Virus record (IMG/VR): IMGVR_UViG_3300046689_000435
Coordinates: 1 to 38,453 of that record
Origin: a virus
DNA: 38,453 nucleotides
Direction: 5' to 3' (one strand)
In this document: positions 1-38,453 of the stretch, one piece after another
Position numbering within the stretch: position 1 is the first letter of the stretch
Layout: each line of letters starts with the position of its first letter
Program-made: the position numbers and the translations under genes
The notes under the pieces: model-generated
The model's input: only the letters and a program-made list of their open reading frames with translations
Told to the model about the DNA's origin: nothing
Databases searched by the model: none

Positions 1-3
1 CCG

Positions 4-27
4 CCGCTCACGCATCGCTCACGCAGG
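4..27. repeat. Candidate integrase arm-type site, integrase side of attP
   Basis: A 24-base sequence containing two GCTCACGCA units (6-14 and 17-25), 11 bases apart and so on one face of the helix. The identical 24 bases recur at 241-264 on the other side of the attP core. Paired short repeats flanking the core are what tyrosine integrases use as arm sites. This copy overlaps the last codons of the integrase gene. The function is inferred from position and repetition. Confidence 0.5.
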
Positions 28-45
28 AGCCTGGCGAGTGATCTT

Positions 46-67
46 CCCCCCGGGGCAATCCGGGGGG
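46..67 (+). terminator. Hairpin terminator behind the integrase gene
   Basis: CCCCCCGG (46-53) and CCGGGGGG (60-67) form a perfect 8-bp stem with a 6-base loop, a few bases beyond the integrase stop codon. There is no clear T-tract, as is common for actinobacterial terminators. It separates int from the attP core. The second copy lies at 38372-38393. Confidence 0.6.
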
Positions 68-86
68 TGACCTGGGTACTTCTAGA

Positions 87-127
87 GCCCCCTGTCGGGT
101 TCGAACCGACGACCTACGCTTTACAAG
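87..127 (-). other. attP: attP core: 3' half of a tRNA-Thr(UGU) gene
   Basis: Read on the minus strand this is an anticodon loop CTTGTAA (127-121, anticodon TGT), the 3' anticodon stem AGCGT, variable loop AGGTC, a perfect T-stem and loop (GTCGG TTCGAAC CCGAC) and the acceptor strand AGGGGGC. The 5' half of a tRNA is missing: the bases before the loop (128 onward) cannot pair with AGCGT. It is therefore not a working tRNA gene but the segment a phage carries to rebuild the host gene on integration. The partner integrase ends about 45 bases away. The same 41 bases are repeated at 38413-38453. Confidence 0.85.
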
Positions 128-139
128 TCGATAGGTTTC

Positions 140-238
140 ACTCTGGGACACTCCGGCGGTTCTGACTCACTCCGGTTATCCCAGGTCGGCGAGCCTGCGA
201 CTCCGACTCGCTCCGGTGATTCCGGGCGACTCTGGGAC
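140..238. promoter_or_regulatory. Repeat-rich attP arm region
   Basis: Between the core and the second arm site are two ACTCTGGGAC copies (140-149 and 229-238) and two related units, CTGACTCACTCCGGTTAT at 162-179 and CCGACTCGCTCCGGTGAT at 203-220. ACTCCGG-like words recur through the segment. No gene fits here. Binding sites for integrase, excisionase or a host bending protein are the natural reading, but none is proven. Confidence 0.35.
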
Positions 239-240
239 GT

Positions 241-264
241 CCGCTCACGCATCGCTCACGCAGG
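241..264. repeat. Candidate integrase arm-type site, distal side of attP
   Basis: Exact second copy of the 24 bases at 4-27, with GCTCACGCA at 243-251 and 254-262. It lies 114 bases beyond the attP core on the side away from int. With the first copy it brackets the core. Confidence 0.5.
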
Positions 265-321
265 CTTCCCCTATCAAGGGAGTCTGACCTGCGGTGATCC
301 CATTCTCCCGCAACGCGAGGC

Positions 322-406
322 GTACCGGTACCCCCAGACGCGACGAAGCCCCGGCAGTTGTGACCGTGACGGTCACAGCTGCCGCGGACTGTGGGGATAT
401 CCCCAC
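322..406. promoter_or_regulatory. Three perfect palindromes in the gene-free segment beside attP
   Basis: GTACCGGTAC lies at 322-331. TGTGACCGTGACGGTCACA lies at 359-377, with 9-bp arms around one base. GTGGGGATATCCCCAC lies at 391-406 and is perfect over 16 bp. The stretch 265-479 has no convincing gene on either strand and sits between attP and the convergent end of the minus-strand operon. These look like operator sites for dimeric regulators or parts of the recombination site. I see no -10/-35 pair I would defend. Confidence 0.35.
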
Positions 407-488
407 GGTTGCCGAGGCCGCGTTGCCGGGAGAGCAGCGCAGGTGTGGGGCAGAGGCCCACGACTGCCGGACGCGACGAAGCCCCGGC
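337..488. repeat. 19-base direct repeat pair
   Basis: GACGCGACGAAGCCCCGGC occurs at 337-355 and again at 470-488. The second copy runs into a terminator stem, while the first lacks the returning arm. The first may be a decayed terminator copied from the second. A similar ACGACGAAAGCCCC lead-in precedes the terminator at 2505-2540. Confidence 0.5.
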
Positions 489-505
489 CGGTGAGGGCCG
501 GGGCT
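480..505 (-). terminator. Terminator of the left-end minus-strand operon
   Basis: AGCCCCGGCC (480-489) pairs perfectly with GGCCGGGGCT (496-505) around a 6-base loop, 15 bases beyond the stop codon of the gene at 521-703. Confidence 0.7.
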
Positions 506-520
506 CCTTGGTGGTGGTGC

Positions 521-703
521 TCAGGTGGTGATGAACGCCCGGACGGGGCGCTGCTCGCCAGTGCCGTCGCAGGCGCGGCAGCTGGTGCCGTTCTGGACTC
601 CGTAGCCGCGGCAGGGCACGCAGCCCTTGGGCGCCGTCGCGGCCTGCGCCTGGCGGAAGCGGGCCATGGTCTGGGCGTGGCGCGGGTCGATCCATTCGGA
701 CAT
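521..703 (-). CDS. Small zinc-binding protein with DnaJ-type CxxCxGxG motifs
   Basis: 60 residues. The ATG at 703 is chosen because AAGGAGG lies four bases upstream; a longer reading has no such site. The second half has two CxxCxGxG-like units, CVPCRGYG and CRACDGTG, the pattern of DnaJ central-domain zinc fingers. With only two units it should bind at most one zinc ion. Small proteins of this type are frequent in actinophages and Streptomyces, and their partners are unknown. It is the last gene of the short operon 1513-521 and is followed by a strong hairpin. Confidence 0.7.
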   Translation of the reverse strand: MSEWIDPRHAQTMARFRQAQAATAPKGCVPCRGYGVQNGTSCRACDGTGEQRPVRAFITT

Positions 704-740
704 GAGCGCCTCCTTCGTCAGCAGCAGGGTAGCGGGGTCT

Positions 741-1259
741 CTACTCCCCGCCACCGCCTCCGCCTCCGCCACCGGAGTTGCAGTGCGAGGCGCAGCCGCC
801 CGGGTTGATCGGGCCGCAGCCGCCGGGCTTGGGGGTGTGGGAGCAGTCCGCGGCGACCGGGATCCGCATGTTCGTCGGCGGCGTCCACAGGTCCATGTCC
901 GGGCTGTGGCCGGTGGAGCGGATCAGGCGAAGGGTCTGCTGCATGATCTGCTCGTCGTGCCGGGTCGGGTCCGGCGCTTCCGGGTAGTGGTGCACGAACC
1001 GGCCGAGGCGGGTGCACAGCCGCTCGTACACGGCGGTGTTGAGGATCAGGGCGTGCCAGCCCTCGTCGACCGTTCGGGACGGCGAGATGTAGTCCGTGGG
1101 GTGCGCGGCTGCGGTGGCGACGAACGCCAGGGCCTCGGTGACGATGCGGCCGGCGGTGAAGACGTCCATGCCCAGGTTGTTGCGCTGGACGGTGGCGGCG
1201 ACGTCGGCGAACGCCTGGTCGTCCAGTAATGAGCGGACTTCGAGCGCTGCTGTGGTCAT
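741..1259 (-). CDS. Glycine-rich-tailed protein of the GRDP-like type
   Basis: 172 residues from the ATG at 1259, which has GGAGGG seven bases upstream. An in-frame ATG at 1337 overlaps the stop of the preceding gene and would add 26 residues, but lacks a good ribosome site. The core contains VDEGWHALIL followed by ERLCTRLGRFVHHYPEAP. This pairing of a conserved D-x-x-WH helix and a histidine-rich helix marks the GRDP-like (DUF1399) family. The last 35 residues hold four cysteines and run out in nine glycines. Function unknown; seen in Streptomyces genomes and phages. Likely co-transcribed with its two neighbours. Confidence 0.6.
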   Translation of the reverse strand: MTTAALEVRSLLDDQAFADVAATVQRNNLGMDVFTAGRIVTEALAFVATAAAHPTDYISPSRTVDEGWHALILNTAVYERLCTRLGRFVHHYPEAPDPTRHDEQIMQQTLRLIRSTGHSPDMDLWTPPTNMRIPVAADCSHTPKPGGCGPINPGGCASHCNSGGGGGGGGGE

Positions 1260-1336
1260 GCTGGTTCCCTCCGGTGAGTACGGGCAGTGCTGGCACAGCG
1301 GGGGGCGCCGGTCGGGTATGTCGTCCCACATCGGCA

Positions 1337-1513
1337 TCAGGTGTCCCCGGGGGTGCATCGGCCGCAGGTGCACGGGGGCCACACCCAGGTGAGCGCGGGC
1401 GCTTTGGCCGGCGGTAGCTCGGTGCGTTCCATGACGGTCGTGCGCTGTCCGGTGGCGGGGTTGACCCGATAGACACGGATCGTCAGCCCGGGGCGGACCC
1501 TTGCTGTAGCCAT
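1337..1513 (-). CDS. Small hypothetical protein with C-terminal CxCxxC
   Basis: 58 residues, ATG at 1513. It ends PPCTCGRCTPGDT, a possible metal site. No family recognised. No Shine-Dalgarno is visible and the start lies close to a TGTAAC box (1517-1522), so a very short leader is possible. It is first in the minus-strand operon 1513-521 and starts right beside the operator-like cluster at 1523-1590. The stop overlaps an in-frame ATG for the following gene. Confidence 0.55.
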   Translation of the reverse strand: MATARVRPGLTIRVYRVNPATGQRTTVMERTELPPAKAPALTWVWPPCTCGRCTPGDT

Positions 1514-1522
1514 GCAGTTACA

Positions 1523-1590
1523 GTGACGCCGGAATGTCGCCTGATGCGGCGTCACGGGAGGCGACAAAGCGGCGACATGAGAGGCGTCAA
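1523..1590. promoter_or_regulatory. Cluster of six GGCGWCA half-sites between divergent genes
   Basis: Half-sites: GTGACGCC 1523-1530 and ATGTCGCC 1534-1541 (both inverted), then GGCGTCAC 1548-1555, GGCGACAA 1560-1567, GGCGACAT 1571-1578 and GGCGTCAA 1583-1590. The first and third form a perfect 8-bp inverted repeat, as do the second and fifth. The cluster fills the gap between the start of the 58-residue gene (-) and the XRE-type gene (+), so it is the likely operator for one or both promoters. Confidence 0.6.
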
Positions 1591-1630
1591 ATTGGTGTCA
1601 GAAGGCTGGGGGCGCAGCTACCTTGGGCCT

Positions 1631-2398
1631 ATGGGCACCCCGAACGCCACCCTTCGCGCCATCCGCATGGGCATGCTCCTCTCGCAGGACGACATGGCCC
1701 GCGCCATACGTGACGCCGGCTCCCGCGCCGGCGAACCCAACGACGCCAACAAGCGACTCATCCAGCGCTGGGAAGCCGGGCAGATCACCAGCCCCCGACC
1801 GGTCTACGCCCGCGCCCTGGAGGCCGTCACGGGTCTTCCCCTGGCCTCTCTGGGCTTCTCCGTGCCCGTCCCCGAGGTGCGCGTCGCCGGCGACGGGCAG
1901 GGCGGCCACGACGTCGCAGCCGAGCCTCCCGGTATCGCCCCGCCGACCGGGCCATCCACGCAGGCCGCGCCGCGGGTCGCGCACGGCAACTTCTCCGGGG
2001 TGTGGCTGTCCCGGTACGAGTATTTCTCCTCGGGCCGCGACGAGTCCTTCACCGGGCTGCACTACGTCGTGGTGCTCCAGCACGGTGACCGGCTGACCGT
2101 GCGGTCACTGCCGGGTTCGTCGGACTCGCCGCTGACGATGGATCTGGAGCTCGACCGGAACATCGTGACGGGGACGTGGACCGAGCAGACCGCGGTGAAC
2201 GGCTACTACCGGGGGGCCCGCTATCACGGGGCGATTCAGCTCCTGGTCGAGCCGACCGGCCGGCGCATGGCCGGGAAGTGGGTGGGCTTCGGGAAGGAGT
2301 TCGACATCAACACCGGCCCGTGGGAGCTGGTGCTGCAGGACGCCTCGACGAACCGGGCCACCCTCGACACGTACAACCGGCGTCCGGAAGACGGCTGA
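1631..2398 (+). CDS. XRE-family regulator with C-terminal beta-rich domain
   Basis: 255 residues. Residues about 5-60 form a lambda-repressor-type helix-turn-helix: two helices around LLSQDDMARAIRDAG, then NKRLIQRWEAGQITSP as recognition helix and turn. A proline-rich linker follows, then from about residue 120 a beta-rich domain (NFSGVWLSRYEYFSSGRDE to GPWELVL) seen in other Streptomyces XRE proteins, with no known enzyme activity. The ATG at 1631 has no ribosome site, while TACCTT lies about nine bases upstream, which suggests a leaderless transcript. It stands alone on the plus strand among minus-strand genes, with its own terminator. It is a candidate immunity repressor or prophage-expressed regulator. 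Confidence 0.75.
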   Translation: MGTPNATLRAIRMGMLLSQDDMARAIRDAGSRAGEPNDANKRLIQRWEAGQITSPRPVYARALEAVTGLPLASLGFSVPVPEVRVAGDGQGGHDVAAEPPGIAPPTGPSTQAAPRVAHGNFSGVWLSRYEYFSSGRDESFTGLHYVVVLQHGDRLTVRSLPGSSDSPLTMDLELDRNIVTGTWTEQTAVNGYYRGARYHGAIQLLVEPTGRRMAGKWVGFGKEFDINTGPWELVLQDASTNRATLDTYNRRPEDG

Positions 2399-2399
2399 G

Positions 2400-2423
2400 C
2401 CCCCGCTGCGCAACCAGCGGGGG
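2400..2423 (+). terminator. Terminator after the XRE-family gene
   Basis: CCCCCGCTG (2400-2408) pairs with CAGCGGGGG (2415-2423) around a 6-base loop, starting two bases after the stop codon. Confidence 0.75.
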
Positions 2424-2504
2424 CGAACCAGCACCAGCCCCAGAGCACGAATGGGATGCCCACCAGGGTACGCCGGGGTACCGACAACCCCCGGGCACGA
2501 CGAA

Positions 2505-2540
2505 AGCCCCCGCCCCGTCCCGAAGGACGAAGCGGGGGCT
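2505..2540 (-). terminator. Terminator of the late (structural and lysis) operon
   Basis: AGCCCCCGC (2505-2513) pairs with GCGGGGGCT (2532-2540). An inner stem GTCC-CGAA-GGAC closes the loop. It lies just beyond the last lysis-region stop at 2543. With the hairpin at 2400-2423 it insulates the convergent transcripts. Confidence 0.75.
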
Positions 2541-2542
2541 GC

Positions 2543-2800
2543 TCACTGCCAGGGCAGGAGTTCGAGCTCTTCTGGCGGTTCGGGCGGCGGTCCGGCCGCG
2601 CCAGGCTGGATCGTGGCGGCCCACCGGCGCAGGTCGACGTAGGCCCGCGCCAGCAGCTGGCGCTGCTCGCGTTCGTGCGACAGCTCCTTGTCCAGCCTGC
2701 GAGTGATGGTGGTGAAGGACGACCGACGGGACTGCCGCCACGCTGCTACTCCCCCAAGCAGCGTCGCAGCGGCGGTCCCCAGGCCCCCGAGGTCAATCAC
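2543..2800 (-). CDS. Small membrane-anchored protein of the lysis region
   Basis: 85 residues from GTG at 2800, overlapping the upstream gene by eight bases. A short hydrophobic N-terminal segment (about residues 3-20) is followed by a charged helix around RRLDKELSHEREQRQLLARA that could form a coiled coil, then a proline- and glutamate-rich tail. One membrane segment plus coiled coil resembles spanin-like or holin-accessory proteins, but no family is recognised. It is last in the late operon, after holin and lysin, so a lysis role is plausible but only inferred. Confidence 0.55.
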   Translation of the reverse strand: MIDLGGLGTAAATLLGGVAAWRQSRRSSFTTITRRLDKELSHEREQRQLLARAYVDLRRWAATIQPGAAGPPPEPPEELELLPWQ

Positions 2801-3233
2801 GGGGCTCCCCCCTCGTCTCGTACAGGGCGGCTACCACCCACGCGGGCTCGGCCATGCCCGCGGTGAGGACCACGAAGGCGGCGAACGCCAGCCACGCGGC
2901 AGCGCTGCCGCCGGCGGACGGGTAGCCGCCGGTGATGGCCGTGCGGGCATAGGTGAATCCCCACAGGACTGCGGGCGCGGCCAGGGCGGCGAAGCCCGGT
3001 GCCTGGTAGCGCATGCGGCGGCCGAGGCCGGCCAGGATGGCTACCGCGCCGGCCGCCACCCACACCCATCCGAGGTCGGACAGCGGCACGTAGCGGGTGA
3101 TCCCTGCCAGTCCCCGGGACCGGCCGTAGGTGGGATCGGTGCTGATGCTGCGGCCGTAGACGACCCATCCGACGCCGAGCACGGCCAGGGCCGCGGGCCG
3201 CAGCCCGCCGACCGCCCGCACTGCGGCCCTCAC
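2793..3233 (-). CDS. Membrane protein with about four transmembrane segments
   Basis: 146 residues from GTG at 3233, placed immediately after the holin stop (3235). Hydrophobic stretches lie at about residues 10-26, 54-70, 80-95 and 108-130. Arginines sit in the first loop and at both ends. No catalytic motif is visible. Its place between holin and the operon end suggests a second holin, an antiholin or a superinfection membrane protein, but nothing in the sequence decides between them. Confidence 0.55.
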   Translation of the reverse strand: MRAAVRAVGGLRPAALAVLGVGWVVYGRSISTDPTYGRSRGLAGITRYVPLSDLGWVWVAAGAVAILAGLGRRMRYQAPGFAALAAPAVLWGFTYARTAITGGYPSAGGSAAAWLAFAAFVVLTAGMAEPAWVVAALYETRGEPRD

Positions 3234-3234
3234 C

Positions 3235-3492
3235 TCACACCGCCTTGGTCAGGCTCGCGGAGTTCTTGTCGCCGACCAGGCGGGCGAACAGGCCCTTCAG
3301 GACGGAGACGCCGGCCGCGGCGCCGGCGGTCGCGGCGGTGTACCACATGCTGCCGTTGAGGGGTTCGGTGACGACCAGGCCGGCGACGAAGCCGCCGAGC
3401 GCGCTGGACAGCACACGCTCCAGCAGATCCTTGCCGTAGCTCGCGGCCTGCTTCTCGATGGTGCCGACGGACGGCAGTCCGATGTCGCTCAT
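3235..3492 (-). CDS. Holin, phage r1t family
   Basis: 85 residues. ATG at 3492 with AAGGAG upstream, two bases after the endolysin stop. Two hydrophobic segments (about residues 30-42 and 47-64) are followed by a conserved-looking tail, LKGLFARLVGDKNSASL. The tail matches the r1t-type holin pattern in which a short lysine-rich stretch precedes GD-x-x-x-ASL. Holins of this family collect in the cytoplasmic membrane and open it at a set time so that the endolysin reaches the peptidoglycan. The position directly after the lysin supports the call. Confidence 0.8.
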   Translation of the reverse strand: MSDIGLPSVGTIEKQAASYGKDLLERVLSSALGGFVAGLVVTEPLNGSMWYTAATAGAAAGVSVLKGLFARLVGDKNSASLTKAV

Positions 3493-3494
3493 GG

Positions 3495-4496
3495 TCAGTT
3501 CTCCTTCGGGGTGTTGGACAGGGTCTGGCCGAGCTTGTCCAGCGCGGCGTCCGCGCCGGCCACGGCGGCGGCCTCGGCCTGCTCGGGGGTGAGGACGCTG
3601 CCGTCCTTCACCGCGGCGAGCAGTTGCGTGACGACGCCCAGGAGGGCTCCGGTCTGGGCGAGGCCCTTCTGCGAGGCGGAGTTCGCCTGGAAGGCGTCCT
3701 TGCCGATCTCCCAGAACAGCGGGCGCGGGCCGACGGTCTTGTCGTCGGTGGTGGTCGGGTTGTCGATCGGGCCGAACACGGCGCCGGTCTGGGTGAACCG
3801 CTGGTAGACCGCTTCCGCGATCTCGGCTGCGGTCGGCATGTCGTCCTCCTGGGCGTTCGGGGTGGTGCCGCCGGCCCACGCGCGGAGCGCGGCCGGGGAC
3901 ATGTAGATGACGGTCTGGTCACGCGGGACGCTGGAGAACTGCCAGCCCCACACGGTCCGACCGGACGGCTTTGGCCGTGCCGCCGCGGCGGCCTGGGCGA
4001 AGCTCCGCCCTTGGACCGGGTACGCCGGGTACCAGAGGAAGTCCTCATTGCCGGGCAGGTGCCCGTCGAGGATGTCGTCGCCGCTGGTGTAGATCCCGAC
4101 CTTCTGGCCCGGGAACGACCGCTTCACCGCGGCGATCCAGTCGTGCGCGTACTGCCGGACCTGCGCTGAGGTCGCGCCCAGGTAGTTGCGGGCGCCGTCC
4201 GGGTAGCGCTCCAGGTCAAGCGCGTGGACGAACAGCGAGTTGCTGGCGGCCGCGCAGACCGCGGACGCGTAGTTCGCGGCCTCCAGCACGGCGGGCTGGT
4301 TGGGCCAGGCGAAGTGGTAGCCACCGGGTATCAGGCCGTCGGCCTTGATGTCGGCGATGTGCCGGGCGAACCAGGCGTCGTGGCTGTGCTGGCCCTCGGA
4401 CGCCTTGGCGAAGCCCAGGTGCACGCCCCACGACTTCCAGGGCTGGTGGCTCGCCTGATTGTTGGAGACGTCCACGGCGAAGGAGACGTCGCTCAT
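3495..4496 (-). CDS. Endolysin, GH25 muramidase with C-terminal extension
   Basis: 333 residues, ATG at 4496 with GGGAGGG upstream. Residues about 5-215 are a GH25 lysozyme: FAVDVSNNQ (Asp9), AKASEG (Glu34), GGYHFAW, ALDLE (Asp94, Glu96), VGIYTSG and WGWQFSS. These cover the acidic residues of the catalytic barrel. The enzyme cleaves the beta-1,4 bond between N-acetylmuramic acid and N-acetylglucosamine. A linker (about 216-225) leads to a helical C-terminal domain of about 105 residues, beginning MPTAAEIAEAVYQRFT, which probably binds the wall or mediates oligomerisation. No signal peptide, so release depends on the holin. Confidence 0.93.
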   Translation of the reverse strand: MSDVSFAVDVSNNQASHQPWKSWGVHLGFAKASEGQHSHDAWFARHIADIKADGLIPGGYHFAWPNQPAVLEAANYASAVCAAASNSLFVHALDLERYPDGARNYLGATSAQVRQYAHDWIAAVKRSFPGQKVGIYTSGDDILDGHLPGNEDFLWYPAYPVQGRSFAQAAAAARPKPSGRTVWGWQFSSVPRDQTVIYMSPAALRAWAGGTTPNAQEDDMPTAAEIAEAVYQRFTQTGAVFGPIDNPTTTDDKTVGPRPLFWEIGKDAFQANSASQKGLAQTGALLGVVTQLLAAVKDGSVLTPEQAEAAAVAGADAALDKLGQTLSNTPKEN

Positions 4497-4520
4497 GCTG
4501 CCCTCCCTGGGCATGACGGA

Positions 4521-4544
4521 GCCCCGGGCCAGCGGCGCCGGGGC
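4521..4544 (-). terminator. Hairpin between distal tail gene and endolysin
   Basis: GCCCCGG (4521-4527) pairs with CCGGGGC (4538-4544), loop 10 bases. It lies in the 66-base gap between the stop at 4563 and the lysin start. It could partly end late tail transcripts or set the level of lysin mRNA. Confidence 0.4.
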
Positions 4545-4562
4545 GGGACTGTGCGGGGTGGG

Positions 4563-5057
4563 TCAGGCCGCCTCGTACTCGACGCTGGCGCGCATCGACG
4601 CGCCGGCGGCCCAGGACGGGGAGCCGGTGCCGGGGGCGACCCAGCCGAGGTCTGTCTGCCGCACGGCGAAGATCGTCGCGGAGGTGCCGCCGGGCTGGAT
4701 CATGGCGATCAGCATTTTCCAGGAGCCGGCGGCGCCGTCGACGAACCTGCCCAACCCGTGCCAGCCCAGGTTGTTGTTCGAGCTGGACGACGCCGTGTAG
4801 GGCAGCGTGACGGTGATCGTGCCGGTTCCCAGGGTGCTGGACGTGCCGAACTGCAGGTCGAAGGTGGTACTCACCTTGTGGCCGACCTTCAGGACGCGGC
4901 CGTGAGAAGTCGATGATCCGAGCGCGGTGAGACCTGACCAGATCGGCGTGTAGGAGACGCCGGCCGCGGCGATCTCGGACATCTGGTCGCGTAGTTCGGA
5001 GTTGAGTTCGGCGGCGGTGACGACCTCGCCGACGACCCAGGTGCGGGGGGTGATCAC
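4563..5057 (-). CDS. Minor tail or tail-tip protein
   Basis: 164 residues from GTG at 5057, whose GTGA overlaps the upstream stop. The N-terminus has TPRTWVVGEVVTAAELNSEL, a segment shared by many actinophage minor tail proteins in which a short helix leads into beta-rich domains. The rest is rich in Thr, Ser and Gly with a jelly-roll-like pattern. The location between the tail-tip genes and the lysin fits a distal tail or receptor-binding accessory part. The exact role is not determined. Confidence 0.65.
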   Translation of the reverse strand: MITPRTWVVGEVVTAAELNSELRDQMSEIAAAGVSYTPIWSGLTALGSSTSHGRVLKVGHKVSTTFDLQFGTSSTLGTGTITVTLPYTASSSSNNNLGWHGLGRFVDGAAGSWKMLIAMIQPGGTSATIFAVRQTDLGWVAPGTGSPSWAAGASMRASVEYEAA

Positions 5058-5491
5058 GGGGCGGGCTCCTCTCCGCCGGCGGGCGGTTCCTCGGGCTGCT
5101 GCTGGTTCCACGGGCTGGGGTCGGTGGGGTTCCACCAGAACTGCTCACGCGGCGACGTCGAGCGCGCCTCGGCGGCAGCCTCGGCTGCGGCGACGTCGTC
5201 CGGGAACCGCACCTGGTACCAGCCGCCCCCGCACTCGGGGCAGCCGAACCGCGCGTCGTCCGGGCTGACGACCAGGGCGGAGCGGCAGGGGCAGTCCGCG
5301 ACCCACCGGCCCGCATCGATCCGCGCCCACACGGTGGTGCTCAGGTCGATGGCGGTCGGGGTCGGCACGCGCCGGTGGACGTGGAGCTCGTAGGTGCGCA
5401 GGGCGCGCTCGGCGATCGGCACCAGGTCCCATGCATCGGGCTTGAGGTTGGGAGGCGGCAGGTAGAAGCCCTGCGCGCGGACGATACTCAA
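5054..5491 (-). CDS. Tail-region protein with zinc-ribbon cysteines
   Basis: 145 residues. The TTG at 5491 is chosen because AGGAG stands six bases upstream and the frame has no better start. Cysteines occur as CPC (about residue 68) and CPEC (about 84), a spacing able to hold zinc. The C-terminal 40 residues are rich in Pro, Gln and Glu. Similar proteins sit in this place in Streptomyces siphophages with no assigned role. Coupled by a 4-base overlap to the next tail gene. Confidence 0.6.
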   Translation of the reverse strand: MSIVRAQGFYLPPPNLKPDAWDLVPIAERALRTYELHVHRRVPTPTAIDLSTTVWARIDAGRWVADCPCRSALVVSPDDARFGCPECGGGWYQVRFPDDVAAAEAAAEARSTSPREQFWWNPTDPSPWNQQQPEEPPAGGEEPAP

Positions 5492-5500
5492 CGGCTGCTC

Positions 5501-7852
5501 CTAGTAGGCGAGTCGGGTGCTCGTCCCGAGCACGCTGTAAGTGGGGTCGTCCAGCACCCACACGGAATCGGTGTTGGCCGCGGAGGTGTGGAACGACAGC
5601 AGGTGCCGGTTCTGCGTGATCGTCTCCGCGCAGCCTTCGATCACGACCGCAGCGGACGGCGCGTCCACCTCGGGCGGCAAGTCCGTCACGCCGATCACCG
5701 TGCTGATGTCCGCCCCGAGGAGCGCCGCGTAGGTGGCGGCCGGCATCGTGTACGCCTCGACGACCAGCTGCCGGAGCTCCGCCGGTGGGTCGGCGTACCG
5801 GGAGACGATCCAGGTCTCGGCGTCGATGACCTCCGAGTCGGTCATCTTCAGCAGGGTCAGGTCCCCGCCGCTGGGCGGGTACGGCCCGTAGGTGGCGATG
5901 CTGTCGGCGTCGGATACGCGCTGCACCGCGCCGCCTGGGCGTGAGCCGGTGACCGTGTTGACGATCTTCTGGTCGTCGTCTGCCCAGGCGTCGTCGTCGG
6001 TCTGGGTGTCCGGCCATGAGAGCGACAGCATGGGGACGGGGTTGTAGCGGACGGTCCGGCTTTGGAACACGATGCTGGGGGCGCCGCGGGAGCAGAAGAC
6101 CTTGCCGGACTCGGTCCGCTCGACGTCGCGCATGTGGGTCATCACGTTGCTGCCGAGTTGGCCCTGCTGGGCGACGTCGGAGAAGTCGCCGAAGGAGTCC
6201 CAGGCGATGCCGGCGTAGGACACCAGGCGGCCCATGCGCTCGTCGGCCGGCTCGCCGTCGAACGCGGTGGTGCCCGCGGTGTAGTGGTCCATGAAGTGCG
6301 ACTGGTCGATGCCGGGGTTGACGTCGACCATGTAGATCGCCACGTGCGAGATGCTGCCGGCCCACAGGCGCGCGGAGTTGTAGCCGCCGACCGTCAGCCG
6401 CCGCAGGTCAAAACGCTGGTTCACGGCGGTGCCGAGGCTGTGCGCGATGCCGTCGACCATGGCGTACTGGCCGGAGCCGAGCACGCCCTGCCGGTCCTCC
6501 CACACCAGGTGGTGTACCAGGCCGTCGGCGAGGTTGCCGGTGGCGATCGTGGTCGTGGTGAGGTTGCCGCCGTCGCGGGTCTCTGCGACCAGCGCGCCGG
6601 ACGTGCCGTCCAGCAGGAACACGATCGAGTTGTCGAACGCGATCGGGTCGTTGCCCTGCCAGGCCAGGAGTACGCGGCCTTTGGTGGTTGTGGAGAACCA
6701 GCACTCGAACACGAACGACGGCGCGCCCGGGTCGGTGGCGTCCAGGGCGCGGCCCATGTCGGCGGTGAGCACCAGGCCGGCCGTGGCCGAGGCGGGCGCG
6801 AACACGGGCGTGGACAGGCCGTCGGTGCTGGGGCCGGTGCCCTGTCCGAACGTGAGCGTGCCGCCGCTGGACACCTGGGTGGCGGCCAGGGCCGGGCGCC
6901 CGTACCCGGAGACGTCGCCCCCCGACGTCGCCCCCTGGGCCTCGGACAGCGGGTAGTAGGCGATCGGTGCGGTCAGCAGCGTCTCCTCGATGAGCATCGG
7001 CTGCAGCGCCGGCTGCCGGGACAGCCAGGCGAACAGGTCATTGCAGGTGACGCCCACGGTGGACTGCAAGCCCTTCCAGCTGAAGGGCAGGCTGCTGGTC
7101 GCTCCGTAGAACCGGTCGGAGACCACGGCCGCGGTGGCGTCGAACGTCGTCGCCGCGGCTCCTTCCTCGACCTGTCCGTCGTCCAGCCACGCCTTGGTGC
7201 CGGCGCCGGGGCTGGTCGTGCCGGTCGTGAACTCGACCAGGTGACTGCCGGCCGTTGCCGTCCACGTCACCGTGATGCGCGTCCAGGCCGCGGTCACCGT
7301 AGACAGCGCGCCCAGTGTGCCGGCGACCTGCAGCCGCACCGCGGGACTGCCCGCCGGCACCCACACGTAGACGCTGGCGGTGTACTGCCGGCCGAGCGTC
7401 AGCCCGTACACGCCCTGCTGCGCGATCCCGCCGGTGCCGGTCGTCGACCACTGCACCAGCATCGACTGGGTGCCGGAGTGGGCGTGCGTGGCGTCGGTGC
7501 CGATCCCGTTGGGCGAGTTGGCGAAACGCTCGGACCACTCGCCGCTGTCCGCCTCGATCGCGGTCGTCTGCCACCAGTTCACGCCCAGCGGCACGGTTGT
7601 GCGCACCCGGATGGGCGTGCGCTTGCGCAGGAACGTGGCCGAGGCCGCGTGGGTGAAGATCCCGCCCGTGTTGTCCAGCGCCAGGGTGCAGGTGCCGGTC
7701 TGGGTCTGCGACCGCTCGTCCTCGGCCCCCCAGGTGATGCCGATGCCCGTGGACTGGATATCGACCCACCCGGTGATGTCCGTCCAGTCCTCGTCCGCCA
7801 GGAAGTCGTTGGCGGCGAAACCGATCCCGGCCTGCACGCACACGCGCGTCAT
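5501..7852 (-). CDS. Large tail-tip protein with carbohydrate-binding and LamG-like domains
   Basis: 783 residues, ATG at 7852. Residues about 1-110 look like a siphophage tail-tip N-domain (WTDITGWV, later TCTLALDNTGGIFTHAA). Residues about 105-245 resemble a CBM4/9-type sugar-binding module (HSGTQSMLVQWS, then YTASVYVWVPAG, then WTRITVTWTA). Residues about 285-500 resemble a LamG or concanavalin-like lectin (YYPLSEAQGATSGGD, FVFECWFSTTTKGR). The C-terminal third is typical tail-tip sequence. It probably sits at the end of the tail and touches host surface sugars. It follows the tape measure gene, the normal place for distal tail proteins. Confidence 0.8.
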   Translation of the reverse strand: MTRVCVQAGIGFAANDFLADEDWTDITGWVDIQSTGIGITWGAEDERSQTQTGTCTLALDNTGGIFTHAASATFLRKRTPIRVRTTVPLGVNWWQTTAIEADSGEWSERFANSPNGIGTDATHAHSGTQSMLVQWSTTGTGGIAQQGVYGLTLGRQYTASVYVWVPAGSPAVRLQVAGTLGALSTVTAAWTRITVTWTATAGSHLVEFTTGTTSPGAGTKAWLDDGQVEEGAAATTFDATAAVVSDRFYGATSSLPFSWKGLQSTVGVTCNDLFAWLSRQPALQPMLIEETLLTAPIAYYPLSEAQGATSGGDVSGYGRPALAATQVSSGGTLTFGQGTGPSTDGLSTPVFAPASATAGLVLTADMGRALDATDPGAPSFVFECWFSTTTKGRVLLAWQGNDPIAFDNSIVFLLDGTSGALVAETRDGGNLTTTTIATGNLADGLVHHLVWEDRQGVLGSGQYAMVDGIAHSLGTAVNQRFDLRRLTVGGYNSARLWAGSISHVAIYMVDVNPGIDQSHFMDHYTAGTTAFDGEPADERMGRLVSYAGIAWDSFGDFSDVAQQGQLGSNVMTHMRDVERTESGKVFCSRGAPSIVFQSRTVRYNPVPMLSLSWPDTQTDDDAWADDDQKIVNTVTGSRPGGAVQRVSDADSIATYGPYPPSGGDLTLLKMTDSEVIDAETWIVSRYADPPAELRQLVVEAYTMPAATYAALLGADISTVIGVTDLPPEVDAPSAAVVIEGCAETITQNRHLLSFHTSAANTDSVWVLDDPTYSVLGTSTRLAY

Positions 7853-7865
7853 CCCTCACCTCACC

Positions 7866-10800
7866 TCATCCGATGTTCAGCTCGATGTTGATGCCGGTCG
7901 TCCGCTTGAGCGCCAGCAGAGCGCCCTGGATCTCCTTGGCCATGACGATCCCCCCGACCCCCGGCACGGTGATGGAGATCGGCCCGCTGCTGCGGCCGGC
8001 CACCGCGGCGGCCGCACCGGGGCTGACGCCGAGTCCCGGCAGCGCGAGACGGTTGGGGACAGCCCGGGCGGCCGCGCCGACCACGCCGCCGACCGCGTCG
8101 ACCACGTGCCCGGTACGGGACGTCATGGCGCCGGTCCAGTCGTCCATCACCGCCAGACCCGAGTACCAGGTCCAGCCCTTCCCGGAGAACGGGCCGGTCT
8201 TGGCCGGGCTGTTGGGGAAGTGGTCCTTCACGGCGCCGAGGACGTCCTTTGCCGCGCCCGCCGCAGCCTTGGCCATGTGCTCCATGCCGTCGATGAAGCC
8301 CTGGATCAGCGCCTTGCCGGACCGGTAGAGCACGCCGGACAGGTCGCCCAGCGTGTTCTTCGCCCGGCTCGGCAGACCGCCGATCCAGCCCAGCGCGCCG
8401 TCCAGCCCGTTGCGCACCGCCCCGATCAGCTGGGTGCCGGCGTCGCGCGCCTTGCCCGCCAGGGAGGAGCCCAGGCTGGCGATAGCCGACGCCGCCCGGC
8501 CCGGCAGGCCCGTGAACCAGCGGACCGTGCCGTTCACGATGTCGGGGATGATCGAGTGCCCGAGCAGCGTGTCGTACAGCCACTGGAACGCCGCGGCCAC
8601 GTGCTGGGTCACCCACGTCACCGCGCTGATCATCGGCTCCAGGCCGTGGAGCAGACCGGACGCCGCCTTGGTGAGCAGGCCGAGCGCCGGCAGGACCACC
8701 TTGGTGATCGCGCCGGTGGCCAGCCGCAGGAACAGGATCTCCATCTGCACCAGGGGCGGCAGGAGCGGCAGGACCGCGGGCAGCAGCTCGGTGACCAGCT
8801 GGGTGGCCAGCTGGGTCAGGGACGGCAGCAGCGGGGTGAGCGCGATCAGGATCTGCGCCACGGACTCGGCCAGCTGCAGCAGGACCGGCACCAGCTGCGG
8901 GACGACGGGCAGCAGCTGCTCGAACATCGTCAGCCACTGTTCGGCATAGGTGTCGACCAGGTGCCCAATCAGCGTTGCCAGGCTGCCGACGATGGGCATC
9001 AGCCCGCCGGAGCCGAGCTGCTGCAGCACCTTGTCCAGGACCGGGGCGCCTTCGTGGAAAGCCTTGACCACGGTTCCCGTGATCTTCGCGAGCGGCGGCA
9101 GCAGATCCTTGCCGAGCTGCAGGAGCACCGGCGCCAGGGCGACGAACGCGTCGCCCACCAGGGCGATGACCGGCGTCAGGATCGGGCCGAGCTGGGCGAT
9201 CATCTGGCCGACGACCGGCAGCAGCGGCGAGACCGCGTCAGCAAGCTGAGCGACCGCCTGGGCGGTCACCAGCAGCACGGGACCGAGCGCGGTGATCACC
9301 GGTTGCAGCCCTGCGCCCAGACTGTCGACCAGGCGCAGCGCGGCCGGGGCCAGCGCCACCAGGACGGGAGCGACCAGCCGCAGCGCCTGAGCCAGGAGCG
9401 GCCCGGCGACCTTGCCGATCTCCGCCATGACCGTGAACAGGTCCTGCAGCGCGGTCTGTACGCCCTGCTCCGCTGTGACCTTGGCCAGCGTGCCGGTGAG
9501 GGTGTTCAGCCACCCGAAGGCGCCCGGGCCGATGCCCTGGGCTGCCCCCAGCACGTTGCCGACGATCTTGCCGACGTTGTCCAGGGTGTGCCCGAACTGG
9601 ACGAGCAGGTTCACCGCGGTGTCGACGTCCTGCTCGAGGGCGCCGCTCTTGAACGCCTTGTTGAGTTTGTCGAAGATCTTGCCTGCGGCCTTGTCGACGG
9701 CCGCGGTCAGCCGGTCGAAGCTGGGGGCCGCTGCGGCGCCGAGCTGGCCGATCGCGGTGACGACCTTCCCGGGCAAGTCGGTGAGGTTGCGCAGGCCGCG
9801 GTTGGCGCCGTCCAGGGCCCGGCCGAGGATCCCGGACGTGCCGAGCTTGTCCGCGGCGTTCGCGGCGCCGCGGCCTGCGGCGTTGAGGCTGTCCGCGGAC
9901 TCGTCCAGCGAGCGGCGGAAGATCGGCAGCAGGGTGCGGGCGGTGACAGCCAGTTGGCCAGCGAGGCCAGCGAACAGGTGCTGCTGGACGTCCAATTTCA
10001 GGCTGGTGAGCGCTGGCTTGAGCTTGATGATCTCCCCGACAAACGCGCGCGCGTTCGGGGAGAGTCCGGCCATGGCCCTGCTGAGCGCGTTGATTCCGCC
10101 AGCCGCGCCCCCGCCCCCGCCGCTGCCGCCCGCTGCGGCACCCGCCTGCTGCAACGCCTCGCGTGCCTTGTCGATCGCCTCGGCGCCCTGCTCCGCAGTA
10201 CGGCGGACGTTCTCCTGTGCGTCAGCGACGGCCTGCTGCCGGTCGCTCACGTCGCGGGCCGTCTGCGCGACCTTGTCCTGCGCATCGCGCACCGTCTGCG
10301 ATCCCGCCACGCCGGCCTTGTTGGCCTTGTCGGTATCCGTCTGCAGGTCCTGGACGCGCTCGCGCTGCTCCTTCAGCTGCTGCAGCGCCTTGTCGACGGC
10401 CAGCTGCGCCTTGTCCTGCTCCTCCTGGGAGGCGGCGCTGCCCTTTGCCCGGACCGCGGCCAGGTTCGCCTCGGCGTCCTGCACCGCCAGGACCGCGTCC
10501 CGCTCGGACAGCTTGGCGTCGTCCAGGCTGTCGTTCATGTCGCGCAGCTGGCGGGTGGCGTCCTGACGTGCCTGAACCAGGTCGTCCTGCGCCTGCCGCG
10601 CGGCCTTCTGCGCGTCGCCCAGGTCCCGCTCGGCGGAAGCTACCCCTCGGATGGCCTGCTGGTTGGACTGGGCGGTCTGCTCGATGACGTCGTGCAGGTT
10701 CCGCTGCGCGTCGGCGTAGGCGTTGGTGGCGGCCGCCGCGGCGTGACCGCCACCACCTCCCCCTCCGCCACCCCCGGTGGCAGGCGCGAACACCGCGGAG

Positions 10801-11687
10801 ATCGCAGCGCCGATCCCACTGGTGCCGATCTTCAGCGCGCCCAGAGCGCTCCCCAGCGCCAGGGCGCCGGTCGCCGCGATCGCGCCGGCGGGCGCGACGT
10901 TCTCCAGCCACGTGACCAGGCCGGCCACCAGCGGGATGCCCGCGCCGGCCACAGCGCCAACGGAGGCGACGGGCGCGACCGCCCCGCCCAGACTGCCGAG
11001 CATGGACCCGACACGGCCCACGACCGAGCCGAGAGCACCGAAGCGGCGGCTGGCACGGTCGGGGCCGTCGTCGTCACCCAGGCGATCCACGGCGTCGTGT
11101 ACGTGCTCGGCCTCGGTCAGAGCCCGCTCGGCGTCGATGTCGACGTCAATGGTGGCGCGCTGGGCGTCCAGGCGCGCCACCTCGTCCCGCACCTGACCCA
11201 GCGTCGCGAGAGCAGCAGCCGCCTGCGCCCGGACCTCGGGGTCCGCGTGCGTGCGGGACAGCTGGTCCAGGTCGGCGTGGATCTCGTCGACCTCGCGGAT
11301 CGCTTCGCCGGCGTCGATGCCGATGCCGATCTGCGGGGACTGCAGGCGGCGGATCCGGGCGGCCAGTTCCTGGACCTCGCGGTCGGCCGGGCGCGGGTCC
11401 GCGCCGACCTCGACGTCGGGGTGCAGCTCGGCGAGGACCTCGTCCATGCTGTCGCGGATCCGGGCGCCGATGGCCCGGCCGAGGCCCTCGGACTCCGGCA
11501 GCACCGTCCCGCGGGCGTCGCGGATCCGGTTGTCCAGGTCCCGGTTGAGGCCGGCCATCGCCAGGTCCGCGTCGGTCGCAGCAAGCTGCAGCCGCCCCAC
11601 CATCGCCAGGGCGCTGTCGCCGGCGTGGGAGAAGGTGCTCGACAGCCGATCGTCACCGATCAGGCTGAACCGCAGATCGTTGCTCAC
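7866..11687 (-). CDS. Tape measure protein
   Basis: 1273 residues, the longest gene. GTG at 11687 with AAGGAGGGG six bases upstream; the start overlaps the stop of the frameshifted tail chaperone. The N-terminal third is helical and heptad-rich. A run of glycines near residue 325 precedes a long Ala/Gln/Asp coiled coil (AERDLGDAQKAARQAQDDL). Residues about 700-1000 are hydrophobic Leu/Pro/Val repeats that would cross the host membrane. Near the C-terminus, FPNSPAKTGPFSGKGWTWYS is a motif common in actinophage tape measures. Its length sets tail length. No lytic domain is evident. Confidence 0.93.
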   Translation of the reverse strand: MSNDLRFSLIGDDRLSSTFSHAGDSALAMVGRLQLAATDADLAMAGLNRDLDNRIRDARGTVLPESEGLGRAIGARIRDSMDEVLAELHPDVEVGADPRPADREVQELAARIRRLQSPQIGIGIDAGEAIREVDEIHADLDQLSRTHADPEVRAQAAAALATLGQVRDEVARLDAQRATIDVDIDAERALTEAEHVHDAVDRLGDDDGPDRASRRFGALGSVVGRVGSMLGSLGGAVAPVASVGAVAGAGIPLVAGLVTWLENVAPAGAIAATGALALGSALGALKIGTSGIGAAISAVFAPATGGGGGGGGGGHAAAAATNAYADAQRNLHDVIEQTAQSNQQAIRGVASAERDLGDAQKAARQAQDDLVQARQDATRQLRDMNDSLDDAKLSERDAVLAVQDAEANLAAVRAKGSAASQEEQDKAQLAVDKALQQLKEQRERVQDLQTDTDKANKAGVAGSQTVRDAQDKVAQTARDVSDRQQAVADAQENVRRTAEQGAEAIDKAREALQQAGAAAGGSGGGGGAAGGINALSRAMAGLSPNARAFVGEIIKLKPALTSLKLDVQQHLFAGLAGQLAVTARTLLPIFRRSLDESADSLNAAGRGAANAADKLGTSGILGRALDGANRGLRNLTDLPGKVVTAIGQLGAAAAPSFDRLTAAVDKAAGKIFDKLNKAFKSGALEQDVDTAVNLLVQFGHTLDNVGKIVGNVLGAAQGIGPGAFGWLNTLTGTLAKVTAEQGVQTALQDLFTVMAEIGKVAGPLLAQALRLVAPVLVALAPAALRLVDSLGAGLQPVITALGPVLLVTAQAVAQLADAVSPLLPVVGQMIAQLGPILTPVIALVGDAFVALAPVLLQLGKDLLPPLAKITGTVVKAFHEGAPVLDKVLQQLGSGGLMPIVGSLATLIGHLVDTYAEQWLTMFEQLLPVVPQLVPVLLQLAESVAQILIALTPLLPSLTQLATQLVTELLPAVLPLLPPLVQMEILFLRLATGAITKVVLPALGLLTKAASGLLHGLEPMISAVTWVTQHVAAAFQWLYDTLLGHSIIPDIVNGTVRWFTGLPGRAASAIASLGSSLAGKARDAGTQLIGAVRNGLDGALGWIGGLPSRAKNTLGDLSGVLYRSGKALIQGFIDGMEHMAKAAAGAAKDVLGAVKDHFPNSPAKTGPFSGKGWTWYSGLAVMDDWTGAMTSRTGHVVDAVGGVVGAAARAVPNRLALPGLGVSPGAAAAVAGRSSGPISITVPGVGGIVMAKEIQGALLALKRTTGINIELNIG

Positions 11688-12315
11688 GACGGCCCCTCCT
11701 TCTGCTGCTGGTTGACGTGGCGCTGGCACCAGGCGATGGCCCGCTCAAGCCGGTCCGGGGACCAGGTGTCGACCTCGGACGGCGGGCAGTGCAGCAGGTG
11801 CGCGATCAGGAACTCGTGCTCCCGGCGTAGCTGTCGGAAGGTTCGGCGTCGTCCGCGTAGCCGGCCTCCGGTTCCTCCGGCTCGATCGCCAGGGGCGCCG
11901 GGATGGTCGCCGGTGCTTTTGGGCCGGCGTCGTGCTCGTCGATCGCGGCCTGCACGGCGTCCTTGTCCAGCGCGAGCATCACGAGTTCGCGGCGGACCTG
12001 CTCGCGCTGCGGCCCGGTCAGCGGGGACACGTCGACCTGGTCGAGGAGTTCGTCCACCTCGTCGGTGATGAAGCGTGCCTTCACCGAGCGCAGCGGCGGG
12101 TCGAAGTGCGAGAGGCGCAGGTCGGGCTGGCTTCGCTTGGTCCAGGCCCAGGCCACTGCGCGCAGCGCGGCCGGCGCCTGGTTGCGCAGTGCGAGGCGGA
12201 GTTCGCCCCAGCCCATGCCCGTGGCGCGGCAGACCGCGTCGGCCTCGGCGCAGGTGAGGCCCTCCGCGTCGTACTCGCGGGGGACGCCGTCCTCGGGGGT
12301 GTAGATCACGATCAT
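11684..12315 (-). CDS. Tail assembly chaperone G-T fusion made by -1 frameshift
   Basis: Shares its first 133 codons with the gene at 11806-12315, then shifts -1 at CCCAAAA and continues to a TGA at 11686-11684, giving 210 residues. The -1 frame is open throughout and holds a typical T segment (HEFLIAHLLHCPPSEVDTWS, then RAIAWCQRH). It ends where the tape measure starts (GTGA). In long-tailed phages the G:GT ratio made by such a shift controls tail tube assembly around the tape measure. The heptamer has the canonical X-XXY-YYZ layout in the correct frame. Confidence 0.85.
11806..12315 (-). CDS. Tail assembly chaperone G (zero-frame product)
   Basis: 169 residues, ATG at 12315 with AGGAG eight bases upstream. 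Mostly helical: AEADAVCRATGMGWGELRLA, VKARFITDEVDELLDQVDV, and an acidic, Ala/Pro-rich C-terminal tail. It lies between the tail tube gene region and the tape measure, the invariant place for chaperone G in siphophages. It assists tape measure folding and tube polymerisation and is not part of the virion. Confidence 0.85.
   Translation of the reverse strand: MIVIYTPEDGVPREYDAEGLTCAEADAVCRATGMGWGELRLALRNQAPAALRAVAWAWTKRSQPDLRLSHFDPPLRSVKARFITDEVDELLDQVDVSPLTGPQREQVRRELVMLALDKDAVQAAIDEHDAGPKAPATIPAPLAIEPEEPEAGYADDAEPSDSYAGSTSS
11917..11923 (-). promoter_or_regulatory. Slippery heptamer for -1 ribosomal frameshift
   Basis: CCCAAAA on the minus strand. In the zero frame it reads GGC-CCA-AAA, so the tRNAs on CCA and AAA can re-pair on CCC and AAA one base back. 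A run of four A residues is conspicuous in this GC-rich gene. The shifted frame has no stop for 77 codons. Confidence 0.85.
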
Positions 12316-12336
12316 GTGAGTGCTCCTGAAATGCGG

Positions 12337-12363
12337 AGAGCCGCCCCTAGGTGAGGCGGCTCT
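12337..12363 (-). terminator. Hairpin between connector and tail chaperone genes
   Basis: AGAGCCGCC (12337-12345) pairs perfectly with GGCGGCTCT (12355-12363), loop of nine bases. It spans the stop codon of the gene at 12347-12856 and precedes the chaperone ribosome site. It could reduce read-through or serve as an RNA-processing site. Confidence 0.45.
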
Positions 12364-12856
12364 TCACGTCGTCGATGATGCGGGCGACTTCCGCCTGCAT
12401 CCTTGGCTGGTGCTCGCGCACCGTCTTGTCCCACCAGGGGGCCGGGGTCACCCACTGGGTCACCCAGCGCCGGCGGTTGCCGAACACCGGGTGTCTCAGC
12501 CGGCCGTCGTTGAGGGCGTTGGGCAGGTTCCGCATGTCGGGAGGCAGCAGACTCCGGTCGACCCACACGCGGGCGCCCTGCGGAGCGGTGGTGCGGACGC
12601 TGATCCGGATCGCCGCGGCGATCGTCGCCCGCAGGGGCCTGCTCGTCGGGGATGGCCGGTCCCTGCCGCTACTGTTCTGCGGCCGGATCTGCAACCCCCG
12701 GACCGTGGACTGCAGATCCTGCTGCAGCGGTTCGGCCGCGCGCCGGATGCGCCGCTGCATGGAGGAACGGACGCCTTCCTGGCCTGCGGCCCGTAGCCGC
12801 CGCTGCAGGTCCAGGAGTTGACCGGTGCCCGTGATCTGCACACTGCGGATGGCCAC
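12347..12856 (-). CDS. Tail completion / minor capsid protein, HK97 gp10-like
   Basis: 169 residues from GTG at 12856, with GGGAGG seven bases upstream. It is rich in Arg and Gln. Residues 1-60 form a basic helix-rich region (RRLRAAGQEGVRSSMQRRIR), then a beta section (AAAIRISVRTTAPQGARVWV), and the end EHQPRMQAEVARIIDDVKSR is a helix. This helix-beta-helix order with a basic N-terminus is that of gp10-type neck proteins. The position next to the tail tube gene agrees. Confidence 0.6.
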   Translation of the reverse strand: MAIRSVQITGTGQLLDLQRRLRAAGQEGVRSSMQRRIRRAAEPLQQDLQSTVRGLQIRPQNSSGRDRPSPTSRPLRATIAAAIRISVRTTAPQGARVWVDRSLLPPDMRNLPNALNDGRLRHPVFGNRRRWVTQWVTPAPWWDKTVREHQPRMQAEVARIIDDVKSRLT

Positions 12857-12868
12857 GGCGGCGCCTCC

Positions 12869-13861
12869 CTACAGGGTCATGTCCGCCGACATGTACTCGA
12901 TCTTCGGCTGGTTGGTGCCGTCGTACAGGCCGGTGAACGTGTACGTCGGCTTGATCACCGCAGGGCCGTCGACGGTGGGCGGCGTCCCGTCGAGCTTGAT
13001 CACCGGGAGGGTGAGGCGGAACGTCTCGTTGTAGGTGCTGGCGATGATCGGGCCGAGGAACTCCCAGACCAGCGACGTGCCGCCGTCGGAGGTGTGCAGG
13101 TCGTCCAGGGTGGTGGCGACGTAGTCGCACTCCAGCGACCCGGTGATCTTCACCATGTCGTTGGAGATCGGCTCCTTCTTCCGCCCCGCCTGGCCGGCGT
13201 AGTAGCGATCCACGGCCTGCGGTCGCTCGATCTTCACCGAGACCTTGCGGACGCCGTCCAGCGCGGCCTCCGAGCCGAACGCGCCGGTCTTGACGGCCAT
13301 CTGCCCGAAGTGGAACGGCGACATGACCGGGTAGCTGGCGACGACCAGCGTCTGGGTCTCGTCGCAGTCCTTGGCGTCGATCTCCAGGGTGACGGTCAGC
13401 ATGCCGCCGACCTCGCACGCGAACTCCGCGCTGATGATCTTGCAGCCGGTGAAGGTCTTGTCCGTCACCGTGCCCGTCGTCAGGGGCACGCCCTTCTGGA
13501 TCACCAGGCTCTTGCCGGCGCTGTCGGCGAGGGTGTGGGTCTGCAGGTAGGCGGTGGACGTGGACTGCTGGACTGGCGTCACCGTGGTGCCCATCAGGGC
13601 CTGGAAGATCAGGCCCATCTGCTTGTTGGTGACCTCCATGTCGATGGTGCCGCCGGCGTCCGCGGTCGTCAGCACCCGGCGGCTGGCCAGGTTCAGCAGG
13701 CGCCCCGCGGCGATCCCCGCGGACTGCGCGGTCACCTTGCGGAAGACGATCGACTCCTTCGTGAACTCGATCGCCTTGCCCGGCGCCACGTAGGAGACCG
13801 GGGCATACGACGCCTCCGCGCCGATGACGAGTTGTGCGCCGAGACCGGATCCGATGGCCAT
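12869..13861 (-). CDS. Major tail (tube) protein
   Basis: 330 residues, ATG at 13861 overlapping the upstream stop. The sequence is beta-rich with conserved-looking blocks GLGAQLVIGAEASYAPVSYV, FTKESIVFRKV, GTIDMEVTNKQMG, and a long central immunoglobulin-like or beta-sandwich part (ISAEFACEVGGMLTVTLEID). Proteins of this size and start, placed just before the chaperones, are the tail tube subunits of Streptomyces siphophages. Many copies stack into the hollow tube. Confidence 0.85.
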   Translation of the reverse strand: MAIGSGLGAQLVIGAEASYAPVSYVAPGKAIEFTKESIVFRKVTAQSAGIAAGRLLNLASRRVLTTADAGGTIDMEVTNKQMGLIFQALMGTTVTPVQQSTSTAYLQTHTLADSAGKSLVIQKGVPLTTGTVTDKTFTGCKIISAEFACEVGGMLTVTLEIDAKDCDETQTLVVASYPVMSPFHFGQMAVKTGAFGSEAALDGVRKVSVKIERPQAVDRYYAGQAGRKKEPISNDMVKITGSLECDYVATTLDDLHTSDGGTSLVWEFLGPIIASTYNETFRLTLPVIKLDGTPPTVDGPAVIKPTYTFTGLYDGTNQPKIEYMSADMTL

Positions 13862-14079
13862 CAGTCGTCAGCTCCCTTCGTGGCGGCCGCCTTGGCCGCG
13901 GGCTTCTTGGCGGGCGCGGCGGTCTTGGGTTCCTCGACCGACTCCCACAGGGCGGGGTTGAGCAGGTACGCCTCGAACCGGTCGTCCGGCACGGCGACGA
14001 CGTCGTCGGGCTCGACCAGGCGGTCGCCGAGCTCGGGTACTAGGTGCGGCTCCTGGCCGACGAAACGGACCTTCGCCAT
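13861..14079 (-). CDS. Small head-tail region protein
   Basis: 72 residues, ATG at 14079 with GAAGGAGAT nine bases upstream; its stop overlaps the tail tube start (ATGA). The front half reads VRFVGQEPHLVPELGDRLVE then LLNPALWESVEEP, a beta-like domain. The final 25 residues are Ala/Lys-rich and probably disordered. Similar short genes stand before the tail tube gene in Streptomyces phages. Role unknown. Confidence 0.65.
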   Translation of the reverse strand: MAKVRFVGQEPHLVPELGDRLVEPDDVVAVPDDRFEAYLLNPALWESVEEPKTAAPAKKPAAKAAATKGADD

Positions 14080-14149
14080 CGGATCTGATCTCCTTCGGGC
14101 ATGGCTGACAGCCCGCGCACGGCAGGCTGCTGAGGGGCGAGGGGTGGGC

Positions 14150-14617
14150 CTACAGGCGAGCGCGGCAGGTGATGGTGAGCGTCAGTCCGGCCAGGGCTCC
14201 GCTGGTGGTCTGCGGCTGCGTCAGCGTCGAGCTGGTGAGGTGTGCCCACTGGACGGTGCCGCGCAGCGTCGGAGCTTCCGGCTCGTCGTCGGTGGCGCGC
14301 AGCAGGTCCTCGAGGACGGCCTGCAACGCGTACACGCGGGCCCGCCGGTCGGCCAGGTCGGTGTCTCCCGACCGGCTCTCCAGGTAGCAGGTCAGGTCGA
14401 AAGCCTCGTCGCGGCGCCGGGCGCCGGCGGACGCGAAGTCCTGCTGCGCCTGCGCCGCCAGCTCCAGGCCCGGTGCCCACCCGACGAACAGCCGGTCGGG
14501 ATCGGACAGATCGGTGACGACCGGCCCGTCCGTGATGGCCACGCCTTCCAGGGCGGGCGCGGCCCGGCACATGGCCAGGAGCGCGTTCATGGCCGCCGGG
14601 ACCGCGGAAGTGCTCAC
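14150..14617 (-). CDS. Tail terminator or head-tail joining protein
   Basis: 155 residues from GTG at 14617, overlapping the upstream stop (GTGA). Pattern: N-terminal helix, VAITDGPVVTDLSDPDRLFV, helix-rich middle with RRDEAFDLTCYLESRSGDTD, and a final beta strand AGLTLTITCRARL. Between the Gp6-type connector and tail genes this is the usual position of the tail terminator. The assignment rests on position and general shape. Confidence 0.6.
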   Translation of the reverse strand: MSTSAVPAAMNALLAMCRAAPALEGVAITDGPVVTDLSDPDRLFVGWAPGLELAAQAQQDFASAGARRRDEAFDLTCYLESRSGDTDLADRRARVYALQAVLEDLLRATDDEPEAPTLRGTVQWAHLTSSTLTQPQTTSGALAGLTLTITCRARL

Positions 14618-15441
14618 GCGATGCCTCCCGGGTCGCGGTCGCCCTGCAGCAGTTGCAGCGCCCGGTTCGGCACGGCGTAGCCGAGGCCGGGAATCGGCTC
14701 GGTCACCAGGAAGTCGTCACCCCCGCCGGCCGCGGGCAGCGCCCGCGATCCGCCGAAGTAGGTCCGCCACAGGTGCTGGAGGATCATCTTTCCGCCCAGC
14801 GTGATGTTCGCTGCGACCACCCGGCGCCCCGCCTCGTACACGACCCGGTACGGGCCGCGCCAGATCGGCAGCATGTCGGTGCGCCGCAGCACGCCGGTGT
14901 CGGTGTCGACGTCGATGACGCCGACCGGGATGGGCAACTGCCAACTGCTCACCCCTGTGATCGAGGTGACCGACAGGACCGGCGCAGTGTGCAGCGCCAT
15001 CCGGTCGGTGCCGCCGTGCGCGATCTGCGTCACGGTGCGGCGCGCCACGGCGCCCACGTAGAACTCCACGCACTTGGTGGTCGCCTCGATGCAGGCCCGC
15101 AGGTCGTCGTCGTTGATGTCGGACTGCTTGCCCAGCTTGTTCTTGGCGTCGGCCAGGGAGAACAGCGCGGGCGGCACAGCTTCGCGCACGTCCATGGCGT
15201 CGGTGTACGCGCACGCCGGGCCGGTGAACACCCAGCGCACCGAGTGCAGTCCGGGCTGCTCGGTGACGTAGTCGACGCTGTACTGCCCGGTGGCGGCCGG
15301 CGGGTTGGTCACCTCGGGGGTGGCGGTCGTGCCGTCCGGCAGGGTGATGGTCAGCGTGGCGGTGGCCGCGTTGGCCGGCGCCCCGGCGCCATCGGTGCAC
15401 GTCGCCGTGAGGCGGGCGAGGTCGCCCAGATCGAACGGCAC
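14614..15441 (-). CDS. Head-tail connector (Gp6-like) with N-terminal beta domain
   Basis: 275 residues from GTG at 15441 with GGGAGG five bases upstream. Residues 1-85 form a beta-sandwich-like domain (RLTATCTDGAGAP, ATATLTITLPDGTT, GQYSVDYVTEQPGLHSVRWV). From about residue 90 comes the connector part: LADAKNKLGKQSDINDDDLR, then a helix with TTKCVEFYVGAVARR, as in phage Gp6/Gp15-type adaptors that form a ring beneath the portal. The extra N-terminal domain may face the capsid exterior. Confidence 0.75.
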   Translation of the reverse strand: MPFDLGDLARLTATCTDGAGAPANAATATLTITLPDGTTATPEVTNPPAATGQYSVDYVTEQPGLHSVRWVFTGPACAYTDAMDVREAVPPALFSLADAKNKLGKQSDINDDDLRACIEATTKCVEFYVGAVARRTVTQIAHGGTDRMALHTAPVLSVTSITGVSSWQLPIPVGVIDVDTDTGVLRRTDMLPIWRGPYRVVYEAGRRVVAANITLGGKMILQHLWRTYFGGSRALPAAGGGDDFLVTEPIPGLGYAVPNRALQLLQGDRDPGGIA

Positions 15442-15452
15442 GACAGCCTCCC

Positions 15453-15779
15453 TTACTTGCTCGCGCCGCCGGCGGTCTCCTGCGGCTTGCTCTGCGCCGT
15501 GTTCTCCTTCGGCGCCGCAGCCTTCTTGCCGTCGAGGTCTTCCAGGGCCTCGGCGTATGGGCCGATCGCGTCGGTGGCCTGGCCCGCCAGGCCCTCGTTG
15601 CCGGCCTTCTGGTGGTCGGCGGCCTCGGCCTTCAGTTCCTTGATGCGGTCGCTGATCTCGCCGCGCACCCGGGTGATCTCCTTGCGGACCTGCGCGGCGC
15701 GTTCCTTCACGCCGTGCATCTCGTATCGGGCCAGCTCGTTGCAGTAGCCGGTCAGTTCGGCCACCAGGTCGTGACTCAT
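15453..15779 (-). CDS. Small helical capsid-region protein
   Basis: 108 residues, ATG at 15779 with GGGGAGG nine bases upstream. A long charged helix (YCNELARYEMHGVKERAAQV to DRIKELKAEAADHQ) is followed by a disordered Lys/Ala/Pro tail. No family recognised. It lies between the major capsid and connector genes, where decoration or accessory head proteins are often encoded; the strongly helical composition does not settle the role. Confidence 0.65.
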   Translation of the reverse strand: MSHDLVAELTGYCNELARYEMHGVKERAAQVRKEITRVRGEISDRIKELKAEAADHQKAGNEGLAGQATDAIGPYAEALEDLDGKKAAAPKENTAQSKPQETAGGASK

Positions 15780-15809
15780 GGCGGTGTGCCTCCCCGAGGC
15801 AGGGTTGGG

Positions 15810-15841
15810 CCCGCGGCGGCCCGGAGCACGGCCGCCGCGGG
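15810..15841 (-). terminator. Hairpin after the major capsid gene
   Basis: CCCGCGGCGGCC (15810-15821) pairs with GGCCGCCGCGGG (15830-15841) around eight bases, 12 bases past the capsid stop. The same 12-bp stem recurs at 25462-25505. It probably limits read-through so that capsid mRNA is most abundant. Confidence 0.6.
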
Positions 15842-15852
15842 AGTGGTGGGGG

Positions 15853-17331
15853 TCAGAACCCGGCGGCCGGGATCATGCCGGTGCCGGACACGACCGAGAT
15901 CGCCTTCGGCAGGCGGTCGGGCATGAACGCGAAGTAGTTGTAGATCTGGAAGCGGATCTGCAGCGTCCCGGAGAGGACTTCCTGCAGCACGCGGGTGCGC
16001 ATGCTGCCCTCCCACAGGTAGACGTCCGGGGTGCGGACGGTCGCGATGCGGGTCTCGTTGGTGCCGGCGCCCAGGTTCGAGGGGATGTTGCCGTCGAGGA
16101 TCACCGGGGTGCCGAGGGTCAGGCGCCCCACGGGGCCCTCGGAGACCTGTCCGGAGGAGATCGCCAGCGGGTTCAGGTCGCCCGGGCCCTGCTCCGGCAG
16201 GAGCAGCGGGCGGCCGTTGGCGTCCAGCTGGGCGTTCGCCCAGTACCAGATCGACGGGGTGCAGAACGTCGCGGTCGGCGGCATCTTGCGGTTCGTCGCG
16301 ACCTGGGAGACGGACTGGACCCACGGCACGTACATCTCCGCCAGCGTCGGGCTGGCGTCGGTGTAGGTGATGGCGTTGACGCCGGAGACGTTCAGCAGGC
16401 CGGTGGCCTGCCCGTTGGATCCGGTGCCCGTCCACAGCTGGGTGTCCAGCTTCTGGTTGTAGTCCGCGGTCAGGTCCGCGAACGTCACCTCGTCGAACGA
16501 GATCGGCGACTGGTCGAGCAGCTGCATCGCCACGTCCTGCTGACCGGCCAGGGTCCGCACCGGCGCGGTCACGAACGAGTCGGTCATGTCCGTGGACGTG
16601 ACGGCTGCGGCGTCTGCGGTCTGCACGCCGACCGCCGTACCGCTGGCGATCTTCGGCAGGTTGATGGAGTCGGTACCCTCCGGCAGCGTGAAGTTCGGCA
16701 CCGCGTTGGCCAGCGGCCGGCCGTACCGCGGCAGCTCGATGTACTGGTCGATGAGCCACAGCGGCGGCACGAAGTAGCCGCCCTGCCCGTCGGTCCTGTT
16801 GGGGTTGGTGCGGCGCTCGAACACCGACTCCAGCTGTTCCTCGGACACCCCACGGATGCCCCGGACCTCCTTGCGCGCGAGCTCGGCACGCCGGCGCTCC
16901 CGCTTGGGCATCTCCACGCGCAGCTCGGTCTCGTGAGACTGCAGGCGCGCCAGGGCGGCCTGGTCGCCGCGCATCTGCGACTTGGCCAGGTCCATGAAGT
17001 ACGACTTGCCGTTGCCGCGCTCGTAGGTCAGCGGCTCGGACACGGTGATGGCCGGGCCGCCCTCGCCACGGGCGTACTGGGCGCGGATCTCGGTGGCCTT
17101 GGCCTCGCGGGCCTCGGCCTGCTCGGCCTCGGTCACCCGGGCCTGCAGCTCCTCGACCGCGCCGTCGTGGGCCTTCAGCGCGTCGCGGGCCTCGGTCCAC
17201 GCGCGCTTCTCGTCGTCGGACAGGTCACGGTTCTCCCGGGTGGGCACCTCGATGGCGGCGTCGACCGCGGCCTTCAGCGGGGCCCGCTGCTCCAGGAGTT
17301 CCTGCATCTGCTTGCGCAGGAAGGCGAGCAT
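15853..17331 (-). CDS. Major capsid protein, HK97 fold, with fused scaffold domain
   Basis: 492 residues, ATG at 17331 with AAAGGAG six bases upstream. Residues about 1-120 are a charged coiled coil (LSDDEKRAWTEARDALKAHD), the delta-type internal scaffold removed by the prohead protease. The HK97 coat domain follows: GGYFVPPLWLIDQYIELPRY (N-arm), STDMTDSFVTAPVRTLAGQQ, LTADYNQKLDTQLWTGTGSN (E-loop and spine helix), and a C-terminal strand LSGTLQIRFQIYNYFAFMPD. It follows the protease and portal in the standard order. Confidence 0.94.
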   Translation of the reverse strand: MLAFLRKQMQELLEQRAPLKAAVDAAIEVPTRENRDLSDDEKRAWTEARDALKAHDGAVEELQARVTEAEQAEAREAKATEIRAQYARGEGGPAITVSEPLTYERGNGKSYFMDLAKSQMRGDQAALARLQSHETELRVEMPKRERRRAELARKEVRGIRGVSEEQLESVFERRTNPNRTDGQGGYFVPPLWLIDQYIELPRYGRPLANAVPNFTLPEGTDSINLPKIASGTAVGVQTADAAAVTSTDMTDSFVTAPVRTLAGQQDVAMQLLDQSPISFDEVTFADLTADYNQKLDTQLWTGTGSNGQATGLLNVSGVNAITYTDASPTLAEMYVPWVQSVSQVATNRKMPPTATFCTPSIWYWANAQLDANGRPLLLPEQGPGDLNPLAISSGQVSEGPVGRLTLGTPVILDGNIPSNLGAGTNETRIATVRTPDVYLWEGSMRTRVLQEVLSGTLQIRFQIYNYFAFMPDRLPKAISVVSGTGMIPAAGF

Positions 17332-17464
17332 GGCTCGCTCCTTTCGGATGGGGGATGGTTCGGTGCGGGCCTGCGTGGCCGTTCGGGTGGTGCCCCAGGT
17401 GGTGGCGCGCCAAGGCGCGCTCCGGCGTGAGGTCCGGCGCGTCAGGGGTGCAGGCGGTGTGCGG
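17332..17464 (-). other. Intergenic segment between protease and capsid genes
   Basis: 133 bases with no credible gene. It contains the hairpin GCGCGCC-AA-GGCGCGC (17405-17420) and the capsid ribosome site. The length suggests an extra promoter or an mRNA-processing leader for the capsid, but I see no clear -10/-35 pair. Confidence 0.35.
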
Positions 17465-18142
17465 CTACAGGGAGTCCGTCAGGGCCCGGTACAGGCCCAG
17501 CGGATGCCTTGCGGCCGCAGGTTCGGGTTCCGGCTCCAGGCGGCGCTGCAGGCGCTCCAGAAGCGCCCGGGCGTCCTGCTCTTCGAGCCGGTCGAAATCG
17601 GCGGCGCGCATCGCCGGGGCCACGCTGGTGGCCGGGTTCGCGCCGAAGTTCACCACGGAGACGTCGCCGCGGTGCAGGTCCACCTCGAGGATGTCGCGCT
17701 GGTCGTAGTCCGGGGACCACATCTGCCGGGTCACCCGGAACGCGAACGACATCTCGTCCACGTCGCCGTCGCCGATCGCGGCGAGCATGTCGCCGACGTC
17801 GCCGCGGGCCGGGTTCACGTCGGCCTCCATGTGCAGGCCCGTGCTGTCCTCCGACAGCCGCAGCGACCCGGCCTTGGTGTACGCCATGGACAGGCCGCCG
17901 TGATTCAGCAGCAGCTGCACCTGCGGGGTCTCCGACAGCGTCTTGGCGAACGAGCCCTGCCGCACGACCTCGCTGTAGGAGCCCAGCCAGTCCCACATCT
18001 CGAACGGCGACTCGGTCACCGAGGCGTAGCCCTCGATCGTCGACGGGCCGCCGGCCGCGGCGGCAGCGCGGACCTCCAACTGCACCGGGTAGGCGCGGCG
18101 GATGATGCCGCCTGGCTTCGCGCGCTCGCTCTTGTCGCCCAT
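17465..18142 (-). CDS. HK97-family prohead maturation protease (S78/U35)
   Basis: 225 residues. ATG at 18142 overlaps the portal stop (ATGA). Motifs in order: IEGYASVTESPFEMWDWLGS, PQVQLLLNHGG with the likely catalytic His, LHMEADVNPARGDVGD, and VDEMSFAFRV with the likely nucleophile Ser. DILEVDLHRGDVSVVNFGAN completes the herpes-protease-like fold. It digests the scaffold part of the coat protein during head maturation and then itself. The Arg/Glu/Pro-rich tail after residue 190 is probably removed. Confidence 0.9.
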   Translation of the reverse strand: MGDKSERAKPGGIIRRAYPVQLEVRAAAAAGGPSTIEGYASVTESPFEMWDWLGSYSEVVRQGSFAKTLSETPQVQLLLNHGGLSMAYTKAGSLRLSEDSTGLHMEADVNPARGDVGDMLAAIGDGDVDEMSFAFRVTRQMWSPDYDQRDILEVDLHRGDVSVVNFGANPATSVAPAMRAADFDRLEEQDARALLERLQRRLEPEPEPAAARHPLGLYRALTDSL

Positions 18143-19308
18143 CACTTGCCTCCCAGCACGCCCACGGTCGCCGTGTCGACCACCTGATTCGGTTCCTCGC
18201 CCCAGGCCACCGGCCCGAGGTCGTTCTCGTCGCGGATCTCGTTGACGTTCTTGATGCGGTTCTGCAGCTCGATCGCCTGCGCCTTGATGCGCGTCAGCAG
18301 GTCGGTACGGACCAGGCCCGACCGGTCGAACTTCACGACCGAGCGGCGGGTGGGCAGCAGCGCCGACAAGGACCGCTCCAGGCGCACCAGCCACGGGTCC
18401 ACGGCATAGGTCAGCAGGTCGATGGAGCGCTGCTCGATGTTGGCGTAGGTCAGCGACCCGCCCGTCTCGTACCCGAAGATCTCGGCGAAGCCGGGCCCGA
18501 AGATCCGGCAGCACTCCGTGGAGGTGTAGTTGTTCGTCTCCAGGAACTGCGACTCGTTCGGGCTGATCTGGATCGGCTGGTACTTCCAGCCGGCCCCCAG
18601 CACCGCGGGCTCCCGGCGGCCGTGAATCGCCGCCATGAACCGCTGCTTCGCCGTGTCGGCCTTCTTCTGGTCCAGCGCCGTTTCACTGGTCAGCACCCCG
18701 GAAGGGTGCGCGCCGTCGGTGAACCACTGCGCGCCGAACTGCATCGCGGAGATGCCGGTACGGATCGTCAGCGCCTGCAACGCGATCGGCGACAGCCCCA
18801 CGACCTGCCCCGGCGCGGTGTGCAGCCGCTTGTGCCACACCTGATCGCGGGGCACCGTCTGACCGCCGTACCGCCACTCAACGGCGCCGTCCTGGCCCAC
18901 GTAGGGCTGCACCGAGTCCGGGTGCTGCAGCACCACCTGCCGCGGCAGGCCTGAGCGCGGATCCTGCTGAGCGATCGTGCCGTAGACGTTGCCCCGCAGC
19001 ATCGCCGAGTAGATGTACGACCAGCACCAGTCAGGCGTGCCGTACCCGTCACCGCCGATGTCGGCCAGCCACGCCGGCAGGTCCGCGCGCTCCCGCTCCC
19101 GCGGGTAATACTGCAGCTCAAGGGTCTCCGCGATCGTCGCGACCAGGTTCACGCACGCCCAGACCGCGATCTTCTGCAGGCTCGACTCGGTGCGCGACAG
19201 GTCGATGTGCGCGTAGTTCAGGCTCTGGACCTGCGAGTTCGGCGGAATCGGCGGCGACGGGAACGTCACCGCGGATCGGCGCTCCGGGCGCCCAAACAGC
19301 ACACTCAC
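18142..19308 (-). CDS. Portal protein, HK97 family
   Basis: 388 residues from GTG at 19308 with GGGAGG six bases upstream. Characteristic segments: KIAVWACVNLVATIAETLEL, MLRGNVYGTIAQQDPRSGLP, LQHPDSVQPYVGQDGAVEWR, VWHKRLHTAPGQVVGLSPIA and ANIEQRSIDLLTYAVDPWLV. The portal is a dodecameric ring at one capsid vertex through which DNA is packaged. It lies directly between a small membrane-like gene and the protease. Length is normal for the family. Confidence 0.93.
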   Translation of the reverse strand: MSVLFGRPERRSAVTFPSPPIPPNSQVQSLNYAHIDLSRTESSLQKIAVWACVNLVATIAETLELQYYPRERERADLPAWLADIGGDGYGTPDWCWSYIYSAMLRGNVYGTIAQQDPRSGLPRQVVLQHPDSVQPYVGQDGAVEWRYGGQTVPRDQVWHKRLHTAPGQVVGLSPIALQALTIRTGISAMQFGAQWFTDGAHPSGVLTSETALDQKKADTAKQRFMAAIHGRREPAVLGAGWKYQPIQISPNESQFLETNNYTSTECCRIFGPGFAEIFGYETGGSLTYANIEQRSIDLLTYAVDPWLVRLERSLSALLPTRRSVVKFDRSGLVRTDLLTRIKAQAIELQNRIKNVNEIRDENDLGPVAWGEEPNQVVDTATVGVLGGK

Positions 19309-19520
19309 CTCGGCCTCCCTCTATGCGGCCAGCGGCTCGCAATCTGGTCGGCGAGCAGCAGCCCGCCGGCCGTCAGCGGCCCGCCAGGGGGCCACGCCCA
19401 CGACGCGCCCCAGGCCAGCAGGCCCACCGGGATCAGGCCCGGCAGCGCCCGCCAGACGGCGCCCACAGCCAGGCCCGCGATGGCGGCCGCGCGGACCTTC
19501 CACGGCTCCGTGTCGGCCAT
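19305..19520 (-). CDS. Small membrane protein between terminase and portal
   Basis: 71 residues, ATG at 19520 with GAGGGG upstream; its stop overlaps the portal start (GTGA). One or two hydrophobic stretches (IAGLAVGAVWRALPGLIPVG, then LLAWGASWAW) with basic ends. No family recognised. Small genes at this site are seen in other actinophages; a membrane or head role cannot be chosen from sequence. Confidence 0.6.
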   Translation of the reverse strand: MADTEPWKVRAAAIAGLAVGAVWRALPGLIPVGLLAWGASWAWPPGGPLTAGGLLLADQIASRWPHRGRPR

Positions 19521-19530
19521 GACGCCCCTC

Positions 19531-21063
19531 TCACCAGATGTTGTCGAGGGGGTCGACCTCGACGTCGTCACCGTGCTCCGCGAGCCCCCACAGCGCGTTC
19601 GTCGCCGCGACCAGCGGCGAGATGTCCACGGACACGCCGCGGCGCGCCCACGCCCACGCGTCGCCCAGCGGGCGCTTCTCCGCCCCCGCCAAAGCGCTGC
19701 CCATCGGCGCCTCGTCGCGGTGCGCGATCGCCTGCTCGGCGACCGCGTCGAAGAACTGGCCAGCCGCCTGGGCGACCTGCCGTGCCTTGGGCTGGACCAC
19801 GACCAGGCCGTCGTGCTCGACGCCGTCCTCGTCCGTCCACGCCTTCTCCAGCTCCGGGATCAGCGACCCGGCAGGGCCGCCCGGGTCCACGACCCACGCG
19901 CACGGCCCCCACTTCACGTGCAGGGCCCTGGCGCGGGCCACGACCCAGCCGATCGCCGGCCGGTGGTCGACGACCTCCACGGCCCGGCTCTCGCCATACA
20001 CGCCGGCCGCACAGATCGCCGCGTGCGACCGCTCCGGCGTGGCGTCGATGGCGAACGCCACCGGGCTGCCCGGGTTCGCCTCGGCGTCCGCCAGGGACCG
20101 CCAGGCGTCCTCCCCGATGACCTTCCACGTGTCCTCCCGGTCAGCCGGATACTCGCCCACACCGAGCCGCTCACGGGCGAACGGCCCAGGGCCCAGCGAC
20201 AGCTGCTCGTTCGCGATGTGCTGCCGGGTGATGCGGATCCCCATCGCCGGATTCGCGCGCGCCCACGACTCCGGCGCGTCCGGCGCGTCGTGCTCGGCGC
20301 AGTTCTGCGGGCATTCGTCGACGTGGGGGTCGACGGACCACTCGAAGTACGCCAGGGACGGGTCAGGCTCGCCCGCCTCCATCGCCGCCAGGGCCCGGCG
20401 GCGCAGCCTGCCCAACTGCAACGACGGAGCGCCGATCCCGGCGCTGCCCAGGTACCAGATCTGCGGGTTGGGCACAGCGGCCATGGTCGGCATCAGGGCC
20501 GCCATCGCCTCATCGCCCAGGATCATCGCCTCGTCCAGGACGTTGCAGTCCCCGGTGAAGCCCCGGCCGGAGCCGCCCGAGCGGGCCAGGAACCGAAGCA
20601 CCTGCCCGGTCACCAACTCGATCGCTTCCTCGCCGGTCGTCCGCCGCACCCGAAGTACGCGTTTCCGCAGGTCAGGGCACCCCATGATGAGCTGCTCGAT
20701 CCGGCGGAACGCGACAATGCTCGTCTTGAACTCGTGTGCGCTGTGCAGGATCAGCTTCTCGCCGAGCAGGAACAACCCGGCCAGTTCCCTGGCCTCGATC
20801 ACGCCGCCCTTGCCGTTCTGCCGCGGCACATTGACCGCAACCTCGAACGCGGCCCAGGCACCGTCGGCCCGCTCACCCAGACCGATGTCAAGGACGTGCT
20901 GCTGCCACGGATCGAGCTGCAGGCCAGCCAGTGCTGCCAGCTCGGCAGCCTCCTGGCCGCTACTCGACAGGAACGGCGGCGCCGTCTGCACCCGCGGCCG
21001 CTGCGAGCCGAGCGGCACGCTTACGGCGCTCCTCTCGCTGAGCAGAGAGGTCATCGACGCCAT
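19531..21063 (-). CDS. terL: Terminase large subunit
   Basis: 510 residues. ATG at 21063 has GGAGGGGG close upstream; ATG at 21054 is an alternative. The ATPase domain shows Walker A VPRQNGKG (79-86), Walker B NVLDEA (174-179) and a coupling-type segment IWYLGSAGIG. The nuclease half begins about residue 335 with FAIDATPERSHAA (acidic metal ligand), then WVVDPGGPAGSLIPEL and a final acidic ISPLVAATNALWGL region. It cuts concatemeric DNA and pumps it into the prohead. Its start lies 104 bases inside the preceding gene. Confidence 0.93.
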   Translation of the reverse strand: MASMTSLLSERSAVSVPLGSQRPRVQTAPPFLSSSGQEAAELAALAGLQLDPWQQHVLDIGLGERADGAWAAFEVAVNVPRQNGKGGVIEARELAGLFLLGEKLILHSAHEFKTSIVAFRRIEQLIMGCPDLRKRVLRVRRTTGEEAIELVTGQVLRFLARSGGSGRGFTGDCNVLDEAMILGDEAMAALMPTMAAVPNPQIWYLGSAGIGAPSLQLGRLRRRALAAMEAGEPDPSLAYFEWSVDPHVDECPQNCAEHDAPDAPESWARANPAMGIRITRQHIANEQLSLGPGPFARERLGVGEYPADREDTWKVIGEDAWRSLADAEANPGSPVAFAIDATPERSHAAICAAGVYGESRAVEVVDHRPAIGWVVARARALHVKWGPCAWVVDPGGPAGSLIPELEKAWTDEDGVEHDGLVVVQPKARQVAQAAGQFFDAVAEQAIAHRDEAPMGSALAGAEKRPLGDAWAWARRGVSVDISPLVAATNALWGLAEHGDDVEVDPLDNIW

Positions 21064-21277
21064 CCCCCTCCGACTTCACCGGTGCCAGTTTTCGAAGATC
21101 CAGGAGCAGAGCCCGCAGGTCGCGGGAGACGACGGCGGCCGCTGTCGGCGCATCGGTCTCGTCGAGGTGCTGCGCAAGCTTCAGGGCGGCCGCGGCCAGG
21201 CCCGGGGCCGTCGTCTCGCCGTCCAGTTCGCCGATCTCCTGGCGCACCGACTCCTCAATGACGCCCACAGCGACCAC
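20960..21277 (-). CDS. terS: Probable terminase small subunit
   Basis: 105 residues from GTG at 21277; GTG at 21268, with GGGGTGG ahead of it, is a real alternative. Mostly helical (GLAAAALKLAQHLDETDAPT, VVSRDLRALLLDLRKLAPVK) and ending in a basic, alanine-rich stretch. Small terminases recognise the packaging site and are helical. The gene directly precedes and overlaps terL, the normal order. No clear helix-turn-helix is visible, so the call depends mainly on context. Confidence 0.6.
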   Translation of the reverse strand: MVAVGVIEESVRQEIGELDGETTAPGLAAAALKLAQHLDETDAPTAAAVVSRDLRALLLDLRKLAPVKSEGDGVDDLSAQREERRKRAARLAAAAGADGAAVPVE

Positions 21278-21450
21278 CCCCGGTGTGACGTAGCGTCACC
21301 CGCGCAGACCGTCACGTTGAGTGAGCATCACTAAAAGTTGAGTTCGGCTTTCTCGGTCAAGATCGCCTTTCAAAATCGCCGCGCAAAAAATCGGGCGAGA
21401 AGGGCTTGTGGGTCGCCCGGGAAGGCACTCAAAGAATGGGCCCGGGCTCT
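21278..21450 (-). promoter_or_regulatory. Low-GC control region upstream of the terminase genes
   Basis: 173 bases without a gene. On the minus strand TTGACC (21360-21355) stands 18 bases before TTTTAG (21336-21331), a modest promoter. Nearby are the inverted repeat GTGACG-TAG-CGTCAC (21285-21299), another CGTCAC (21310-21315) and A/T runs at about 21369-21390 that stand out in this genome. Late promoter, operator and packaging (cos or pac) site are all possible here. Confidence 0.35.
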
Positions 21451-21891
21451 TCACCACTGCCTCGACGGCCTGGCCGCGACGATCGCGGTGCGGGCCGGCC
21501 GGTAGCGGTCGTACCAGCGGGTGACCACACCCATGAGTGCGGGCTGGCGCATGGCGGCGACTCTTTCGGTGACGATGGAGCGGCCTGGGTCGACCACCAC
21601 GATGCGGGCGGCGAGTCGCTTGTACTTGGCCATGGCCTTGGGGTTGGGCATGGAGTGGATCAGGTAGACGTCGGTGTCGTCGAGGTGCTGGCAGGCTTCG
21701 TCGATGGCTGCGTAGCGGGCTCGGTGGGCGACCTTGGTCAGTACCTCGCCGTGGTTCCAGCTGGGTGCGGCGCGCGCGGTGAGAGCCAGGGCGATGCGGT
21801 CGAGGTCGATGACGACGTCGCCTTGCTTGGCGTGTGCCTCGATCCACGTGGACTTGCCTGCGGCCGGCGGCCCGGTGATGACGTACAGCAC
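21451..21891 (-). CDS. P-loop kinase (AAA_33 / zeta-toxin-like fold)
   Basis: 146 residues from GTG at 21891, four bases after the preceding gene. It begins with a strand and Walker A, LYVITGPPAAGKST (GxxxxGKST at 7-15), followed by DVVIDLDRIAL and a basic lid-like region with RERVAA-type arginines (ARIVVVDPGRSIVTERVAAM). This matches small nucleotide or polynucleotide kinases found in many phages, which repair DNA/RNA ends or phosphorylate nucleotides. No partner antitoxin is evident. The substrate cannot be told. Confidence 0.75.
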   Translation of the reverse strand: MLYVITGPPAAGKSTWIEAHAKQGDVVIDLDRIALALTARAAPSWNHGEVLTKVAHRARYAAIDEACQHLDDTDVYLIHSMPNPKAMAKYKRLAARIVVVDPGRSIVTERVAAMRQPALMGVVTRWYDRYRPARTAIVAARPSRQW

Positions 21892-21894
21892 GGC

Positions 21895-22101
21895 TCACCC
21901 AGGGCCCAGTGACTCGACCAGGGTGTGCAGGTCGCACACGCCCATGCCGACACAGCAGCAGTCGGAGGGAGCGATGAGCGTTCGGGCGTGCTCCTGCACG
22001 GCGGCGGCCATGCGTTCCGCGACCTTCTGCCGGTCGAACACGAGCTGGAACATGTCGACGCCGCGCAGCTGCTGGTCGAGGATCTCGCTCAACGTGGCCA
22101 T
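21895..22101 (-). CDS. Small hypothetical protein with Cys cluster
   Basis: 68 residues, ATG at 22101 with GGAGG five bases upstream. An amphipathic N-terminal helix region (LSEILDQQLRGVDMFQLVFD) is followed by CCCVGMGVC, four cysteines that could hold a metal. No family recognised. It overlaps the upstream small membrane gene by 13 bases. Confidence 0.55.
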   Translation of the reverse strand: MATLSEILDQQLRGVDMFQLVFDRQKVAERMAAAVQEHARTLIAPSDCCCVGMGVCDLHTLVESLGPG

Positions 22102-22256
22102 GAACGCCTCCGAGTGGCCACGGCGCGTGCTGCGAGCCTGGCCTGGGCGCGGCCGTGGACGTAGCCGACAGCGAAGCAGGCGGCCAGCAGGAGGACGCCC
22201 AGCGCGAGGGGCAGGGCGTAGGGCGAGGCCAGGGCGTGCAGGACGCGTTCGGTCAC
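22089..22256 (-). CDS. Tiny single-span membrane protein
   Basis: 55 residues from GTG at 22256 with AAGGAG seven bases upstream. Residues about 12-34 are a clear transmembrane helix (YALPLALGVLLLAACFAVGY), followed by a basic tail. It fits exactly between neighbours and has a good ribosome site, so it is probably real. Role unknown. Confidence 0.55.
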   Translation of the reverse strand: MTERVLHALASPYALPLALGVLLLAACFAVGYVHGRAQARLAARAVATRRRSWPR

Positions 22257-22275
22257 GGGCGTGCTCCTTGTCTGG

Positions 22276-22392
22276 TCACCACTTCCGCGGGAGCCGGCCC
22301 ACCCGGGCTCGGTGCCGCTTGATCAGGTAGGCGGTGGTGTTCCACGCGGCGGTGACGACCAGGGCGACGCCAAAGAGGGTGAGCAGGTGCAT
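22276..22392 (-). CDS. Tiny single-span membrane protein
   Basis: 38 residues, ATG at 22392 with CGGAG upstream. A transmembrane helix (LLTLFGVALVVTAAWNTTAY) is followed by a basic tail IKRHRARVGRLPRKW. It is the second of two consecutive genes of the same design in this spot. Confidence 0.5.
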   Translation of the reverse strand: MHLLTLFGVALVVTAAWNTTAYLIKRHRARVGRLPRKW

Positions 22393-22412
22393 GGGGTGCT
22401 CCGGTGGGTGGG

Positions 22413-22682
22413 TCACCAGTCCCGCGAGGGGCGGGGCTGGGCGTGCTCGGTGCGGTTGCCTCGGGCGCTGTTGCAGTGGCGGTGTGCGGGCCGGGCGTTG
22501 GCCGGGTCGAGCAGGCTGCCGCCTTTGCTGAGCGGGACGAGGTGGTCGAGCGTCCAGGACCATGCGCTGGTCGCTGGCAGCGTGTCGTCGATGTTGTGGC
22601 CGCAGCGCCAGCAGGGGCCGCCTTGGGCCCGTACTGCGGCGCAGAGCCGCCTGTATGGCCTGCCGTTGCGGGGGTTGCGCAT
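22413..22682 (-). CDS. HNH endonuclease
   Basis: 89 residues, ATG at 22682 with AGGGGG upstream. Motifs: CWRC (Cys24, Cys27) of the zinc knuckle, LDHLVPLSKGG with the catalytic His47, and NARPAHRHCN with Asn62, His69 and the last zinc ligand. Small stand-alone HNH proteins encoded beside terminase genes are needed for efficient cos cleavage in several siphophages. Here it is first in the operon leading to the terminase. A homing role is possible but its place favours packaging. Confidence 0.85.
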   Translation of the reverse strand: MRNPRNGRPYRRLCAAVRAQGGPCWRCGHNIDDTLPATSAWSWTLDHLVPLSKGGSLLDPANARPAHRHCNSARGNRTEHAQPRPSRDW

Positions 22683-22703
22683 GGCCACCCCCTGACACGG
22701 CGA

Positions 22704-22733
22704 AGGCCCCGGCTGACCAAGCCGGGGCCTTTC
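22704..22733 (-). terminator. Hairpin ahead of the HNH gene
   Basis: AAGGCCCCGGCT pairs with AGCCGGGGCCTT around GACCA, with flanking T residues on the plus strand. It lies between the stop of the small helix-turn-helix gene (22794) and the HNH gene, so it would end early transcripts arriving from higher coordinates. Confidence 0.65.
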
Positions 22734-22768
22734 GTTCGACTGCGGACACACCTGGTCCGCTGCAAGGA

Positions 22769-22797
22769 GTGTTACACCAGGTCAGGGGTTAGTTCAA
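22769..22797 (-). promoter_or_regulatory. Candidate promoter for the HNH/packaging genes
   Basis: On the minus strand TTGAAC (22797-22792) is separated by 17 bases from TAACAC (22774-22769), pointing toward the HNH gene. The hairpin at 22704-22733 lies within the leader, so it could act as an attenuator if this promoter is real. Confidence 0.35.
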
Positions 22798-22979
22798 GCG
22801 GACTTGAGGTTTTCGACTTCGGTGAGGTCGATCAGGGTGCGGCCGGCGGTGTCGTAGCCGTGGCGGGTGAGACGTCCGCGGGTGAGCCAGACGCGTATGG
22901 TGCCGGGCCGGATGCCGGTGGCGAGGGACGCGGCGTAGGCGTCTACGAGGGTCGGCGCCGGGGCGGTGACGGTGCTCAT
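22794..22979 (-). CDS. Small helix-turn-helix protein
   Basis: 61 residues, ATG at 22979; the ribosome site is weak. The sequence ATGIRPGTIRVWLTRGRLTR followed by TLIDLTEVENL has the layout of MerR/excisionase-like winged helices (helix, turn, recognition helix, wing, short helix). Probably a small DNA-binding regulator. It lies between the translocase region and the packaging genes. Confidence 0.65.
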   Translation of the reverse strand: MSTVTAPAPTLVDAYAASLATGIRPGTIRVWLTRGRLTRHGYDTAGRTLIDLTEVENLKSA

Positions 22980-22993
22980 GCCCCCAGTGTGGA

Positions 22994-23149
22994 TCAGCGG
23001 GTGCCGCGGGTGTGGGTGCGGCGCCAGGCGTTGAGGGCGCGGCGGCCCAAGCGGAGCCGGCCGGAGGGCTTGAACGGCTGCACGGCGCAGGCCACGGCGT
23101 ACACGCCGGCGGCCAGCAGAAGGGCGAGCAGGCTAGCGAGGATCAGCAC
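22994..23149 (-). CDS. Tiny membrane protein downstream of the translocase
   Basis: 51 residues from GTG at 23149 with GGGAG eight bases upstream. A single hydrophobic helix (LILASLLALLLAAGVYAVAC) is followed by a very basic tail. It lies just past the CTAG-rich segment behind the FtsK-like gene. Function unknown. Confidence 0.5.
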   Translation of the reverse strand: MLILASLLALLLAAGVYAVACAVQPFKPSGRLRLGRRALNAWRRTHTRGTR

Positions 23150-23200
23150 GGCGGATCTCCCGGGTTCGGGGCGGATTCGGGGGGTGCGAGCAGGGGGCCG

Positions 23201-23283
23201 CTAGGCGCTAGTTGCCTGGTCAGCGGCCCGTTCTGCTGCTAGTGGAGGTGCTAGACCTAGCAGGGGCGGGTGCTAGGTCTAGC
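23201..23283. repeat. CTAG-rich repeats with 13-bp inverted repeat behind the translocase gene
   Basis: Seven CTAG tetramers (23201, 23208, 23239, 23251, 23257, 23273, 23279) lie in 82 bases. GCTAGACCTAGCA (23250-23262) and TGCTAGGTCTAGC (23271-23283) are exact inverted copies eight bases apart, and each half is itself near-palindromic. CTAG is normally rare in bacterial DNA. The segment starts 17 bases after the FtsK-like gene ends. It may be a terminator, an operator, or the DNA site used by the translocase. Confidence 0.6.
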
Positions 23284-23299
23284 GGCCTCTTTTCGGGGC

Positions 23300-25423
23300 T
23301 CAGGCGGCCTTGCGGTCGGCGTCCCGGCGGGTCTTCGCGGCGACCACATCGGCCTTCTCGATGCCGCGGCGGGTGGTCTGCCGGCCGTCGTCGGTGGTGC
23401 CCCACACGTCCTTGGCGAGCACGCCCCACGGCTTGAGGGCGACGGTCACCATGGAGCCGTCCCAGCTGCCGTACAGGTCGGGCTGCAACGGCGCCAGGCG
23501 CTCCGCGAGCCGCTCGCTCCAGACCTTGTCTTCTCCCGTGCGGAACACCTTCAGTACGTCGGCGAGGATGTCCATGCCCGGCCCGCTCTCCGGGCCCTTG
23601 CCGACGGCGTGGCCGGTGACGTTGCCGTACTCCTCGCGCATCTTCCGGGCGCGCTCGACGACCAGTTCGGCCTTCGGGGCGTCGATGAACGCCGAGGCGA
23701 CGATCGACGGGTCGTCGCCTTCGCCGGACATCCAGCAGATGCCCAGGTCACGGCGGCTGAACATGGTGGCGCGGATCCCGGACTTGTAGGCGCCGGTGCT
23801 GAGCACCATGTCGTTGGCGGTGTGGCCCATGACCTTCAGGCAGAACCGCAGCACCGCGTTCGCGGAGATGCCCGGCGGCAGCGACTTGGCGTCCGGGCGC
23901 TGGGTGGCGAAGATCCCGACGATGCCCAGGGCCGGCCCGCGCTTGGTGACGTCCTCGCAGATCGACTCGATCTCCGCCCCGTGCTCGGGGTCCTCGAACA
24001 CCTTCTGGCACTCGTCGACACCGAGGACGATCGGGTGCAGGCCGAGGCTCTTGTCGCTGGCCAGCTCGGGCGTGACCTTCGACTCCGGGCAGCGGGACCG
24101 CGGCAGGGACTTGATGACCTTCGCCCGGCGCCGCAGCTCCGCCTTGATCTCCCGCAGCGAGTCGAGGATGTACTCGATGTCCTCGGGCTCCTCGCCGGCC
24201 CGGTAGCGGTGGCACACCGGCTCCAGCGCGCCCAGGTCGCCGGTGCCCTTGAGGTCGAAGGCGAGGACGTCGGCGCGCGGGTCGAGGGCCGCGGCGAGCA
24301 GCAGCAGCCTGAGCAGGAACGTCTTCCCCATGCGCGGGATGGCGCCGATGATGATGGCCGCGAACATCAGGGTGACGGAGACGTCCCTCATCCGCTGGTC
24401 GTTGCCGATGACGACGGGCTTGAACAGGTCGACGACACCGGACTTGAGCAGCGGCCACGCGGGCTTGGTGGTCTCGTTCATCGGCTTGTCGCCGACCCAC
24501 AGCGTGAGGTGCCCTTCGTGCTCGGCGGGGTCCGGGGACGGCCAGACGCAGCCGACCTTGCGGCGCAGGCCCGAGGCGAGGGCTTCGCGCTTCTCCATGA
24601 CGTCCTCGGCGGTCACGCCGAACGGCAGGTCGAGGTCGGCGCGGTAGCCGGGCCCGTCGCGGGTGATCTCGTGGGTGAACTTCAGGCCGTCCATCTCGCC
24701 GCCCTTCTTGATCGCGGCGGAGATCTTGCTGTTGCCGATGGCGTCCAGGGCGCGCAGCACGATCGGGCCGGTCAGGCGCGGCACCTCGTTGCGGGACACG
24801 GCGGGGCCGATGACCGGGGCGTCGGGCTGCTGGCCGCCGTACCCGAGGGCGAGTACACCGGCTGCAGCGGCGAGGTACAGCCACGCGTCGCCGAGGACGT
24901 ACAGGGTGATGGCGAGGGCTACGCCGCAGGTCAGGCCGACGAGGGCGAGCAGGCCGCGGAGGCGTACCCGGTCGGCGCGGAGCTTGGCGAGGCTGCGGTA
25001 CTGGTCGAAGTCCTCGGTGCGGACGGCGGCGGCGCGCAGCGGGGCGGCCTCGATGTCCCACACCCAGCGGCGGCCCTTGCCGAGCAGCCGGGCGGCGCCG
25101 CGCGGGGCCATCGCGCCGAGCTGCAGGCTGTACCAGGGGGTGCGCACCGCGTGGTAGCGGGTGGCATACCAGGTGCGGCTGGCGGTGGGCCCGGCGGTGT
25201 TGCGGAACTCCCCGGCGGAACGGACCCAGGCGGGGAGGATCGGCCGGCGCTTCTCGGAGTACACGCCGGTCGGCGGCAGGTTCGGGTTGTCGACGGGGCG
25301 GGGCGCGGCCCGCTCTTCGGGCTCGACGACCGGGGGCGGCGCAGGGGTGTCAGCAATGGTGACGCCCTTGATGTCCTTGTCGAGGATCGTGCCGTTGACC
25401 GGCCCGGGGATGGTCTGGGTCAT
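23300..25423 (-). CDS. FtsK/SpoIIIE-family DNA translocase, TraB/AICE-like
   Basis: 707 residues, ATG at 25423 with GGAGAA eight bases upstream. Residues 1-110: proline-rich, cytoplasmic. 155-195: two hydrophobic segments (LLALVGLTCGVALAITLYVL and LYLAAAAGVLALGYG). 220-340: linker domain. The motor has Walker A GAIPRMGKT (360-368), Walker B IVLGVDE (465-471) and sensor ATQRPD (506-511), then HTANDMVLSTGAYKSGIRAT. This form, with GAIPRMGKT, matches the conjugative translocases of Streptomyces plasmids and AICEs, which move double-stranded DNA between mycelial cells. No gamma-type winged helix is obvious. In a phage it could serve transfer, partition or DNA delivery. Confidence 0.85.
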   Translation of the reverse strand: MTQTIPGPVNGTILDKDIKGVTIADTPAPPPVVEPEERAAPRPVDNPNLPPTGVYSEKRRPILPAWVRSAGEFRNTAGPTASRTWYATRYHAVRTPWYSLQLGAMAPRGAARLLGKGRRWVWDIEAAPLRAAAVRTEDFDQYRSLAKLRADRVRLRGLLALVGLTCGVALAITLYVLGDAWLYLAAAAGVLALGYGGQQPDAPVIGPAVSRNEVPRLTGPIVLRALDAIGNSKISAAIKKGGEMDGLKFTHEITRDGPGYRADLDLPFGVTAEDVMEKREALASGLRRKVGCVWPSPDPAEHEGHLTLWVGDKPMNETTKPAWPLLKSGVVDLFKPVVIGNDQRMRDVSVTLMFAAIIIGAIPRMGKTFLLRLLLLAAALDPRADVLAFDLKGTGDLGALEPVCHRYRAGEEPEDIEYILDSLREIKAELRRRAKVIKSLPRSRCPESKVTPELASDKSLGLHPIVLGVDECQKVFEDPEHGAEIESICEDVTKRGPALGIVGIFATQRPDAKSLPPGISANAVLRFCLKVMGHTANDMVLSTGAYKSGIRATMFSRRDLGICWMSGEGDDPSIVASAFIDAPKAELVVERARKMREEYGNVTGHAVGKGPESGPGMDILADVLKVFRTGEDKVWSERLAERLAPLQPDLYGSWDGSMVTVALKPWGVLAKDVWGTTDDGRQTTRRGIEKADVVAAKTRRDADRKAA

Positions 25424-25461
25424 GCTGGGGTTCTCCAGTGCTCGTGAGGGTGCTGGTTGGG

Positions 25462-25505
25462 CCCGCGGCGGCCGGTCTGCTTGGCCGCTACTCGGCCGCC
25501 GCGGG
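25462..25505 (-). terminator. Hairpin between the 53-residue gene and the translocase gene
   Basis: CCCGCGGCGGCC (25462-25473) pairs with GGCCGCCGCGGG (25494-25505). The stem is identical to that behind the capsid gene (15810-15841). It may tune expression of the translocase. Confidence 0.5.
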
Positions 25506-25511
25506 GCGGGG

Positions 25512-25673
25512 CTACTTGCGCTGGTCGCGGCGCTTGCGGGCGTTGGCGACGATGCGGTCGATGGCGGCCGTCTGGCGGGTGGTGAGGGTGCCTTGGCGGA
25601 TCGCGGCCATGCCGGCGATGCGGTACACGCGGGCGAGGTCGAGGGCGTTGAGGCCGTCGAGCTGGTTGGACAT
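25512..25673 (-). CDS. Small helical hypothetical protein
   Basis: 53 residues, ATG at 25673 with GGGGAGGAA six bases upstream, among the best ribosome sites in this region. Helical and basic (LNALDLARVYRIAGMAAIRQ, then IDRIVANARKRRDQRK). No family recognised. It lies upstream of the translocase gene behind a hairpin and could be a small regulator or accessory. Confidence 0.55.
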   Translation of the reverse strand: MSNQLDGLNALDLARVYRIAGMAAIRQGTLTTRQTAAIDRIVANARKRRDQRK

Positions 25674-25713
25674 GGCGTTCCTCCCCGGGCCGGGCTGTCC
25701 GGCCCCACCGCGC

Positions 25714-25742
25714 CGACAGACCTCCTACGGCAAGGTCTGTCG
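25714..25742 (-). terminator. Terminator after the membrane-protein operon
   Basis: CGACAGACCT (25714-25723) pairs perfectly with AGGTCTGTCG (25733-25742), loop nine bases, 15 bases past the stop at 25757. A second hairpin, GGGCCGG-gctgt-CCGGCCC (25687-25705), follows. Confidence 0.65.
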
Positions 25743-25756
25743 CACGGAAGGGCAGG

Positions 25757-26155
25757 TCAGCGGCGGCGCTTGCCCTTGGCCGACTCGGGCTTGAGGGCGC
25801 CGATGACGTGGACGATCGACACGGCGAGTACGGCTATGGCCAGGCCACCGGCCAGCACGATGATCGCCATGACGGTCAGGGACGCCGTCAGCAGCGGCCC
25901 GAAGTACACCGCGGCGGGGATCGACCCGGCACCGAACCCGGCACCGAACGCCAGGCGCTGCAGCGTCCTGTCGGGCGGGGCCGCCTCGTGGATGTGGATG
26001 ACCTGCACCGGCTGCTGTGCCTGCCAAACCTGCTGGTCGCCGCCCGGGGTGGGAGCTAGCGCCCACCCTTCGTCGGGCCGGCGGGCGGGCAGGGGGCGCG
26101 GCTCGAACGACGGGACGGGCATGTCGAACTGATAGCGCTTCGGAGTAGCGCTCAT
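25757..26155 (-). CDS. Membrane protein next to the DUF2637 gene (spread-like context)
   Basis: 132 residues, ATG at 26155 overlapping the preceding stop (ATGA). The N-terminal 60 residues are proline-rich and soluble; two hydrophobic segments follow (AFGAGFGAGSIPAAVYFGPL and ASLTVMAIIVLAGGLAIAVL), then a basic tail GALKPESAKGKRRR. In Streptomyces plasmids and AICEs, small membrane proteins stand beside the tra gene and help spread DNA through mycelium. The order here is the same, but I recognise no specific family. Confidence 0.6.
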   Translation of the reverse strand: MSATPKRYQFDMPVPSFEPRPLPARRPDEGWALAPTPGGDQQVWQAQQPVQVIHIHEAAPPDRTLQRLAFGAGFGAGSIPAAVYFGPLLTASLTVMAIIVLAGGLAIAVLAVSIVHVIGALKPESAKGKRRR

Positions 26156-27015
26156 GAGGTGGACTCCAGGGTGAGGGCGGCGCGGCGGACGCGGCGGCCG
26201 TAGCTGTCGCTGGTTCCGAGGCGGGTTCCGATCTCGGTTCCGGTGGTCTTCGGGTTGGTCTTGAGCCACAGCCGCGCGAGGGTGACGTGCTCGGCGGAGA
26301 CGCCGGGCGGAACCTCGATCGGTTCCGGCTGGGGTTCCGCAGACTCTGGGTCGGGTTCCATCCGTGGCGCGGCCGGAACGGCCGGTAGCGGGGTCGGATT
26401 GGCTTTTTCGGCGTTCACCGAAAAAGCCTGGTCGTGGCTGGTTCCGGCGAGAAGTTCCGCTACCGGGACGAGCGGGCCGAAGGTGAGCGGACCAGCTTGT
26501 ATAACATCCAAACTGATCGGCTCCTCGACGCGTTCGAGGGTGACCGGTTCCGGTGCGAGTTCCGCCGGAACCTCCGCCAGTTCCGGCAAGTGATCCATTT
26601 GGATCACTTCGGGTTCCGCTGGTTCCGCAAGGTGGTCGTGGACCTGCCGCATGAGCGCGCCGAAGGCCAGCAGCGCGGCCACCGGAGGAACGGCGGCCAC
26701 CACGTAGGTGAGCGTCGGGGCGTTCTTCCCGACGCCGGCGACGTTCAGCGCGATCGACGCCCCCGACCCGGAGACCGTGAGAGTCACCGCCCACCAGTCG
26801 ACGCCGCGGCCGAGCAGCGAGGCGCGCAGCATCAGCAGCTCGCCGATCATGATGAACAAGTCGACCGTCGCCGGCCAGACCCACGCCCTGGAACCGGCGA
26901 GGCCGTTGCTGGCGGATACGTCGTGCAGGTGCTCGTAGGACAGCCAGAACGCGAAGCCGGTCAGCAGCACTGTGGCGGCTGCGGCTCCGACGGCGGCCCA
27001 ACTCTGGGGCTTCAC
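26152..27015 (-). CDS. DUF2637-type membrane protein with C-terminal DNA-binding-like tail
   Basis: 287 residues from GTG at 27015 with GGAGGAA four bases upstream. Four membrane segments in residues 1-125 (AAAATVLLTGFAFWLSYEHL, VWPATVDLFIMIGELLMLRA, WAVTLTVSGSGASIALNVAG, VVAAVPPVAALLAFGALMRQ) match the DUF2637 pattern common on Streptomyces plasmids, AICEs and phages. A long Glu/Pro-rich linker follows, and residues about 235-287 look like a helix-turn-helix (ARLWLKTNPKTTGTEIGTRL). The linker and end are encoded with unusual GGA and GAA codons that create many GTTCCG/CGGAAC words. Membrane and DNA contact together suggest DNA spread or anchoring. Confidence 0.8.
   Translation of the reverse strand: MKPQSWAAVGAAAATVLLTGFAFWLSYEHLHDVSASNGLAGSRAWVWPATVDLFIMIGELLMLRASLLGRGVDWWAVTLTVSGSGASIALNVAGVGKNAPTLTYVVAAVPPVAALLAFGALMRQVHDHLAEPAEPEVIQMDHLPELAEVPAELAPEPVTLERVEEPISLDVIQAGPLTFGPLVPVAELLAGTSHDQAFSVNAEKANPTPLPAVPAAPRMEPDPESAEPQPEPIEVPPGVSAEHVTLARLWLKTNPKTTGTEIGTRLGTSDSYGRRVRRAALTLESTS
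26401..26428. repeat. Perfect 11-bp inverted repeat inside the DUF2637 gene
   Basis: GGCTTTTTCGG (26401-26411) and CCGAAAAAGCC (26418-26428) with a 6-base loop. It is unusually AT-rich for this genome and lies within the linker coding region, amid the GTTCCG cluster. Confidence 0.7.
26588..26609. repeat. Palindrome inside the DUF2637 gene
   Basis: AAGTGATCCA (26588-26597) and its exact complement TGGATCACTT (26600-26609) around TT. It is low in GC compared with its surroundings and lies within the GTTCCG cluster. It looks like an operator for a dimeric protein. Confidence 0.65.
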
Positions 27016-27185
27016 GGGTTCCTCCGGGGGATGCGGCGCGCCAGGCGCGGCCGGGCGATCAGGCCGGCGACGAAGGCCCAGCCGAGGGGCTCCACGCTGT
27101 GGAGACCCTCGACGACCAGCGGCAGCACCAGGTGCGGGAAGGCGGCCAGCAGGCCGAGCAGGAGGCCGAGCAGGATCGTCTTCAC
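27012..27185 (-). CDS. Small membrane protein
   Basis: 57 residues from GTG at 27185 with GGAGGTG six bases upstream; its stop overlaps the DUF2637 start (GTGA). Two hydrophobic segments (ILLGLLLGLLAAFPHLVLPL and LGWAFVAGLIA) and a basic end. Translationally coupled to the DUF2637 gene, so it may work with it at the membrane. Confidence 0.6.
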   Translation of the reverse strand: MKTILLGLLLGLLAAFPHLVLPLVVEGLHSVEPLGWAFVAGLIARPRLARRIPRRNP

Positions 27186-27538
27186 GACGCACCTCCGGTC
27201 GGCTCGGTGTCCTGCCGCACCTCGAAGTCGACGGGGGCTGCCTCGGTGCCGAGCCGGATGTGCTCGGTCATGGCGGTGAGGTGGTACTGCAGGTTGCGGG
27301 GGCTGAGGGTGAGGAGCACCTGGGCGGCGATCCGTACCGTGGTGGCGCGGTCGACGATCAGCTCGTCGCGGCGGCGGCGGCGCTCCAGGGTCTCCGCGAA
27401 GTCGGCGGCCGGTGCGGCGCGGGGCACGTCGAGGGCGTCGCGCACGGCGGTGAGGAAGGCCAGGACGTCGCTGTCCAAGGTGGACTCGCCCTCGCGGGTG
27501 TCCTTCCCGGCGGCGTCGGTGGTCTGGGGCTCGGTCAT
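27182..27538 (-). CDS. Hypothetical protein, soluble and helical
   Basis: 118 residues, ATG at 27538 overlapping the preceding stop (ATGA). The first 25 residues are acidic and probably disordered; then VLAFLTAVRDALDVP and a basic helix ETLERRRRRDELIVDRATTV, then LSPRNLQYHLTAMTEHIRLG. No family recognised. Part of a tightly coupled chain from 29106 to 25757. Confidence 0.6.
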   Translation of the reverse strand: MTEPQTTDAAGKDTREGESTLDSDVLAFLTAVRDALDVPRAAPAADFAETLERRRRRDELIVDRATTVRIAAQVLLTLSPRNLQYHLTAMTEHIRLGTEAAPVDFEVRQDTEPTGGAS

Positions 27539-27918
27539 CTCTCACCCCTGGGCGTCTCGCAGGCGAGGCGGCGGGCCATGTAGCGGACCTTGCCCGCGGC
27601 CTCCAACAGGTCAGCGGCGAGGGTTTCCAGGCCGACCGCGTCGTAGTCGAAGTGGTCCGCGTCGAGGAGGTGCACGGTGACGTACACGTCGGCGCCGTTG
27701 GTGTTGCTGGGCGTGGGGAACGGGTCCATCCACAGGAGGAGTTCGGCGAGGCGCTGGGGGCCGCGGCGGGTGCCGACCGTGAGCGCGATCGACGGCCCCG
27801 TGTGGGCGATCTCGCAGCGCAGCAGGCCGTCCGGGTGCTCCCCGGTACACCAGGCCGGCTCCGGGACGGTGATGGTCCCGTAGTCGGCGGTCTGCACGGT
27901 CACGCTGCGGGGCGTCAC
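27535..27918 (-). CDS. DUF6907-like protein
   Basis: 127 residues. GTG at 27918 is chosen: it has GGGGAGG six bases upstream and overlaps the preceding stop (GTGA). It contains VPEPAWCTGEHPDG, then RCEIAHTGPSIALTV and a beta-rich middle with VYVTVHLLDADHFDYD. The P-x-WC-x-x-x-H element followed by such strands is typical of DUF6907 proteins, widespread in Streptomyces and its mobile elements. Function unknown. Confidence 0.6.
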   Translation of the reverse strand: MTPRSVTVQTADYGTITVPEPAWCTGEHPDGLLRCEIAHTGPSIALTVGTRRGPQRLAELLLWMDPFPTPSNTNGADVYVTVHLLDADHFDYDAVGLETLAADLLEAAGKVRYMARRLACETPRGER

Positions 27919-28199
27919 TGCTGGCCTCCCCACGTGGCGTAGGTGGGGGGCTCTTCGGTGGCGAAGCGGCGGAGCTGCGCGGCGTGGTCGGCGGCGTCGG
28001 CGACGCGCACGTCGAGAAGGTCGTGCAGGGCGCTGACCACGTCGGCGTGCCGGGTCTCCAGCTGGTCACGCCAGGCGCGCCGGGCCTGCTTGTCTCCCTC
28101 GGCGTAGGCCGGCAGGTCGAGGTGTTCGAGGATCGCCGTCAGCAGGTCGACGGCGCCCGCCGGCAGCATCGGCGGCTCGGGCAGGACGAGGTCGTTCAT
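27915..28199 (-). CDS. Small acidic hypothetical protein
   Basis: 94 residues, ATG at 28199. Largely helical (AVDLLTAILEHLDLPAYAEG, RHADVVSALHDLLDVRVADA). No known family. Coupled on both sides by 4-base overlaps, so it belongs to the same transcript as the DUF6907-like and 59-residue genes. Confidence 0.6.
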   Translation of the reverse strand: MNDLVLPEPPMLPAGAVDLLTAILEHLDLPAYAEGDKQARRAWRDQLETRHADVVSALHDLLDVRVADAADHAAQLRRFATEEPPTYATWGGQQ

Positions 28200-28375
28200 C
28201 GGGCACCGCCGAGGGCGCGGTCGAGCATCTTGTCGAAGAGCACTTCGCCGTAGCGGTCGCCGGTGGCGCGGGCGACGATCAGGAGGTCGGCGAGTCGGAC
28301 GGCGGGCGGGGTCTTGCGGTCGGTGAGGTTCGCGGCCTTCTCGGTGGGCCGGCGGATCTCGGCGGGGGCGCTCAT
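28196..28375 (-). CDS. Small hypothetical protein
   Basis: 59 residues, ATG at 28375, with 4-base overlaps at both ends. Sequence includes RKTPPAVRLADLLIVARATG and a C-terminal helix EVLFDKMLDRAL. No family recognised. The coupled position makes it likely to be translated. Confidence 0.6.
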   Translation of the reverse strand: MSAPAEIRRPTEKAANLTDRKTPPAVRLADLLIVARATGDRYGEVLFDKMLDRALGGAR

Positions 28376-29106
28376 GCGGCGACCGCCTCTCGCACGACCA
28401 GGTCGCGGCGGCCGGCCGACACGATCCGGGCAACCGGGGCGTTTGCGAGGTCAATCGGTGACCTGGCAACGGTCTGGGGCAGGTCGAACGGCCACGGCAG
28501 GTCCGGGCCGCCCTGGTAGCGGAAGTTGAACTGCAGCCACGCCTCGCGGGTGCGGTTCAGGGCCCGCTGGTACTCGCCGACCTCCGGCACCGCCCACTCC
28601 GCCGGCGTCTCCGCGAGCAGGCCCACCACACGGGTACGCCACTCGGTGAGGACGATCAGCAGCGACTCGACGTAGTTCCGGGCGGCCTCGCAGTCCCCCT
28701 GCTCCTCGACGTCGAACAGGACGTCGGAGTCCAGGGCGGCGAAGCGGGCCGCGTAGTCAACCGGCTCCGGCTTTGAGGGGGACAGTGCGTCCCCCTCAAG
28801 CAGCACGGCGCCCTTGTCGACGGCGGCGGCCAGCTTTCGCAGCTGGTCGGCGAACGCGCGGGCCTGGGCGGAGTCCGTGGTGCGGAGCAGGTTCCGCGGC
28901 CCCTCGCTCTCCCACACGATCAGCTCGGCCGGCTTGTCGGCGCCCCGCTCGGCCTCGGCGATGAGGGACACGCCCGGTCCGGGCAGGTCGGCGAGGACGA
29001 CGTCGCACATGTCGTCGTCGTGCCAGCTGCCGGTGCAGCCGGGAAGGCGGTGCTCGGTGATGGGCTCAGCACTGCTGAGGGCATCGGGCATGGCAAGATC
29101 GGCCAT
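28372..29106 (-). CDS. Hypothetical protein with N-terminal CxGSWHDDDMC
   Basis: 244 residues, ATG at 29106 with AAGGAGA six bases upstream. An N-terminal part (PGCTGSWHDDDMCDVVLADL, then AELIVWESEGP) is a beta domain of the type found in Streptomyces hypothetical proteins. The C-terminal half is helical and rich in Trp (TEWRTRVVGLLAETPAEWAV). No enzyme motif. The gene contains a perfect 11-bp hairpin at 28773-28799. It is the head of the coupled chain down to 25757. Confidence 0.6.
   Translation of the reverse strand: MADLAMPDALSSAEPITEHRLPGCTGSWHDDDMCDVVLADLPGPGVSLIAEAERGADKPAELIVWESEGPRNLLRTTDSAQARAFADQLRKLAAAVDKGAVLLEGDALSPSKPEPVDYAARFAALDSDVLFDVEEQGDCEAARNYVESLLIVLTEWRTRVVGLLAETPAEWAVPEVGEYQRALNRTREAWLQFNFRYQGGPDLPWPFDLPQTVARSPIDLANAPVARIVSAGRRDLVVREAVAA
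28773..28799. repeat. Perfect hairpin inside a coding region
   Basis: TTGAGGGGGAC (28773-28783) and GTCCCCCTCAA (28789-28799) with a 5-base loop, as strong as any terminator in the window but within the 244-residue gene. Confidence 0.65.
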
Positions 29107-29148
29107 AGCCGTCTCCTTGGTGTCGTCAGGGAGTTCGGTCAGGCCCTT

Positions 29149-29170
29149 GCCGGGGTGTAGGAGCCCCGGC
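29149..29170 (-). terminator. Terminator after the 69-residue HTH gene
   Basis: GCCGGGG (29149-29155) pairs with CCCCGGC (29164-29170), loop eight bases. It lies about 35 bases past the stop of the small HTH gene. Confidence 0.55.
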
Positions 29171-29196
29171 TTGGGCCGTCTTCAGTTGTGGGGCCC

Positions 29197-29210
29197 GGTG
29201 TAGCTACACC
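29197..29210. promoter_or_regulatory. Palindrome GGTGTAGCTACACC, copy 1
   Basis: Perfect 14-bp palindrome across the stop codon of the HTH gene (29204-29413). Its 12-bp core GTGTAGCTACAC occurs again at 30319-30330. A shared operator is a reasonable guess. Confidence 0.4.
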
Positions 29211-29413
29211 GGCTTCTTCTTCAGCGCGTTGATCGCCCGGTTGATGGTCGCCCGGGTGACGCCGAGCTCGCGGGCTACCGCGGCTTGGCTGCCGAGTTCG
29301 GCTTCGCCGTCGAGTAGGGCCTGGGCCCGTTCGGCGGTCGCTGCTTGGTACGCGAGCTGGGCTTCGTCCTGCTTGCGAACGGCGGCGTCATGGCGCTCTC
29401 TCCACGTAGTCAC
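29204..29413 (-). CDS. Small helix-turn-helix DNA-binding protein
   Basis: 69 residues from GTG at 29413 with AGGAGGG upstream. The first 45 residues form a long amphipathic, Ala/Gln/Glu-rich helix (coiled-coil-like), followed by QAAVARELGVTRATINRAIN, a clear helix-turn-helix like those of resolvases and small regulators. Probably a dimer that binds DNA. Its own promoter (29450-29479) is overlapped by two 14-base repeats, which suggests autoregulation. Confidence 0.75.
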   Translation of the reverse strand: MTTWRERHDAAVRKQDEAQLAYQAATAERAQALLDGEAELGSQAAVARELGVTRATINRAINALKKKPV

Positions 29414-29449
29414 GTCCCTCCTAGTACCGGAGGCGGGGCCTGTCCCACA

Positions 29450-29493
29450 ACTGTAAGCAGGGGTGGCGACGCCTGTCAACAGGGGTGGCGACG
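29450..29493 (-). promoter_or_regulatory. Strong candidate promoter with two operator-like direct repeats
   Basis: Minus strand: TTGACA (29479-29474), 18-base spacer, TACAGT (29455-29450), aimed at the HTH gene. The 14-base word CAGGGGTGGCGACG (plus strand) occurs at 29459-29472, within the spacer, and at 29480-29493, just upstream of the -35 box, 21 bases apart. A protein on both sites would block RNA polymerase. Confidence 0.65.
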
Positions 29494-30129
29494 TCATGAC
29501 GCCTTGCGCAGATCGTCCTGCGCGATCTTCAACCGCACCCACACGCCCGGCGGGTAGGTAGAGCCGCACCACGGGCAGAAGATGATCTGCGCTTCCTCCG
29601 GCCGCCGCAGCGGCCCCCGGCAAGGCTCCCCGTCGTGCACGGACGGGCACGGACCCATCCGGTGCGACAGGTCCGGCTCGCCGACGATCGTCCGCACGTC
29701 ATCGAACAGGTCCCGGACCTCCCGGGCAAAGTCGCCAGCAGCCGGCCACTCCCGCGTTGCCCACTTGAAGTGCTTCTGCAGGCCCTTCACGGCCGCCTTC
29801 ACCTGCGCGGTCTGATCGCTGGGCAGCACGGGCACGGTGCGCCCCATGGCGTCGAAGAGCGCCTGGTGCCAGCCGGACAGGATCGCGAACGCGGCGAACT
29901 TGGTGTCGTCGCCGAGCGAGAGGGCCGGCGAGTGCGCGGCCCGGCTGCCGCGCCGGCCGTCCAGGCTCTTGGGCCAGTTCGAGCGGAGCGGTCGCACCGC
30001 CTCCCACAGTTGGTCGTACAGGTCCGGCAGCAGCTCCAGCCGATCCCGGGTGTCCGCCGCGCAGTTGGCGCACAGGTAGGGCCAGCCGTCGGCGGCCGAG
30101 GTGGCGGTCTCGCACAATTCGCAGTTCAC
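29494..30129 (-). CDS. Hypothetical protein with zinc-ribbon-like Cys pairs at both ends
   Basis: 211 residues from GTG at 30129 with GAGGAG six bases upstream. N-terminal CELC and CANC pairs form a likely zinc ribbon. The middle is helical (KAAVKGLQKHFKWATREWPA, REVRDLFDDVRTIVG). The C-terminus has CPSVHDGEPCRG and CPWCG, a second ribbon. Proteins of this form occur in Streptomyces phages and elements. Binding of nucleic acid or protein is possible; no function is known. Confidence 0.65.
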   Translation of the reverse strand: MNCELCETATSAADGWPYLCANCAADTRDRLELLPDLYDQLWEAVRPLRSNWPKSLDGRRGSRAAHSPALSLGDDTKFAAFAILSGWHQALFDAMGRTVPVLPSDQTAQVKAAVKGLQKHFKWATREWPAAGDFAREVRDLFDDVRTIVGEPDLSHRMGPCPSVHDGEPCRGPLRRPEEAQIIFCPWCGSTYPPGVWVRLKIAQDDLRKAS

Positions 30130-30296
30130 GCGCGCTCCTCAAGCTGCTTGACGCGGTCGACGGCGGCCTGCGCTTTGGCCAGGGCGCGGTCGGCCTTCCG
30201 GCGGTCCTTGATGCCCATCACCCACCAGGTGGCGGCGATGAGCAGCTCGGCGCCGACGGCTCCGAGGCAGATCATGTTGGCGTCGTGTGCGTTCAC
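30126..30296 (-). CDS. Small membrane-anchored coiled-coil protein
   Basis: 56 residues from GTG at 30296 with AAGGAGAG six bases upstream. A hydrophobic span (MICLGAVGAELLIAATWWVM) is followed by a charged helix (ADRALAKAQAAVDRVKQLEE). Overlaps at both ends (GTGA) tie it to its neighbours. No family recognised. Confidence 0.55.
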   Translation of the reverse strand: MNAHDANMICLGAVGAELLIAATWWVMGIKDRRKADRALAKAQAAVDRVKQLEERA

Positions 30297-30484
30297 GGCT
30301 GCTCTCCTTCAGGTTCGGGTGTAGCTACACGGCGGGGGTTGGCTTGGGCGCGGAGCTTGGCGGCGTGACGGGCGGCGAGGCCGCGGCGGCGGGCGGCTGA
30401 TAGTTCCTCGCGCCGGCGCTTCGCGGCCTGGATCTTCACGCGGGCCGCCTCGACTTTCGCGGCCACCACGTCATCGACGTTCAC
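30293..30484 (-). CDS. Small basic helical protein
   Basis: 63 residues from GTG at 30484, with GGAG six bases upstream and GTGA overlaps at both ends. Very rich in Arg, Lys and Ala (VEAARVKIQAAKRRREELSA), probably nucleic-acid binding or coiled coil. Its end contains the second GTGTAGCTACAC palindrome. Confidence 0.5.
   Translation of the reverse strand: MNVDDVVAAKVEAARVKIQAAKRRREELSAARRRGLAARHAAKLRAQANPRRVATPEPEGEQP
30319..30330. promoter_or_regulatory. Palindrome GTGTAGCTACAC, copy 2
   Basis: Exact 12-bp core shared with 29197-29210. Here it encodes the Val-Ala-Thr region near the end of the 63-residue protein. Confidence 0.35.
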
Positions 30485-30855
30485 GGTCGGCTCCGTGGCG
30501 GGCGCAGCGTCGCCTTCGGGTCGGCCTCGGTGACGTAGAGCGGGGCACCGTAGGCATCGGTGCGGCCGAGGATCGGCAGGGCGTACCCGTCGTCCTGGAC
30601 GGCGAAGCCGATGATCTCGTCCGTCTCGCCGTCGGCCCAGGAGAGCGTCCAGCCGGCGCCGGGCAGCGCACCGACGAACGGGCGGTCGGCCATCTCAAGG
30701 TTTTGGAAGTCGTGCTCGGGCAGGTCGCGAACGCCCACGCGGCGCCCGCTGCTCGCGTCGATGATCAGGGCGTCGCCGTAGTCGTCCCAGCCGACCACGG
30801 GTTCGACTCGGTAGGGCTTGAAGATGGCGTTCCATCCGGTGGGGGTGACGTGCAT
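30481..30855 (-). CDS. Hypothetical protein, first gene past the origin region
   Basis: 124 residues, ATG at 30855 with GGAGATC upstream. A beta-rich, acidic protein: VEPVVGWDDYGDALIIDASS, GRRVGVRDLPEHDFQNLEMA, and EIIGFAVQDDGYALPILGRT. No family recognised. It follows the repeat array at 30924-31127, whose sites may control it. Confidence 0.6.
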   Translation of the reverse strand: MHVTPTGWNAIFKPYRVEPVVGWDDYGDALIIDASSGRRVGVRDLPEHDFQNLEMADRPFVGALPGAGWTLSWADGETDEIIGFAVQDDGYALPILGRTDAYGAPLYVTEADPKATLRPPRSRP

Positions 30856-30923
30856 TTCGATCTCCGGCGGGGGTGTCGTTGGGGGTTGGGTTGAGTGCCG
30901 TCTGCGGGGCCGTTGGGGCGGGG

Positions 30924-31127
30924 CTGTCCCACCTGTCCCCTCCCTAAGGAGAGGAGGGGACGGGACAGGTGGTCCGACGTGCCCTGTCCCCAACCTGTCC
31001 CCGACCTGTCCGGGACAGGTCTGACCTGGGGTTTTTCATTAATCTGTCCCCGGATCGGGGACAGGTGGTTCGTCCCATTCCTCCTGTCCCGTCCCGTCGA
31101 GGGTCGGGGACAGGTTTGGGGACAGGT
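30924..31127. repeat. ori: Iteron-like array and AT-rich patch: candidate replication origin
   Basis: At least 12 copies of GGGGACAGGT or its complement ACCTGTCCCC, some shortened to CTGTCC. Complement sites begin near 30924, 30932, 30982, 30993, 31004, 31044 and 31083; forward sites begin near 30962, 31013, 31057, 31106 and 31118. Two pairs are inverted repeats (31003-31021 and 31044-31064). In the middle, 31031-31043 (GTTTTTCATTAAT) is strikingly AT-rich. The array starts inside the end of the RepA-like gene. Iterons plus an AT-rich melting site beside initiator genes is the standard plan of an initiator-driven origin. Confidence 0.7.
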
Positions 31128-32217
31128 GATCTGGGGCTTTTGTCTGTCCTCGTCGGAGCTTCGCGACGTCGGACAGAAGTTCGTTTCGAGCCTGGATTCC
31201 GAGGCGCGCGCACTCGGTCCGGAGCTTGTCGCGCCCCCAGTTCGCGGGGACCTTCTCGGCATCCAGGCGGGCGGCGACTTCCTCGGCACGGGTCTTCTGG
31301 CCGGCCGCCACGCGCTCCTGATCTATGGGGTCGAGCTTGACTAGGACGATGGAGGTCACCGGCGAGCCGTCCTCCTTCGCCTCCCCGGCCAGCATGATCT
31401 GGTGGAGGCCGAACACGACGTCGTCGAGCTCTTCGTCGTCCTTCTGCTTGCCGGTTTTTAGTGTCACCGTGATGTCCTCCAGGGTCTTGCCCCTGCGCTC
31501 GACCCCGAGTTCGGTCTGCAGGGCGCCCTTCACGGCCGTGGCACCGCGCCCACGGTCGCTGTCGTGACCCGTGTGGTGGACAAGCAGGACGCACGCCCCG
31601 GACGCTCCCCGCAGCTGTTCCATGCGGTCGACCACTCGACCCATCTCGGTGTTCGAGTTCTCCTCGACGCCCACCGTGACCCGGGCCTGGGTGTCCACGA
31701 TGATCAGCGCCGGTTCCATGCGGCGGCACAGCTCGATGAGCACCAGCCACTCAGGGTCCATCGCCTGCACAGGGCGCGGCAGGAACTTCACCCCGGTCAT
31801 GCGACGGCCGTGGTGCTGCTCCCACGCGCGGACGCGCTTGCGGATGCCCTTGATGCCCTCCGCCACCAGGTAGATCACGCCGCCTTGGCTGACCTTCTGG
31901 CCATGCCAGGCCATGCCGGTGCCGACGTGCGCGGCGAAGTCCAGAGTCAGGAACGACTTGAAGGTGCCCGATGCCCCGTACACGCGGGCCAGCGTGTCCT
32001 TGAACAGGACATCGGCGATGATCGGTTCGAGCGCAGGGATGTTGTCGAGGTCGCCGGTGTCGAGGAGTTCGGCTTGCAGCGCCTTCAGCCGAGCCTCGAA
32101 GTGCTCTTCGGACGTCAGCCCCCGCTCGTCTGGTTCGGGCTCCGGCTCGGGCATGGGGGGCACGCTGCCCGCCCACGGGTCGTCTGCCGGGGCTCCCGGC
32201 TCGGCGTAGGTCGTCAC
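31039..32217 (-). CDS. RepA-type hexameric replicative ATPase/helicase (AAA_25-like)
   Basis: 392 residues from GTG at 32217, overlapping the primase stop (GTGA). A proline-rich N-terminus leads into the RecA-fold core: Walker A GASGTFKS (81-88), Walker B LIIVDT (171-176), and LLVHHTGHDSDRGRGATAVK (211-230) with the conserved histidines and arginine of RepA/RSF1010-like ATPases. The last 80 residues are a basic region with helix-turn-helix-like character and then a Pro-rich tail that overlaps the origin repeats. It probably unwinds DNA at the origin with the adjacent primase-polymerase. Confidence 0.85.
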   Translation of the reverse strand: MTTYAEPGAPADDPWAGSVPPMPEPEPEPDERGLTSEEHFEARLKALQAELLDTGDLDNIPALEPIIADVLFKDTLARVYGASGTFKSFLTLDFAAHVGTGMAWHGQKVSQGGVIYLVAEGIKGIRKRVRAWEQHHGRRMTGVKFLPRPVQAMDPEWLVLIELCRRMEPALIIVDTQARVTVGVEENSNTEMGRVVDRMEQLRGASGACVLLVHHTGHDSDRGRGATAVKGALQTELGVERRGKTLEDITVTLKTGKQKDDEELDDVVFGLHQIMLAGEAKEDGSPVTSIVLVKLDPIDQERVAAGQKTRAEEVAARLDAEKVPANWGRDKLRTECARLGIQARNELLSDVAKLRRGQTKAPDHLSPNLSPTLDGTGQEEWDEPPVPDPGTD

Positions 32218-33179
32218 GCGGCCCCCAGCCAACCGACGTTGCCGAGCGCGGACTCGATGGCGTCGTCCATCTCGTTCTCGTCCCGCTGGGCCATCCGACC
32301 GGCGGAGTAGATCTCGGCCCGCATCTCGTAGTCGGTGCACCGCCCGGCGGCGACCAGGTGGGCCGCCGCGGTGGTGACCCGGCAGAGCACCTTGTGACGC
32401 TCTCCCTCGGGGGCGCTGGCGAGCTGCGCGGCGAGGTCGACGATGGTGGCGTGGCCACCCGAGGACGGCCGGTGCTGAGGTCGTGCGACAGCGGGCCGGG
32501 CCGGGCGCGGCTTGGGCATGTGACCGGTGCCTTCGAGGTGGTGGAGCAGCCACCGGGGCGCGGGCAGCGGGTCGAGACTCTCGGACAGCCGTCGGTACTC
32601 GCCGTCCGGCGTGGTGCTGGTCGGCGCGACGATGTAGCTGCCGGCGGCGCGGACGTCGATGAGCCAGCCGAAGGCGCTCTCCGACTTGTTGACGGTGATG
32701 CCGTCCGGCAGCCGCCAGTACAGGTGCAGGCCCTGGCTGGGGGTGCCGACGATCAGCGTGTCGCCGGGGTAGGACTGGCCGTACCGCTCCAGGGCGAGAG
32801 CGAAGACGTCGCCGCCGTCGGTGACGCCCATGCCGTCGTACTCCGCCGGCGGGGGCGTACCGGCCTTGTTGCGGTCGAGGTCGACGACGACCAGGCGGGC
32901 CGGGCCGGTGGCGATCCCGAGGTTCATGTCGGGGTAGCGGCGTGCCCAGTCGTTGATGCGCTCGGGGTCGGTGCTGGCGGCGTGGAAGCCGTGGCAGACA
33001 TCGGCCGGGTGCGGGCAGCTCTCGATGCCCCTGTGGGGGACGTAGTCCGGGGATCGCCTGTCGCACTGCGGGCAGTGCCGCAGCGGCTTCTTCGCGCCCG
33101 GCGTGAGCGGGAAGACGGGCCAGCCTCGGGAGGCGAAGGCGCGGGCGGCCGTGATGCGGCGGCTGGCGTCGGCGCTCAC
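32214..33179 (-). CDS. Bifunctional primase-polymerase (Prim-Pol, AEP family)
   Basis: 321 residues from GTG at 33179 with GGGAGG six bases upstream. GWPVFPLTPGAKKPL opens the domain, a zinc-like insert has Cys36, Cys39, Cys55 and Cys62, then GIATGPARLVVVDLD supplies the catalytic Asp100 and Asp102. TPSQGLHLYW (Ser148, His152) and LIDVRAAGSYIVAP (Asp175) complete the active site. The last 85 residues are a helical PriCT-like domain. It makes primers and can extend them, as in AICE and plasmid replication. It overlaps the ATPase gene. Confidence 0.9.
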   Translation of the reverse strand: MSADASRRITAARAFASRGWPVFPLTPGAKKPLRHCPQCDRRSPDYVPHRGIESCPHPADVCHGFHAASTDPERINDWARRYPDMNLGIATGPARLVVVDLDRNKAGTPPPAEYDGMGVTDGGDVFALALERYGQSYPGDTLIVGTPSQGLHLYWRLPDGITVNKSESAFGWLIDVRAAGSYIVAPTSTTPDGEYRRLSESLDPLPAPRWLLHHLEGTGHMPKPRPARPAVARPQHRPSSGGHATIVDLAAQLASAPEGERHKVLCRVTTAAAHLVAAGRCTDYEMRAEIYSAGRMAQRDENEMDDAIESALGNVGWLGAA

Positions 33180-33400
33180 TTGTCGCCTCCCTGGTTGGTT
33201 TGCTTGTCGCGGATGACGTCGTCCGCGACTTGGGTTGCGGCGCCGATCCAGCGCCGAAGGCAGGAGCGCACAGCGCGGGGACTGGGCTCCTCTTCCAGGG
33301 CGGCCTTCAGGGCGCCAAGGGTGACGTGGAAGCGGGCGCGCGGGCCGACGACGGCGAGGTGCCGTTCGCCTTGCTCGTCCGCTTCGTTCTGCTCGTTCAC
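33176..33400 (-). CDS. Small hypothetical protein upstream of the primase-polymerase
   Basis: 74 residues from GTG at 33400, whose ribosome site is weak; the stop overlaps the primase start. Helical with ALKAALEEEPSPRAVRSCLR, probably a small DNA-binding or regulatory protein. No family recognised. Confidence 0.5.
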   Translation of the reverse strand: MNEQNEADEQGERHLAVVGPRARFHVTLGALKAALEEEPSPRAVRSCLRRWIGAATQVADDVIRDKQTNQGGDK

Positions 33401-33452
33401 GTAGGTGTGCTGCTCTCTGCGCGGGCCCGACGGATGGAGTGGATGCCGGGTG

Positions 33453-33481
33453 CGCGCCGCCGCTTGGGGAGCGGCGGCGCG
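33453..33481 (-). terminator. Terminator ahead of the replication genes
   Basis: CGCGCCGCCGCT (33453-33464) pairs with AGCGGCGGCGCG (33470-33481), loop TGGGG. It lies just past the stop at 33490, separating the early genes from the replication operon. Confidence 0.7.
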
Positions 33482-33489
33482 TCACGGGA

Positions 33490-34059
33490 TCAGCGCTGGG
33501 CCGTAACGTCCACGGGCTGGTTGCCGACGGTGCGCCAGCAGGAGACGAAGCCCTGGGCCGTCTGCTGGGAGACCAGCCAGTCGCAGTAGTCCCCCGAGGG
33601 GTGCCAGTTCCGCTTGCCTTCGTCCTGGTGGTACGAGAGCCAGATGCCGAGGTTCGTCGTGTCGCGCAGGCCGTCCCAGCCGAGTTGGCCGTCGCCTCGC
33701 GCTTCGTCAATGGCGCGCTGCTGCTCCAGGGACAGTCGGTTCTGCTCCTCCGCCCAGGCGTGGGCTCGGACCATCGACCAGTCGAGACGGTGGACGATGT
33801 CGGACAGGAGGACGTACACGCGGGTGGTGGACGTGTACCGAACCGGGATGTGCAGCGCGCCCTTGGGGCCGGTGCTGAGGTTCACGGTCGCGCCCTCGGC
33901 CGGGTCGAGCGGCGAGATGCCGTCGAGTCGCTTGAGGGCGGCGACGATCTCGGCGGCCTGCTCCTCCGGTCCGCTCTCCATCAGGTAGACGCCGGGCAGG
34001 ACCGCGTGCTGCTGGACGAGGCGGGCCGCGAACTGCTTGAAGTGCTTGTTCTTCTTCAT
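33490..34059 (-). CDS. Hypothetical early protein
   Basis: 189 residues, ATG at 34059 with AGGAGG seven bases upstream. Lys-rich start (MKKNKHFKQFAARLVQQHA), then a beta-rich part (ALHIPVRYTSTTRVYVLLSD) and a Trp-rich end (GIWLSYHQDEGKRNWHPSGD). No family recognised. It ends the early transcript at the hairpin 33453-33481. Confidence 0.6.
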   Translation of the reverse strand: MKKNKHFKQFAARLVQQHAVLPGVYLMESGPEEQAAEIVAALKRLDGISPLDPAEGATVNLSTGPKGALHIPVRYTSTTRVYVLLSDIVHRLDWSMVRAHAWAEEQNRLSLEQQRAIDEARGDGQLGWDGLRDTTNLGIWLSYHQDEGKRNWHPSGDYCDWLVSQQTAQGFVSCWRTVGNQPVDVTAQR

Positions 34060-34262
34060 GCCTGCGCCTCCTGGCAGATGGGCCAGCCGAGGCCGGCGGG
34101 AATTTCGGGCTGCCCGGCGAGGGCAGCGGGGGTGTGGCTGCTGCACCGGTGTCCGACGGCGAAGTAGCGGACGTCCTCGGCAGCGCGGCAGTACCGGAGC
34201 TCGGCGCCGATCCAGTGCGAGCAGCTGCCGTCCGTCGGGCGGACGGAGGTGGGCGCGGTCAC
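34056..34262 (-). CDS. Small Cys/His-containing hypothetical protein
   Basis: 68 residues from GTG at 34262 with 4-base overlaps at both ends. Cysteines and histidines (CSHWIGAELRYC, GHRCSSHTP) could bind zinc. No family recognised. Confidence 0.55.
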   Translation of the reverse strand: MTAPTSVRPTDGSCSHWIGAELRYCRAAEDVRYFAVGHRCSSHTPAALAGQPEIPAGLGWPICQEAQA

Positions 34263-34726
34263 CGGCTCGCCTCGGCGGTGTTGCGCAGGAGCGGGCCGAA
34301 GCCGAGCCAGGGGGTGCGGGCGATCCGCTCCGGGTCCGCGTGAGCGGTGCGGCCGTGGCGCTTCAGCCAGTCGGCGATCTCGCGCTTCGTGGCGCGCCGG
34401 CCGCGATCGAAGTCGTCCCACAGCGGGGCCACCGGGTACAGGAACAGGCGGCGGTCGTCGAGGTCGACGACGCGGCCGTGCCGACAGGACAGCGCGACGT
34501 AGTCGAGGCCGTGCCATCGGTGCGCCAGCGCGGCGCGGTCGAGGCCGTCCGCGAGCCCGTCGGAGTCCCCGGTCCAGAAGTAGCAGGCCGTGGCCTCGGT
34601 GCTGCTGGAGACGATGACGAAGCTGGGGCCGAGGTCCAGGGCGTAGAGCTGCGCGAGGGACGCGCTGATCTCCCGCTCGGTGAACGAGCTGCTGGTGATC
34701 TGGTCGAAGGACAGCGTCTCGGTCAT
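34259..34726 (-). CDS. Hypothetical early protein
   Basis: 155 residues, ATG at 34726, overlapping the preceding stop (ATGA). The core is beta-rich (LGPSFVIVSSSTEATACYFW, GRVVDLDDRRLFLYPVAPLW) and ends in a helix ATKREIADWLKRHGR. No known motif. Part of the coupled early operon 35216-33490. Confidence 0.6.
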   Translation of the reverse strand: MTETLSFDQITSSSFTEREISASLAQLYALDLGPSFVIVSSSTEATACYFWTGDSDGLADGLDRAALAHRWHGLDYVALSCRHGRVVDLDDRRLFLYPVAPLWDDFDRGRRATKREIADWLKRHGRTAHADPERIARTPWLGFGPLLRNTAEASR

Positions 34727-34935
34727 GCCGCCACCGCCGTCTGCTCGAGGCGCTGGATCTGCTCATGGGCGTACTGCAGCCGCACGGCGGGGTCCTGGCC
34801 GGTGGGGAAGACGAGGGTGATGCGGCCGTGGACGCGGGCGGACCAGAACAGGAAGCCCTTGGTCTCGTCCATCTCGACCATCTGGGCGTCGTGCTCGGTG
34901 AGCAGGGCTTCCAGCTCGGAGGTCGCGGTCGTCAT
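34723..34935 (-). CDS. Small early protein
   Basis: 70 residues, ATG at 34935, overlapping on both sides (ATGA). Pattern: acidic N-terminal helix (SELEALLTEHDAQM), two strands (FLFWSARVHGRITLVFP) and a helix (AVRLQYAHEQIQRLEQ). No family recognised. Confidence 0.55.
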   Translation of the reverse strand: MTTATSELEALLTEHDAQMVEMDETKGFLFWSARVHGRITLVFPTGQDPAVRLQYAHEQIQRLEQTAVAA

Positions 34936-35216
34936 GCCGTCACCTGCTCGGCGGTGAGCGCGGCGGCGAGGTCGGCGGCCGCCTTCTGTGCCTCGATCAG
35001 GTCGAGGACCTGGCGGGCGGCGCCGGTCGGGTCGCCGGACTCGATGACGACGCGGGTGATCTCCCGCATGGCCTCGGCCTGCTCCGGGGTGGCGCCGTGC
35101 TCGGCGATGCATGCAGCTGCGTTCGTGAGGGCGCGGCTGGTGGTGGCACTGTGGGGGAAGCGCTGGTCTTCGGTGGCCGGCGGCATCATCGACGCCTCGG
35201 GCTCTAGCATGGTCAT
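34932..35216 (-). CDS. Small early protein
   Basis: 94 residues, ATG at 35216 (ATG at 35210 possible). Helical with SRALTNAAACIAEHGATPEQ and GAARQVLDLIEAQKAAADLA. No family recognised. It begins the coupled early chain after the regulator pair. Confidence 0.55.
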   Translation of the reverse strand: MTMLEPEASMMPPATEDQRFPHSATTSRALTNAAACIAEHGATPEQAEAMREITRVVIESGDPTGAARQVLDLIEAQKAAADLAAALTAEQVTA

Positions 35217-35234
35217 AGCGGTGCCTCTGGGCTT

Positions 35235-35558
35235 CTACTTGCTGGTGGACGTGCTGAGGTGCTGCTGGACAGGCGGCGTCGGAGCTGGAACTCCGGCGTC
35301 GTCGTCGTTTCCGATGAGGCCGAGCCACCGCCACAGGTCGACGGTGCGCACGTACTTGGTGCGCCCGAGCTGGACCACCTCGATGGGCATCTCGCCCCTG
35401 GCGGCCAGCTGGTACGCCGTGCTTTCCGGGATTCCGGCGGCTTCGGCGAACGTGCGGATGTCCATGAGCGGCGGCTGGTGGGCGAGGATCTGCCCGATCG
35501 TCCATCCGCGCTGACGAACGACGTCGGTGGCGGCCTGGACCGCCTCGACCGCCGTCAC
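35235..35558 (-). CDS. AlpA/excisionase-type helix-turn-helix protein
   Basis: 107 residues from GTG at 35558 with AGGAGCC six bases upstream and a GTGA overlap with the gene before it. The central part, TFAEAAGIPESTAYQLAARG then VVQLGRTKYVRTVDLWRWLG, is the MerR-like winged helix used by excisionases and AlpA regulators. It may direct excision with the integrase or regulate early genes. It lies across from the integrase operon, where an excisionase would be expected. Confidence 0.75.
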   Translation of the reverse strand: MTAVEAVQAATDVVRQRGWTIGQILAHQPPLMDIRTFAEAAGIPESTAYQLAARGEMPIEVVQLGRTKYVRTVDLWRWLGLIGNDDDAGVPAPTPPVQQHLSTSTSK

Positions 35559-35794
35559 GCCGGCTCCTGCTGCTGCTCGCGCAGGGACTGGATTACCTCG
35601 GCGTACCGCAGGGCCGCCTTTCCGCGAGGGGAACGGGTGCCCCGCTCGTAGCGCCAGATCGTGGACTGATCCACCCCGCACGCTGCGGCGACCTCACCAA
35701 TGGATAGCTGTGCAGCCTCGCGAAGGCGCCGCGCTTCACCGCTGGAAACAGCAGCGCGAACCCACGCCAGGCGCAAGATCTGCGTCTGTGCCAT
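35555..35794 (-). CDS. XRE-family regulator (Cro-like)
   Basis: 79 residues, ATG at 35794. A compact helix-turn-helix: ARRLREAAQLSIGEVAAACG then VDQSTIWRYERGTRSPRGKA, followed by one C-terminal helix. The size is that of Cro-type proteins. It is the first gene leftward of the divergent control region and is coupled to the excisionase-like gene. No ribosome site is obvious; TACAGT stands about seven bases ahead of the start, so a leaderless transcript is likely. Confidence 0.75.
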   Translation of the reverse strand: MAQTQILRLAWVRAAVSSGEARRLREAAQLSIGEVAAACGVDQSTIWRYERGTRSPRGKAALRYAEVIQSLREQQQEPA

Positions 35795-35906
35795 GAGCCG
35801 CACTGTAGCCAATGGGTAGCCATTCGCGCCAGCTTTGGACTGGATGGGCATCCAGATCGCCCCGGACGGCTTGCCGAACTGTTGCCGAATCCGGCAAGAT
35901 GGCCAC
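35795..35906. promoter_or_regulatory. Divergent control region of the lysogeny module
   Basis: Between the Cro-like gene (-) and the integrase-side regulator (+). Leftward: TACAGT close to the start at 35794, with two related GTAGCCA/GGGTAGCCA words at 35806-35823. Rightward: TTGCCG (35871-35876), 18 bases, CAAGAT (35895-35900), ATG six bases later. TTGCCGAA occurs twice (35871 and 35882), and the second makes an inverted repeat with CGGCAA (35892-35897). These are good operator candidates. Confidence 0.5.
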
Positions 35907-36782
35907 ATGGATGAGAACCTGAACCCCCCACCGGGCTGGCGTTACGCGGCCTACCCGTGGTTCGCGCGAGACGATGCGCCAGATCTGCCACGACTGGTAC
36001 AGGTGGGCACGGTCATGCTGCCGGAGTTCTTTCACCTGGTCATCGGTACTGAAGACGCCTGGCACACCGACCGAGACGGCGGGGACTGGATCGGCGGCGG
36101 AGACTGCGCCCTCTTCCTGGACTTCCAGGTATTCGAAGGCCAAGTTGAGATGCCCCATGCGCTCGCCGCCTACGAGGACATCTCGAGAGTCTTCGACCGC
36201 GTGCGCAAGGTGGTTAGCCCACGCATCTGGAAGCGTCTGGGCATCCACTACATGGTTCAGTACCTGACCCAGTTCATGGAGGAAGGCCGCCAACCAGACG
36301 GCGACCCGACTGTGCGCCCCTTCCTCTACGACAAGCGAGACCCGTACCGGACCCCTCCAAAGGCCGCAACGGAATGGCTCGAGCGACTCCAGGACCATGC
36401 GTCGGAGGCATACGCCCAGGCCCGCGACCTGCCCACCCCTCAACGCAAGCGAGTCAAAATCACGGATGACCATCTACGCGAAGTGGCTGAGGTCTATCGC
36501 CACGCCGACAACGTGGGCGAACCGCCCACACGCAGTGTCGCCCGACACTTCAGGGCGCCACACTCCACGGCTGCAAAGTGGGTAGCCACTGCCCGCAGGA
36601 AGAAATTTCTCCCGGCTGCTGGCACAACCCCCGTATGGGGGCCATACGGGGAGCCCGGCAGCGAGAGAGTGGCCGAACTGAAGGAGATCCTCACCGATCA
36701 AGACGGTCCCAAGCTTTCGCCTCTACAGAGGAAGATGCTTGAGGACGAGCTCAAGAGTCTGGGTGGTGTACTGCCGGAGTAG
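35907..36782 (+). CDS. Probable regulator encoded ahead of the integrase
   Basis: 291 residues, ATG at 35907, apparently leaderless. The N-terminal 190 residues (GWRYAAYPWFARDDAPDLPR, FFHLVIGTEDAWHTDRDGGD) match no domain I know. Residues about 195-250 (DDHLREVAEVYRHADNVGEP, then SVARHFRAPHSTAAKWVATA) are a helix-turn-helix of the type found in actinobacterial genes directly preceding integrases. A Lys/Pro-rich tail follows. The stop lies 13 bases before the integrase start, so both are on one transcript. It is a likely repressor or int activator. Confidence 0.65.
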   Translation: MDENLNPPPGWRYAAYPWFARDDAPDLPRLVQVGTVMLPEFFHLVIGTEDAWHTDRDGGDWIGGGDCALFLDFQVFEGQVEMPHALAAYEDISRVFDRVRKVVSPRIWKRLGIHYMVQYLTQFMEEGRQPDGDPTVRPFLYDKRDPYRTPPKAATEWLERLQDHASEAYAQARDLPTPQRKRVKITDDHLREVAEVYRHADNVGEPPTRSVARHFRAPHSTAAKWVATARRKKFLPAAGTTPVWGPYGEPGSERVAELKEILTDQDGPKLSPLQRKMLEDELKSLGGVLPE

Positions 36783-36795
36783 GAGGAAGTCACTG

Positions 36796-38367
36796 ATGAA
36801 GGGTTCGACGTACCGCCGGTGCTACTGCCGGGGCGAGGATGGCAAGCCGCTAGGCAAGGCGTGCCCGCAGCTGTCCAGCCGCCGGCACGGTGCGTGGGCG
36901 CTGCGGCAGGAGCTGCCGCAGCGGGCCGACGCCACCCGGCGGTCGTTCTCCCGCTCCGGCTACGAGAACGCGAAGAAGGCACAGGAAGCCCTCGATGCTG
37001 TGCGGGCCCTGCTCGCCCTTCCGGACGCCGACGACGTCGACATGCTGGTGCAGGTCGGCGACCTTCTCGAAGCGGTCTCCAAGGACAAGGACGCGCCCCT
37101 GCCGGACCTCGCCGAGATACGGCGGCGCCTGCAGCATGGGCAGAAGCTCACTTCGGGCATGACGGTCGGCGACCTGCTCGACGAATGGCTCGAAGCCAAG
37201 CGGAAGACCAAGCGGGCCACGACCGTCAACAACTACGCCTCGCGAGTCGAGTACCACCTGCGGCCCGCACTCGGGCACTACCGCCTCGACCGCCTCAACG
37301 TCGGGCACTGCCAGGCGTACCTCGACGCGATCGACGACGCCAACGACGTGATCCGGGCAGAGAACGCCGCGCGGCGCGAGCAGGAGTCACGAGCGACGTG
37401 GGGGAAGCGTTCCCGGCCGCCGGCCGCCGAGCGGGAGCGCCTGGACGCCGAGAAGGCCAAGCTCGCGGACATGAAGCCGTACCGGCGTATCACCGGTCCG
37501 GCCACGAAGCTGGAGATCCGCAACACTCTGCGGTCCGCGCTGAACTTCGCGATCCGCCGGCAGTACCTCACGTTCAACCCGGCCGCGTTCGTCGAGCTGG
37601 AGACCGTGCGGCGCCCGAAGGGCATGCTGTGGACGGCCGAGCGCGTCGCCCGCTGGGAAGCCACCGGGGAGAAGCCGAGCCGGGTCATGGTCTGGACGCC
37701 GGAGCAGCTCGGGGCGTTCCTGGACGCCGCCGAGGAGCACCGCCTGTACGCCCTCTTCCACGTCGTCGCGCACCACGGGCTGCGCCGCGGCGAGGCGGTC
37801 GGCCTGGACTGGCAGCACGTGAACTACACGGCCCGCTCGATCGGTGTGGCTCGGGAGATCGTCCGCGACGGCTACACGCCGATCGAGACGGACCCCAAGA
37901 CGGACGGGTCGGCGGCCGAGGTGAAGGTCGACCGGGAGACGCTGACAGTGCTGCGGGCGCACCGGGCGCGGCAGCAGGCCGAGCGCGTAGCCCAGGAGGA
38001 GAACCGGCTGCCGTGGACGGACACGGGCAAGGTGTTCGTCCAGGAGGACGGCACCTGGTTGCACCCAGACTCGGTGTCGGACGCCTTCCAGGAGATCCGC
38101 GAGGCGGCTGGGCTGCCGCCGATCAACCTGCGGGATCTGAGGCACGGCGCGGCTGCGCTGGTGAAGGCCGGCGGCGGCGATCTGCACGACGCGAAGAAGA
38201 AGCTGCGGCACTCCACGATCGTCTTGACCAGCAACACCTACCTCGAGTTGTTCGAGGAGTACGAGGAGGAGCTGACGGAGCGCGCCGCGGCTGCGGTGCC
38301 AAGGGCCCGAAAAGCCGCCGACAGCACCGCCGCTCACGCATCGCTCACGCAGGAGCCTGGCGAGTGA
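36796..38367 (+). CDS. int: Tyrosine recombinase integrase
   Basis: 523 residues, ATG at 36796 with AGGAGG eight bases upstream. Residues 1-60 have a Cys-rich, basic start (YRRCYCRGEDGKPLGKACPQ) suited to arm-site binding; 120-265 form the core-binding domain. The catalytic domain shows HHGLRRGEA (Arg330), INLRDLRHGAAAL (Arg449, His450), LRHSTI (His472) and the nucleophile in SNTYLELF (Tyr482). The position normally held by His in HDLRH is Arg (RDLRH). The alanine-rich end runs into the repeat that contains attP. It should recombine attP with the host tRNA-Thr gene. Confidence 0.95.
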   Translation: MKGSTYRRCYCRGEDGKPLGKACPQLSSRRHGAWALRQELPQRADATRRSFSRSGYENAKKAQEALDAVRALLALPDADDVDMLVQVGDLLEAVSKDKDAPLPDLAEIRRRLQHGQKLTSGMTVGDLLDEWLEAKRKTKRATTVNNYASRVEYHLRPALGHYRLDRLNVGHCQAYLDAIDDANDVIRAENAARREQESRATWGKRSRPPAAERERLDAEKAKLADMKPYRRITGPATKLEIRNTLRSALNFAIRRQYLTFNPAAFVELETVRRPKGMLWTAERVARWEATGEKPSRVMVWTPEQLGAFLDAAEEHRLYALFHVVAHHGLRRGEAVGLDWQHVNYTARSIGVAREIVRDGYTPIETDPKTDGSAAEVKVDRETLTVLRAHRARQQAERVAQEENRLPWTDTGKVFVQEDGTWLHPDSVSDAFQEIREAAGLPPINLRDLRHGAAALVKAGGGDLHDAKKKLRHSTIVLTSNTYLELFEEYEEELTERAAAAVPRARKAADSTAAHASLTQEPGE

Positions 38368-38371
38368 TCTT

Positions 38372-38393
38372 CCCCCCGGGGCAATCCGGGGGG
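38372..38393 (+). terminator. Hairpin terminator behind int (second copy)
   Basis: Identical to 46-67: CCCCCCGG and CCGGGGGG around six bases, five bases beyond the integrase stop. Confidence 0.6.
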
Positions 38394-38412
38394 TGACCTG
38401 GGTACTTCTAGA

Positions 38413-38453
38413 GCCCCCTGTCGGGTTCGAACCGACGACCTACGCTTTACAAG
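38413..38453 (-). other. attP: attP core, second copy (tRNA-Thr 3' half)
   Basis: Same sequence as 87-127, from acceptor strand to anticodon loop. In the circle there is only one such site. Confidence 0.85.

Follow-up and report, generated by a model that had tools for sequence, protein, structure and literature searches.

Gene flow by phages and gene flow by conjugative elements are commonly regarded as distinct. In plasmid transfer, TraB and the clt locus suffice (PMC4170104). Hexameric TraB assembles at clt and moves double-stranded DNA, and Spd proteins promote spread (PMC4170104, PMC9513070). SpdB2 is a spread protein which binds DNA and interacts with TraB (PMC4170104). Actinomycete integrative and conjugative elements (AICEs) with a tyrosine integrase (Int-Tyr), a Prim-Pol and an FtsK/SpoIIIE Tra protein have been described by Ghinet et al. 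2011 (PMC3218068), and the search criterion for them is an integrase, a Rep or Prim-Pol, and an FtsK/SpoIIIE Tra protein inside 30-60 kb (PMC3218068). TraB-type pumps serve mating in AICE-like elements (PMC9513070). No clt has been described for the archetype AICE pSAM2 (PMC9513070), and the non-subscription literature that we searched describes none for it either. The same literature contained nothing relevant on a phage/TraB hybrid in Streptomyces, and an AICE mobility survey handles phage genes merely as a cargo category.

We analysed IMGVR_UViG_3300046689_000435, an IMG/VR virus record of 38,453 bases; the window below means this whole stretch. Its two ends share an exact 127-bp terminal repeat, which leaves a unique circle of 38,326 bp (~38.3 kb). 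Identical contig ends are a typical trace of a short-read assembler closing a circle. The features of the window are as follows.

3235..21891, minus strand: virion and lysis genes (holin, endolysin, tail, tape measure, capsid, protease, portal, TerL, TerS), by PHROG searches
22994..23149, minus strand: 51-aa one-span membrane protein, 3' of the repeat locus, by hydropathy
23198..23283, minus strand: clt-like repeat locus of ~85 bp directly after the translocase stop, by CTAG enrichment, alignment and blind searches
23300..25423, minus strand: TraB/FtsK-type dsDNA translocase, 707 aa, with membrane hairpin, motor domain and C-terminal winged helix, by Pfam/PHROG, AF2 model, Foldseek and the pSVH1 TraB match
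25512..25673, minus strand: 53-aa protein directly upstream of the translocase, an ORF with RBS; its position is that of DUF6257 in an AICE-like plasmid (position comparison only)
25757..26155, minus strand: DUF6251 small one-span membrane protein (PF19764, E 2.2e-22)
26152..27015, minus strand: DUF2637 multi-span membrane protein, SpdB2-like (PF10935, E 3.8e-14; ~3 spans by hydropathy)
27012..27185, minus strand: 57-aa one-span membrane protein, overlapping the DUF2637 start, by ORF and hydropathy
27535..27933, minus strand: DUF6907 protein, a companion mostly of phage-clade loci (16 vs 1 AICE)
29494..30129, minus strand: phrog_1467 protein, a companion in phage-type loci (9 clade loci vs 0 AICE)
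30925..31128, both orientations: iteron-like cluster ACCTGTCCC(C), 9 copies, far above shuffles, around the 3' end of the AAA_25 gene
31039..32232, minus strand: AAA_25 replication helicase-like protein, by profile searches
32214..33179, minus strand: Prim-Pol replication protein (PF09250, E 3.8e-38)
36739..38367, plus strand: tyrosine integrase, by profile searches
38411..38453 (= 85-127 via the 127-bp terminal repeat), unstranded: attP-like tRNA half adjoining the integrase, by sequence match

The initial annotation had placed a complete siphophage head, tail and lysis set on the same circle as a DNA-transfer block, and PHROG searches found this gene set complete on the minus strand. With terminase, portal, protease, capsid, tail, lysis and integrase genes, the element is predicted to be a temperate siphophage (Caudoviricetes). 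The large tail protein (5501-7852) bears a carbohydrate-binding domain, CBM_4_9, and is a candidate receptor-binding part. We read the attP-like tRNA half as tRNA-Thr from its sequence; it matches the intergenic region beside the integrase of Streptomyces phage mu1/6. The integrase, Prim-Pol and FtsK/SpoIIIE Tra protein also lie within 30-60 kb, which agrees with the AICE search definition. AICEs move by conjugation and make no virions of their own; because a complete virion gene set is present, the element was not filed as an AICE. A DNA search with the window for near-identical phages gave short matches only, and no GntR-type repressor of the kil-kor kind was found in the window. The ACCTGTCCC cluster at 30925-31128 is the probable replication origin. 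A clt role for it was weighed and dropped, since clusters of this kind, divergent in sequence, adjoin the rep genes of AICE relatives.

Profiles, Foldseek, hydropathy and the model agree with the initial annotation of an FtsK/TraB-type translocase with two membrane spans. Its motifs are intact (Walker A GAIPRMGKT, Walker B LGVDECQ). The match to Pfam FtsK_SpoIIIE (E 4e-4) is slightly below the cut-off, and that to phrog_1358 has E 1.5e-26. Foldseek ranked FtsK motor domains at the top, followed by the conjugation protein TcpA. TraB of pSVH1 matches over 359 columns with 30% identity (probability 99.8), and the protein has an FtsK-like motor with Walker A and B that is homologous to a proven TraB. 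Its N-terminal part is predicted to span the membrane as a hairpin at ~residues 150-197, where hydropathy and model agree and span 2 is weaker by hydropathy. The AF2 model is moderate overall (mean pLDDT 67), and the C-terminal wHTH is predicted with pLDDT ~80-90; this domain and the co-variation of W674 described below suggest a repeat-recognising winged helix like that of TraB. Clustered repeats, the putative clt, lie directly after the gene. The translocase is under purifying selection among phage relatives, with dN/dS of 0.10-0.21 across ten phage-clade pairs, and it is more conserved than the head genes of the carrier elements.

A DUF2637 membrane protein and several tiny membrane proteins had been proposed beside the translocase, and the profile match and the one-span proteins at 22994-23149, 25757-26155 and 27012-27185 bear this out. 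The proposed block, 22994-27185, holds the translocase, DUF2637 and the small membrane proteins but misses the upstream companions (to ~30.1 kb) and the replication genes. The DUF6251, DUF2637 and 57-aa genes overlap at their ends and lie on the same strand as the translocase. The DUF6251 family is also found upstream of FtsK in an AICE-like S. decoyicus plasmid, and a homologue of the 51-aa protein is present in 14/14 of the first IMG/VR relatives. DUF2637 covers both the window protein and a pFP11 protein which is 53% identical to pSVH1 SpdB2; SpdB2 of pSVH1 itself has no Pfam match, and the profile link from the window to SpdB2 is transitive via pFP11. Two counts weigh against a transfer module. 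DUF2637 was detected in only 6/17 records, and a multi-span upstream protein was seen in 19/36 phage loci by crude hydropathy. PHROG names the DUF2637 protein an excisionase, which we rejected on its membrane spans. The same name is given to DUF2637 in PHROGs and RefSeq phage records (phrog_733, phiSASD1 gp15, Dubu gp38), and it looks like a misannotation.

AICEs share with the window an integrase with tRNA att site, a Prim-Pol, a same-family translocase (66-75% identical), DUF2637/DUF6251 neighbours and the same CTAG locus, but they have no siphophage head, tail and lysis set. Plasmid pSVH1 has an FtsK-like pump, an array of repeats including an inverted repeat immediately past its stop, and an SpdB2-like membrane protein upstream. 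Its pump is ~30% identical over the shared region, and its repeat core is GACCCGGA vs CTAG in the window. Two Pseudonocardia circles, pPaSha2 (L003, CP052773) and NZ_CP053567 of P. broussonetiae (L132), carry capsid/terminase, FtsK and DUF2637 on one circle, and one of the two also has Prim-Pol. Their translocases are 43% (pPaSha2) and 36% (NZ_CP053567) identical to that of the window and fall outside the main clade, and no CTAG locus was seen. Judged by gene content, the combination of phage and transfer genes arose outside Streptomyces too. Among Streptomyces phages, phiSASD1 has a DUF2637 protein; phage mu1/6 has the tRNA att core in common with the window. Neither phage has the translocase by tblastn or a CTAG cluster (24.7 kb of phiSASD1 examined). 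Other phages encode FtsK/SpoIIIE-like motors (phrog_1358), but the protein of Bacillus phage SP-15 is 34% identical over 19% of the query, comes from an unrelated host and has no AICE-like neighbours in a 5.4-kb stretch.

A scan for clustered octamers first picked up CTAG-core repeats, which in several relatives lie right behind the translocase stop. The same scan recovered the GACCCGGA repeats of pSVH1 at the equivalent position, after the traB stop. This locus goes beyond the initial annotation. Its boxes are GCTAGacCTAGC, plus an inverted repeat, in the order GCTAGacCTAGCa, 10 nt, GCTAGgtCTAGCa, GCTAGCacc, TGAcCAGg, CTAGCgtCTAGCgg. They are placed as follows.

23269-23283, minus strand: box1, pairing with box2 as an inverted repeat
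23247-23261, minus strand: box2, reverse complement of box1
23235-23243, minus strand: box3, by alignment
23214-23224, minus strand: middle motif, by alignment
23198-23212, minus strand: box4, by alignment

Seven of the 17 CTAG sites in the window's circle fall at 23201-23282. In the phage clade, the 200 bp following the stop contain 34.5 CTAG per kb vs 0.23 elsewhere (~150-fold); in AICE-like loci the values are 36 vs 0.5 per kb. The locus follows the stop codon in all 32 measurable phage-clade loci (each with at least 3 CTAG) and in 53/53 AICE-like loci. Boxes 1 and 2 form a 12-13-bp inverted repeat whose centre dinucleotide is complementary in 84/91 loci, most of the others being G-U compatible, and the spacer between them is exactly 10 nt in 88/91. 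A blind search with the DNA pattern matched 15 viral contigs, with a translocase adjacent in every one, including translocases as distant as 37% and 49% identity. Among 150 Streptomyces genomes the pattern was found in 16, abutting a translocase gene in 16/16. We rejected a packaging site (cos/pac), because the locus is present in AICE-like elements in which no terminase was found.

The repeat and the predicted wing of the translocase change together. The fifth box base is changed symmetrically in 4 loci, to GCTAC..GTAGC (L119, L120, L122) or GCTAT..ATAGC (NBC_00562), and Nonomuraea locus L149 has mixed box types. All 93 loci with a CTAG-type box have W674; it is missing from 4/4 changed loci, from L149 and from pPaSha2, which has no CTAG locus. 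When the last 110 residues are left out of the tree, the motif change takes about four independent steps. Binding of the boxes by the winged helix would produce such a pattern. Since W674 and a box base have changed together about four times, the translocase probably docks at this locus, which would be its clt. W674 need not act alone, because sites 655, 658, 682 and 683 also differ in the subset of loci compared. In one pair, L002 (NBC_00562) and L127, the translocases are closely related across the ~600 N-terminal residues, and both winged helix and DNA boxes are strongly different, as if reading domain and DNA site had been swapped together.

Relatives of the translocase were sought in phages, viral contigs, genomes and plasmids. 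Among 50,697 cultured-phage records there was no close relative, and only the weak SP-15 match was found. Plaque formation by this group is thus only presumed, which counts against the main explanation below. The best relatives are 53-74% identical and lie in Streptomyces genomes and viral contigs. IMG/VR gave 14 relatives with 66-73% identity, and the genome scan gave 382 matches, of which the best 80 were kept. The best plasmid match (55%) is an 18-kb Streptomyces circle without phage genes. To class the loci, their neighbourhoods were compared with known terminase, portal, protease, capsid and tape-measure proteins, for homology, and with AICE replication families. The 97 loci comprise 54 AICE-like, 31 phage and 12 unclear neighbourhoods, and single labels can err because they draw on at most 10 kb per side and because one 'replication' family, f4, is without a database match. 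The S. decoyicus plasmid (NZ_CP107886, 29,140 bp) is annotated as two 14,570-bp AICE-like copies head to tail, which may be a true dimer or may stem from the assembly.

A carefully built tree of 57 proteins gives the main phage clade (30 rows) a support of 99/100 and nests it among AICE proteins. The initial annotation had held that a grouping of the translocase with phage-only proteins lacking a transfer role would speak against its reading, and this holds only by half: a mostly phage clade does form, but it lies within AICE proteins and has the same DNA locus and wing residue as AICE members. AICE ancestry of the phage-borne translocase is supported by these trees, and the AICE- or plasmid-like origin proposed for the block also agrees with its AICE-type neighbours (DUF2637, DUF6251) and the clt-like locus. 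A single phage origin is unsupported: the phage-borne translocases of L104, L072 and G010 fall outside the main clade in the 57-protein tree, as does that of pPaSha2 in a wider quick tree. One locus inside the phage clade, L048, has DUF3987 and no detected phage genes; it is possibly a phage-to-AICE return move, or a remnant.

We consider it reasonably probable, from comparison of sequences, that the element is a temperate siphophage with an adopted AICE transfer module, that is, a TraB-type pump, its own clt and a virion-free route. A temperate siphophage would have taken over the DNA-transfer module of an AICE. The 707-aa protein would be a membrane-anchored TraB-type dsDNA pump, and its C-terminal winged helix would bind the repeat locus right after its own gene as the phage's clt, the cis site marking DNA for transfer. 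The DUF2637 (SpdB2-like) and small membrane proteins may assist septal spread. Prim-Pol and the AAA protein would replicate the circular phage DNA from the iteron cluster, and the pump would deliver it as dsDNA to adjacent mycelium or past cross-walls. There it would enter a tRNA gene by way of Int/attP, a route that needs no virion; the virion pathway would be a second route. We infer three points here, namely that the locus is a clt, that the pumped DNA is the phage's own and that transfer occurs. The phage holds putative counterparts of pump, clt and spread protein together with its own replication and integration, from which we infer that it may move by mycelial transfer as well as in virions. 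The absence of the CTAG locus from pPaSha2, a more distant phage-borne case, counts against this explanation. We lean only slightly towards the broader claim that a Streptomyces phage lineage transmits both as virions and by relaxase-free dsDNA mycelial conjugation, and that the CTAG locus is the undescribed transfer site of an entire class of AICEs, read partly by one wing tryptophan.

The hyphae of Streptomyces are divided by septa, the site at which FtsK/SpoIIIE pumps work. The translocase might distribute excised or replicating prophage within one mycelium only, past cross-walls and to the spores, as a means of spread or partition and without any mating of strains. A phage would gain by reaching every compartment before lysis, and Spd-type proteins serve intramycelial spread in plasmids (PMC4170104). 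We regard this use as unlikely, since AICE-like elements have the same pump and locus and use TraB-type pumps for mating (PMC9513070); no sequence feature separates the two uses. Less likely still is that the repeat locus is a transcription terminator, an RNA element or a repressor operator, in which case the translocase may still be a transfer protein. The locus does sit between two genes, and its 12-13-bp inverted repeat could act in RNA. Against this, the alignment shows more conservation in boxes 3 and 4 and in the CTAG core than pairing would require, the spacer is fixed at 10 nt, and the motif change tracks the wing residue of the translocase; Rfam gave no match for the locus or for the window. 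Docking and regulatory roles could coexist. A role of the translocase in the virion cycle (packaging, DNA entry, late segregation) is very improbable, as is its being a passenger gene without transfer role. Its gene does lie directly upstream of and co-directional with the head genes, and a few unrelated phages have FtsK-like counterparts. Against this, a complete terminase is encoded, AICE-like elements in which no virion genes were detected share this gene and locus, and the dN/dS values do not fit a passenger.

If the phage-borne TraB/clt module does transfer DNA, a conserved phage clade would unite infection and mating in one genome. The CTAG locus is a candidate transfer site for AICEs, and the co-variation of wing and box may offer a base-to-residue rule for TraB specificity. 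A survey that recognises AICEs by Int, Rep and Tra alone would include such phages in its count. A further sequence, CTGACCTGC or near variants of it, follows the repeat arrays of pSVH1, pFP11 and NBC_01238 (L131, L148, L150) downstream of traB. It is also found in many loci of the present translocase family, e.g. L102, L120 and L127, and is possibly a second conserved clt element.
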